Source: Spinacia oleracea | Taxonomy: Eukaryota; Streptophyta; Magnoliopsida; Caryophyllales; Amaranthaceae | Assembly (NCBI RefSeq): GCF_020520425.1 | Contig: NC_079492.1 | Coordinates: 142,294,361-142,358,360, forward strand | Direction: 5' to 3' | DNA: 64,000 nt | Shown: piece after piece, positions 1 to 64,000 of the stretch | Layout of the letters: every line of letters starts with the position of its first letter | How positions within the stretch are numbered: position 1 is the first letter of the stretch | The notes under the pieces: model-generated | Told to the model about the DNA's origin: nothing | Databases searched by the model: none | Seen by the model: only the letters and a program-made list of their open reading frames with translations | Made by a program: the position numbers and the translations under genes

Positions 1-299
1 TCTTGATCACTGAGTTCTCACTTCGTTGATTTGTTCTTGATCACTAGAACATTTTATTGAAATATATACATCTTCACGAATATACATATGATTGTGATAG
101 CTGATCTCGTTCCATGAATCCAATATCATATTATCCACAATCAATGCCATTCTTTTTAGCGAGAGCACTACAAAATCAATAAGGTCAATTAATCACCAGT
201 CATTAAAAAATTTATAAAGTAATACATAAATTTATTACACATACCTTTCTATCTGCAAATACTTGGTGCACAATTTTATTTTATTTTTTGGCAAATAAT
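1..299. other. AT-rich flank, nothing recognised
   Basis: No coding sequence, repeat end or RNA gene can be supported here. It may belong to whatever lies left of the window. Confidence 0.4.
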
Positions 300-545
300 A
301 ATAAGCTTTATTTACCAAGTAATCAGAGTATTAACAAACTCTGAAAACACCACCTGTCCACCAGACACAACAACAACAACAAGCTAACCAAAACAAGCTA
401 GCTAAGGCTAACAGCAACCACTACTGACATCTACACTCAACATTAAACATAATGTTGCTAACAACAGTTTTGACTGGATCAACATGATCCCTAAACACCT
501 TAAAATTTCTTTGCAACCAGATACAGTAAACTGACTCAATGAAAG
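300..545 (-). pseudogene. LINE ORF2 C-terminal fragment
   Basis: Read on the minus strand, about 35 codons ending at 421 resemble the tail of plant L1-type reverse transcriptases just after the zinc-binding domain (YCIWLQRN followed by VFRDH and a terminal CRCQ). The remaining DNA down to about 300 would be the 3' end of the element. Upstream it joins directly, in frame, to the F-box gene fragment at 546-898, so the chimera is a junction product and not a working gene. The family call rests on a short stretch and is moderate. Confidence 0.45.
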
Positions 546-898
546 CTATCTCCGACACCAACATTTCCGTCATCGAAGCGCTTGTCTGCTTCTCCGCCGC
601 CAAAACTAACGTCGGCATTTCACCACCGTTCTCCGTCACTGGCGTACGATACCGCGCTCAAAACGTTGCCGTTGCAGGAACACTTCTAATTAAAACCACC
701 ACTACTAATACCACTAGTATCTTCTGATTCTCTTTCCTTCTTGGAATTCGGTTGTTTTCCACCACCTTTCAACGACGAAAACACAACGGCGGGAGAAAAT
801 CGAACGACGACGACAACAAAAGTAAAGCAAAGTACGATTGCGGCGAAAGCTACAATGAAGGAGTACGATGGAAAGAAGGATGATATAATAATCTCCAT
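546..898 (-). pseudogene. F-box (SKIP8-like) gene fragment, copy A
   Basis: The minus strand from 898 encodes an N-terminus with a hydrophobic segment (MEIIISSFF, then a long run of I, V, F and A), a basic/serine stretch with GGGKQPNSKK, a stop after SSGGFN, and further downstream the motif TEMLVSEI. The sister copy at 9385-9858 continues after the equivalent motif into an F-box. That identifies both as the first exon of a SKIP8-type F-box protein, which is normally a membrane-anchored SCF adaptor. Here the F-box itself is lost and replaced by LINE sequence at about 545, and there is an internal stop. It marks the start of duplicated unit A. Confidence 0.5.
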
Positions 899-1138
899 TC
901 ATACGACATTAAAGCTCCAATGTACATGAAAAAACCCTAGAAATTTTGAAATTAGGGAAAATTTCGTCAATTTTTTGCGACGATTTTAAGTGGAAATGCG
1001 CCAATTTTCCCTCTAACTCGTTTCTTTAAGGTAAAACTGATTGCTAAACGTCGAGTTTTAAATATTGACACATGCATGTCACCTACAGTGAAATCAATCA
1101 ATACCTAGTATTTGAAAAAGAAGACCATTAAAAAAGAA

Positions 1139-3896
1139 GACACTTAAAATCAATTGTCTATGGCTTTATGGTTACAATTGAATCCTTGATTTAAAATTAA
1201 AAGACACGTCTTTTAATTATAATTTAAACTTGCGTTTTAAATTTGTTTCTTCTTAAAAAATAGAAATAATTCGCCTAATTTATTTTTTAAAAATACTTTC
1301 TTCCCAAAATAAAAACAATAAATATTTATTAAATAAAATATATTTAAATAAATATTTAAAATCAACTCTAATAAAAAAATCACTTAAAAATACTTTAAAA
1401 ATATAATAAATAAATTTATAATTTAATAAAAATACGGGTATTACATAAGTAAATGACTAATAAATGTTTTCCAAAAATAAATCATATCTTGTGGTAATGT
1501 TTATCAAATTTTCTACAATTTATATATTTTGTATGAGTCATCCCTTACACTCAGAAAGTCATAGCAAGAGTGTTTATCTAGCATCAAAAATATATTGACA
1601 AAATTTACTAAAATAGTAACTTAATAATTAGGAACAACACATTTATATTTATAACCAAAACAATAAATTATATATATGATGATAACTTAGACCATATAAT
1701 TATTTACCACATATTTTATATGGTTTCTAACCTAGACTCATAAATATATGATAACTATAACCGTTGTGATTAAATTATATAAAATTTAACATACAACACG
1801 AGTCCTAACATAGACTCAAATTATATTTTAGTACAATGTAATCCGTATGTTATAAAGCTATATCAACATATGTAACTCGGACTTTAAATTTAAATCTCTT
1901 AAAAAATACTCAAAATTTGAAATAAATTTTGTTTCAATTTCAACACCTAAAATTTTATAGAAATCGTGAATTTCTTTCTTTTTATATAACCTAATTTCTC
2001 ATCAATTTCTCCAAAAACAAATGAAAATAAGTTGAAATTAACAAGTTTAGAATTTATATGTTAATTAAGCAGTGTGACACCATGTTTAATTGATTAATTT
2101 TAATAAATTATGTTTTACACAAATCCCAAATTTTAATACGTTTTTATTTTTAATTTGTACCTTATATTTTCTCAAACACACAACGAACATAAATCAATTT
2201 TATTCCGTTAAAAATATTTTTTATTTATAAATTATTATTTACGATTAATTAATAATACTTCGTAAACGAATTTAATCTCATCCGTGCTTTGCACGAATCC
2301 TAAGCTACTTATCATTAATCCACATCAAAATTAAACAATTAAAAATACATTCTAAAACATTCCAAATATCAAAATTCATCAAAATCAATTTCTACATCAA
2401 ATTATATAGATTACCTGACTTTGTTTTTTGCAGTCTGTTCATTACACTGGTGAAGTGTGCCAATCCTGTGGCCGATTGTACCCGCATTATGCAGCAAGCT
2501 GAATGACAGGAGGTTATGTGACCTCATGCCTGCCGCTGCCGCCGCTGCCGAGGAATACTGCAAACTACAAAAGTTAGATTGTTTAATTGTTTATAATTAT
2601 TTAACATTTATAATTGTTTAATTTTGATGTGGAGAAATGTGGATTAATTTTGATGAATTTTAATAATTGCAATGTTTTAGAATGTATTTTTAATTGTTTA
2701 ATTTTGACGTGGATTAATGATAACTAGCTTAGGATTTGTGCAATGCACGGATGAGATTAAATTTGTTTACGAAATATTATTAATTAATCGTAAATAATAA
2801 TTTATAAATAGAAAATATTTTTAACGGAATAAAATTGATTTATGTTCGTTGTGTGTTTGAGAAAATATAAGGTACAAATTAAAAATAATGACGTAGTAAA
2901 ATTTGGGATTTGTGTAAAACATAATTTATTAAAATTAATCAATTAAACATGGTGTCATACTGCTTATCTAACATACACATTCTAAATTTGTTAATTTCAA
3001 CTTATTTTCATTTGTTTTTGGAGAAATTGATGAGAAATTAGGTTATATAAAAAGAAAGAAATTCACGATTTCTATAAAATTTTAGGTGTTGAAATTGAAA
3101 CAAAATTTATTTCAAATTTTGAGTATTTTTTAAGAGATTTAAATTTAAATTCCGAGTTACATATGTTGATATAGCTTTAGAACATACGGAGTACATTATA
3201 CTAAAATATAATTTGAGTCTATGTTAGGACTCGTGTTGTATGTTAAATTTTATATAATTTAATCACAACGGTTATAGTTATCATATATTTATGAGTCTAG
3301 GTTAGAACCCATATAAAATATGTGGTAAATTATATGGTCTAAGTTATCATCAGATATATAATTTATTGTTTTGGTTATAAATATAAATGTGTTGTTCCTA
3401 ATTATTAAGTTACTATTTTAGTAAAATTTGTCAATATATATTTGATGCTAGATAAACACTCTTGTTATGACTTTCTGAGTGTAAGTGACGACTCATACAA
3501 AATATATAAATTGTAGAAAATATGATAAATATATATTACCACAATATATGATTTATTTTGGCAAACATTTATTAGTAATTTCCTTATGTAATACCCGTAT
3601 TTTTAATAAATTATAAATATATTTATTATATTTATAAAGTATTTTTAAGTGAATTTTTTATTAGAGTTGATTTTAAATATTTATTTAAATATATTTTATT
3701 TAATAAATATTTATTGTTCTTATTTTGGGAAGAAATAGTATTTTCAAAAAATAAATTAGGCGCATTATTTCTATTTTTGAAGAAGAAACAAATTTAAAAC
3801 GCAAGTTTAAATTATAATTAGAAGACATGTCTTGTAATTTTAAATCAAGGACTCAATTGTAACCATAAAGCCATAGACAATTGATTTTAAGTGTCA
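1139..3896. repeat. Giant near-perfect inverted repeat (foldback)
   Basis: The left arm (1139 to about 2405) is the reverse complement of the right arm (about 2620-3896), with scattered mismatches and small indels. For example GACACTTAAAATCAATTG opens the left arm and its complement closes the right arm. The spacer of about 210 bp holds a GC-rich stretch (2430-2566) unlike the AT-rich arms. Within each arm is a Helitron-like 3' terminus: a short GTGC/GCAC hairpin, then CTAAGCTA (left, ends near 2312) or CTAAGCTAG (right, read on minus, ends at 2724). A solo arm lies at 10823-11945. The structure interrupts a Helitron whose first ~30 bp (about 1100) precede it. No protein is encoded. Transcription across it would give a hairpin RNA with arms of about 1.2 kb. 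Confidence 0.85.
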
Positions 3897-3900
3897 TCCA

Positions 3901-5697
3901 TCACATTTTAAGTGTCACAAATGTATTTGGACAGGGAGTAGTATACTGGTCATAAGCAATTGATTCTTTAACTTAAATTTTCCGTACCTATTTTATTGAC
4001 ACATTTATTTTAAATGCACATTTTCTATCATTATTATCTTTAAATTATGTAAATGAAAAAGTTATAAAAAGTTGATATTTTGAAAATATTTATTAAGACG
4101 AATTTAACAAAAAATCTCACATAATTATATTTTACCTTACGCATAAATAACAAAATCCGTCAAGAAATACTTGAATATTTTAAAAACAAATTGGACAACT
4201 AAATAAGAACAAAGGAAATATGATTTACATCCATTATAAATCTAAACGTAGTATAACTACACAACTTAATAGTCTTTTTTGACAACGGTATACACCAATT
4301 CGGTGTAACCATTGTATAAGAAATCTTGTGAAACTGCAAACTCTTTACAAAATGACAATGATGACACGTAGAAAGTGTTGATGGCCGATTGGCCGGTGCA
4401 TATCAAACAAGCAAAAACTACAAACAGGACATCAATGGATCAAACCTTTATTCATACAACACAAACCCAAAAGGCCAAAATAAGTCTTCTCAAATTTCAT
4501 TTTTCTTCGACCTTTCATCAACATCCTGAGGTAATACTCTTTGAGCTATTATTCTCTTTTTTATTTATTAACAAGATTTGGCATGTCTACAACCTTGTAA
4601 AGAGTTTGCAGTTTCACAAGATTTCTTATACAATGGGTTACACCGAATGGGTGTATACCGTCGTCAAAAAAGACTATTAAGTTGTGTAGTTATACTACGT
4701 TTGGATCTGTAAGAGTACACACAACCTTGACATGTAGATTGGGTCAAGTGATAATCGACATGACAAAATGATTACAATGTTGACAGTATACAAGGGTCAA
4801 AATTTTATTAACTTGACCCGAGTCGTATATGTGACCCAAGGTCAAGTTCATTAAAATAGAATGTGGGGCTGATCGAAGCGCAACTTGCATTTGTTACCTG
4901 TTTGCATACAGAGTATTAGGCTAATATTTGCTAAAATAATTTTGTATTGTATGTTGCATGCATGCATATTTATGTTTTTTGGGTTCCCCAGGTGCTGTCA
5001 GCCTGCCACGCATGCAATTCATCTTATTTTATTTTATTTTTGCTTATATATGTATGTTAAGGGACGTTATACCTAATTTTTTTTATTTATATGTAAAGTT
5101 AATTTAAATTCATATTTATTTGTTTGTTAAAATTAATAATTGTGTTTGAAAGTGAATTTAAAGTGGAGTATAAGTAAAAGTAAAAAAGTAGGTAAGAAAA
5201 ATTAATGATCTTGAGTCAAGATTGTAGAATAAAAATGAGAAATTTAAGTAAGTGGTATGTCAAGTAGTGGAAGATGAGGTGGAAGAAGGAGAAGGATGAG
5301 GGATAAATTATTTTTCATTTGACCGAAAGTCAAGGATGCACATGGTCTAATGGTGGTAAATTATATTTCTTATGTTCTTATTTAGTTGGTCCAGTTTAAT
5401 TTTACAATATTCAACTATTTTTTGATGGATTTTGTTTTTTTATGTGTAAGGTAAAATATAATAATGTGAGATTTTGTTAAATTTGTCTTGATAAATATTT
5501 TCAAAATATCATCATTTTATAACTTTTTTGTTTACATAATTTAAAGATAATAGTGATAGAAAATGTGTATTGGCAAACGTGACTAAAATAATATGTCAAT
5601 AAAATAGAAACGAAAAAATTAAATTAAGAATCAATTGTTTATGACCACTTGACCAGTAAACTACTCCCCTGTCCAAATGCATTTACTTAAAATGGGA
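3901..5697. mobile_element. Large terminal-inverted-repeat element, interrupted
   Basis: The left arm (3901-4353) is complementary to two right blocks (4597-4706 and 5351-5697). The outer ends share CATTTTAAGT and TTTGGACAGGG, and the inner ends share an arm that includes TATACACC and TTGTATAAGAAA. The right arm is split by a 635-bp insertion at 4713-5347. In unit B the same right arm (13218-13612) is uninterrupted, which confirms the insertion. No transposase is visible, so the element is non-autonomous. The superfamily is not clear because no clean target duplication was found. Confidence 0.65.
4713..5347. mobile_element. Insertion with TAA target duplication (PIF/Harbinger-like?)
   Basis: This 635-bp segment is absent from the matching position in unit B (about 13265). 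It is bracketed by TAA at 4710-4712 and 5348-5350. Its ends are weakly inverted (GAG...CCTTGAC at the left, GTCAAGG...GGTC at the right). A 3-bp TAA/TTA duplication is typical of PIF/Harbinger MITEs, but the ends are too divergent for a firm call. Confidence 0.4.
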
Positions 5698-6093
5698 GGG
5701 ATGAATAAATATGGAAGAATCATATATTGTCCCTCGAAGATTTTTCTGTATGTATTTATGGACACTTTGTCCCTTAATTAATGAACTAGCTCGTATTTTT
5801 CAAAAAAAGAAATTGGGATGGATGAATTACTTTGTACTCCCTCCGTTTCTTTTTGTTTGTTACGTTTGGACTTTTGCACGTTTATTAACGTATAATAAAG
5901 ATTCTTTTTCTTTTTTATTAAAAAAAATAAACCCAAGTAAATCCTCAATCCACTAATCAATACAACAACCAATAAGATTGTTTTGTTTATCAAAATGAAC
6001 CAATAATGGAAAAGAACACAGATTGCTAACTTAACATACTTGAAAATTATAAAGAAATGTAATGAGGTGAAAAAAAATGGACCAATCAATCAA

Positions 6094-6752
6094 TCAATAC
6101 CTAGTCAATACCTAAAAAGGAAGACCATGGATTATAATTAGATGACATTTGTCATCCCATCTTTCATCCATTAATTTTTTTTTTTTTTTTCAATTTTTCC
6201 TTTTGTTGTTTGTTTCACAAATTATTTTACAACTTTAACACCTCAATTCATCTTCCTCAATCAAAGTCCATTCACCATTTAATTCATATAACTTATTCCA
6301 CCCCATATTCCTCCTTAACGTCATATTAATCCACCATCTAAATTTGTACTCCCTCCGTCCCATAATAGTCGTTACACTTATCTTTGCACAAAGTTTTAGG
6401 TGATAAGTGGTTGTTTGGTTATCAATTGTTATTTTATTGAAAAAGTGGATGTGATAGGAGTTAGTGGGGTATTTTTTTAATTGAATGAGAGAGGGGGTTG
6501 GGACAAAAAAATATTTAGTGGGAAGAGAGAAACAATATAATAATTGTGGGGTCATTCCTTATTTAGAAGTGTAACAACTAATCTGGGACGGACGAAAAAG
6601 GAAAGTGTAACAACTAATCTGAGACGGAGAGAGTATATTTTTTCAACTTTTAACCAACTAAAATTACAATCCCTCAACAAAATTAACAATTTAAAAGATC
6701 GCTTAACAACCACTATATAATTACCCGTTCATTGAACAGGCTCAGAATCTAG
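6094..6752 (+). mobile_element. Non-autonomous Helitron nested in MITE
   Basis: It starts TCAATACCTAG after an A and ends with a hairpin (CCGTTCATTGAACAGG) followed by CTCAGAATCTAG and then T. This is the Helitron layout: TC start, 3' hairpin, CTRR end, insertion between A and T, no target duplication. A shorter relative is at 10007-10286 and a truncated 5' end at about 1100. The exact TC start is ambiguous by 4 bases because TCAA is repeated there. Confidence 0.7.
6349..6633. mobile_element. Stowaway MITE inside the Helitron
   Basis: The ends CTCCCTCCGTCCCATAATAG and, on minus, CTCTCTCCGTCTCAGATTAG are flanked by TA on both sides. The related Helitron at 10007-10286 has the uninterrupted site (about 10165), so the 285-bp insertion is directly demonstrated. 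Confidence 0.85.
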
Positions 6753-7058
6753 TTAAACTTAAAAGTTGGCACAAAAAATGACAATATAATAAATTTATAA
6801 AAGGAAAGATTCTCCCATGTAACAAACATTGTGAAACACCCTGAAAAAAATACGTAACAAACAAAAAGAAACCGAGAGAGCTATATGCTACCCCAAACAT
6901 CTGCGGCACACATCAATCTTTGACTCTTCCCTATTTCATAATTTGTGCACCAATAAATTAAAATTAAATACATCATACAGAGTATTACCCTGGGAGTCAA
7001 GGTACCTAAAATTTCACAAATTTTGCACCAATGTGGATTTTGCACCAATAGAGTACTA

Positions 7059-7413
7059 CTTCCCTCGTCTTTTTCTTTCTCTATGTTTGGTATTTTACAT
7101 GAATTTTAACGAGTAATTAATGTGCATTGAGATTTCTCTATTTTTTTTATTTAAACAAGGCAAATTACATTTTTTTTATAATGTTTTCACTTTTATCAAA
7201 ATTATGATATTGAGAAAATAAGAAAAAATTAATGTCTCAATGGAAAAGTGTGAGAGATTAAATGACCCAATGAATTTAATTGGTTAAAATAATCATTGGA
7301 CACAATTTTTGATAGAATATTGAAACATTTGTGTGATAATATAAAAGGAAATGTAAAGAATATTCCGAACACCCATAAAGGAAAACGAAAAGAACAAAAA
7401 GAGACGGAGTGTG
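7059..7413. mobile_element. Stowaway-like MITE (unit A copy)
   Basis: The ends CTTCCCTCGTCTTTTT and GAGACGGAGTGTG are flanked by TA. The same element is present at the same place in unit B (13932-14475), so it inserted before the tandem duplication. Confidence 0.75.
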
Positions 7414-8754
<1,341 letters not shown>

Positions 8755-9384
8755 TAAGCAATCTATACTCAAAAGCTCGTACAGTCGTACATTTTCTTGA
8801 TCCGTCCGACCTGCCAGTCTAATTAAAACTATTTTGCATGGTTAAAATGCTAATAATTTTTATTTTATTGTTTAAATATATATTAATTACATGTCTACAT
8901 TTGTGTGAATGTCAATAACATAAAAAATAATTAATTTAATTTTACATAAAATTTAGAATTTTTTAATGCTTAAGTAATCGTCCGAACCCTCCATATCCAT
9001 ATCAATTAACTTCTAAAACTCGTCTAAACCTCACCTACCTAACCCATCAGAGCTACATTAGGCTCTGAAACCTGTCGTAACCCACCAAACCTATCAAACC
9101 CACTCGAACTGCACGACCTACCAAATCCATCGGACCCACTCGACCTGCACAACCCACCACGACCCATCACGTATTGTATCTACTTTATCCAACACAACTC
9201 ATGACCTGACCCACCATGACTTTCAATCAGATGGTTCATGTGTCAACTATCCCTCCCACAACTCACCAAACTCACCCATGACCCACCAACCAAATACCAA
9301 AATCACCAAATACCAAAATAATGCAATAAATAAAAACAATAACAAATAAAGTAGACTTTACAATAACAAAGAAATAAATTGTGC

Positions 9385-9858
9385 CTTATGGTAAAAAGCT
9401 TTCCAGGCATTATCATCATTAGCAGCCTTTCGCATCAGTGAATTGTTCATCGAGAGACGGTAGAGGCTAGGATAATCCAAATAACTGAGCGCATGAGTAG
9501 TAATTTCCGGCACCAACATCTCCATCATCGAAGCGTCTGTCTACTTCTCCGCCGCCGAAACTAACGCCGGCATTTCACCATCGTTCTCCGTCACTGGCGT
9601 ACAATCCGCTCTCAAAACGCTGCCGTTGCAGGAACACTTCCAATTAAAACCACCACTACTAATACCACTAATATCTTATGATTATCTTTCCTTCTTGGAA
9701 TTCGGTTCTTTACCACCACCTTTCAACGACGAAAACACAGCGAGGGGAGAAAATCAAACGGCGACGACAACAAAAATAAAATAAAGTACGATTGCGGCGA
9801 AAGCTACAATGAAGGAGTACGATGGAAAGAAGGATGATAGAATAATCTCTATTCATAC
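9385..9858 (-). pseudogene. F-box (SKIP8-like) gene fragment, copy B
   Basis: Read on minus, the 3' part encodes MLVPEITTHALSYLDYPSL, then NSLMRKAANDDNAWKAFYHK, a clear SKIP8-type F-box sequence. SKIP8 proteins are F-box subunits of SCF ubiquitin ligases with an N-terminal hydrophobic anchor. The start codon found in copy A is mutated to ATA here, and there are in-frame stops in the hydrophobic segment (for example TGA after VAV). Similarity ends right after the F-box where a splice site would be expected, so only exon 1 was present. It is non-functional. Confidence 0.65.
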
Positions 9859-10006
9859 GACATTAAAGCTCCAATGTACATGAAAAAACCCTAGAAAATT
9901 TGAAATTAGGGGAAATTTTGTCAATTTTTTTAACTCGATTAATTAAGGTAAAACTGATTACTAAACGACGAGTTTTAAATATTGACACATGTCACCTATA
10001 GTGAAA

Positions 10007-10286
10007 TCAATAAATACGTAGTAGTATTTAAAAAAGAAGACCATGGATTATTAGGTGACATGTGTCATCCATCTTCCTCATTCAAAATCAATTCACCATT
10101 TAATTTATATAATTTCTTCCACCTCATCTCTCTCTTTAACACTCGATATTAATCCATAATCTAATTTATATATTTTTTCAACTTTCAACCCACTGAAATC
10201 ACAATCCCTCAAAAAATTAGCACTTTAAAAGATCGCTTAATAACCACTAAAGAATTACCCATTCATTGAACGAGCTCAAAAGCTAA
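10007..10286 (+). mobile_element. Short non-autonomous Helitron
   Basis: It starts TCAATAAATACG after an A and ends with a CATTCATTGAACGAG hairpin, then AAAGCTAA before T. It is the same family as 6094-6752 but without the nested Stowaway. It was already present before the tandem duplication, because unit A holds its first ~30 bp at about 1100. Confidence 0.65.
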
Positions 10287-10399
10287 TTGTGATTAGTTTA
10301 ATACCGTATAAATCTATAATTATTAATTCCATACTAACTCTGATCCTCTGAAGTATTGCTTGCGTATGCTTTTTCAAGTTGTTTATACCAACTTAATTA

Positions 10400-10653
10400 C
10401 TTCCTCTGTTCCACAAATATCGCACCATGGTTGATTTTTACTTCTCTAACACATTACTTTGACTCCCAGTATCACAAATTGCGAGTAAGTAAAATTATAA
10501 AAAAACATTGATATTTAGAAAATATATATTAATACGAATCTAACATGACCATACATGACTACAGTTTTATTATGTATGAATCACAAAATGGCCAAAGTCG
10601 TAGTGTAAATAGTGTAAAAATCAAATGGTGCAATATTTACAGAACGAAGGAAA
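10400..10653. mobile_element. Stowaway-like MITE
   Basis: The left end CTTCCTCTGTTCCACAAATA and the right end (minus: TTCCTTCGTTCTGTAAATA) are inverted and followed by matching GCACCAT/TTGATTTTTAC. The left side has TA. The right edge is uncertain by a few bases. Confidence 0.6.
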
Positions 10654-10822
10654 TATATAATTTAATGGCCCATTATTATAAACATTATCTTGATTAGGAA
10701 TTATAATGCATATAGAATTCCTAAAGTTTCCTATTGTTAATGGCTTTATGTTTCATGAGTTATAATCATAGGGTGAATGGTTACATGTATAGGCTTTTGT
10801 GGGTTTCATTAACCGATGGAAA

Positions 10823-11945
10823 AGACAATTGAGTCCTTGATTTAAAATTAAAACACATGTCTTCTAATTATAATTTAAACTTGCGTTTTAAATTTGTTTC
10901 TTCTTCAAAAATATAAATAACGCGGCTAATTTATTTTTAAAAAATACTTTCTTCCATAAATAAAAACAATAAATAAAATATATTTAAATAAATATTTAAA
11001 ATAAACTCTAATAAAAAGTTCAATTAAAAATACTTTATAAATATAATAAATAAATTTATAATTTAATAAAAATACGGGTATTACATAAGTAAATGACTAA
11101 TAAATGTTTTCCAAAAATAAATCATATCTTGTGGTAATGTTTATCATATTTTCTACAATTTATATATTTTGTATGAGTCATCACTTACACTTAGAAAGTC
11201 ATAACAAGAGTGTTTATCTAGCATCAAAAATATATTGAATTTTTTTACTAAAATAGTAACTTAATAATTAGGAACAACACATTTATATTTATAACCAAAA
11301 CAATAAATTATATATATGATGATAACTTAGACCATATAATTATTTACGACATATTTTATATGGTTTCTAACCTAGACTCATAAATATATGATAACTATAA
11401 CCGTTGTGATTAAATTATATAAATTTTAACATACAACACGAGTCATAACATAGACTCAAATTATATTTTAGTTGTACTCCGTATGTTCTAAAGCTATATC
11501 AACATATGTAACTCGGACTTTAAATTTAAATCCCTTAAAAAATACTCAAAATTTGAAATAAATTTTGTTTCAATTTCAACACCTAACATTTTATAGAATT
11601 CGTGTATTTCTTTCTTTTTTTAAAATTTAACTTATTTTTTATAACCTAATTTCTCTTCAATTTCTCCAAAAACAAATGAAAATAAGTTGAAATTAATGAG
11701 TTTAGAATTTGTATGTTAATTAAGTAAGTAGTATGACACCATGTTTAATTGATTAATTTTAATAAATTATGTTTTACAGAAATCCCAAATTTTACTACGT
11801 CATCATTTTCAATTTGTACCTTATATTTTCTCAAACACACAACGAACATACATCAATTTTTTTCCGTTAAAAATATTTTCTATTTATAAATTATTATTTA
11901 CGATTAATTAATAATACTTCGTAAACAAATTTAATCTCATCCGTG
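10823..11945 (+). repeat. Solo arm of the giant inverted repeat
   Basis: This corresponds to the left arm of the palindrome (about 1170-2285) with modest divergence. It starts at ACAATTGAGTCCTTGATTTA and breaks off in the middle of the terminal hairpin (CATCCGTG then unrelated DNA). Only one arm exists in unit B, so either the palindrome formed in unit A after duplication or unit B lost an arm. Confidence 0.75.
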
Positions 11946-12760
11946 TGGTTTACGAAGCCTTTCAGAACTTGTTTACAGAGCAGATTCTACGAGTCGGCGG
12001 CGTCGGCGACGAACAATTCAGGGTCGAGCGGGGAATAGAACACTTGATCATCACATTGCGTCGGTAAGACCTAACAACTGAATTTGTGGTGTTTTCTAAA
12101 AATCTTCTAGTTGGAAGTGCATTGCCAGCTTTTAAATTTTAAAGGGAAAACATTGTAGTGAGATGGTAAGAAATTTGTTTAATTTGTATTTATACTTAAA
12201 AATTGGGCGGGAGAAGAAGTAACAGAATTCTGTTACATTTTTTGTGTGCATGATTCCCCGAAATTCCCTTGGCCTTTGTTCTTTGTGAAAACCGTACTTA
12301 TGCTTTGAGACCTTTGGTTATATCCTCCTGTATGTTGTCTTGATGAATAATTAGCTGAGAATTTCCTTTATGATATCGAAATATATGTTGCTCTCTATTA
12401 ATTCTTAAAGCTCCTTTGGTGATGAATGATTTTTGAGGGAAGTTGCTGATGAGTACAATTATAGCCTTACTGGATTGTTCTTCAATTTTGACTTTGTAGA
12501 GGAATGATCTCCATGTATCATTAAAAAATACTTCTTATATGGGTAGTAATTTAGTGGGCTATCCTTTGCTATATTCGAATATTAATATTTACGAGTACAA
12601 GCTAGTATTTCACCTATATACTATGAGTTTTCTTATTAGTAGCCTATGCTTAATTAATGCAGGCAGCAAAGTTTTTGGCGAGATTTCGAAAGAAGGTTAG
12701 TGGTGACAATGCCAAAACAAGTGAGGAAATTCATGTACAAAATGACATAGGGGAAAAAAC
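11942..12760 (+). pseudogene. Unrecognised gene fragment, two putative exons
   Basis: Directly after the broken arm, 11942-12062 reads as an open GC-richer exon (VVYEAFQNLFTEQILRVGG, then EQFRVERGIEHLIITLR) ending at a good donor (CGTCG then GTAAGA). After about 590 bp of T-rich intron-like sequence, an acceptor TGCAG at 12657-12661 leads into a second open stretch (in the matching phase QQSFWRDFERR, then VVTMPKQVRKFMYKM, stop). The exon/intron composition suggests a real gene tail inserted or captured here. I do not recognise the family and there is no start codon, so function is unknown. Confidence 0.35.
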
Positions 12761-13217
12761 TCAATAATGAACTATGCTCTACTAGAGGTTGGAATGATAC
12801 ATCAGATAATTCTGCTTGTGATGTCACACATTTCATGTTACTTGGTAATGAACACATGAATGGAAACTTTAAGTTCTATGTTTTGAGAAAGGCTAATTCA
12901 TTTGCAGTTTGCGCCACTTCCATGTGCACGGTGCAAAATCTGTGCGCCACTACCATGTGTACGGTGCAAATCTTGTTGTGATGTTACTGTGACGGCGGCG
13001 GACATGGGCTGAGATGGCCGACCAGAGTTGGGCTGAGATTGGCGGCGGCGTTGAGGGGAGGGGCGGAGAGGTGCCAGCAGGAGGAAGGGAGGGAGAGAGA
13101 AGAGAAGGAGATGGGTGATGAGGGAGGGGGGTGAATTTGATTTTAAAGGGCAGAATCGTACTTTCACGTAATAAATTAGGGCGTTATAAACGGAACAGGG
13201 CGTCGAATAAAAATCCC
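12761..13217. other. GC-rich spacer with short tandem repeat
   Basis: Two imperfect ~33-bp repeats (GTTTGCGCCACTTCC..., GTGCGCCACTACCATG...) lie at 12907-12972, followed by a purine-rich, GC-rich stretch to about 13140. The open frame on the minus strand there is low complexity and not supported as a gene. Confidence 0.35.
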
Positions 13218-13612
13218 CTTACAAAAAAGACTATTAAGTTGTGTAGTTATACTACGTTTGGATTTGTAATGGTGGTAAATTATATTTCCTTTGTTCTTAT
13301 TTAGTTGGTCCAGTTTAGTTTTAAAATATTAAAATATTTTTTGATGGATTTTGTTTTTTATGTGTAAGGTAAAATATAATAATGTGAGATTTTGTTAAAT
13401 TCGTCTTGATAAATATTTTCAAAATATCATCTTTTTGTAACTTTTTTGTTTACATAATTTAAAGATAATAATGATAGAAAATGTGTATTGGCAAACGTGA
13501 CTAACAAAATGTGTCAATAAAATAGAAACGGAAAATTTAAATTAAGAATCAATTGTTTATGACCACTTGACCGGTAAACTACTCCCCTGTCCAAATACAT
13601 TTACTTAAAATG
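13218..13612. repeat. Right arm of the 3901-5697 element, unit B
   Basis: Corresponds to 4661-4706 joined to 5351-5690, without the 635-bp insertion. It ends TTTGGACAGGG on minus like its relative. The left arm is absent, so this copy cannot fold back. Confidence 0.65.
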
Positions 13613-13931
13613 GGATGGATGAACAAATATGGAAGAATCATTATCCCACGGAGATTTCTCTGTATGAATTCATGGACACTTTGTCCCTTGATTAATGAAC
13701 TAGCTCGTATTTTTTTTAAAAAAATTTGGTATGGATGAATTACTTTGTAATTTGTATAGCTACCCCAAACATCTGCGGCGCACATCAATCTTTGACTCTT
13801 CCCTATTTCATAATTTGTGCACCAATAAATTAAATACAGTCATACAGAGTATTACTCTGGGAGCCAAGGTACCTAAAATTTCACAAATTTTGCACCAATG
13901 TGGATTTGCAGTTTGCACCAATATAGTACTA

Positions 13932-14475
13932 CTTCCCTCGTCTTTTTTTCCCTTTATGTTTGGTATTTTACACGAGTTTTAACGAGTAATTAATGTGTAT
14001 TGAGATTCCTCTATTTTTTTATTTAAACAAGACAAACTACATTTTCTTTATAATGTTTTCACTTTTATTAAAATTTTGATATTGAGAAAATAAGAAAAAT
14101 TTAATGTCTCAATGGAAAAGTGTAAGAAATTAAGGAAAAAGATACATGTACACCTAGTGTACAAGATTCTCATGTACACCACCATTAATTTGTTGACACA
14201 TCATCAAACCCACTAAAAAATGAGAATGAAAGACAATAATATGTCATTTCAACCAATAGAAAAGCATGGTGTATAAGATGTCTTGTACACTAGGTGTACA
14301 TGTAGTAGGATCCAGATATTAAATGACCCAATGAATTTAATTGGTTAAAATAATCATTGGACACAATTTTTGGTAGAATATTGAAACATTTATGTGATAA
14401 TATAAAAAGAAATGTAAAGAATATTTTGGGACACCCATAAAGGAAAACGTAAATAACAAAAAGAGACGGAGCGAG
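13932..14475. mobile_element. Stowaway-like MITE (unit B copy), interrupted
   Basis: Orthologous to 7059-7413, flanked by TA on both sides. It is split by the MULE MITE at 14134-14313. Confidence 0.75.
14134..14313. mobile_element. Mutator-like MITE with 9-bp target duplication
   Basis: This 180-bp element has inverted ends GGAAAAAGATACATGTACAC and (minus) GGATCCTACTACATGTACAC, with CCTAGTGTACAAGA following in both. It is flanked by AGAAATTAA (14125-14133) and AGATATTAA (14314-14322), a 9-bp duplication with one mismatch. Unit A has the unoccupied site near 7250. A 9-bp duplication and long inverted ends fit Mutator-like elements. Confidence 0.8.
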
Positions 14476-14499
14476 TACATATGTTTATCTATTTATAAA

Positions 14500-15555
14500 C
14501 TAGTCTTATATGCACGCTATGCGTGCGAGATTATATGAAAACTAAAATTTGCGTTATGACAACTAATCACAATAAATAATATGCTAAAAAAATTATTCAA
14601 AAAGTTCATATGAATAAAAAATAGATATAATACAAATATTATATGGTGAAAAATTAAAATTGTAGTACTAAAGTAAAGAAAATTAACATATAAATAATGT
14701 GTCTATTAGAGAAACTGAAAAAAAGGATTTCGGAAATTGATTGATTTTTTCCTTAGAGAAATTGGAAAAAATATTTCGGAAATTAGGTTTTGATAGTGAG
14801 TAGAGAAAGAATGTCATTGAGTGGATTATTTGGACTGCAACATTGAGCGTCGTTCCACCATTTGGACAACAGCATTGGTGTTTTTTTTTTAAAAATGAAT
14901 TAAAATGGAGAGAAATTAAGGGGCTATGAATTAAAATGGAGAAAATTAAGGGGTTATGAATTAAAATGGTGAGAAATAAGGGATTTTGTCGTCTTTTCTC
15001 AAGTTATTAGCTATTTAACATTAACAAACATAAATTAAGGAGAAGAAAATTAAGGGTAATTGATTGATTTTTTGACTTCTTTTTTTATTTCTTTTATTAT
15101 TTTTTTGTCATTGCATGGGTTAGTTTATTGTAATTAAGTATTTGGTAAATAAAATATTCTCTTTTTAAGTTTCTGACCCTGATTTTGGTGGGTTAAGTTA
15201 GCTGTAATTAAGTATTTGGTAAAAAAAATCATTTTTAATACTTTTTGCCCGTTGTTACTTGTTGTTTCGTTAGTGGCGTAATTTGTGGGCCGGGTGGACC
15301 TACGTAATCTTTACTGTGATTAAGTTGCTTTTTTTTAGTTTTTCATATTTATTTATGACTTTTCCCTTTATGACGTTTCTTTTATTATGACTATTGACTG
15401 ATTTTCTCTTTTTCCTTTGTATTGTATTTAATACTTATTGTTAATATAATTTGTTGTTAATAGGGGCATATTAGTATTTTCTATAGGGGACACCAAAAGT
15501 GCATTTACTAAAATAACCTCATATGTTCACTTATATAATAGAGATATAATAGAGA
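14500..15555 (-). mobile_element. Non-autonomous Helitron, exactly delimited
   Basis: On the minus strand it begins TCTCTATTATATCTC and ends with the hairpin GCACGCATAGCGTGC, then ATATAAGACTAG. The empty site is preserved in unit A: TTTATAAA joined to TATATACAACCC (about 7434-7446). Comparison shows a clean 1056-bp insertion between A and T without target duplication, the diagnostic Helitron pattern. No RepHel protein is encoded and no obvious host exon is captured. It inserted after the ANS tandem duplication. Confidence 0.88.
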
Positions 15556-18233
<2,678 letters not shown>

Positions 18234-18485
18234 GCTACATTAACAAATAATTAAGTTTTCTTTGATTTCTATCCTAAGCTATCTTCTACTATGCCTATGA
18301 AGTTGTATTTGTTAAACTTGTATTTTAGTTTGAGACATATAGACAATGTGTGACTTGATTATGCATACTATTTTACATTATACAAGTAGTTAATCAATAC
18401 TCCGTAGTGTTTTACATTGATAATGTGTGACTTGATGAGTTGATCATCTCCTTTCCATGATGTCTTGAAGCATTACATGCATATA
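18234..18485 (+). other. ANS 3' UTR and downstream flank
   Basis: The 3' flank from CATAAGCTAC to TTACATTATACAAG is recognisably repeated at 25389-25577 plus 41946-42040, the third ANS remnant. No poly(A) signal was assigned with confidence. Confidence 0.5.
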
Positions 18486-18825
18486 GGCTCCGTTTGGTAA
18501 GACGTAAAACTTTTTCAATGTAAAATGATTTTCCATGGAAAACAATTTTCAAAGGAAAATACAATTCCAAACTAGTTTTCCTTTGTTTGGTAACTTAAAG
18601 GAAAATGGGAGAAGATGGTGAAGATTGAGGGGAAGAAAGGAGAATGGAGTAGGGAGGAAAGAAGGAAAAGTGGTTTCCCTCCCTTTCAAATGGAAAAGGG
18701 TTTTCCACATTTGAGGGAGTCATGTAAAATTGTTTTACATCCCTTACCCAACCAAACAACGTAAAATGATTGAAAAGGGAAAATCGTTTTCCATGAAAAC
18801 GGTTTACGCCCTACCAAACGGAGCC
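18486..18825. mobile_element. MITE with GGCTCCGTTTGGT ends
   Basis: The 340-bp element has inverted ends GGCTCCGTTTGGTAAGACGT and (minus) GGCTCCGTTTGGTAGGGCGT, with further inner complementarity, and ATA on both sides. It is probably a PIF/Harbinger- or hAT-type MITE; the 3-bp direct repeat is too short to decide. Confidence 0.6.
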
Positions 18826-19628
18826 ATACTGTTTTTAAAAATATGTTCCAGGGTCCAGTAAGTCAAATAAATATCAATAAGTTCTAGGTTGATGATAAAG
18901 GTCGCAAGTTGCGACAACATTTAGTTGTCGCAATCTTACGTGTCGGAGTTTAATTGGTACATATATGCGCCACGTAAGCTATGAGTCATCATAATATTTT
19001 TACTATCAATGCAATATTTTTACTATGAAAATATGTAAATAAGGTAATCGATATAAAGAAGGAAACAAATTAGAATATAAAGATTTTCCTACCTTTTTTT
19101 AAACATGTATAATAGAGTATATAAGTTAAATATTTTAGTTTCCAATTTAAATCATGACACATAAGTATGCCATGTCATCGTTGTGACACTCTCAATGTTA
19201 CCTCTTTTGCAAGCAGGTCCAACGTACGTACATGTTTCAATAAGTTTCAAAGTTACATCTATCTTTGTGATATTCTTTAAACCGACCTTGTTTATTTCTC
19301 GTTCCCTATTTTTCATGTCTAATTATTCATATATTACCCTGGCATTCATTTTCCAAATTTTGTGTGTTTACTCTATTTAACAAAACTGTTTATTTTACTT
19401 GTTTCACGTTAATTTCATTGATTATTTCCTTATGACAGTTCATGTTAATAACCCAAAAACTAGAAAAAATAATCAGCCCAGACCAAACAACACGAAGAGA
19501 ATTGAACAGTCTTATTTTACAATCATTTGTATATGAATATAAGGCATGTTCCCTTATTGTTTACCCTATGTAGCAAATGTTCTTTATTAACATATGAACA
19601 TTGATTCAAAATTTCTGGGTTGAGTTTA
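18826..19628. other. Intergenic, nothing recognised
   Basis: AT-rich sequence with no coding exon, RNA gene or clear transposon end visible on either strand. Confidence 0.4.
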
Positions 19629-20196
19629 CTAGGTATATCTCACGTGGGTATATCTCACGTACTGGTATATCTCACGAGTAAGTGATAATTAAATGACATG
19701 TAATATGCATATGGTAAAGTCAATCCTGAAATTTTGAGTCGACATTCATAATTAGGGAATAAAAAAATGTAGTATCTTAATTACAACAATTTATAAGATA
19801 GTTAATTACAATATTTTTTACAAGGTAGTTTATTTACAATGCTTTATAAGATAGCTAACATATAAACCTGTCGTAACGTAGTATGGTACATAAGATTTTA
19901 TGGCTTAGATAGTTAGATTACAACAACGAAGATAAGAATGGGACAAACAAGTACACGTAAAGAAACCAAAAGAGATCACACAATAAATTAGAAAAACGCG
20001 CGCGCTGCCATCCCTTATGACCCGAGGCAGTGATCGAGTATCTTCAGCCTAAGGCCTAGGCAGTTTAACACGCAATTTATAAGTCCACGGATTGATATTT
20101 TGTATGCAAATTTTATTATAAGGCAAATTTGTCCAAACTATCTTATATAATTGTGCTTATTTTTTAAATAAAAAACTAATTGGAAATAAAGTTCTA

Positions 20197-20557
20197 CTCC
20201 CTCCGAACCTAAATGTTATTCCCGTTTGTCATTTTACGCGGTTATTAAGAAAATAAAAACATTATAAAGATTAACTATTATTAATGCAGTTTTATGGGGA
20301 ATTGTTGATTTTTTATTCCATTTTCACAAGAAAACAAAATAGTTAAACCAATAGAATTTAAGGAATAAAAATGTCAACTCATTAATCCATCCAAACTTAA
20401 ACCAACCAATGAGACTACATGGTTTTTTATTGATAAACCAATAGAATTACAAAGTTAAAATTACAAGGAAGAGATTAAAAAGGAAATAAAAGAAATGGGA
20501 AGATTATTTTGGGACACTAAAAAAGGAAACGGGAATAACATTTAGATTCGGAGGGAG
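20197..20557. mobile_element. Stowaway MITE
   Basis: The ends CTCCCTCCGAACCTAAATGT and (minus) CTCCCTCCGAATCTAAATGT are flanked by TA (20195-20196 and 20558-20559). 361 bp, non-coding. Confidence 0.85.
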
Positions 20558-20567
20558 TAAGTAACTA

Positions 20568-20850
20568 CTCCCTTCGTATTTATTTAAGAGATACATTTGG
20601 CCGGGCACGAGTATTAAGAAAAAAAATTGAATGAAATAAAGTAATAAAACAAGTGGGGTTGAGTAGATATTTTAATAAGTAAAACAAGTGGGGACCATGT
20701 CATTTTAGGTGATGGGGGTTGGGAATGGGGTGTACATAGATTATTTAATTAGATTGTGAGGTTGATAAGTTACTGAAAATGGCAAATGTATCTCTTAAAT
20801 AAATACGGCCGAAAAAGACAATTGTATCCCTTAAATAAATACAGAGGCAG
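20568..20850. mobile_element. Stowaway-like MITE
   Basis: The ends CTCCCTTCGTATTTATTTAA and (minus) CTGCCTCTGTATTTATTTAA are flanked by TA. It sits 10 bp from the preceding MITE. Confidence 0.75.
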
Positions 20851-21200
20851 TACCTTGTAAACTATTTATGTTGTAAGATTCTACCTTTTCCCGAATTATA
20901 AACGTCAGACTCAAAATTCAGGAGATTGATTTTACCATATACATCTCACGTGTTATTTAATTATCTATTTCTCGTGAGATGCCACGTGCAATGCACCTAG
21001 TAAAGTCAACCTTGAAATTTTGAATTAAAATTCATAATCCGAGTAAAGATAGTTTCTTATGACATAAAGTTTTTATAAGGTAGAATTAAAACATTTTTTT
21101 AAAATGTAGTTTTTGACAAATTTGCGTTTAACTTTATGCATATTCTCGATATCTTGGTATTATTTTGGTTGGATTAGCTTGATGATGCACTTAGATCGGA

Positions 21201-23788
21201 TCAGGCATTAACGATTATCCCACCTGAAATAACAATCAGCAAGTAGTTAGAAATTACTAATAAGGCCTAGCGCATGCCTCGTCTATATATAAAACTTATT
21301 TGTATAACCAACAACACAAAGAACTAACACCAGGCCCAATCTGGACCCCCTACACGTACTACTAGAAATTTGATTATTAATGACACATTGATACCATTAG
21401 TTTAAAAATTCCGTCGTAAAAATCTTTTGCAACGGGGCTAAAGACCAAATAAAAACGGGTACTACCGTCGCAAATGTCTTATACGACGGGTCTACGACGA
21501 GATTTTCCATCAATCATTGACCCCCTTTTATGACGAATTCGCGTCAAGAAACCCAATAACTATTGACCTTTAGTGACAGGATACCCCGTCGTTAGTAGTA
21601 CAATTTCTTGCATGGAAAACATACCATTTGGATGGAGGAATTGACCAGTAAAGTAGGATGAACACTCGTTGCTTGCAAGAAACACATAAGATGGTGCGAC
21701 TTCAAAAGGTTGTCCTGCTCTATCCATAGGCACATCTGAACCAAAAGTGACAACCGTTTCTACAGGATATGAAGCTACTTGTAGGGGAGTCCAGATGGGG
21801 CCTGGTGCTACCCCGTTCACTCGAATTCCTCGTTTGATTAGTTGGAGTGCGAGGCTTCTAGTGAAGGTCACAATGGCTCCTTTTGTGGCGCTGTAGTCAA
21901 CAAGATTGGGTTCGCCTTCGTATGCCAACACTGAGGCTGTGTTTATGATGCAACTTCCTTCTTTCATGTGCTTTATGGCATGCCTGCACAATAAGGAAAA
22001 TAATTGTATTATATACTTGGTTTATTTGCTTCATTTAGGTCCACTCTTTCTCCCATACTTAGCTATGAAAATGTAGGCGAAAATATTGATTTCAAATGTC
22101 ATCCTAAGCTGCTCTTCTGTGATATCTTCAATATTCTCCTTATAGTATTGTACACCTGCATTATTCACTAGGACATCGATGGGTCCAAAGTGGCTAACCA
22201 CTTTATCAACCACCTCTTTGCATTTCTCTTCACCTTGTAAATTAGCAGGAATAGCAACCGGTTCACCTGCATTGCTTTCTTTGGCTGCTTTTCTTATCAA
22301 AGTCAAGGCATCTTCTGCATCTTTGTCTTCTGCCCCTTTAACATAAGTGAAAGCCACAGTTGCACCCTCGAGTGCAAAATAGTAACAAACTGCTCTTCCT
22401 ATCCCTGAATCACCTCCTGTTACTAATGCCACCTTTCCCTATATTCACAATTTACAAATCATATAATCTTTGATATTGTATGAACATGTACTAAAATATA
22501 CAATATGTGCACCACAAGAATTTGTATCTTTAATAACAACCTAATTACGACGGGGGATAACAATCAAACAAAGACGAGAACAACTGTCGCAAATGTCTTT
22601 TACGACCGAATTTTCTATTAATGACACCCATCTTATGACGGGTTCGCAACAGAAAATCCCGTCATTAATTAACGATTATTTGTTTTTAGTGACGGGATTT
22701 CCCGTCGTCAATGGTACAATTTCTTGTAGTGGTGGTATGTTACATATTTATACAAGGACAAAGGTAGCAATATGTATCTTATCCCTGATTGATTTCTATT
22801 TTATACTTGTATTCTTAATCCATGTTTTACAAGGACAAAGGTAGCAACATTGTATGAACATGTACCAAATGGCCAAGTAGTGTATGTTACTCCCTCCGTC
22901 TCGGAATACTCGAGACGGTTTGATCGGCACAGAGTTTAATGCATTGTAATTGACTTATTATTTAATTAGATGGTACTCTGTAGTTGGCAATGGGGTATTT
23001 TTTTAATATAGACAGTGAGATGTGTGTCAAATTTTTAAAAGTGTGAGGGGTGAGGAAATGAGGTGGGTCATTTGGTCACTGAGAAATTGATATAATATAA
23101 ATAAAAGTTTCCATTTTTTAAAATGTTACAAAAAAATTAGAGATGGTCTTATAAGAAAAGCGTTTCGAGTATCCCAGGACGGAAGGAGTATAATAGCTTG
23201 AACTCTTAATTATATATGATTTGGCCGATGTCAAAAAATATGGAGTATATATAATGGCATACTTGCTCAATCATTTCTTATTTAATTTCCTTTCATGTAG
23301 TCTTTACGTAAACATGGCTAACTTTGCTTTATGAAATCCTCATGGGAAAAGAAATGAGCTAAATTTTAATAACTTTAAACGATTCAAAAAAGAAATAGAT
23401 AGCTTAATTTAAAATGAGAAAAGTGTAAAGGAGTAGTGTTTTCAAGACAAAAACATACTTTAAACTTTAAGGTACTAAGTAACAATAAAAGTTTCATAAA
23501 ATAGTACTCTAATTGGTAAAGTGGTGTAATTTGAAGGTAGTTATTAACAAAAATATCCTAACTTTATTTACTAATAATACAATGTCATAAATATTTGAAT
23601 TATACATTGACAAGCGTGCAAATAAAAATGGTGCATTAAGAAAAACCGAGAAAAAAGGGACTTACAAAAAGCTTGTCGGAGGGTTTATATATAGGATTGA
23701 CGGAAATAGGGAGTGGATGCATCAAATATTGTTTGCCTGGTTGAGTTTTCTGGGTTTGTGGAGGGAATTTCTGATCCTCGCTTGCCAT
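21201..23788 (-). CDS. Short-chain dehydrogenase/reductase (aldehyde-reductase-like)
   Basis: Four minus-strand exons, 23788-23666, 22438-22059, 21983-21625 and 21223-21201, join in frame with GT-AG introns to 294 aa. The protein has TGGDSGIG (48-55) for NADP(H) binding, NNAG (133-136), and the catalytic S185, Y198 and K202 (YSATK). APGPIWTPL and AGQPFEVAPSYVFLAS are typical of the plant group that includes NADPH-dependent aldehyde reductase and the so-called glucose/ribitol dehydrogenase homologues. It probably reduces reactive aldehydes or sugars; the substrate is not readable from sequence. There is no obvious transit peptide. The last exon is only 23 nt (GGIIVNA, stop). Introns 1 and 3 carry MITEs, and the intron-3 MITE begins a few bases after the donor. 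Splice joins are by inspection; the intact frame across all four supports them. Confidence 0.85.
21359..21614. mobile_element. CACTA MITE in SDR intron 3
   Basis: Ends like ACTAGAAATTTG and CAATTTCTTGCATG, and internal GACGGG/CCCGTC-type inverted blocks, match the better-preserved elements at 22510 and 62673. The terminal CACTA is degraded at both sides. The element starts about 9 nt inside intron 3 (minus strand). Confidence 0.6.
22510..22731. mobile_element. CACTA MITE in SDR intron 1
   Basis: The ends CACCACAAGAATTTGTATC and (minus) CACTACAAGAAATTGTACC are flanked by GTG on both sides, the 3-bp duplication of CACTA elements. Internal GACGGG blocks can pair. 222 bp. Confidence 0.8.
22890..23188. 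mobile_element. Stowaway MITE in SDR intron 1
   Basis: The ends CTCCCTCCGTCTCGGAATAC and (minus) CTCCTTCCGTCCTGGGATAC are flanked by TA. 299 bp. Confidence 0.85.
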
Positions 23789-25090
23789 TGTAGATTTGTT
23801 GTTAATTTTTTAAGAGAGGCTCAGCTCAAATTTTATAAATCTACTGTTTTGTGGTAGATAGATATACAGACTAACCAATCCAAAACCAAACATATATATA
23901 GATAGATGGAAAGAAATTCTAAAATGTGTGAAAATTAATCATGTTGTTGGACCACGCCAAACTACCGGGCAAGATGAATACTCCGTAGATGTTTAACATG
24001 TTACATGCGTCTACGACTTTATTATTGAGTACTGGTAGTGATATATAAGTACCTTTTTAATTTCAACAGAGATTATGACTTACAAATTGAAATGTCATAG
24101 TCAGTCGATAACTCTCAATAAAAATGGAGGTAGTATTATATAAGAAATGTGTCACAAATTCAATGGAGTAGATTGAAAAACTTTCGTGTACGTAAAATAT
24201 TCTGCGTAGAAATTCTAGTATAAAAATAGTGGGGAACTCGTTTAAGTAAGAGACTGATGTGTTATCCTTAGGCGACTTGTGACCTACAAAATCAATAAAA
24301 TGAGCTACTTGGAGGGGTGTTCTCGATAAAACTCTTTCCGCTGTCAAGTCAGTTCTATGTTACAAGCTAGTTAGAGAGAGAAAGTAGAGAGAAAAAAGTT
24401 TGTCCGGAAACAGTTGGTTACCTCGATAATGATGTGATGCAACACTATTTATAGGGATATGGGGGATGGCATCAATGGTAAATAATTGCATTTGTAGGGG
24501 CGTAAATGCATCTGCCTCTAGAAGGCCGATGTTTGGATCCCGAGATTGTAGAGAAAGCCCATCTCGAGGTTGTCGTCGAAAATATTTTGGTAATTTTATT
24601 CTTTTGGATATTTAAGGTAATTACTTTGATTGGATGTAGGTCCCACGAAGACAATACTCATATGCATGTCTATGTATACATGACAATTTTATCTTTATCT
24701 CTCTCACATATCAACAAAATTTAACCTGATAATTTAAGGAGAACGTCAATTATCGGCTATTTAGGCCATGGAAACATGCATAAAAGTTAACATAGATATC
24801 GACTTTTTCCTTTGTTTGAACTCTTAACGATTGTAGTATGTACTCTTTTTTTTTTTTACATAAGGAAAACAAACATAAAAGAAAAATTACATAATCTATC
24901 CTTAACCATAATAGTTGCTTAATTAGCTGGCCGGCCTTGTTGAGCTTGGTGATGTGCTTGGACTACTATCTCTCTATCAACCCTCGCGGATAATACAGAG
25001 TTAAACTTGTTTCCCTTTACTTACACTTACATGATTTGAGACAACTGAGAATCAAATCAAATTAGACAACTCCTAACTTAGCATGTAATA
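23789..25090. other. SDR promoter side and intergenic DNA
   Basis: On the minus strand TATA-like runs lie about 45 and 107 bp upstream of the SDR start (near 23835 and 23897). Around 24430-24460 the minus strand has TATAAATAGTGTTGCATCAC, which looks like a core promoter, possibly from an old LTR, with no gene attached. Nothing else is supported. Confidence 0.35.
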
Positions 25091-25297
25091 GTGTTGAGGA
25101 TATCCAAGAAAGCTATGGATGACGAGCGACTTTTGAGGCAAAGGGAAAGAGAAGAAGAGCGACTTGAGAGGCAAATGGAGATAGAAAGGGAGAGAGAAGA
25201 AGAGCGACAAAGGGAGAGAGAAGAAAATCATAGAAAGAATGCACACTTAGTCGCCGAAATAAAAAAGGAAATGGAGTCCTATGTTCAGTCAGTATAG
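25091..25297 (+). pseudogene. Glu/Arg-rich coiled-coil fragment
   Basis: A 68-codon open stretch encodes a highly charged helix (repeats of EERLERQ, EREREEER) ending HLVAEIKKEMESYVQSV. Such coiled coils occur at the C-terminus of plant transposon- or NAM-associated proteins. No start context, splice site or domain supports a gene; it is probably a decayed fragment. Function unknown. Confidence 0.25.
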
Positions 25298-25388
25298 TGC
25301 TTTCCCTTTCTCGCAGTCGCATGACCCTCGAGACCCCACTGGCGGAGGGGCACCTTTGTGATAGGTAGTTAATATGTATGAGTTTGAA

Positions 25389-25577
25389 CTAATCCACAAG
25401 CTACAACAAATAATTAAGGTTGATCATTGTATGACAGAAATTTTAATAAAGGATGTTTTTCACTCTTTGTAAGGCTATTTATAGTTATAAACTTATCATT
25501 AAGTCTTCTTTGATTTCTACCCTAAGCTATCCTCAACGATTTCTATGAATTTAATTGTATGTGTTAAACTTGTATTA
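25389..25577 (+). pseudogene. Third ANS remnant: 3' end, left half
   Basis: ATCCACAAGCTACA opens a stretch that follows the ANS stop-codon region and 3' UTR (18225-18340), with some extra sequence, through TTCTTTGATTTCTA, CCTAAGCTATC and GTTAAACTTGTATT. It stops at the poly(T) start of the retroposon and resumes at 41946. No coding part survives, so this is the footprint of another ANS duplication or a transposed tail. Confidence 0.7.
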
Positions 25578-26172
25578 ATTTTTTTTTTTTGACGGGTACG
25601 GGAAAATTTCATTAAAATAAAGTCATACGGCATCTACAATCAAATTTTTCCCTAAACAAGAACAAGAACAAATCTAAAATAGAACAACAAATTCTTTTTT
25701 CTAAATAACTAAATGAGCAAATACTGTAGAACGGCTCCGGAATCATAGTATATGTGTAGCCATGAAATAACTTCGATGTCAAAGCATATTTTCGTTGTAT
25801 GGATCGACCTCGTTATAAACGTTAAAGTCATCTTAAAAATTGAATATGCTTTATATCCCGGATTGATCTTGACCTTCAAAGTGCATACTTCATAGAAAAA
25901 ACACAATTTCCACCATACACAAACAACAACCCTCGACTCGATACCCACACAAAAGCAGAAAACTTTTCGAAAAGAAAGGAGAAAAAACCCTGTCTTTCAA
26001 GGGAGAATCGTTCCTCTCTAGAGGAGGACGCATTATTAGACCTACAAAAACAAAAACTAAAGGAAAGAACACAAGAAAATAAAGCAATTGGGAATATTCA
26101 CCGATAAAAACCGATGGAAGCCCCTCAAAAATTACCAGTGAAGGCTAGGGTTTGGAGGAGAGAGAGGGGAGC
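25578..26172 (-). mobile_element. Poly(A) retroposon (LINE-tail or SINE-like), split by copia
   Basis: On the minus strand the element ends in TTTCCCGTACCCGTC followed by poly(A). Its 5' piece lies beyond the copia insertion at 41918 to about 41945 (GAGCCGTGGAGAGGAGAG on plus). Together they form a body of about 620 bp. The ends are flanked by AACTTGTATTAATTTT on the left and AACTTGTATTTAATTTT on the right, a target duplication of about 15 bp as made by LINE machinery. No intact reading frame. Confidence 0.7.
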
Positions 26173-26573
26173 TGTCAGTTTTCACCTCTTTAGGATGAAA
26201 ACTTCTTGAGAGAATTAGAGAGAAAATGCTTAAGAAGAATGAAGATATTATTTCATTGAATGAATTCGAATAATTACAGCAGGAACTATATTTATACAAT
26301 CTGTATGCTAACTTCTATGAGGTGTTTCCACCAATCAAAACATTCTAAATGTACAGCTCATCATTGTCAGTTTATTGCATAAATAGATCATCAACTAACA
26401 GCTCTAACAACTCTAACAACCTTCCTTAAATCTAGGGAATCAGTTAGCCACTGCTTCTAGAAGTTGTTGAGCTGGTCATTGTGTGTACAAGGTTGCTGCT
26501 GCTTGTTTTGCTTTGCTTTGATATGTTGGTTGCACGTGTGGTGCAAGGCTGAATACCATGCTGAATACCAACA
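26173..26573 (-). repeat. 3' LTR of outer copia
   Basis: 401 bp, begins TGTCAGTTTTCACC and ends AATACCAACA on plus. Nearly identical to 41517-41917. Confidence 0.93.
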
Positions 26574-26587
26574 CCCCCCCCCCCCTC
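26574..26587 (-). promoter_or_regulatory. Polypurine tract of outer copia
   Basis: On minus, a GAG followed by a G run lies immediately before the 3' LTR, the usual plus-strand DNA primer site. Confidence 0.8.
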
Positions 26588-26589
26588 AA

Positions 26590-27176
26590 ACTAGGCATGG
26601 GAGAGACATTGATCATGCCAAGTTTGGTAGATAATTGCCTGTGTTGAGCACTTGGTAAGATCTTTGTGAATATATCAGCCTGTTGATTCTTAGTAGGCAA
26701 ATAACTTAACTGAAGTAGACCCTCTAGGATCTTGTCCCTGGTGAAATGGCAATCCACCTCAATATGTTTAGTTCGTTCATGAAAGATTGGGTTGCTTGCA
26801 ATATGAATTGCTGATTGGTTGTCACAGTGAAGCTCAACTGGTTTGAGATTGTGAACACCAAGCTCCTCTAGTAATCTGACAACCCATGTAACTTCTCCTG
26901 CAGCCTGTGACATGGCTCTATATTCTGCTTCAGAAGAGCTCTTGGAGATAGTAGATTGCTTTTTAGACTTCCAACTTATAGGTGAATTGCCCAACAGAAG
27001 AATGTAACCAGTTACAGATCTTCTTGTAGTTGGACAAGAAGCCCAATCAGAGTCAGAATATGCCTGAAGAGTGAGCTAATCTGTAGCTCTCAACAAAATT
27101 CCTTGGCCAGCAGTCCCTTTGATATATCTTAGAGTATGAATGAGTGCATCAACATGCTGCAAAGTGGGAGAATGCA
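26590..27176 (-). pseudogene. Outer copia pol: RT tail and RNase H
   Basis: Continues the polyprotein after the nested element. It reads on from SQFM as HSPTLQHVDALIHTLRYIKG, then the RNase H region with SDSDWASC, SSEAEYRAM, HCDNQSAIHIA and the H-rich end. A TAG at 27078-27076 interrupts it. The inserted element plus its 5-bp duplication is 10,428 bp, a multiple of three, so the frame is preserved across the gap. Confidence 0.88.
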
Positions 27177-27181
27177 TGAAC

Positions 27182-28567
27182 TATTAGGTTATGATACATA
27201 TGACATTACATAGATCATGCGGAAACAACCATTAACCCAGGACAACATATTATTTACACATAATCATATAGCATAATTTAGATGCATACTCTTTGTTGCG
27301 TGCCCTCCCTAGCTGCGCCCGAACCGAACAAGAACAAGTCTTTAGGACTCCAAGTGTCGTCCCTCCGTAGATAGTCCACAGCACGTCCGGATCCGCCTTA
27401 AGATTGACCAACTAGAATCGCCCTTAAGGTACTAGAAAATTTCGGCACTTTATGAGCAAGATGTGTGTTTTAATTTTTCTCTCAAAAAACTCACTTTTGA
27501 ATACTTTGAAACTTGTGTATAAATTATGACCCCTAGGCCTTTATTTATAGAGTTATGGAAAAGGAATCGTAATCCTAGTAGGATACGAATTAATTGAAAT
27601 TAGAATCCTACATGAATTCTATTTAATTAATTTATCCAATTAGGAATAGAAATTTAATCATACACTGACTCTTGTAGATTCAGGAATCACGCATGAGCAC
27701 AAACTCACACACACACGGCAGCCACAAGGGCTGCCCATGCGCGTGCGAGCAGCAGCCCACGCAGCGCGGCCCACGCATCCGTGGCCCTTGGCGCGCGCTG
27801 GGCCTGCCTTGCGGTAGGCCTGGGCGCTGCCTTGGCTGGGCTTGTGGCGCGCATGCTTGCTGGGCGATGGCCCCGGCTTCGTGCTGGGCCTTCGTCCGGC
27901 AAGCCTCGTCCGATGCTAATTCGTACGATACGCTTCCGATTAAATTTCCAGTTCCGGAATTTATTTCCGATACGAACAATATTTAATATTTCCGATTCCG
28001 GAATTAATTTCCGTTTCGAACAAATATTTAATATTTCCGTTTCCGGAATTATTTTCCGATTCCGGTAATATTTCCGATTCTGACAATATTTCCGTTTCCG
28101 GCAATATTTCCGATTCTGGTAATATTTCCATTTCCAATAATATTTTCCGATACGTACCATGTTTCCGTTTCCGGCAACATCTACGACTTGGATAATATTC
28201 ATATTTCCGATACGATCCATATTTCCGTTTCCGGCAATATCATCGTTTCCGGAGTATTCATTTCTTGCCTGTGACGATCTTAGCTCCCACTGAAACCAAG
28301 ATCCGTCGGTTCCGAATATTCATAGATGGAGTATTTAATGCCATTAAATACTTGATCCGTTTACGTACTATTTGTGTGACCCTACGGGTTCAGTCAAGAG
28401 TAAGCTGTGGATTAATATCATTAATTCCACTTGAACTGAAGCGGCCTCTAGCTAGGCATTCAGCTCACTTGATCTCACTGAATTATTAACTTGTTAATTA
28501 ATACTGAACCGCATTTATTAGACTTAACATAGAATGCATACTTGGACCAAGGGCATTATTTCCTTCA
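27182..28567 (-). repeat. 3' LTR of inner copia
   Basis: 1386 bp. It contains a GC-rich block (27715-27910) and then a run of more than fifteen TTCCG motifs in an ~20-bp rhythm with AATATT spacers (27930-28260). The open frames on both strands here are LTR by-products. Confidence 0.93.
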
Positions 28568-28578
28568 GTCTCCCACTT
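28568..28578 (-). promoter_or_regulatory. Polypurine tract of inner copia
   Basis: On minus AAGTGGGAGAC directly precedes the 3' LTR (TGAAGG). Confidence 0.6.
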
Positions 28579-29431
28579 GTCCTTAGGGACAAGTGTGCAT
28601 TTCCTAATTCCTTTGTCGCTCGATGCTTGCTCTTGAACATAAGGTAAGAGTTGTCATCCTTATTATGTCCAGAGGTGTTCCTCGGTTTCAGAGTTCAACT
28701 GATCAAATAAACAGATAATCATAGCCTATGATTCATCCGAGCACGGCCATGCATTTCACAGTTTCTAGCTCTCCGAGTGGCCTTGTACAACTTTTAAGCA
28801 TCTCATCCCGATTTATGGGAGGACAATCCCAATCTTGCGATCTTGAGATTAGACTTCGTTTGATAGGTGATTACCTGAGCGTTGCCTTTATAGCCTCCTT
28901 TTACGGTGCGACGGTTGGTCAACGTCAAAGCAACCAGTTCTCAAACAAGTAATCTCAAATCACTCAGGTATTGAGGATTTAGTGTCTAATAATTTAATGA
29001 AATTTACTTATGACAGACTTTCATCTCTTACAGTAAAGTTTCATAGGTCTTGTCCGATACTAGTCTTCCCAAAGTAAGTATCTATGCAAATGATTATGAC
29101 ATTGCCATGTCCACATAGTTCAAGAAACAGAACTACTAGTCATCTTGCATTCTAATCGTCTAACGTTTTCTATGCGTCCAATTTTATAGAAAACTCCGAT
29201 TAGGGACCATTTTCAACCTTTGACATTCAAGTTCACTTGATAGACATTTCTTAGTCACAGGACTGGTCCTGACAGTCTATCTTGAATATATCGTCAAGTT
29301 GAAGGGACTCATCATTTAATAAACCACAAATTAAATGGAAAAATGAATTCCTTTCATTTATTGTGAATGATTAACCAATAATGTTTTACAAAGATTTAAA
29401 CTCTAAAACTTTAAAACATTAAACAGAGACA

Positions 29432-32400
29432 TCAAAGCCATTCTCCAATATGCTTGATTCCCATAGCTGCAGTGTGCGAGTTGTGCTTCGCTTGCGGCAG
29501 AGGTTTAGTTAATGGATCTGATATGTTGTCATCAGTTCCAATTTTGCTTATCTCGACTTCTTTTCTTTCAACGAACTCTCGTAGAAGGTGAAATCTACGA
29601 AGTACATGCTTGACTCTCTGGTGGTGTCTAGGCTCTTTTGCCTGTGCAATAGCTCCGTTATTATCACAATACAGGGCTATTGGTCCTTTAATGGAGGGGA
29701 CTACACCAAGTTCTCCTATGAACTTCCTTAGCCATATAGCTTCCTTTGCTGCTTCATGTGCAGCAATGTACTCCGCTTCAGTTGTAGAATCCGCAATGGT
29801 GCTTTGCTTAGCACTTTTCCAGCTTACTGCTCCTCCGTTGAGGCAGAAGACAAACCCAGACTGTGATCTGAAATCATCTTTGTCGGTTTGGAAACTTGCG
29901 TCCGTATAGCCTTTAACAATTAATTCATCATCTCCACCATAGACCAGGAAGTCATCTTTGTGCCTTTTCAGGTACTTCAGAATGTTCTTGGCAGCAGTCC
30001 AATGCGCCTCTCCTGGGTCTGACTGGTATCTGCTCGTAGCACTGAGTGCGTACGCAACATCCGGGCGTGTACATATCATAGCATACATTATTGAACCAAT
30101 CAATGATGCATATGGAATCCCATTCATTCGTCTACGCTCATCAAGTGTTTTTGGGCACTGAGTCTTGCTTAGAGTCATTCCATGAGACATGGGTAGGTAG
30201 CCTCGCTTGGAGTCTGCCATCTTGAACCTATCAAGCACCTTATTGATATAAGTGCTTTGACTAAGTCCAATCATCCTTTTAGATCTATCTCTGTAAATCT
30301 TGATGCCCAATATGTACTGTGCTTCTCCTAGATCCTTCATCGAAAAACATTTCCCAAGCCAAATCTTGACAGAGTTCAACATAGGAATGTCATTTCCGAT
30401 AAGCAATATGTCGTCGACATATAATACTAGGAAAGCAATTTTGCTCCCACTGACCTTCTTGTATACACAAGATTCGTCCGCGTTCTTGATGAAACCAAAG
30501 TCACTGACTGCTTCATCAAAACGTATATTCCAGCTCCTGGATGCCTGCTTCAATCCGTAGATTGACTTCTTTAGCTTGCATACCTTTTTAGCATTCTTTG
30601 GATCCTCAAAACCTTCAGGCTGTGTCATAAACACAGTTTCTGTTAAAACGCCGTTTAAGAAAGCAGTTTTGACATCCATCTGCCATATTTCGTAATCGTA
30701 ATATGCAGCGATTGCTAACATTATTCGAATAGACTTTAGCATTGCAACTGGTGAAAAGGTTTCATCGTAATCCACACCGTGGACTTGCCTGTAACCTTTT
30801 GCAACCAATCTAGCTTTGAAAACTTCAAGTTTCCCATCCTTGTCCTTTTTCAGTTTGAAAACCCATTTGCTTCCAATGGCTTGGTAGCCATCTGGCAAAT
30901 CGACCAAATCCCATACTTGGTTTTCAGACATGGAGTCTAATTCAGATTGCATGGCTTCTTGCCACTGCTTGGAGCTAGGGCTCGTCATAGCTTGCTTGTA
31001 AGTCGCAGGTTCATCACTTTCAAGTAATAGAACGTCATAGCTCTCGTTCGTCAAAATACCTAAGTACCTTTCCGGTTGAGATCTATATCTTTGCGATCTA
31101 CGCGGGGTAACATTTCTAGATTGACCATGATTCTCACCAGATTCTTCTAAAGATCTCTGAGTTTCATCCTGAATGTCATCTTGAGCATTCTCTAGAGTTT
31201 GTTGTTCGACTCGAATTTCTTCGAGGTCTACTTTTCTCCCACTTGTCATTTTGGAAATGTGATCCTTCTCCAAAAAGACACCATCTCGAGCAACAAACAC
31301 TTTGTTCTCAGATGTATTGTAGAAGTAATACCCCTTTGTTTCCTTTGGATAGCCCACAAGGATACATTTGTCAGATTTTGGATGAAGTTTGTCTGAAATT
31401 AATCGTTTGACGTATACTTCACATCCCCAAATCTTAAGAAAAGACACATTTGGAGGCTTTCCAAACCATAATTCGTATGGAGTCTTTTCGACAGCTTTAG
31501 ACGGAGCTCTATTTATAGTGAGTGCAGCTGTATTTAGTGCATGTCCCCAAAATTCTAATGGAAGTTCGGCCTGACCCATCAACCTGACCATGTCTAGCAA
31601 GGTTCTGTTCCTCCGTTCTGACACACCGTTCCATTGTGGTGTTCCAGGAGGAGTCAATTCTGATAGAATTCCACATTCTTTTAGATGGTCATCAAATTCA
31701 TAGCTCAGATATTCACCGCCTCTATCAGACCGCAGTGCCTTAATCTTCTTGCCTAATTGATTCTCTACTTCACTCTGAAATTCCTTGAATTTGTCAAAGG
31801 ATTCAGACTTATGCTTCATTAGGTAGACATAACCATACCTACTGAAGTCATCAGTGAAAGTGATAAAGTAGCTGAAACCACCTCTAGCATTTGTACTCAT
31901 TGGTCCACATACATCTGTATGGATTAAACCCAATAGTTCATTTGCTCTTTCTCCAACTTTGGAGAAAGGTTGCTTTGTCATTTTGCCAAGTAAACATGAT
32001 TCGCATTTACCATAATCCTCTAAGTCAAATGGTTCTAGAATTCCTTCCCTTTGAAGTCTTTCTAAGCGTTTCAAGTTTATATGGCCTAATCGACAATGCC
32101 ACAAATAGGTGAGATCTGAATCATCCTTTTTGGCCCTTTTGGTATTTATGTTATATACTTGTTTGTCGTGATCTAATAAATAAAGTCCATTGACTAATCT
32201 AGCAGATCCATAAAACATCTCTTTAAAATAAAACGAACAACTATTGTCTTTTATTATAAAGGAAAATCCCTTAGCATCTAAGCAAGAAACTGAAATGATG
32301 TTTTTAGTAAGACTTGGAACATGGAAACATTCTTCCAGTTCCAAAACTAGCCCGGAGGGCAACGACAAATAGTAAGTTCCTACGGCTAATGCAGCAATCC

Positions 32401-33394
32401 GTGCTCCATTTCCCACTCGTAGGTCGACTTCACCCTTGCTTAACTTTCTACTTCTTCTTAGTCCCTGTGGATTGGAACATAAGTGTGAGCCACAACCTGT
32501 ATCTAATACCCAAGAAGTTGAATTAGCAAGTATACAGTCTATAACGAAAATACCTGAAGATGGAACGACTGTTCCGTTCTTCTGATCTTCCTTTAGCTTC
32601 AAGCAATCTCTCTTCCAATGCCCCTTCTTCTTGCAGTAGAAGCATTCGGATTCAGAAGTGGGTTGACTGACCTTCCTCTTTGCAGATTTGGCGCCAGTTT
32701 GCTTAGTTGGGCTGGCCTTGTTGCCACCTTTCTTAGCATTCCTCTTCTTTCCAGATTTCTTGAACTTGCCCCCACGCACCATAAGCACATCCTGCTTATC
32801 ACTTTTGAGCGTCTTTTCAGCGGTCTTCAGCATACCGTGAAGCTCAGTGAGCGTTTTGTCCAGACTATTCATACTGTAGTTCAGTTTGAACTGATCATAC
32901 CCGCTATGAAGAGAATGGAGGATGGTGTCTATAGCCATTTCCTGAGAAAATTGCTGATCCAGCCGACTCATATTCTCAATGAGTCCAATCATTTTGAGAA
33001 CATGTGGACTTACGGGCTCGCCTTTCTTAAGCTTGGTCTCAAGAATTTGCCTATGAGTCTCGAATCTTTCGACTCGAGCCAGATCTTGGAACATGTTCTT
33101 CAACTCACTGATGATTGTGAAAGCATCTGAGTTGATGAACGTTTTCTGCAGATCCGCACTCATGGTGGCGAGCATTAGACATTTCACATCCTTGTTGGCA
33201 TCAATCCAACGATTGAGGGCAGCCTGAGTGACCCCGTCGCCTGGAGCTTCGGGCATCGCCTCATCTAGGACATACTCCTTTTCTTCCTGCATAAGAACTA
33301 TTTGCAAGTTCCTTTGCCAGTCAAGGAAGTTTTTCCCGTTCAACTTCTCCTTTTCGAGAATTGATCGAATGTTGAATGAATTGTTGTTTGCCAT
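29432..33394 (-). CDS. Inner copia gag-pol polyprotein
   Basis: An uninterrupted 1320-aa frame; the start at MANNNSF is preferred over an upstream Met because it begins the conserved Gag. In order: Gag (about 10-200); zinc knuckle CX2CX4HX4C (251-264); aspartic protease DTG (298-300); integrase zinc finger H433, H438, C464, C467, and D494, D557, E593; reverse transcriptase with YVDD (992-995); RNase H from about 1160 (YTDASF, TTEAEY, YCDNNGA). All catalytic residues I can check are present. It makes virus-like particles, copies the RNA and integrates the DNA; gag and pol are in one frame, as usual for copia. No stop or frameshift is seen. Confidence 0.95.
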   Translation of the reverse strand: MANNNSFNIRSILEKEKLNGKNFLDWQRNLQIVLMQEEKEYVLDEAMPEAPGDGVTQAALNRWIDANKDVKCLMLATMSADLQKTFINSDAFTIISELKNMFQDLARVERFETHRQILETKLKKGEPVSPHVLKMIGLIENMSRLDQQFSQEMAIDTILHSLHSGYDQFKLNYSMNSLDKTLTELHGMLKTAEKTLKSDKQDVLMVRGGKFKKSGKKRNAKKGGNKASPTKQTGAKSAKRKVSQPTSESECFYCKKKGHWKRDCLKLKEDQKNGTVVPSSGIFVIDCILANSTSWVLDTGCGSHLCSNPQGLRRSRKLSKGEVDLRVGNGARIAALAVGTYYLSLPSGLVLELEECFHVPSLTKNIISVSCLDAKGFSFIIKDNSCSFYFKEMFYGSARLVNGLYLLDHDKQVYNINTKRAKKDDSDLTYLWHCRLGHINLKRLERLQREGILEPFDLEDYGKCESCLLGKMTKQPFSKVGERANELLGLIHTDVCGPMSTNARGGFSYFITFTDDFSRYGYVYLMKHKSESFDKFKEFQSEVENQLGKKIKALRSDRGGEYLSYEFDDHLKECGILSELTPPGTPQWNGVSERRNRTLLDMVRLMGQAELPLEFWGHALNTAALTINRAPSKAVEKTPYELWFGKPPNVSFLKIWGCEVYVKRLISDKLHPKSDKCILVGYPKETKGYYFYNTSENKVFVARDGVFLEKDHISKMTSGRKVDLEEIRVEQQTLENAQDDIQDETQRSLEESGENHGQSRNVTPRRSQRYRSQPERYLGILTNESYDVLLLESDEPATYKQAMTSPSSKQWQEAMQSELDSMSENQVWDLVDLPDGYQAIGSKWVFKLKKDKDGKLEVFKARLVAKGYRQVHGVDYDETFSPVAMLKSIRIMLAIAAYYDYEIWQMDVKTAFLNGVLTETVFMTQPEGFEDPKNAKKVCKLKKSIYGLKQASRSWNIRFDEAVSDFGFIKNADESCVYKKVSGSKIAFLVLYVDDILLIGNDIPMLNSVKIWLGKCFSMKDLGEAQYILGIKIYRDRSKRMIGLSQSTYINKVLDRFKMADSKRGYLPMSHGMTLSKTQCPKTLDERRRMNGIPYASLIGSIMYAMICTRPDVAYALSATSRYQSDPGEAHWTAAKNILKYLKRHKDDFLVYGGDDELIVKGYTDASFQTDKDDFRSQSGFVFCLNGGAVSWKSAKQSTIADSTTEAEYIAAHEAAKEAIWLRKFIGELGVVPSIKGPIALYCDNNGAIAQAKEPRHHQRVKHVLRRFHLLREFVERKEVEISKIGTDDNISDPLTKPLPQAKHNSHTAAMGIKHIGEWL

Positions 33395-34959
33395 ATTAAA
33401 AACTACAATTGAAAAGAATAAACAAATAAATAACCATTCACAGTTTCTCTTAATAAACTTAAATTCTAGCATACATGCATAATTCAATGTTTATTAAGCA
33501 TTTTATTCAAGTTATGTGTTCCGGCAGGTGTGAATAAAATGATTCCAAGATCCTAAAATCATTGAAGAACTAAGCACAGTTTGTCGACTTAATCCTAGAA
33601 CATCTTAGGTAAGCAAAAGCCTTTTGCTAATAGTCTAGAAACTATTCTTGGTTGATAGGTACGTCTAAGAACTTATTAGGTAAACCTATCGAATTTGCCA
33701 CGACATAAAAGGACTCCTTACTTATATCGTTGAGTTTCACCAAAACTAACATGTACTCACAATTATTTGTGTACCTTGCCCCTTTAGGACCAATAAGTAA
33801 CACCTCGCTGAGCGAAAACTATTACTAGATTGATGTAAAGGATATCCAAGCAAGTGTATATTTTGGCATGGCACCTTTTAACTCAATTTTTAAGTTTGGA
33901 ACTTAAGGCTCTTACTATGTTGGTTAGATTTTAAGTGAACTAAAATCCTTAATCATGCAACATAATCAAGCTTTTGATCTCATGCATTTTAAGACATATT
34001 TAAAGCAATAAATAACTTAAAACATGCATAAGATATTTGTGATCTAGTATGGCCCGACTTCATCTTGAAGCTTTGACTTCAAAGTCCGTCTTGAAAATCT
34101 CCGTGGGAGGCACCATTTTCTTCAAATAGGATAAGCTATAACTAATTACAACTATTTGATGGTTCGCAGACCATATTTGAATTGAAAAATAACTTTGGTA
34201 CTTTAGACCAATTACATTCAAATTAATGGTACGCAGACCATATTTTCTATCCTATTTGGGCCATACTAGTCACTTCATAACCTGCAAAACAGTACATATA
34301 CAATATATACCATTCACCCATTCATTATCATGAATGGCCCACATAGCTGGTTAGTAAAACACATTATGCATCACGTAAACATTTGCAGCAATTAATCAAG
34401 GGCACCAATAATCTACCAATTATTCAGTCCTTATTAATTCTAATCAAGTTGTTTTAACCTTAAGGATTTGTAGACCTAATCAAGAGTTTATGACTAAAAA
34501 GCGCTCCCACTTAAACCAATAAATTCATATGCTTTACCAATTTTAAACATAAAAATGTATTTCTAGTCCAACCGGAAACATACAAATTTAATTAAAATTT
34601 AAAGCTCATATCAATTTATAATTGAATCCAAAAATTTAATTTAATTTCAGTCGTATTTAAATTAATTCATGATTTTAATTTTAGTAAAATAATTAGAATA
34701 AATAACATTTATTATAATTATAATATTCAAAATTAAAATCCAAGAAAATAATTCAAATTATTAATTTTAAAATTAATTAAAATTACGTGAACTGAAATTT
34801 TCAAATTAAACATTCAAAACGATCTAATCGTAACGCAAACACCCTACGCGTTGCACGCCCATGGACCGTACGCACACAGCCATTGCTGGCCATGTGCGCG
34901 CAGCCCATGCGCTCGTCGCATAGCTGCTGCTTCCCTATCGCAAGCCTCCGCACACATCG

Positions 34960-35160
34960 TGCTCGCTGCGCGCGCGACATCGCTCGCTGGGCGCGCGACA
35001 TCGCTCGCTGGGCGCGCGAGCCATCGCTCGCTGGGCGCGCGACATCGCTCGCTGGGCGCGCGACATCGCTCGCTGTGCGCGCGAGCCATCGCTCGCTGGC
35101 GCGCGACATCGCTCGCTGGGCGCGCGACATCGCGCGCTGTGCGCGCGAGTGATGCTGGGC
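34960..35160. repeat. GC-rich ~22-bp tandem array
   Basis: About eight imperfect copies of a 22-bp unit of the type GCGCGACATCGCTCGCTGGG, some with GAGCCATCG instead of GACATCG. It lies in the leader of the inner copia and can form strong local structure in its RNA. Confidence 0.85.
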
Positions 35161-36202
35161 GCAGCGCTCGTGGCACGCGAGCTTGCGCTCGCTGCGCGCG
35201 AGGCTGCGCGCTCTTGTGCGAGGCAGCGCGCGCTGTGGCGCAGCTCGCTTGCTGTCCACACGCGACTGCCTTGGCTCGCCCTTCGCCCATGCCCATTCGT
35301 TCATTGCTCGTGGCACACGACACAAGGCAGGGCTGCTGCCTTGTGCTCGTGCACTACGCCCTTGCTCATTGCATTCGTGCCGCACGGGCGACGAGCTCCC
35401 TTGCTCGTCGTCGCATGCCCGCATTATACAACACCCCTTAAGGGTAACACGAAGCGTCCATTGCTTCGTGCGTGCAATTTATATGAACGAATCGCATAAA
35501 AATTTAAAATTTATATTTAAAATTAATGACAAATTAATAAATATTATTAATTTCATAATTTTAGGGCGAAAAAATCGAAAATTTATTATCCAATTGATTT
35601 CCGATTGTTATGGATTCAAGTCTAGGTCATAAAAATTTAAAATTTATCGTAAATTTACAATTTTTATGGTGGTTTTTAATCATAGGTTTCTAATTAAATT
35701 ACAATTAATTATGAAAATCAAATTAATTCTAAATTATTCTAATTTTCAACAAATTAATCATAATTACAAATTAGATTGCATAATTAACAAGACTAGGCAT
35801 TCAAACTTGTTAAACATATGCAGTAGGTCAATCAAAAATTCAAGATTTATCAACAAGAATCGCAAATATTTAATTTAACATCTTAAATTTACGAAATTTT
35901 GCATTCGAAAAACTAAAACCTTCGAAAAGTCATAGTTAGGCTTCGAATTTGAGAATTCTGGGTTCGGCAGAAAAATACTATTTTTGTCAAAATTTTAGAA
36001 TGCCTTTTACATGCGGAATTGACACAAAAATCACTCAATTCGGATGAGTAACGAAGAAAATGCCGAAAAACTGCGTACGTATAATTAAATAAACGCAATT
36101 TGCAATTAATTAACAATTACGAAAATTAATCACCCCTTTTAATTCTTGCAAATTTGTAATATTTAACCATGTTCATGCAATTTAGATTATGAAAATAATA
36201 AG

Positions 36203-36217
36203 GGGCTCGTGATACCA
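36203..36217 (-). promoter_or_regulatory. Primer-binding site of inner copia
   Basis: On minus TGGTATCACGAGCCC lies one base inside the 5' LTR. It resembles the initiator tRNA-Met complement TGGTATCAGAGC with small differences. Confidence 0.75.
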
Positions 36218-36218
36218 C

Positions 36219-37604
36219 TATTAGGTTATGATACATATGACATTACATAGATCATGCGGAAACAACCATTAACCCAGGACAACATATTATTTACACATAA
36301 TCATATAGCATAATTTAGATGCATACTCTTTGTTGCGTGCCCTCCCTAGCTGCGCCCGAACCGAACAAGAACAAGTCTTTAGGACTCCAAGTGTCGTCCC
36401 TCCGTAGATAGTCCACAGCACGTCCGGATCCGCCTTAAGATTGACCAACTAGAATCGCCCTTAAGGTACTAGAAAATTTCGGCACTTTATGAGCAAGATG
36501 TGTGTTTTAATTTTTCTCTCAAAAAACTCACTTTTGAATACTTTGAAACTTGTGTATAAATTATGACCCCTAGGCCTTTATTTATAGAGTTATGGAAAAG
36601 GAATCGTAATCCTAGTAGGATACGAATTAATTGAAATTAGAATCCTACATGAATTCTATTTAATTAATTTATCCAATTAGGAATAGAAATTTAATCATAC
36701 ACTGACTCTTGTAGATTCAGGAATCACGCATGAGCACAAACTCACACACACACGGCAGCCACAAGGGCTGCCCATGCGCGTGCGAGCAGCAGCCCACGCA
36801 GCGCGGCCCACGCATCCGTGGCCCTTGGCGCGCGCTGGGCCTGCCTTGCGGTAGGCCTGGGCGCTGCCTTGGCTGGGCTTGTGGCGCGCATGCTTGCTGG
36901 GCGATGGCCCCGGCTTCGTGCTGGGCCTTCGTCCGGCAAGCCTCGTCCGATGCTAATTCGTACGATACGCTTCCGATTAAATTTCCAGTTCCGGAATTTA
37001 TTTCCGATACGAACAATATTTAATATTTCCGATTCCGGAATTAATTTCCGTTTCGAACAAATATTTAATATTTCCGTTTCCGGAATTATTTTCCGATTCC
37101 GGTAATATTTCCGATTCTGACAATATTTCCGTTTCCGGCAATATTTCCGATTCTGGTAATATTTCCATTTCCAATAATATTTTCCGATACGTACCATGTT
37201 TCCGTTTCCGGCAACATCTACGACTTGGATAATATTCATATTTCCGATACGATCCATATTTCCGTTTCCGGCAATATCATCGTTTCCGGAGTATTCATTT
37301 CTTGCCTGTGACGATCTTAGCTCCCACTGAAACCAAGATCCGTCGGTTCCGAATATTCATAGATGGAGTATTTAATGCCATTAAATACTTGATCCGTTTA
37401 CGTACTATTTGTGTGACCCTACGGGTTCAGTCAAGAGTAAGCTGTGGATTAATATCATTAATTCCACTTGAACTGAAGCGGCCTCTAGCTAGGCATTCAG
37501 CTCACTTGATCTCACTGAATTATTAACTTGTTAATTAATACTGAACCGCATTTATTAGACTTAACATAGAATGCATACTTGGACCAAGGGCATTATTTCC
37601 TTCA
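36219..37604 (-). repeat. 5' LTR of inner copia
   Basis: 1386 bp, no difference from 27182-28567 noticed. Should hold the promoter for the genomic RNA. Confidence 0.93.
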
Positions 37605-40600
37605 TGAACTGGCTGAGGGATTGAACAGCAAAAGATATGTCAGGTCTAGTGTGAGTAAGAAAGTTCAACTTTCCCACATAGCATCTATACAATTCTGCAT
37701 TGAAATATTGTTCACCATCTGTTGTCAGCTTCATGTCAAGAGGAAAAGGAGTGACAGTAGGTTTAGACAAATCCCATTCACAATCATGGAGAAGCTCTTT
37801 TGTATACTTCTTCTGTGTTAAAATGTATCCATCAGATGTCTGACTAACTTCAATTCCAAGGAAGAAATTTAGGATCCCTAGATCTTTAATACTGAAAGTA
37901 TTATGTAGATGTTGTTTAAGAGCCTTTATTGTAGCTTCATTAGAGCCTGTGATGATAATATCATCAACATAGACAGCCACCACTGTAATGTCTGCAGAAT
38001 CATGTTTGATGAAAAGAGAATAATCACTCTTTGATTGTATGTACCCTTGGGACTTGAGCTCACAGTGAAGCCTAGCAAACCATTGCCTTGAATCTTGTTT
38101 AAGGCCATAAAGAGATTTATTTAGCTTACAGACATAACCATTGGGAGCTGAAACACCTTCAGGAACCTTCATGTATACTTCTTCCTCAAGAGTGCCATGA
38201 AGAAAGGCATTGTTAATGTCTAACTGGAAAAGTTTCCATTGTTTGCTGGCAGCTAAGCTAATTAGACACCTCACAGTGGCCATTTTGACAACAGGAGAGA
38301 ATGTTTCATGGTAGTCAATACCATATTTTTGTGTGAACCCCTTTGCAACCAATCTGGCTTTGTATCTTTCAACTGAGCCATCTGCATTCTTTTTGATCCT
38401 GTAGACCCATTTACATCCAATGGCCTTCTTTCCTTTAGGCAATAGGACATAATCCCAGGTTTTGTTATGTTGCAATGCACTGATTTCTTTATCCATTGCA
38501 TCTATCCACTTTGAATCTGTAGCAGCTTCAGAATATGTAGTAGGTTCAACCAGTTCCATATGTGCAGCAATGAGAAGCTTATGGTGATCTGGCAATTTGT
38601 CATAAGCCACAAGATTGCACCAGTGTTTTGGAGGTTTGTGACAAACATAATCATTGAAATGAGAGGGTGGTTTGATAGTTCTGGTAGATTTTCTAGGTGC
38701 TGGTGGAGAAGGTGGAGAAGATGGTGGAGTGAAAGAGATGTCAGATGTGGGGAAATTAACAACAGAAATAGACAAGGGAGTTGTGGTTGTAGAATTAGAA
38801 GAATCAAGATCTTGTGATGAAATATCAGGTAAATCTGAAGAGTAAGGAGTAGTATTTGGTAAAAAGAATTGAGTGGAATAAGCAACTGATGGATCAGGTG
38901 AGAAATGGAAAGGAAAATGGTGTTCATGGAACACAACATCCCTGGAAACCACTGATTTCTTTGTGTTGAGATTGAGAACTTTGTAAGCTTTCTGATTTGG
39001 AGGGTATCCAAGTAGAACACATGGATCTGCTCTTGGGTCAAACATGGATCTGTTGACCTTAGAGGTAGTAATGTAGCACAGACATCCAAAGACTTTCAAG
39101 TGAGATAAGTCAGGTGGTTGTTTGAATAGCTTCTCATATGGTGTACTGAACTGAATACTTTTTAAAGGCATTCTGTTGATCAGAAAAGTAGCAGTTAATA
39201 TACAATCACTCCAATACTTATCAGGTAGTTTGGACTGAAAAAACAAAGCTCTTGCAGTTTCAAGAAGATGTTTATGCTTTCTTTCAACCACACCATTTTG
39301 CTGAGGTGTGTGACTACAGCTTTTCTGTTGAAGAATTCCTTTGCTAAGAAACAATTCCTTCATTGCACCTTCTGTCAAATCAGGTGCATTATCTAATCTA
39401 ACTGATTTAACTGTAAAACCAAAATGATTCTCAACATACAGTAAAAAATCAGTCATAATTTTGACAGAATCTGTTTTATTTCTCATTAAATGAGTCCAAG
39501 TCATCCTAGTGTAATCATCCACAATTGTTAAGAACTGATTACATCTAGAAGAATCAAGTACAGAGTAGGGCCCCCATACATCTACATGTAACAAGTCAAA
39601 GGGCTGTACTGACTTAATAGTGCTAGTGGGGAAAGGGAACCTTGTTTGCTTAGCTAATGGACAAATCTGACAAAAACATTCAGCTAGGCAACCTTTGACA
39701 TTAATGTTCTTAATATTCTTTATTTTTCCAAAAGAAATATGTCCTAGTCTAAGATGCCAAAGTTTAGCTTCTTCAACTTCAGATGCCATGCTGGAAAGAG
39801 CATAATTGTGTGACATTGTACTGCTATCAGATGCCAACAACTCTTCATTCAAACAATACAGGCCTTTGTCCAATCTACCAAGCAGAGTATGCTTGTTCTT
39901 GGAAAGGTCCTGTGCAAAACATTCATTATGTGTGAATAAAACTGAACACTGGATATCATTGCAGAGTTGAGAAATACTAATCAGGTTGAACTGGAAACCT
40001 AGAACATACAACACATTCCTAAGTGTTATATTATTTCCTAGGTCAATTATACCTTTGTGTGTTACCTGTAATTCTGTTCCATCAGGAATTGTGATGGTGT
40101 GTTGTTTATCATCAACAGATTCTAACTTACTGAACATTTTTTTCTCTGAACACATGTGATCACTTGCACCACTATCTAGAATCCACTTAGCTTTAAATTT
40201 AGAAAGGAGACAAAATGTACCTCTCAATTGAGTAGTAGTTTCTAAACCAAGAGAACCAGAACCAGAACATTCGGCTTGGTTAGCAACTTTCTGAGTGTTA
40301 AGCAGGCCCAAAATCTTGTTGTATTGTTCTTCTGTAAATGTGGCATGAACCATTCCTGTATCTCCCTCAGTTGGACTTTCCTTTTCAGTAAACTCTTCTA
40401 ACTGAGCAGCTGCTGCTACTCTTTTGCCTCTGCCTTTGAAATCCTTAGGATAGCCATGTAGCTTCCAACATTTATCAACAGTGTGATTCTTCATTTTGCA
40501 ATGTTCACAGTATAAATTGTTTCTACTGTAAGTAAAGTTTCTTGGTTGATTTCCACCTATGTTTTGCATGCCAGAACTAGAACCATAGTTAGACTTATAT

Positions 40601-41352
40601 GGCCTATTATCAGTGAACTTTCTTGCAGTGAACACAGTAGATTCCAAGTTGTGATTTCTGTTGCTATTAACTTCTTTCTGTTGTTCTTCTTGAAGCAATA
40701 ATCCATATGCTTTAGAGATTGTTGGAAGTGGACTCATCATGAGAATAGTGCTTTTAGAGTGATCATACTTCTCATTCAATTTCATCAAAAACTGAATCAA
40801 CCTTTGATTCTGTTGAGACTTCAGAAGTTTCTGTGTGAGAGTGCAATTACAGCCAGTGCATATACAAGATGGTAAAGGATCCAAGCCATCTAGTTGATCC
40901 CAAAGAAGTTTGATCTTAGTGAAAAATCCTGAGATTTGCTCATCATCATCTTGATTCAAATCACATAGTTTCTGCTGAACTGAGAATAACTGTGGACCAG
41001 ATGATTGAAAAAATCTCTCTTCAAGATCTAACCAGATATCTCTTGCTGTTTTGAGGTACAAAACACTTCTTGCAATTGAAACTTCAAGAGATCCTAACAT
41101 TCAAGAGATTACCAAATCGTTGCACCTATTCCAGATTCTAAAATTTTCTGAGTTTGCTGTTGGTTGATCCAAAGTTCCATCAACAAAACACAATTTGTTT
41201 CTAGCAGACAAAGCTATCATCATAGATCTTTTCCAGTCATTAAAGCACTTGCCATCAAAGACTATATTGACCAATTTTGAAGTATTAAGATCATTATTGC
41301 TGAGATAGTAAGCTGAATTTGGATTGAGTGAAGAATCAGTATCAGTAGGCAT
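37605..41352 (-). pseudogene. Outer copia gag-pol, 5' part
   Basis: Starts at 41352 (MPTDTDSSLNPN). An in-frame TGA at 41103-41101 breaks Gag after NDLVIS, and the frame then stays open to the nested insertion at 37604. Visible: zinc knuckle (CEHCKMKNHTVDKC), protease DSG (WILDSGASDHMC), integrase zinc finger (HLRLGHIS, CQICPLAKQ) and DDE region (QQNGVVERKHKH), reverse transcriptase with YVDDII and SLYGLKQDSRQW. The D in LKQDSRQW replaces the usual A. The rest of pol is at 26590-27176. Confidence 0.93.
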
Positions 41353-41504
41353 TCTGAAGAGAACAAAGATGAAATTCTACAGAATTTCAGCTGCTGAAAA
41401 ACAGAATCAAGGATTCTAAATTGAGAACAACTTGATCAATTGATCAAGCAATATAGAAGAAGTAGAAATTTACGGAAACAATTCAGGCAGGATCTAATGA
41501 TCTT

Positions 41505-41516
41505 GCTCTGATACCA
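41505..41516 (-). promoter_or_regulatory. Primer-binding site of outer copia
   Basis: TGGTATCAGAGC on minus, directly inside the 5' LTR: complement of initiator tRNA-Met. Confidence 0.9.
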
Positions 41517-41917
41517 TGTCAATTTTCACCTCTTTAGGATGAAAACTTCTTGAGAGAATTAGAGAGAAAATGCTTAAGAAGAATGAAGATATTATTTCAT
41601 TGAATGAATTCGAATAATTACAGCAGGAACTATATTTATACAATCTGTATGCTAACTTCTATGAGGTGTTTCCACCAATCAAAACATTCTAAATGTACAG
41701 CTCATCATTGTCAGTTTATTGCATAAATAGATCATCAACTAACAGCTCTAACAGCTCTAACAACCTTCCTTAAATCTAGGGAATCAGTTAGCCACTGCTT
41801 CTAGAAGTTGTTGAGCTGGTCATTGTGTGCACAAGGTTGCTGCTGCTTGTTTTGCTTTGCTTTGATATGTTGGTTGCTCGTGTGGTGCAAGGCTGAATAC
41901 CATGCTGAATACCAACA
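41517..41917 (-). repeat. 5' LTR of outer copia
   Basis: 401 bp, TG...CA on plus, differs from the other LTR at about four bases. Confidence 0.93.
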
Positions 41918-41945
41918 AGAGCCGTGGAGAGGAGAGTCAGGAACA

Positions 41946-42040
41946 CCAAACTAACTTGTATTTAATTTTGGTATATGTGATAATGTGTGACTTGATCATG
42001 CATATTAATTGTTTTCACATTATACACGAAGTTAATTTAT
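41946..42040 (+). pseudogene. Third ANS remnant: 3' end, right half
   Basis: GATAATGTGTGACTTGATCATGC and CACATTATACACGAAGTTAAT follow the ANS downstream flank at 18345-18400. Together with 25389-25577 this makes one interrupted copy. Confidence 0.65.
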
Positions 42041-42180
42041 ATTTTGATTTCCATGTTCTACAAATTCTTGAAATGTATATTTCCTCTATTTCTTTACCTG
42101 CGCCTTTTAGGTCGGGGACAACACTAAAAAATGAAGCAAATATCAAGAACTCCCATGCGACAGCAAATAAATTAGGTAGA

Positions 42181-45100
42181 TTTTTTTTATTTTTTTTACA
42201 TTAGCTTACTAAACAACAACTACATAAAACTAGTAAATGATACTAAATTTGCAGCCGCTCTTTTTTCTAGGTTATGTGCTTGATCAACTCGCTGCCTATC
42301 CACTTTATGAATGCTACACCAGGAAAATCTCTTACCTACTCGCTTGATTTCATCTATTGTCCACCGCATCTGAATTTCTATTGAATCATCTTCCAAGAAC
42401 ATATGAACCAGTACCTGAGAATCAGTGAGGATAGTAACTTTTTCCAGGCGTGCTTGATTGGCCCACTACAAAGCAAGGAGGCAGCCCATTGTCTCAGCAT
42501 GTAAAGCAGTTGTTGTAGTCCCAGAATATGCTCCACCTAAAACATTTCCATCTGCTCTGTTGTGGTCTTCCCAAACCCAACCCAACCCCGCATTGGTCGT
42601 ATTCTTGTGCCAAGAACCATCCACAAGAAGCATATATGTTGGACCAGTAGTACCAGCATCACTGATGATAGCTCTAGAGAAACCATCCACAAGAAGCATA
42701 TATGTTGGACCAGTGGAATACTTGGTTCGATGTAGAAGTTGTAAAGAATTGCCAAGCTTCTTACTGAAAATATCATGTTGATCGAGCCCTTCTTTCACTA
42801 AAGCAAAAACTGAAGCGATAGTGGTGATGGCATTCTTGAAAATGTGGTTATTCCTCGATAACCACAGAGCCCATTTAGTGCTAATGAAATAGACATTTCT
42901 TTGATTATTCTTTCCATCCTGGCGTTGAAATAGTCGGATATATTTCAGAAACCAATCCACAAAGGAAATGGTTTCATTGATTTCTGAATGGATCGCAAGC
43001 AAACCATCCCTCCAAACGTGTTTTGCAATACTACAAAAACAAAAAATGTGCTGGATACCTTCATCTCCATTCGCACAAGTATCACATTTTATATTCACCT
43101 CAACCCCCCTGTGTCTAAGATTCACCTTAGTTGCAATTCCATTATGAAAACGTTTCACAAGAAAATCTTCCATTTAGGAGGAATTTTCATAGACCACAGG
43201 TTCTTGAAATAATCAGAAGACGGTCTATTATGGCTTAGAGTCAAGTCTTCTACAACTAACATTGCATAAGCAGTTTTAACTGTAAACTTACATGACTTGT
43301 GATAACGCCAGTAAAGAGTATCCTCTTCATCTTGAGAAGGCAGCTTCATACTCACAATTCGGCGAGCATGATAAAAATCAAAACTTGCTTTGATTCTAGT
43401 ATGATTCCATTATTTGCCCGAAGGAAGAATAAATTGATTAACCCTCCAATCTCTCGCATTCTGAAGGTGGACGTCTGAATTGTACACCGAAATGTCTCCT
43501 AGAACCCATATATCCTTACCTGCCACCACTCGCCGACCATTCCCGATTTTCCAATCACAACCTTTTAGGAGAAGGTTACTAGCTCAGCACAAACCTCTCA
43601 TTCCCCATGAAAAACTTTTCCCAACAAACCTAGCAGAAATTCCTATTATTAGTGGCATTGAAAATTTCCTCCCACAAATCCCTGCCAACAACGATTGAGG
43701 AGTATTGAAAATCCGCCAAGCTTGTTTCATCAGTAGAGCCTTATTTAGAGATTACATTCCCCTAATTCCCAAACCTCCCATACCCTTAGAAAGCTGAATA
43801 GTTTTCCTATTAACCTAGTGCATACCAGAAGTATTATTATTAGACCAGAAATTTTTTGCCAGAATTGAATCGACTTTGAATGCAACTGAAATTGGAACTT
43901 CCATACAAGAAAGAACATGTGTCGACATTGCAACAAGGACCGTGTTAATTAAAATCAGCTTTTGAGATTGGAAAGAGGCACATAATTCCAAGAATTAACC
44001 CTAGCAGCGACCTTATCGACATGAACTGAAAGTTGGAGTGCTTAGGACCAACCAAATCCACAGGAACACCCAAATGTGTTGACAAAGAAGGAACCAGGTT
44101 CATTTGAAAAATGGATTTAAATTTTTGTCTAACATCCACAGGTGTATTAGGACAAACCTTGAAATGAGATTTTTGAAGATTCAGTTGTTGCTCCGAAATC
44201 GCACAGAATCTGGAAATAATGTTGTTCACCTGTGTACAATTGTCCTCTGTAGATTTGAAGAACATAAGGGCATCATCCGCAAAGAAAAGATGCGATATCT
44301 GAGGGCAACCTCGAGTGATGTTAATCCCTTTAAATAAGTGGATATCACTACCCAATTGCAGCATACGGGATAAGACATCCATACAAAAGAGAAATAGAAA
44401 AGGCGATAAAGGATCTCCTTGACGTATTCCACAATTAGGCTTAAACTGATATGAAGTATCACCCTTTAGGAGAACTTTATATGATGCCGTTGAAATACAC
44501 TAGTGGATCAGATGAATCCAATGACAAGGAAAGCCGTAAGCTTTTAAAGATTTCAATAGAAAAACCCAATGAACTCTATCATAGGCTTTTCTCATATCAA
44601 TTTTAACTGTAGCTAGGTACCCAGTACCTTTTCGACGACGATTGATCTTGTCGATAAGTTCATGACTAATGAGAACATTATCCGGCATAAATCTACTTGA
44701 AATGAAATTAAGCATGCTGAGATAGAGAAATGATGGATGGAAGGATGGACTTCATCCTCATAACCAAGCATTTAGAGGCACACTTGTAAATTGTATTACA
44801 TAGACTGATAGGCCTCAAATGGCCTACTTCTTCTGGAATATCGTTTTGAGGAATCATTACCAGGATAGTATGATTCCACTCTTTCAAAAGATAGCCCGCA
44901 ACCAAGAAACTCTTAAAAGCGTCACAAACTGACCTTCCCACTATTTCCCAGTGTAGTTTGAAGAAAGCTGTTGTGAAACCATCAGGACCTGGAGATTTTG
45001 AGTTATCCATTGCAAACATAGCAGATCCTTGTTCCTGGGATTATTGTGGTAGATCTAATTCTCTGAAAACCATGTCAAGATCATCATTATAATAAACATC

Positions 45101-46010
45101 TTGGTTTGAATGAAAAATTTCTTTCAAAGAATCAACCAAAAGACCCTTCACTTGTTCTTGTCCCTCAATCCAATCACCATCTTGATCTTTTAAAATTAGA
45201 ATCTCATTTTTCTTTTGTCTCCTTTTGACCTTAGTATACATCAAGGATGTTGGTAAATCTCCATCTGAAATCCAACGCTCTTTCAATCGTTGCCTCTAAA
45301 ATTTAACTTTAATGGAAGCTTGAGAAAAGGCTTGATCAACCTTTCCCATGTAATCTTCAGCCTGAAATAGATCCCTTATGGAAGTTCCTTCCAAGGTAAG
45401 GTCATCATTCAATTCCTTCCAATTAACACCCCATAACTTTTTAGTAAACAAACACCAACGCTAAATTTTCAAATGAAGTTCAACTAATCACCTAGACAAC
45501 ATAAACATAGGCAACCCTTGACCAGGTGTTCTCCAAACATTGTTAATTACATCAAAAACTTCAGCAAATTGAAGACACCTCAATTTGATATGGTCTGTTT
45601 TTCTAATTTGTCTAGCATCAGTAGAAAAAATAATATCAGCATGATCCGAGGCTAGAAAATGTTGGTTTACAATTTTGCTGTCCGGAAAGGACGAAAACCA
45701 ATCATTAGACATATACCCCCTATCTAATCTCTCTAAAATTAACCCGAGGCCATCTCTTTTATTAGTCCACGTATATCTCGGCCCGGAGAATGGTACATCA
45801 ATAAGTCGACTCTGTAATCTCCAACTTACAATCTCATCCCACACTCGTATCAAATTTGAACCCCCAAGTTTGTCACAATAATCTTCAACTTGGTTAAAAT
45901 CCCCCAAAACTAGGCATTTTGGATACAAATAAAGAAGTTCTAACATTTGAGCCCAAACTAATGGCCTACTTCCAACAACGGGGAACCATAAAAGAACATA
46001 ACGTAGTAAA
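42181..46010 (-). pseudogene. L1-type LINE, 5'-truncated and decayed
   Basis: Minus-strand blocks in order: endonuclease C-terminal part (45946-45488: VLGDFNQ, YTWTNKR, SDHADI), reverse transcriptase N-part (45019-44500: SPGPDGFTTAF, RPISLCN, KIDMRKAYDRVHW), the catalytic FADD (within 44382-43945), zinc-binding domain (43355-42985), RNase H (42660-42220: LLVDGSW, HAETMG), then a T-rich 3' tail near 42181-42200. Frameshifts and stops separate all blocks. The first part of the endonuclease and any ORF1 are missing. A 34-bp segment of the RNase H is duplicated (42617 and 42680). Confidence 0.88.
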
Positions 46011-47062
46011 TATTAACACTAGATTCTTACACTACACATTACAAAGTTGGTTGAGCAAAAAACACCCGTGATGGCTAAATTACTCCACCCAAAAACAGCC
46101 AAGCCACCACTAGTACCTATTGGTTCTACTCCACAAGAGAAGGTAGGATTACAACCCTTAAATTTTAGGTATTGATGGTAAATATAAAATATGTATATAA
46201 GGGTAAACTGAGTATTTGGTTTATGAACACACTAAAAAGCATGTGAATATGCATACCATAAAAGGAAATGACGCAAGTAATATGCAACTTCCTTAAAAAA
46301 AATGGTACAATTAAAAAAAAAACGGATGTAGTATAACACTTCTACCTGTAATTTGCTACCCCGTATAATTGTTCACTTATCTAGTTATCCTCGCCTATGA
46401 AAAAAGAGAGGTTTTAGATTCAATTAGTTTAGATAAGTTTAGGTTAGAGAAGTTTACACTTTTGATTTTACTCTCTTGCAACCTGGTCCAATAAAGTCTA
46501 ATAATTTTAAATGTGGTCCATAAGTTTAGATAAGTTTACAAGTTCATTTCAGTCCGAGAGATTTCACGTGAAAGGAACACACCAAAAACGTTGTTGGTTG
46601 TATTATTTAGTCTAACAACTAGTTTTGTCGAATTAATGTTTATTTTTGACAATCAGTTGTTGGTTGTTTATATAGGTTGTTTCCCTCGACACCAGACTTG
46701 TGTGCAACTTAGTCCACATCGAGCCATCCACAATCCAACCACGTGTCAACCAAAGAAAAGCCCAAGAACCTAGAATGACAAGCCAATAAAAAACATCCCA
46801 CCTGGCCACCTTGATGACATGGCAGATTTACTGAAATCAAAACCAACGCCAAAAAAACAATTCTAATTTCCAACCCAACAGAAGAAGTATAGATCTTTTA
46901 GAAAGCCCCAATTAATTTCCCTCCACACAATACACCATTTGCCTTATCTCCAAAAGATCCCTCCAAACTCAAACCACAATGCCCAGAAAATTCCTTTACT
47001 ATTTCCCCTGTGAAGAATGCTCTGTTTGAGCTGAAATAATTTTTGAAAAGTGGTAAAAAAAA
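46011..47062. other. Intergenic and PGRL1 upstream region
   Basis: No gene seen. The last ~200 bp (CA-rich leader, GCCTTATCTCC at about 46940, an inverted I-box-like GATAAG) probably hold the PGRL1 promoter and 5' UTR. No clear TATA box, as is common for photosynthesis genes. Confidence 0.4.
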
Positions 47063-49822
47063 ATGGCTTCCAAACTAGGGGTTGCTGCTTTAACTTCCCC
47101 AAGGATTTTTTCAGCTCCAAGAAGAAAACCCTTAGTTACAGTCTCCACTGCATCTCCATTATCATTCTCTTTGAAGGATGCTTCTTCTCAGTTCATGGCT
47201 GTTCGCCGTCTCGCAGTTCGCCGTAGATTCTTACTTCTTGCCCCCAACGCTGCTACTGATAAGCAAGGTTTTTTTTTGGCACTTTTTCATGTTCAAGTAC
47301 TTACTCTAAAGATTTGATTTTGACCATTATTTCTCTCATCAAACAATTATTAAAGGTTCAAGTCATTAAGCAATGATTAATAGGCCATGTCATCGAACTT
47401 GAATGATCAAGTATTTGTAAATAATGGAAGTATGTTGAAGTTTATTTTCAAGTAATTGGTTCAAAGCTGGATGTTGGTTGTTTTATACAATTAGCAGTAC
47501 CTCATAAATCATACTCTTACAACATATTTGGTCATAACATTTAAGGGTTGATTAGCATTCGCAACTCTGAGGGCCAATCAAACATATTCTGAGGTTATAA
47601 TAATGATATACTGATATAGATTTAGGGTCTATTAGCATTCGCAGCTCTGAGGGTCAATCAAACATTTTCCGAGGTTATAATACTGATATAGATTTAAGGG
47701 TCTATTAGCATTCGCAACTCTGAGGGCCAATCAAACATTTTCCGAAGTTATAATAATGATATAGATCTTCAAACAATCTAATTTCATAATAAAATTAGTG
47801 ATGCTCATGTAAGCCTTTAGCTTGGCCTCTAGATCATGAGTTCATGACTTAGACATCAATGAAGTGGGAAAGGATTCGAATTAGTGAGCTCACTGCAATC
47901 TTGACCAGTTCAAAATGAGTTCTTCAACGAAGCATTAGATTATCCTAGTTGAAGATGCAAGAAACTTATCCTAGATGATTAATCTGAATGCAAATAGGAG
48001 TATTATAAAATAAAAAACAAATAGAATCCAATGAGAAAATTCGACTTACTAGCTTCTTCTGCAATACTTGTATTCATTTGTTCTTCTGTGAAAAATGAGA
48101 AGTATTAAGTAAAAGTAATTGTAATTTTCAGGTCAGACGGGAGGTGAAGACGAAACTATAGACAGTAATATGTTACAATATTGCAGTATTGACAAGAAGG
48201 CAAAGAAATCAATAGGGGATCTTGAACAGGATTTCTTACAAGCACTACAAGTATACATATAGTAACTCTTTGTTTAATTAGCTAGTTTCTCTTCATTTTC
48301 CCTGCTTCTTAGTATTCAGAACAGAACATTTGAGTATGGACTATAACACTACCTCTTTTCGGTGGTCAGTCATTCTACTATGAGGGGAAAGCTGTCATGT
48401 CAAACGAGGAATTCGACAATCTCAAGGAAGAGTTAATGTGGGAAGGAAGCAGCATAGTAATGCTAAGTTAGTTTCATTTGTACACTGTCAAAAACATTCG
48501 AAACTATTCAGTTGTTTCCTGACTAATGATGATGCTAATAAGTGTAACTTGTTTCATTTTCTTGACTAATTCACCAAACAGGTCCTGATGAGCAGAGGTT
48601 TCTAGAAGCTTCCATGGCTTATGTAGCTGGAAAACCAATTTTGTCAGATAAGGAGTTTGATGAACTAAAGATGAATCTTAAGGTCTGTACCTTGCTGACT
48701 GCTTGGAACAGACTTCTTTCTTATAAATAATCCCTCAGTATTTTTATCAGCTAACCTGTTGTCAATTGCTGATGCCACTCACTTGTTTTCCAGACGGGAG
48801 GTAGTATGATTGTCGTGGAGGGTCCTCGTTGCAGTCTTAGGAGTAGAAAGGTCTGATATGTTCCATTAGCATCTTTACTTTAAATGTTAAGTGTTCATAT
48901 AATTATTTTAAGTTGTTAGAGTCACTTGATATCTATGATGGTTTGATTCTTCCTAATGAGCTTCAGTCTGACAGGTTTACAGCGACCTCAGTGTTGACTA
49001 CTTCAAAATGTTCTTGTTGAATGTTCCAGCTGCTGTCGTTGCCCTTGGACTGTGAGTATATCTATAACCTGTTTACTGTCCTTTCCCCTTTCGCCTATGT
49101 TACTCAGAGTCATGTACTCCTCTAGTAGAATTCAAATATTTTCAGATTATATTCCTTGATCTACCATCAAATCTGATGTAGGAAATGGCTCAACTCTTGA
49201 ACAGGTTTTTCTTCTTGGATGATCTGACCGGATTTGAGATCACTGTACTGTTGGAGGTAATAATCTTACTTACTGTTTCACCAATCTCAGTCTATTTGTG
49301 TTCCTATTCTTGTATTCATCAGTAACTGCAGGAATTTGATCATTCTGTTTTACATCACTGCAGCTTCCAGAGCCTTTCAGTTTCATTTTCACATGGTTTG
49401 CTGCACTTCCAGCAATACTATGGTTATCTCAGGCCATCACAAAGCTTATTGTCAGAGATTTTCTCATTTTGAAGGTAATGCATCCCCTTTTTTCATGAGC
49501 ATAACAATTTAATTAACGTCCTTAATCATGTGGTTAATATATTGTTACCATCTACTAGGGCACTTGTCCTAACTGTGGTACAGAGAACCTCTCCTTCTTT
49601 GGAACTATTCTTTCAGTATCCAGTGGCGGCGCCACCAACAGTGTGAAATGCTCAGAGTAAGAAATAATCTACCTGCTACAAATAATTTTGGAACTTGAGA
49701 AATATATTAATTATTTCTTGTCTAATAATCGTTATGAAACATCTTTCTTCAGCTGTGGCACGAAATTAGAATTTGATTCGAGTAAGCGTATGTTGACAAT
49801 ACCAGAAGGAAGCCAAGCTTAA
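47063..49822 (+). CDS. PGRL1: PGR5-like protein 1 (PGRL1), chloroplast
   Basis: Ten exons: 47063-47267, 48132-48250, 48370-48466, 48582-48682, 48794-48850, 48975-49051, 49205-49256, 49364-49474, 49559-49656, 49753-49822, all GT-AG, joining to 328 aa. PGRL1 works with PGR5 in antimycin-sensitive cyclic electron flow around photosystem I in the thylakoid membrane. The N-terminus (about 60 aa, rich in S, R, A, few acidic) is a transit peptide. Two membrane spans lie at about 204-223 and 240-262. The cysteines known as redox/iron ligands in this family are present: C86, C187, the CPNC pair 276/279 and the CSDC pair 304/307. Size and motifs match the Arabidopsis proteins. Intron 1 contains a three-copy repeat. 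No defect seen. Confidence 0.94.
47543..47768. repeat. Three-copy ~75-80 bp repeat in PGRL1 intron 1
   Basis: The sentence AGGGT..ATTAGCATTCGCAAC followed by CTCTGAGGG, CAATCAAACAT and GAGGTTATAAT occurs at 47551, 47631 and 47705 with small differences. Confidence 0.85.
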
Positions 49823-49977
49823 GGTCAAGGTATACACAATATACTTGTCTGTAATCCCCTGCTAATTATCTGATTTAAGTCTTCTGAAGTTGTCTTGACC
49901 TTATACCTAAAACATGATCCCAAGTACTATCTGAAATGCAATTTTTCTATATACTACAGACCCAACGAAGAATCATT

Positions 49978-50128
49978 GAGGTCTCAGCTTAGTGGTTAAG
50001 ATTGACCTCTGTATAATAGGTCTTAGGTTCGAATCTCTCCGCCCCCATTTGTAATTTGCATTGCCCTTGTGGCTCATTCGCATAGGGATTATTCCTAACT
50101 AATGGGAGATTTGATTTAAGAAAATGGT
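49978..50128 (+). mobile_element. tRNA-derived SINE
   Basis: Begins with a tRNA-like head: an A-box-like CAGCTTAGTGGTTAAG and, about 35 bp later, a B-box GGTTCGAATC. The head cannot fold as a complete tRNA and is followed by a ~90-bp non-tRNA body. This is the layout of plant SINEs. It lies 3' of PGRL1, possibly in its 3' UTR. Ends are approximate because no target duplication was found. Confidence 0.6.
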
Positions 50129-50824
50129 TAAAACTATGGATTATTTACACCAAAATTTCCAGAAATACCCAAGTTTGTCGCGCCGAATTTTTGGCTACTA
50201 ATATATATACACTTTTCTTTGTTGCAGATTTTGTGCAAGGGTATATTCAGCTGATTGCGCGCAAGTGTGGAATTTAATTGGGATGCTGTATTAATTCCTT
50301 TGTAGATTGAAAGGGTTGAGATCAGCGGGTTCTTGTCGCAAATCTGCAGGGTGTAACAGTTCGCTAATAAATTTCTGCAACCTATGTATATTCCGATAAA
50401 CTTCCTGCATACTAGAGGCAGAGTAAAAGTGAATATTCTCCTTATGTAATTCTTATACAAGCTCTTGAACCATTGGATATGGAGTGAAACACAAACCTCA
50501 ATCTCTATGAGACTCTATGTAAATTTTTACCAGTATTGTACATGAACTCTATGGCACTCACTATTAACTAACCAGAAAGAATTACCAGGAAAAAAAATTA
50601 AGGCATCTTTTCAAAGATGTGGAAAATCAATCGATAAGGGTTTCATATTAATATTAAAATTTGAATACAAGGTAACTTAAGAAATGATTTGTCATGGTTC
50701 TACTCTACATGTCATTTTTCAGGCATAACAAACCCTGACTCAACTATGCATAATGAAATAGTTGTACACTGGCTGAGAGCAATCAAAGCCTCGGTAACAT
50801 TGTGCAACGGCTGCCATCCCTGCT
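50129..50824. other. Intergenic between convergent PGRL1 and SAP18
   Basis: 3' flanks of two convergent genes. No further coding sequence is supported; the open frames here are shadows of UTR and SAP18 sequence. Confidence 0.4.
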
Positions 50825-53800
50825 CTACTCGATTGATACATCCAAGTAATCTCCGATCTACAAACATTAGAAAACAATTAACAAAATTCCCAAGAACAGA
50901 AATAACAAAATGAGTATCCTGAACCCGAATCCGACTTGTATCCGAAATGGGAAAAAATCCCGACATGAAACCAACCCGACCTGAACCCGAGTGACAAAGT
51001 AACCCGACCTGATGACCTATTTTGACAGCTCTAATCGTCAATGGTAGCTTCACGATTGAAGGATTACCTGAAAGTATATCTCAGCCAAAGCCTTGTTGTC
51101 ATCTAAGCGTCTCTTATTTGCATTCGAGAAGGTTTCACCCACCTACATAACGTTAGACATAAGCTGTTAAATTGTTGAAACTCAAAAATCCTCAAAATTT
51201 ACTGATACATCAATTTCCCCCCGAACTTGGAAGAAAATCCTAGCACCTTTTTTTGTGTTTATGAAAAATACAGTTGTTGTACACACAATAAAAACAAGAA
51301 CTGTCCCACTTTGTGCAGATTGAGAAAAGGGAAGTCTTGGATGTTTGAAGCAGAACTATTATAGACAATTTAGCTTAGGGAATTCAGAAGATACCTTCTT
51401 TACTTGCATACGCCCATTTTTATCAGGATATACAACTGCAAATGACAATTTTGCATCTCGTCTTCTGGCAGCTGGAGATACTTCCTTCACCTGAAGGCAA
51501 TAACAATCAATATCACACACATGAAACCTGTGGATACGAGTGAGAGAAGATAGAAGATAAAAATGACGAATAACAATGCCGAGTAGAGGTTTGCAAACTT
51601 ACGAGATCAGTCATCTCTCTAAGTGTAGCATCCATCCAGGTGTAAATTTGAACCTCGTCCTTGGGTTCCTTGCCTCTCACTGAAAAATCTTCTTGGGTAT
51701 GGTGACCTCCAATCTAAAGAATATAAGGAAATTAAATTTAAATTCAGCCTATCCGCAAAATAAACCTGTTTGAGAAACCAGGAAATGCATACTAGAGTAC
51801 AGAATAATAACAAAGCCATTAACATTTGCTCGTTACAATTGGAATACCAGATAGCGAAGTATCAGGGAGGAGAATTTTTTTGGAGTGACAGAAATACGCT
51901 ACAACAACAATACATCCGCAGCACATAATATCATTTCCTCTTTCACTTGATATTCCATAATGCCAGCACCAGCATCTTTTAAAGCATTACAACTAGGAAT
52001 GACAACATATAAAGACTTCCTAATCCCAGATAAATTCACCGTTCTTTAATCTTAATGTTCCCAACAGCTTATTTCATGTACATTTATGATTTCTAAACTG
52101 AGATGATTTTCAGAACCTCAGTGAATCCTCAAAGTTATAACAAGGACAAAGACAAATCTCCAAAAATGAGAGAACCCCAAAGTCCAGTATTCCAATAAGA
52201 GGAACTAAGATAAAGGGAATTGTAATCCATTAATCATAAATAATTAAATACCTTGTACCAAGCAGATAAGTAATTGTCTATAACCATTCAACCATGCAAC
52301 ATTTCCTCCCACGAGCAAGACTTTTCCATTTCTCATCCATTTGATCTCCCAATCTCCCACTGAAACCTTCTTTTCACCTAATACTACTCTCGAATCTCAA
52401 ACTTTTTGTATGGACCACTGCACCAGGTGCAGATACCACAAATGGGGAAGAGAGAAGAAAAAACATATCTTTTAAAACAAAATCTAAGATGCTAATGACA
52501 TCTCAAGCCAACTGATAAGTTTACATCTCAACTTAAAAAACAATCAACAGCAAGTCACTTTATCAAAAGTTTCAAGGTTCAGCAGTTTCACAATATATAA
52601 AGGGCTAACTTCATGCCTACGTAAATATCAAGAAAATATTGATTCCAAATATAACTACAGAAAGATTTCAGGGATGTTGCATAAAAATAAAATAATAAAA
52701 AGATAATTGACATAAATTAACGGAATATACAGCAGAACTAAGCAAGGAAAGTCAAGATCAACCAAAATTATATGCTAAAGGATGTTCACATACCTTAGTG
52801 AAAACACGAAGCAATAACGGACAAGTCTGCATAACCAAAAGAACAGAAAATCAACTTAGTAACTCTTACAAATTACATAAAATAACAGAGATATACAACT
52901 ACAATAAACATTCTACTAAAGTTAAAATTCAGTAGCAAGTTTCAACACAATTTCCTGAGAAGGGAGAGAAGTTAGTAAAGCAAAAGGAAAAGATGCTATC
53001 TATTTGCACTATAAAACTTCTATGTAAGGCATACAACGAATTTTGCCAGCGGCATCATAATTATTAATTTATATTCGGTTGGATTACTCTGAGTACATTA
53101 TTATTATTTCCACAAATCTTACCATGTTATACACATAAATTAGAAGAGCATAGAAAAATTAGGAAATAAGGACTTCCAAAATTCTCACTAAGTAAAATTC
53201 AGGAACGGAATTCTTGTTACCAAAATTATTGAAATGCACTCTTCCTTTGGGATGTAGTTGCTCAATTCCTAAATATAGGTATGACATAAAACCAATGGCC
53301 ATAGTTACAATGTGCAATCTACAGTGCCTCAATTGAATTTGTCACCAAGCATACTATGAACCAATGTATAAAAAGGCTCAAGGCGCAACAAGGCGATTTG
53401 GAGTTCCCAGCGCCTTAGGCGCGCCTCGGTGCGCCTCATTGAAGTGAGGCGCCCTAATAAAAAGTGAAAAAAAAAGTGAAAAAATGGTATGTCTCTTGGT
53501 AGGTGCGCCTTTTTTGCGCCTTTTTGCGCCTCAAAGTGCGCCTTTGTGCGCCTTTTTGCGCCTTAGGTGCGCCTCATTGAAGTCGCCTCGCCTAGACAAT
53601 AAAAGGCGCTGGCTCCAATCGCCTTGCGCCTCAGAGCCTAGGCGCGCCTTAGGCGCGCCTTTTTATACACTGCTATGAACAAAAATTCCCAGGAGCTTTT
53701 TGATCCTCAAAGTAGGGAGAGTATATGAATTGACCAAGATGATTCATAAAAGCTCCTTACCAACTTTTATAAGATGCTCCTCAATCCCTTCAAGAACATC

Positions 53801-56800
53801 TTACCTTTCCACAAATCTAAATGGTAGATGTCTAAAATATGCTAGCATAAAACGGGGGAAAGAGGCTATCAAAATCGAATCCCCTCTCCATTCCCGACAA
53901 TGAAGACTAAATAGTTAATACCATAAGAACATCATAAGCTTCTAGTTGGTTGTAGACTTGTAGTCCTCACAAAATACTTAATTTTTTTTTAACATTATTC
54001 CAAAAACCGAGGAATGAGACACCTCTCTATTTTACTAAGCACTTAAATTCTCTAAAGTTGTTCGCATCAAGAAACTTCATATCTCAATCATAGTGTTGCA
54101 ACGTTATGCTCAACTATTAACCCAATATGGTGTGTATCTCAAAAAGTACTAATTTTACATACACGAGTAAGAAGATGCCCACTTCAATTTAAACAGTACA
54201 TACTCAATAGGTAGACATTGAAAAGATGTCCACTTCCTATGAGCTCAAGCAAGCTAACCAGAACCTGAGTGATTCTCACATAGTACAACAATAATTTTTG
54301 AAGTCTCTTAGTTACTTACTCTAAAACAGCAAGAGGATTGAAGCCTAAGAAAAAAAATATAAATAAGTTTCTTGTAAGTTGTAACAATCACCTAAACTCA
54401 ATAATCAATATCAAGTGACTGTCATATATTCAAATAAGCATGCATTTTCCATTTGTAATCATTCTCCAATAATGGAGGAAGTATACATCCGAAATCCTAT
54501 CTTGAAACCAACCCCCAAAACCGAAATCAAGAACGTCAAATGGCCCAAGAAAACTTGACAAATAAAGTGATGGGAGGATATAAGAAACCAATAAGCTAAA
54601 CCAAGTTCCGAGTTTCAAAACATTCTCCTAGAAAGTGAGAGATGTTAGAAAGGTGCTATCTGTACTCAAAATCTTTCCACGAAAAGCAAACAAAAAAGTT
54701 GGTGCCTGACAGCAGCATATTACTTAATTGAGCTTTTAAGTAGGGGTTTTTTTAGTACACAAAGAAGAAGATTATTATAATTAGAAAATTTGCCAAATAC
54801 AACCTCCAAAAGTTCTCTCTTTACGAGTTACAACCTCAAACTTTAATTTTTGTTAATTACAACCTAAAACTCAATCTATTCTTTTAAATTACAACCTTGT
54901 GTTGAATTCCGGTGAACGGTGTCGGAAAGTGATGTCATTATTGCTATTATTATCATTATAATTTATTTATTTAAAAAGCAATTTAACAAAAAAAAAATGA
55001 CTCGATTTCGTTTTTGCCCCAAATCACAAAACTCACAGTGACATCTCTTTCATCTCCTCTCTGCCTATCTCCATTCTCCTTTTATGTTTATCCATCCACA
55101 ATAATGGTGGATTCATCCATCCAAAACCAACAGAAAAGGGGAAAAAAGGAACATTCAATCTTCTTCATCATTAAACATCACCCATCATCATCTTCATCTT
55201 CATCTTCACCATCATCTTCTCTCTCCAATGTCTATAAACCCTAATTCACAAATCACTTTATTTCATCCAAATTCATCTGTAAATGAAGCAAGAACTCAAC
55301 CTCATTCACATCCAATTCAATTATGGCTAAAAGATTTAGACAACAAGCAAACTCAATTTAAAATCCCCAAATTAAAATAATACTCTCTACTTCTCGTTAC
55401 ACCGCCCAACCACCACCGCGGCTCCGCCACCGTTGCACCCACCCGTGGCTGGACTCTCTCGGTTGAGCTACTTCCGCCACCTACCGCGCGATCTTCGGAT
55501 CCTCCTGTTCTCCTTCCTCTGCCCAGAAATTTTGCCGGCGTTGTTACTGTTGTCGTTGGTTGCGGTGGAATCATGAACAAGTGTTAAGCAAATTATCTCA
55601 TTCTTACTCCGGTCACATTCTTGCTACTCCGTTTTATGCTATCATAACCATAATTGGTAGGAAATGTGAACAAGTGAGAAGCAAATTTTGTCGGTTAAAG
55701 GACTGAGTAAAGTGCCAAAGTAAATTTCTTTGGTTTTTTTTGGTAAATGGTTTTTTAAAATTATTTTAATTTGGAAGAGATAAGTTGAAATTATAATTAT
55801 GACATCATTCTCCAATACCTTTAACCGGAATCTGACCAAGGGTTGTAATTTAAAGTTGAATATTAAGTTTTGGGTTGTAATTGATAAAAATGAAAGTTTG
55901 AGGTTGTAACCCCTGAATAGGAAAGTTTTATGGGTTGTATTTGGCAAAATTTCCTTATAATTATTTTCACAAACTTGATCATGTTATACACAGATCAAAG
56001 GAGTGCAAAAGAATTAGACATATAGATTTCCACTCTAAATCTCACTGGTGCAAGCACAATGCAGCAGGAACAGAGTTCTATTGAATCTAATCTACCAAAA
56101 TACTATAATGCACTTCCATAAAGATACAACAATATTGAAGCCTTAATCTCAATAACACTTCCATAGAGATAAGTTACTCAATTCCAGTTTCCAGCACATC
56201 AAATGGGGTAACACCAACCGCCACAGCAACAATGTGCAAACTAGAACGCTATGAATAAAATTTCCCAATAGCCTATGTCCATCAACACAAGTAGGGGGGA
56301 TACATGAATTTACTCGATAATTTGTAAAAACTTTTTTTTTCTAACTTCTATGGAAGGATCCTTGATGGCTCAATCTGTTCAAGAAAAGCTTGCATTTCCA
56401 TATATCTAAATTGAAGATGCCTAAAATATGAGAGCATGTTCCCTAATTTGGTCGCACCATGACACCTACCAAAATAAATTCCTCTCCAAAAGCTCAAATC
56501 AAGAGGACTAAACTCCATAAGAACATGTTAAACCTGTAAACCATCCAAAAATGAAAGAACACCTAGAGCTATTAGTTTCCCTTGTAATGCTGACAAAGTA
56601 CATCTAAAGGCTGCTAAGCATGATTTCAAACACAAAAGAAAGGCCTCTCTAATTTCTTTGCACTTTAATTCTCTATGTTGTTGATGTCGAAGAATTTTTC
56701 ATGTTACCACAATTTTATGTTCGACTACCATCCGACACTCCTGTAGGGTGTGTGAGATCACACGAAAGCAATTACATGATAAAGATTGCCCACGTCTTAT

Positions 56801-57363
56801 GAACTCAAACAAGCCAAGGGCATCCTGAGTAGTTCCATAACAACATTTTCTTGGTCTCTTAGTAGACACTTACAGTATTACTACCTAAAAAACAGCAAAC
56901 TTAAAGCCTGAGTTCAAAATTATCAACAATTCTATTGAAACAATCACCTTAACTCAATGACAACTTACAGTAATCAATCAAATAAGCCTATAGAATCTTC
57001 AATTGAAGACCACGACCTGATGTCAACTTACAGTAATCAATCAACATACACCCTAAACCCTAAACCCTAAATCCCAAAATATCAAAATTAAGAACAATTA
57101 AAATCAAATTGGCGTTGAAAAAATTATACAGTAGCAAGAAACAAGACAAAAGACAAAGAGTAAACGGAAAAGAAGAGAGGATAAGGAAAGACCTTCTCGC
57201 GGTCCACGGGCTGGAAGCGGGCACGTTGTGGAGGGGGACCGGGAAATCCCCGAGCCGGAAGAGGGGGAGGCGGTGGAAGAGGGCGGCCAGAAGATCTGGG
57301 AGGAGGGTCGCCGGCGCCTCCGACTACTCTTTCTCTCTCCTCTCTGCTCCTTTTCCTGTCCAT
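50825..57363 (-). CDS. SAP18: Histone deacetylase complex subunit SAP18
   Basis: Six minus-strand exons: 57363-57193, 52826-52794, 51713-51603, 51490-51395, 51142-51068, 50857-50825, all phase 0 with GT-AG introns, giving 172 aa. SAP18 is a nuclear ubiquitin-fold protein of the SIN3/HDAC co-repressor and of the ASAP/PSAP complexes with acinus and SR45 (splicing, gene silencing). The N-terminus (1-57) is basic then proline-rich (RPLPPPPPLPARGFPGPPP) and ends PVDREK, as in plant SAP18. The core has TCPLLLRVFTK, HHTQEDFSVRGKEPKDEVQIY, TWMDATLREMTDLV and SFAVVYPDKNG, and ends IGDYLDVSIE. Intron 1 is about 4.4 kb and holds a hAT MITE, a 1.2-kb Mutator-like element and an old internal duplication. 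Exon 2 is only 33 nt. Confidence 0.93.
53362..53672. mobile_element. hAT MITE built of GCGCC repeats
   Basis: The ends CAATGTATAAAAAGGC and (minus) CAGTGTATAAAAAGGC are flanked by the 8-bp direct repeat CTATGAAC (53354-53361 and 53673-53680), diagnostic of hAT. The interior is made almost wholly of degenerate GCGCCT/AGGCGC units (GTGCGCC, TTTGCGCC, TTAGGCGC), far more GC-rich than its surroundings. Any open frame inside is an artefact. Confidence 0.85.
54784..55954. mobile_element. Mutator-like element, 1.17 kb, 9-bp duplication
   Basis: The ends GAAAATTTGCCAAATACAAC and (minus) GGAAATTTTGCCAAATACAA are flanked by TTATAATTA (54775-54783 and 55955-55963). The terminal regions share repeated TTACAACCT phrases. 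The interior (55000-55600) is GC-richer, with a Ser-rich plus-strand frame and a Gly/Arg-rich minus-strand frame; this could be captured host sequence, as in Pack-MULEs, but I recognise no gene. Confidence 0.75.
57051..57070. repeat. Short telomere-like repeat / telo-box
   Basis: ACCCTAAACCCTAAACCCTA: nearly three TTTAGGG units read on minus, in SAP18 intron 1 about 125 bp from the exon 1 donor. Telo-boxes (AAACCCTAA) occur near starts of many plant housekeeping genes. Confidence 0.7.
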
Positions 57364-57495
57364 TGCTGCTACTTTGTTCGTAGGGGTGGTGTTTGGGATT
57401 TTAGTGTAGTAGGAAGAACGAGAACTAGAAGTTAGATTTTTTTTTATTATTAACCTCCTTTTTTTAGGGTGACGTATAAGATTTATTATTTTTAA

Positions 57496-58051
57496 GGCAA
57501 ATTTGTTAAAAAGGACCTTTTATAACCCAAATTTTGCGAGAAAGGACCTTATATAATATTTTTTGTGAAATAACACCTTAATATAATTTTTTTTTGCGAG
57601 AAAGGACCTTATATAATTTTTTTTTGTGAAATCACACATTAATGTAATTTTTTTTTGCGAAAGACAACCAAAAGGAAATTTCTGGCATTGACTGAGCTTT
57701 TCCGGCCATTGACTTGCACATGAGAAGCACGTGTGGCTTTATTTTGCTAATCACACCCAATTTTCCTCCAAAATTCTAAGCTTTAAAACCTAAAGTTGAA
57801 AAAAAAAACCAAAATAAAATCAAGTTTGAAAATTCAAGAGTCGGGAAAATCAGTGTCTTTAGCCAACGTAAGCCACATGTGCTGCTCACGTGCAAGTTAA
57901 TGGCCGGAAAAGCTCAGTTAATGCCGGAAACTTCCCTTAGGTCCTTTCTCGCAAAAAATATTACTTTAAGGTGTGTTTTCACAAAAAAAATTATATAAGG
58001 TCCTTTCTCGCAAAATTTGAGTTATAAAAGGTTCTTTTTGGCAAATTTGCC
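57496..58051. mobile_element. Mutator-like foldback MITE, 9-bp duplication
   Basis: The ends GGCAAATTTGTTAAAAAGGA and (minus) GGCAAATTTGCCAAAAAGAA lie between perfect TATTTTTAA repeats (57487-57495, 58052-58060). The inverted arms extend over about 240 bp, with inner repeats of GCGAGAAAGGACC. It lies just upstream of the SAP18 start, within its likely promoter side. Confidence 0.85.
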
Positions 58052-58069
58052 TATTTTTAACCTTTGTTA

Positions 58070-58545
58070 GGTGCCGTTTGGTTCACTGAGCTGGAATGGA
58101 ACGGTATGGAATCTCATACCAGGGAGGTATGGATTCAAAATCCCATACCAACTTGAAGTTGTTTGGTTCAATCTTGGAATGGATTTTAAATCTATTCATA
58201 ATGTTTGGTTCAATCTTATTAGAATGGGTTACCCAATGATATGAAATTGAAATTTTAATTTGAATATAATTTATCCAAAAATAATAGTATTTTTTACACA
58301 AAGTAAATTGAATATTGTTTTTTTTAAAAGTAGACCTATGATTGCAAGGGAAAAAGGAAAAGAATTTATCCTCCAAATTTCACATCAATTCAACCCCCCC
58401 ACTATTTTTCAAACTTGCGACTTAGGAGAACAAACAAATTGCAGAGTATTTATCTCATCTGAAGTTTCCAATCAAACAGTAAAATGGATGGAATGGATTC
58501 TAACTCCATTCCAAACCATTCCAAAATGCCCAACCAAACGACCCC
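58070..58545. mobile_element. PIF/Harbinger-type MITE
   Basis: The ends GGTGCCGTTTGGTTCA and (minus) GGGGTCGTTTGGTTGGGC are flanked by TTA (58067-58069 and 58546-58548). Arms contain complementary GGAATGGA/TCCATTCC blocks. 476 bp. Confidence 0.8.
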
Positions 58546-59144
58546 TTAATCTTTCCTCTATGCATATCCCCCAATTTGTTAAAAAAAATTACACCTTTAT
58601 GTCAAAATGTCAAAAATGGTATTAAAAATATATTTTGACAAATTGATATAAAAAGCAACATGCACAATTTAGGCATTAAACTACTTTTAAGCAGAATTAG
58701 AATTATGGTGCAATTTTATAAATTTTTTTTGTTATTCTATAAATTAGGGGAAAAAATTCTAGACTTGAATTTGAAGGCTCAAGCTTGAGTAGGAATGTAG
58801 GATTAGATTAATTATCAATAAATAGAATAAACTGGAGTTTGATAAATTAATTTGCGATGATTTCGATACATTCAAGTGATTTCCTTATGTCCACACACTC
58901 TAGTTGTTATGTTGTGTTTCCACTCACGATGTATTGTGTCGAAGGTCAGACATAAAGATTTACTTTTGACATATTTTGGTGGATATTGGTTGACTTGACT
59001 GTTTATCTTAATAGTTCACGCTTTACTATAGATTGAGGATTCAATCTTCCTATGTTCGAATCTTATTTCCTAAAATACGAAGAAACCACAAATTGTCTCA
59101 AATCTATTACTTTATACTAAAACAGACACCAAAAATGACACGTG
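58546..59144. other. Intergenic, nothing recognised
   Basis: AT-rich, no supported gene or element end; part may be the deleted tail region of the mariner-like element that follows. Confidence 0.35.
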
Positions 59145-60592
59145 TTACTTCACCACAATTGGTTCATTGTTTGCAAGATACACTCTTTGATTTTTCTGTG
59201 TTAGATAAAACCACTTCTCATCTATGTGAATGAAATCAAACATGCTGTAATATGTTGGTTCATGTGGTATAGAGATATCCATTATAAGTCTAAGTACCCA
59301 CCTCACCCTTGCCATCTTGCATTCATCTGAAATTCCTGGATGCAAGGGGCTTGAGTGGGGTTTAATCAGCTTCCTCTTCACCATCCTCCAAACTGTTGTT
59401 GGTCCCAAATTGAGCATCTGTGCAAGATCGATCTCTAATGCATGTTCTATCCCCCATGCCTATTGATGCAACTTGTTCATATGTCACTTGAATTTTCTTC
59501 CTGCCACAATTGTGATATTTGTTTTGCACAACATATGAGTTCAATGCTGCCTTCTGTTTCTTTGCCTTGTTCCATATCCCACCTATGGTTCTCCTAGTGT
59601 AACCATACTCCTTAACTGCCAAATCAACTGTCCCATGAATAAGGGTATCTTTCCCTACATTCTTTCTACAAAGCAAGAACAACAATATTTCCAGCCTCAA
59701 TTCATTACTTATTCTTGGTGTTCTAGGCTTATGGTGAACTTGTGCTGTTGTGTCTGATTGATGTTGAGATGATGTTGATTCTTCATGTGATGGCATGTTT
59801 AAATCAAATAAATAAGGGACCACATGTAGTTGTGATGAACTTACTGCTTCAGTTTGTTGTTCTGCCGCATCCTCATAATTTGGCACTTGTTGTGGTACCT
59901 CATTAAGGTTTGGCACTTGTTGTGGTGCCTCATTAAGGTCTGGTACACTCTGACCTTCATCAAAATCCCCATTTTCATCAACAACAGTGGGTCCATCATC
60001 CTCCGAGTCGGATTCCGTATTTGCGACGTCTCCTTCATCATCAGAATAACCGAGTAAATCATCCTCTTCTTGATCTGAAGCCATTAATGTCCAATTTTTA
60101 GTGAACTCTAGTGAATTGAGGCTGAATTTATTGTTTTGACATACAACAGATTTTTTGGATTTTTGGTGGGTTGCATTTATGAGACAAAAATTGTGGAAAG
60201 TGACCCTATTTATAAAGGGTTTCAACTCTCCTGTTTTAGCTTTTCAGTTTGGAGGGAAAAGTTGGAGGGAAAAAATCCAACTCCAAACTTTCTGTTTTGG
60301 GAAAGTTTGGAGGGAAATGATTTTTTTTTGAGGAATTCACGTGTAAACCTTTGTTTGGAGGAAAAGTCCCCACATCAAACAGATTTTTCTGATTTATTAA
60401 TAAAGAAATAAATATCTTTACTTTAAATCATTTGTTTATTGTTTTCTCTTTCCTTCTTTATTCCAATTACTTACACCCAATTATTACTGTTACACTCAAT
60501 CATTACACAAATACCCAAACAATCAAAGATTCTAGTTTTCTTAATTCCCACACCAATTTCCAAACGGGAAGAACATAAAGGAACAGAGGGAG
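59145..60592 (-). pseudogene. Mariner-like transposase, 3'-truncated
   Basis: The 5' end (minus) CTCCCTCTGTTCCTTTATG at 60592 with TA outside is a mariner/Stowaway terminus. The frame starts at 60084 (MASDQEEDD): an acidic N-terminus, an unusual repeat PDLNEAPQQVPNLNEVPQQ, then a helix-turn-helix region (ELRLEILLFLLCRKNVGK to WNKAKKQ) and CGRKK. One frameshift near 59400 separates this from the next block (LNLGPTTVWRMVKR ... IHIDEKWFYLT), which contains the first catalytic D. Everything after VYLANNEPIVVK is missing, so the other two catalytic D residues are lost. Plant mariner transposases of this type mobilise Stowaway MITEs, which are numerous in this window; this copy cannot be active. 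Confidence 0.85.
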
Positions 60593-61134
60593 TAGTACAT
60601 TATACAAGTACTACATAAGTATATCTCTTGGCCGATTCAAACAATTCATGAAATTTGATTAGAAGATAGTGATAGGCTACGTGACTTCAATTAAAAAATG
60701 TGGTGGTTAAACCTTATATTCAAATACTCAATATCTTACAATTTAATACATGGTGCATGTTGCACAAATTGTTAGCAACGTCGAATAAAATAAATGAAAG
60801 TATATTATTACTATATCCATTCATTATAATAATTAAATAAAATAATGTTCTTTCTACCAAACTATATAGATAAATTACGTATTTACGTACAATAGTATAA
60901 CTTGTTAGCACGTTATGGACGGCTTCGATCATCCATCGCCAAAAACATTGAATTGAACATTCTTCCTTAATAATCGTGGGTGTCACTAAGTTTTAGGTTC
61001 CCATTTGTTTTGGTAACACTATATAAACATTGTATTCTCATTTTACTTATTCATCAAAAACTCATACATCTCTTAGTTTATCTCATTCTAAGTTAAGAGT
61101 CAAGTTCGCCAAAAAGTATTGTTTAATCGTAATT
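60593..61134 (+). promoter_or_regulatory. Expansin promoter and 5' UTR
   Basis: TATATAAA at 61020-61027, 108 bp before the ATG, is a good core promoter. No further element is recognised upstream; the 300 bp before it are AT-rich. Confidence 0.6.
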
Positions 61135-63669
61135 ATGGCTTCGCATTTGCAAAAATCGTGGCGATTAAGCCTGTTTTGTTCATTAATGGTGCTATTAGGA
61201 ATGGTGAGACTGTCAACTGGATATGCTACTACTCACTTCAAGCCAAGTAGATGGAACTCTGCTCATGCAACTTTTTATGGTGATGATAGTGCCTCTGAAA
61301 CAATGGGTAAGTTATTAAGTAAATCACTATTGCCTTTTATCTTTTCAAAAATTATGAAAACACAATCTTGTATGTCACGGTGTCACAATTATATGCAAAT
61401 GCAAAAGAATATTATACATCTAAATCTTGTCTACACCATCACGAACAAGTATCTGAAAGTATTTTGGTTTCGTTAATAACTTAATATACATATTTGTTTA
61501 TGTAAAGTACAATTTGATTAAGTCTTTGAGACAATAGTATAGTGAGCTAGAACACTGAATTGAATTAAACAATTAACTTATAATGCAATCAATGACGGTT
61601 CTTCTTTATGGCCTGGCCGGGTTGGCCTGTCCCCCGGTGAAAAGTTATGTAACGCAGTGAATTTTTAATTCTGACCCACCTAAAATTTGAATATAATTGC
61701 ATAAATTTCATACTCCTGTTACATTGTTTAATTTTCTACCCACTCTCCCGTATAAATGTTCAAGATCCATTATTAAAGACAATATAGACATGCATGTATG
61801 ACTAACTTTTTAGGTGCAATATCAAAATGTATATATGATTGAGCTTTGAGCCTAATGCGTGCATTTATTTTTACCATAACCATTTTGGTTTTAATCTATA
61901 ATTAATTAACTAATTACTAATAATTTACATGTTTTAATAGGAGGTGCATGTGGATATGGAAATTTGTTCAACAACGGGTATGGTACAAATACAGCTGCAT
62001 TGAGCACAGTATTGTTCAATAACGGGTATGGTTGCGGTAGTTGCTACCAAATTATGTGTGTTGGATCAAAATGGTGTAATAAGGGTCGTTATGGCCACGG
62101 CTCGACTTCCATTACCGTTACCGCCACAAATCTATGCCCTCCGAACTGGAGTCAGGATAGCAATGCCGGTGGTTGGTGCAACCCGCCTAGAGTCCATTTC
62201 GACCTCTCCATGCCCGCGTTTAAGCAACTCGCATTTTGGAAGGCTGGCATCGTTCCTGTCCAGTACCGCAGGTAAATAAACTTGTTACAGTATATATCAC
62301 CTAGGATAACTCCGTTGTCCTCAATAAAAATTATACAATTATATACCCATCTAATTAATTTAGTGTCCTTACACTATTTGTTAACTTATACTCCTATATA
62401 CCCATCTAATTAATTTGGTGTCCTTACACTATTTGTAAACTTATACTCCTATATACCCATCTAATTAATTTGGTGTCCTTACACTATTTGTAAACTTATA
62501 CTCCTATATACCCATCTAATTAATTTGGTGTCCTTACACTATTTGTAAACCTGATTTACACGTAACAAGCATCTTAGGTTCATATTTAACCCTCAAAACA
62601 AACCAATATGTATATTTAGACCTATTATTTGCACCAAAAAATTATTCTAATCTATTACGTACTACGTAGTTACACTAAAAAAATGTACTATTAATGACGG
62701 GAAATCCCGTCGCGAAAGGCTAATAATCGTTGATTAACGACGGGATTTCCCGTCACGAATCTGTCATGAAAGAGAGCCATCGTTAATAGAAAATCCCGTC
62801 GTTAACCCGTCATAAAAAGACATTTGCGACGGTTATTCCTGTCATTGTTTGGTTGTTAGCCCCGTCGCAAAAGCCTTTTACGACGGGATTTTTGACCCGT
62901 CGTAAATAGGTTGTCGTTAAAGATACAAATTCTTGTAGTGTTATTTGTTACGGAGTACTTGTTAGTACATACGTAGTATTAAAAACATTGGTAATGGAAT
63001 CTCATTAATGTTATGTAAAGGTTTGAATAATTCAATCTTGTTACGAGTACAACTTTTAGTTTAGTTGAGCACAGATAATTATTTAAAATCGGTGTACGAT
63101 AAATATTGTAATGCGGAATAAAAGTTAAGTTAAAATGTTTAAAAGTTACTCGATATAATATAAAAGTTATTTACTTTTTAATAAGTAATCAAATTTTCCA
63201 CTTTAATAAAAGATTATCCTTCATAATCACTCATAGTGCATAAAGGAATCGTGTAACCTTTTAATATGTTTATCCGTCCATTTTTTTCATAATATAAAAG
63301 TTAATCAAAACATGTTAAAATCAATTTTAATTAGTATTCAATTTTGTTGCGAGCAGGGTTCCATGTGCGAGGAAGGGAGGCATCCGGTTCAGCTTCCAAG
63401 GGAACAACTACTGGCTACTAGCATCTATAATGAACGTTGGTGGTGGGGGTGACATAGCTAGAATCTGGGTCAAAGGAACGAGAACCGGGTGGATTAGCAT
63501 GAGCCACAATTGGGGAGCTTCTTACCAAGCCTTTTCTCAATTAGGAGGCCAATGTCTCTCCTTCAAAATCCAATCTTACTCTACCCGTGAAACTATTGTT
63601 GCTTACGACGTCGTTCCAGCTTATTGGAGTGTTGGCATGACTTATCAAGCTAGAGTCAACTTTCGATGA
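61135..63669 (+). CDS. EXPA: Alpha-expansin
   Basis: Three exons, 61135-61306, 61941-62271 and 63357-63669, GT-AG, give 271 aa. Alpha-expansins are secreted proteins that loosen cell walls at acid pH without hydrolysis. Signal peptide about 1-29. Domain 1 (family-45-like) has the cysteine pattern [24 protein letters not shown], the alpha-type insertion GGWCNPP (134-140) and HFD (143-145). Domain 2 (CBM63) begins after YRRVPC and has the surface aromatics ([16 protein letters not shown]). It ends TYQARVNF. Length is slightly above the usual 250-260 because of a longer N-terminus; ATG at 61135 is chosen since it starts the signal peptide. Intron 2 carries a tandem repeat and a CACTA MITE. The subgroup number cannot be given. 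Confidence 0.93.
62341..62551. repeat. 55-bp tandem repeat in expansin intron 2
   Basis: ATATACCCATCTAATTAATT starts at 62341, 62396, 62451 and 62506, an exact 55-bp period; the last copy is partial. The units are almost identical, so the expansion is recent. Confidence 0.92.
62673..62940. mobile_element. CACTA MITE in expansin intron 2
   Basis: The ends CACTAAAAAAATGTACTATT and (minus) CACTACAAGAATTTGTATC are flanked by TTA on both sides. The inside is a series of GACGGG(A/T) and CCCGTC blocks that can fold. Same family as the two in the SDR gene. Confidence 0.88.
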
Positions 63670-64000
63670 TTCAATCATGACCCTTGATTTTCTTGTATTT
63701 AAATTTCCCTTTTTTTTAAATGGGTTGGTCAATGTTATAGTGCATCATAGATCTTGATGCCTATTGGCCCTTTAATAGGATATTTAAGTTTTGTATGTGT
63801 AATTTATGTTTAGCTCTTTGCTTTAATCTTGTATCTTATGTGTAGCTATTGAGAATGAGTGGCTCCGAGATACAAACGATAATGTAAAATTTCAAATTGT
63901 CAAATTGTGAAGTAATATTTTAAACTAAAAAAGTTGCAGGTTCCGTGTCACCCTTTTCATAATTCCTTTTTATTTTTGACTTTTTAAATAATAAAATCAT
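63670..64000 (+). other. Expansin 3' UTR and flank
   Basis: 3' flank of the expansin gene, AT-rich; no further feature supported. Confidence 0.4.

Follow-up and report, generated by a model that had tools for sequence, protein, structure and literature searches.

How did the 3' tail of an anthocyanidin synthase (ANS) gene in Spinacia oleracea come to be split by retroelements lying one inside another, and can the order of their arrival be read from one locus? We address this question in a 64,000-nucleotide stretch of the spinach genome (hereafter the window; C6:142294361-142358360), together with sister copies of its elements found by searching the window's own genome (894,210,420 bases in 242 contigs). 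From the outside in, sequence analysis of the window gives the nesting as ANS 3' tail, retroposon, copia 1 and copia 2 (Table 1), and target duplications were found for all three inserts alike. We conclude, with near certainty, that the locus records three ordinary retrotransposition events inside the 3' tail that remains of an ANS duplicate.

Table 1. Features of the nested locus and of the ANS copies, in window coordinates
Feature	Position	Strand	Remarks
ANS copy A	8248..9279	+	keeps exon 1 (8248-8753) plus a portion of the intron
Intact ANS (copy B), exon 1	16444..16949	+	open frame once joined to exon 2
Intact ANS (copy B), exon 2	17681..18233	+	no other DNA match to exon 2 in the window reaches E 0.01
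Left 3'-tail segment of ANS copy C	25392..25582	+	ends in the left retroposon target duplication, 25567-25582
Non-coding retroposon, larger part	25583..26172	-	poly-A end at left; includes GGAGC 26168-26172; dispersed family copies
Copia 1, left (3') LTR	26173..26573	-	LTR pair alignment
Copia 1 interior, 3' side	26574..27181	-	ends in TGAAC 27177-27181; in-frame stop 27076-27078
Copia 2, left (3') LTR	27182..28567	-	outer end TA in place of CA
Copia 2 open frame: gag, integrase, reverse transcriptase	29432..33490	-	1352 aa, stop to stop
GC-rich tandem repeats of 21-bp type, long copia-2 leader	34940..35175	-	
Copia 2, right (5') LTR	36219..37604	-	inner end TA
TGAAC target duplication, right copy	37605..37609	.	
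Copia 1 interior: gag, integrase, reverse transcriptase	37610..41516	-	in-frame stop in gag 41101-41103
Copia 1, right (5') LTR	41517..41917	-	LTR pair alignment
Right copia-1 target duplication AGAGC and retroposon 5' end	41918..41952	-	junction sequence, sister copies
Right 3'-tail segment of ANS copy C	41953..42036	+	begins with the right retroposon target duplication

The host gene and its duplicates

The original prediction spoke of a lost ANS gene. ANS is not lost from the locus, since an intact gene (copy B, 16444-18233) stands about 7 kb upstream of copy C; what holds of that claim is that the extra copy C is reduced to a tail, and a further copy, A (8248-9279), retains only its 5' part. 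The product of copy B resembles a solved ANS structure over its full length, with 1gp4, an Arabidopsis-type anthocyanidin synthase, as its best PDB hit (E 2.5e-182, query residues 5-351 of 352). A cloned ANS of spinach is reported to be functional (PMC8930957). Exon 1 of copy A differs from that of copy B by five amino-acid changes and 12 silent codon changes. Besides copy B, the window held no DNA match to ANS exon 2 at E 0.01, and protein matches were at E 1.6 or worse.

The sequences flanking the nest both match the 3' tail of copy B. On the left, 73 of 90 alignment columns are identical (13 mismatches), and on the right 68 of 85 (11 mismatches), with ten bases of the copy B tail, corresponding to the target duplication, counted in both alignments. 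The match scores of 99 (left) and 85 (right) are far above the best of 500 dinucleotide shuffles (34 and 33). A short piece at 25392, separated from the rest of the copy C tail by a gap of about 66 bp, also matches the ANS tail (score 43 against 38 for the best of 500 shuffles). A genome search for ANS tails returned only those of copies B and C (three places, three candidates).

Structure of the three inserts

The outermost insert is a non-coding element of about 610 bp that combines a poly-A tail (poly-T at 25579-25590) with a long target duplication, both typical of non-LTR retroposons. The duplication reads AACTTGTATT-AATTTT at 25567 (25567-25582) on the left and AACTTGTATTTAATTTT at 41953 on the right; its copies are 16 and 17 bp long, near the 15 bp first proposed, and differ by one indel. 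There is no long open frame in the retroposon, the longest of the seven listed being 79 aa. The family is dispersed: the 40 copies scored out of 219 candidates in the genome are 76-93% identical, excepting the window copy, and six of the 11 sisters that we fetched show target duplications of their own by eye. A tRNA-like head was not noticed when the retroposon was inspected by eye; ARAGORN predicted no tRNA in the window, a run that does not amount to a test for A and B boxes.

Copia 1 (5.3 kb) carries paired LTRs of 401 bp with exactly four differences, at 26178, 26410, 26486 and 26534 (three transitions and one transversion), where about four had been counted originally. The LTRs end in TG...CA on the element strand (TGTTGG...TGACA). 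On the minus strand, the domain order is gag_pre-integrs, rve, SH3_retrovirus and RVT_2, with integrase before reverse transcriptase as in Ty1/copia elements; the rve match (29.7 bits, E 8.3e-07) falls below the Pfam cut-off of 32.6. The GGAGC junction given for this element is indeed a duplication, albeit an imperfect one, in which GGAGC and AGAGC agree at four of five bases. Apart from the insertion of copia 2, two in-frame stops were seen (Table 1).

Copia 2 (10.4 kb) interrupts copia 1 shortly downstream of the latter's RVT_2 domain. Its 1386-bp LTRs show no differences and TGAAC is exact on both sides, precisely as first described, so that the usual 5-bp target duplication is present; moreover, joining the short flanks of copia 2 restores the copia-1 reading TRPDISFAVQSLSQFMHSPTLQHVDAL. 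The minus strand encodes Retrotran_gag_2, zf-CCHC, rve and RVT_2 domains, again with integrase ahead of reverse transcriptase. In place of the TG...CA ends that are usual, though not required, both LTRs end in TG...TA. The motifs TGGTATCAGAGC and GTGGTATCACGAGCC adjoin the 5' LTRs of copia 1 and copia 2, respectively, and may be primer-binding sites for initiator tRNA-Met.

A LINE at 42-46 kb is a neighbour of the nested locus. It was considered as a further nested layer and rejected, as no target duplication was found across it and the longest shared word is 10 bp.

Order and age of the insertions

Sister copies in the same genome show the insertion sites of copia 2 and copia 1 in an unoccupied state, as paralogous copies within one accession; an empty site of the retroposon in the ANS tail was not seen. 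All seven of the copia-1 sisters fetched are continuous through the copia-2 site and carry TGAAC once. Among the 11 retroposon sisters fetched, nine have a match that continues across the copia-1 site (in L028 by three bases only), while in the other two the match stops short of it. The insertion order is supported by these uninterrupted sites and because divergence falls inward, from 14.5% in the tail (24 of 165 aligned bases between copies C and B) to at least 3.5% in the retroposon (20 of 575 sites changed in the window copy alone, as compared with 11 sisters), 1.0% in copia 1 and 0% in copia 2. All four steps agree with the order that the nesting requires, and so do the two LTR clocks (4/401 against 0/1386, Fisher p = 0.0025); LTR identities at odds with the nesting, named beforehand as a refuting result, were not encountered. 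The original prediction of a fully ordered insertion history was right in nearly every detail, and the ordering now has support from independent evidence.

At a rate of 1.3e-8, as given for spinach LTRs (PMC6337768), the copia-1 pair (K2P 0.0101) dates to 0.39 My (Poisson 95% range 0.10-0.98), and at 6.5e-9 to 0.77 My (0.21-1.96). The undiverged copia-2 pair has a one-sided 95% upper limit of 0.083 My at the faster rate and 0.166 My at the slower. By simple arithmetic at 1.3e-8, the retroposon has a lower age limit of about 2.7 My (from 20/575) and the split between tails C and B lies at about 6 My (Jukes-Cantor). The copia-1 clock rests on four sites. Three of these differences are private to one LTR of the window element among eight aligned family LTRs; the site at 26410 may not reflect a post-insertion change, because it varies among other copies of the family as well. 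The right LTR of copia 1 differs at three sites each from two family LTRs (L003 and L004), compared with four from its own partner. The study behind the faster rate puts the mean age of Copia elements in spinach at 1.18 My and the age peak of LTR elements at about 0.5-0.8 My (PMC6337768); copia 1 thus has an age that is ordinary for a spinach copia element, and copia 2 is a young one.

Direct observation covers the junctions, the insertion order and how far the layers have diverged relative to one another; the machinery behind each insertion may be proposed from the family to which the element belongs. The poly-A-tailed retroposon would have entered the ANS tail by target-primed reverse transcription, as its tail and target duplication suggest. 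Copia 1, a Ty1/copia element, later entered the retroposon, presumably by integrase, and copia 2, from a very abundant family, came last and inserted into copia 1 just beyond the reverse transcriptase domain. The U5 end of the copia-2 template would already have changed from CA to TA, and the element would still have integrated with a normal 5-bp duplication.

Terminal sequences of the copia-2 family

We scored 40 full LTRs of the copia-2 family out of 996 candidates in the genome. Thirty-six begin with TG on the plus strand, which on the element strand is a U5 end in CA; TA occurs in two, which are the two LTRs of the window element; and two begin with TT on the plus strand, both belonging to the element at C2:69128273-69138781, whose target duplication AGTTC is exact. 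Three of 30 fetched LTR ends had further changes nearby and were read as TG by eye. Given that CA ends 36 of the 38 other scored LTRs, CA is the normal end among them, which rules out TG...TA as the normal end of the family. A genome-wide search with exact 32-base words, which leaves out LTRs with any other change in those bases, found 2,683 CA ends (TG on the plus strand) and 20 TA ends, so that the TA end is not unique to the window copy either.

Eleven of the 20 TA ends are spread over five elements that have TA in two or more LTRs: the window element and those at C4:165.86 Mb, C6:55.02 Mb, C6:129.86 Mb and C3:117.25 Mb, the last of which has three consecutive LTRs. In all four of these with both outer ends readable, the target duplications match exactly (TGAAC, CAGAC, CTTCT and TGTTG); the sequence of the remaining element continues into N. 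No exact TA partner exists for the other nine ends, which may represent changes that a single LTR acquired later. Apart from the two end bases, the LTR of the window copia 2 shows no difference from TG-ended LTRs of other elements. For five of 19 TA rows (L095, L096, L097, L098, L101/L102 aside), the closest neighbour from another element is plainly TG, and most of the others are near ties. These comparisons come from a distance tree with 38 sampled TG LTRs (eight from close sisters, plus the 30 that come first along C1), in which the two end bases were included in the alignment and many branches have low support. By distance, the TA copies are interspersed with TG copies, which suggests that TA ends likely had several origins.

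The simplest reading of these patterns is that a U5 change in the 5' LTR of a parent element was copied into both LTRs of its daughter, whose changed end the integrase would still have used. More generally, we lean towards the view that in this abundant copia family of spinach the integrase tolerates an altered U5 end (TA, and AA in one other element, in place of CA), that a change at the inner LTR end of the parent is inherited by both daughter LTRs, and that end mutants form a natural series in the genome, in which every member can be dated from its own pair of LTRs.

Alternative explanations

A misjoining of repeats during assembly could have produced a nest, or an identical LTR pair, that is absent from the plant. 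Copia 2 has many near-identical sisters (2,683 canonical LTR ends), and identical LTRs are a place where an assembler may collapse copies. Against this stand the exact TGAAC on both sides with the restored copia-1 reading, the empty copia-2 site in every fetched copia-1 sister, and the TA in both LTRs, which distinguishes the window element from sisters otherwise identical across the LTR. The assembly presumed to be the one searched here, that of Monoe-Viroflay, is reported as PacBio-based, with about 894.3 Mb in 307 contigs and six pseudomolecules, a QV of 46.2 and an LAI of 20.32 (PMC8668906). An artefact is therefore very improbable in our estimation, and the published assembly is our sole source for the correctness of the locus. 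A second alternative concerns the origin of the host tail. Copy A has no tail and copy C has no body, so the copy C tail could be the displaced 3' end of a truncated copy A, with the copy B segment between them and no third gene. The intron divergence between A and B (73 of 484 bases, 15.1%) is close to that between the C and B tails, and those two tails are the only ones found in the genome. However, A and B differ by only 1.1 to 6.2% in five blocks upstream of exon 1, so that this scenario needs gene conversion or uneven rates, and the position of copy C beyond copy B requires a rearrangement. We regard such a displacement as possible but less likely than not.

A further alternative concerns the TA ends, which might have arisen after insertion by mutation in one LTR followed by gene conversion of the other. 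LTRs within one element can exchange sequence, and the window copia-2 pair is identical. Yet TA is present in two or more LTRs of five elements, where independent change would yield about 0.07 (arithmetic from 20 of 2,703 LTRs in about 1,350 elements). Moreover, in two TA pairs the LTRs differ at six and nine other sites, so conversion of a whole LTR offers no explanation there, whereas conversion of a short tract could. Post-insertion gene conversion between LTRs is possible for single elements; as the account of the TA pair in the window we judge it improbable, and we prefer inheritance of a changed U5 end from the parent element.

Relation to known elements and implications

In maize and wheat, nested LTR retrotransposons are well known, with inner elements younger than outer ones and each bearing its own target duplication. 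The spinach locus is alike and shows no difference in kind; its particulars are a gene-tail duplicate as host and a non-LTR retroposon as the outermost insert. Non-autonomous plant LINE and SINE retroposons have poly-A tails, target duplications and shortened 5' ends, and the window retroposon family resembles them in its poly-A, in duplications of about 12-17 bp by eye, in some shortened 5' ends and in lacking a long open frame; by eye, we noticed no tRNA-like head in it. TG...TA LTR ends are known from the LTR_retriever literature. The Zam group has been described as having LTRs without TG...CA ends (PMC3601003). In contrast to such elements, the copia-2 family is overwhelmingly TG...CA, with TA scattered within it. 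Compared with the spinach Ty1/copia elements as described in PMC6337768, those of the window share integrase before reverse transcriptase, paired LTRs, 5-bp target duplications and ages within the recent wave, and they differ in that copia 2 ends in TA.

In kind, the nested insertion is an ordinary one: its copia elements are young and the plant genome that hosts them is rich in retrotransposons. It provides a tidy, self-consistent clock in a single place. It also supplies three markers that can be scored as present or absent and for which an order of polymorphism is predicted, copia 2 being the likeliest to be absent from some accessions. The scattered TA-ended copies of the copia-2 family could, in turn, help to find out how far a plant copia integrase depends on a terminal CA.

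Copia-2 LTR termini and family copies elsewhere in the genome

At their U5 ends (27182 and 36219), both LTRs of copia 2, the younger element nested within copia 1 in the tail of ANS copy C, terminate in TA, not CA, and the element so ended is flanked by an exact 5-bp target duplication. Across the genome, an exact search with 32-base ends recovered 20 family LTR ends in TA versus 2,683 canonical ones. Three consecutive TA-ended LTRs of this family (L089-L091) lie on chromosome C3 at 117250266, 117259284 and 117268280, a spacing of ~9 kb, as if the middle LTR were common to two interiors; the last of the three runs into N. Copies nested in copies of the same family appear to be present at C4:121035831-121046185 (LTRs L015/L016; target duplication TGTTT) and C2:69128273-69138781 (AGTTC). 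Within copia 2 itself, GC-rich tandem repeats lie in the 2.8-kb leader that separates gag from the 5' LTR, and a second repeat type is found inside the LTRs (Table).

In the copia-1 family, an LTR pair of identical sequence (L005/L006, C5:8546338-8547176) is separated by a gap of just 37 bp, and is apparently an element nearly without an interior.

Table. Additional features and compared stretches
Feature	Position	Strand	Detail
Fragmented LINE	~42160-46012	minus	zf-RVT and RVT_3 matches
GC-rich 21-bp tandem repeats	34940-35175		GCTCGCTGGGCGCGCGACATC type; copia-2 leader
18-bp repeats	28035-28272 and 37072-37309		TTTCCGATTCCGG type; within copia-2 LTRs
ANS A, compared stretch	7437-9279		compared with B
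ANS B, compared stretch	15555-17491		compared with A

Divergence among the ANS copies

ANS tail C, which the fragmented LINE directly adjoins, carries ~66 bases more than the tail of the intact copy B (25421-25486), bordered on both sides by ATTAAG; either an insertion in C or a deletion in B would account for the difference. Between B and the partial copy A, divergence is 1.1-6.2% across five upstream blocks (starting at 5348), 3.4% in exon 1 and 15.1% in the intron. The divergence steps up sharply at the exon-intron border, a pattern suggestive of gene conversion between A and B.
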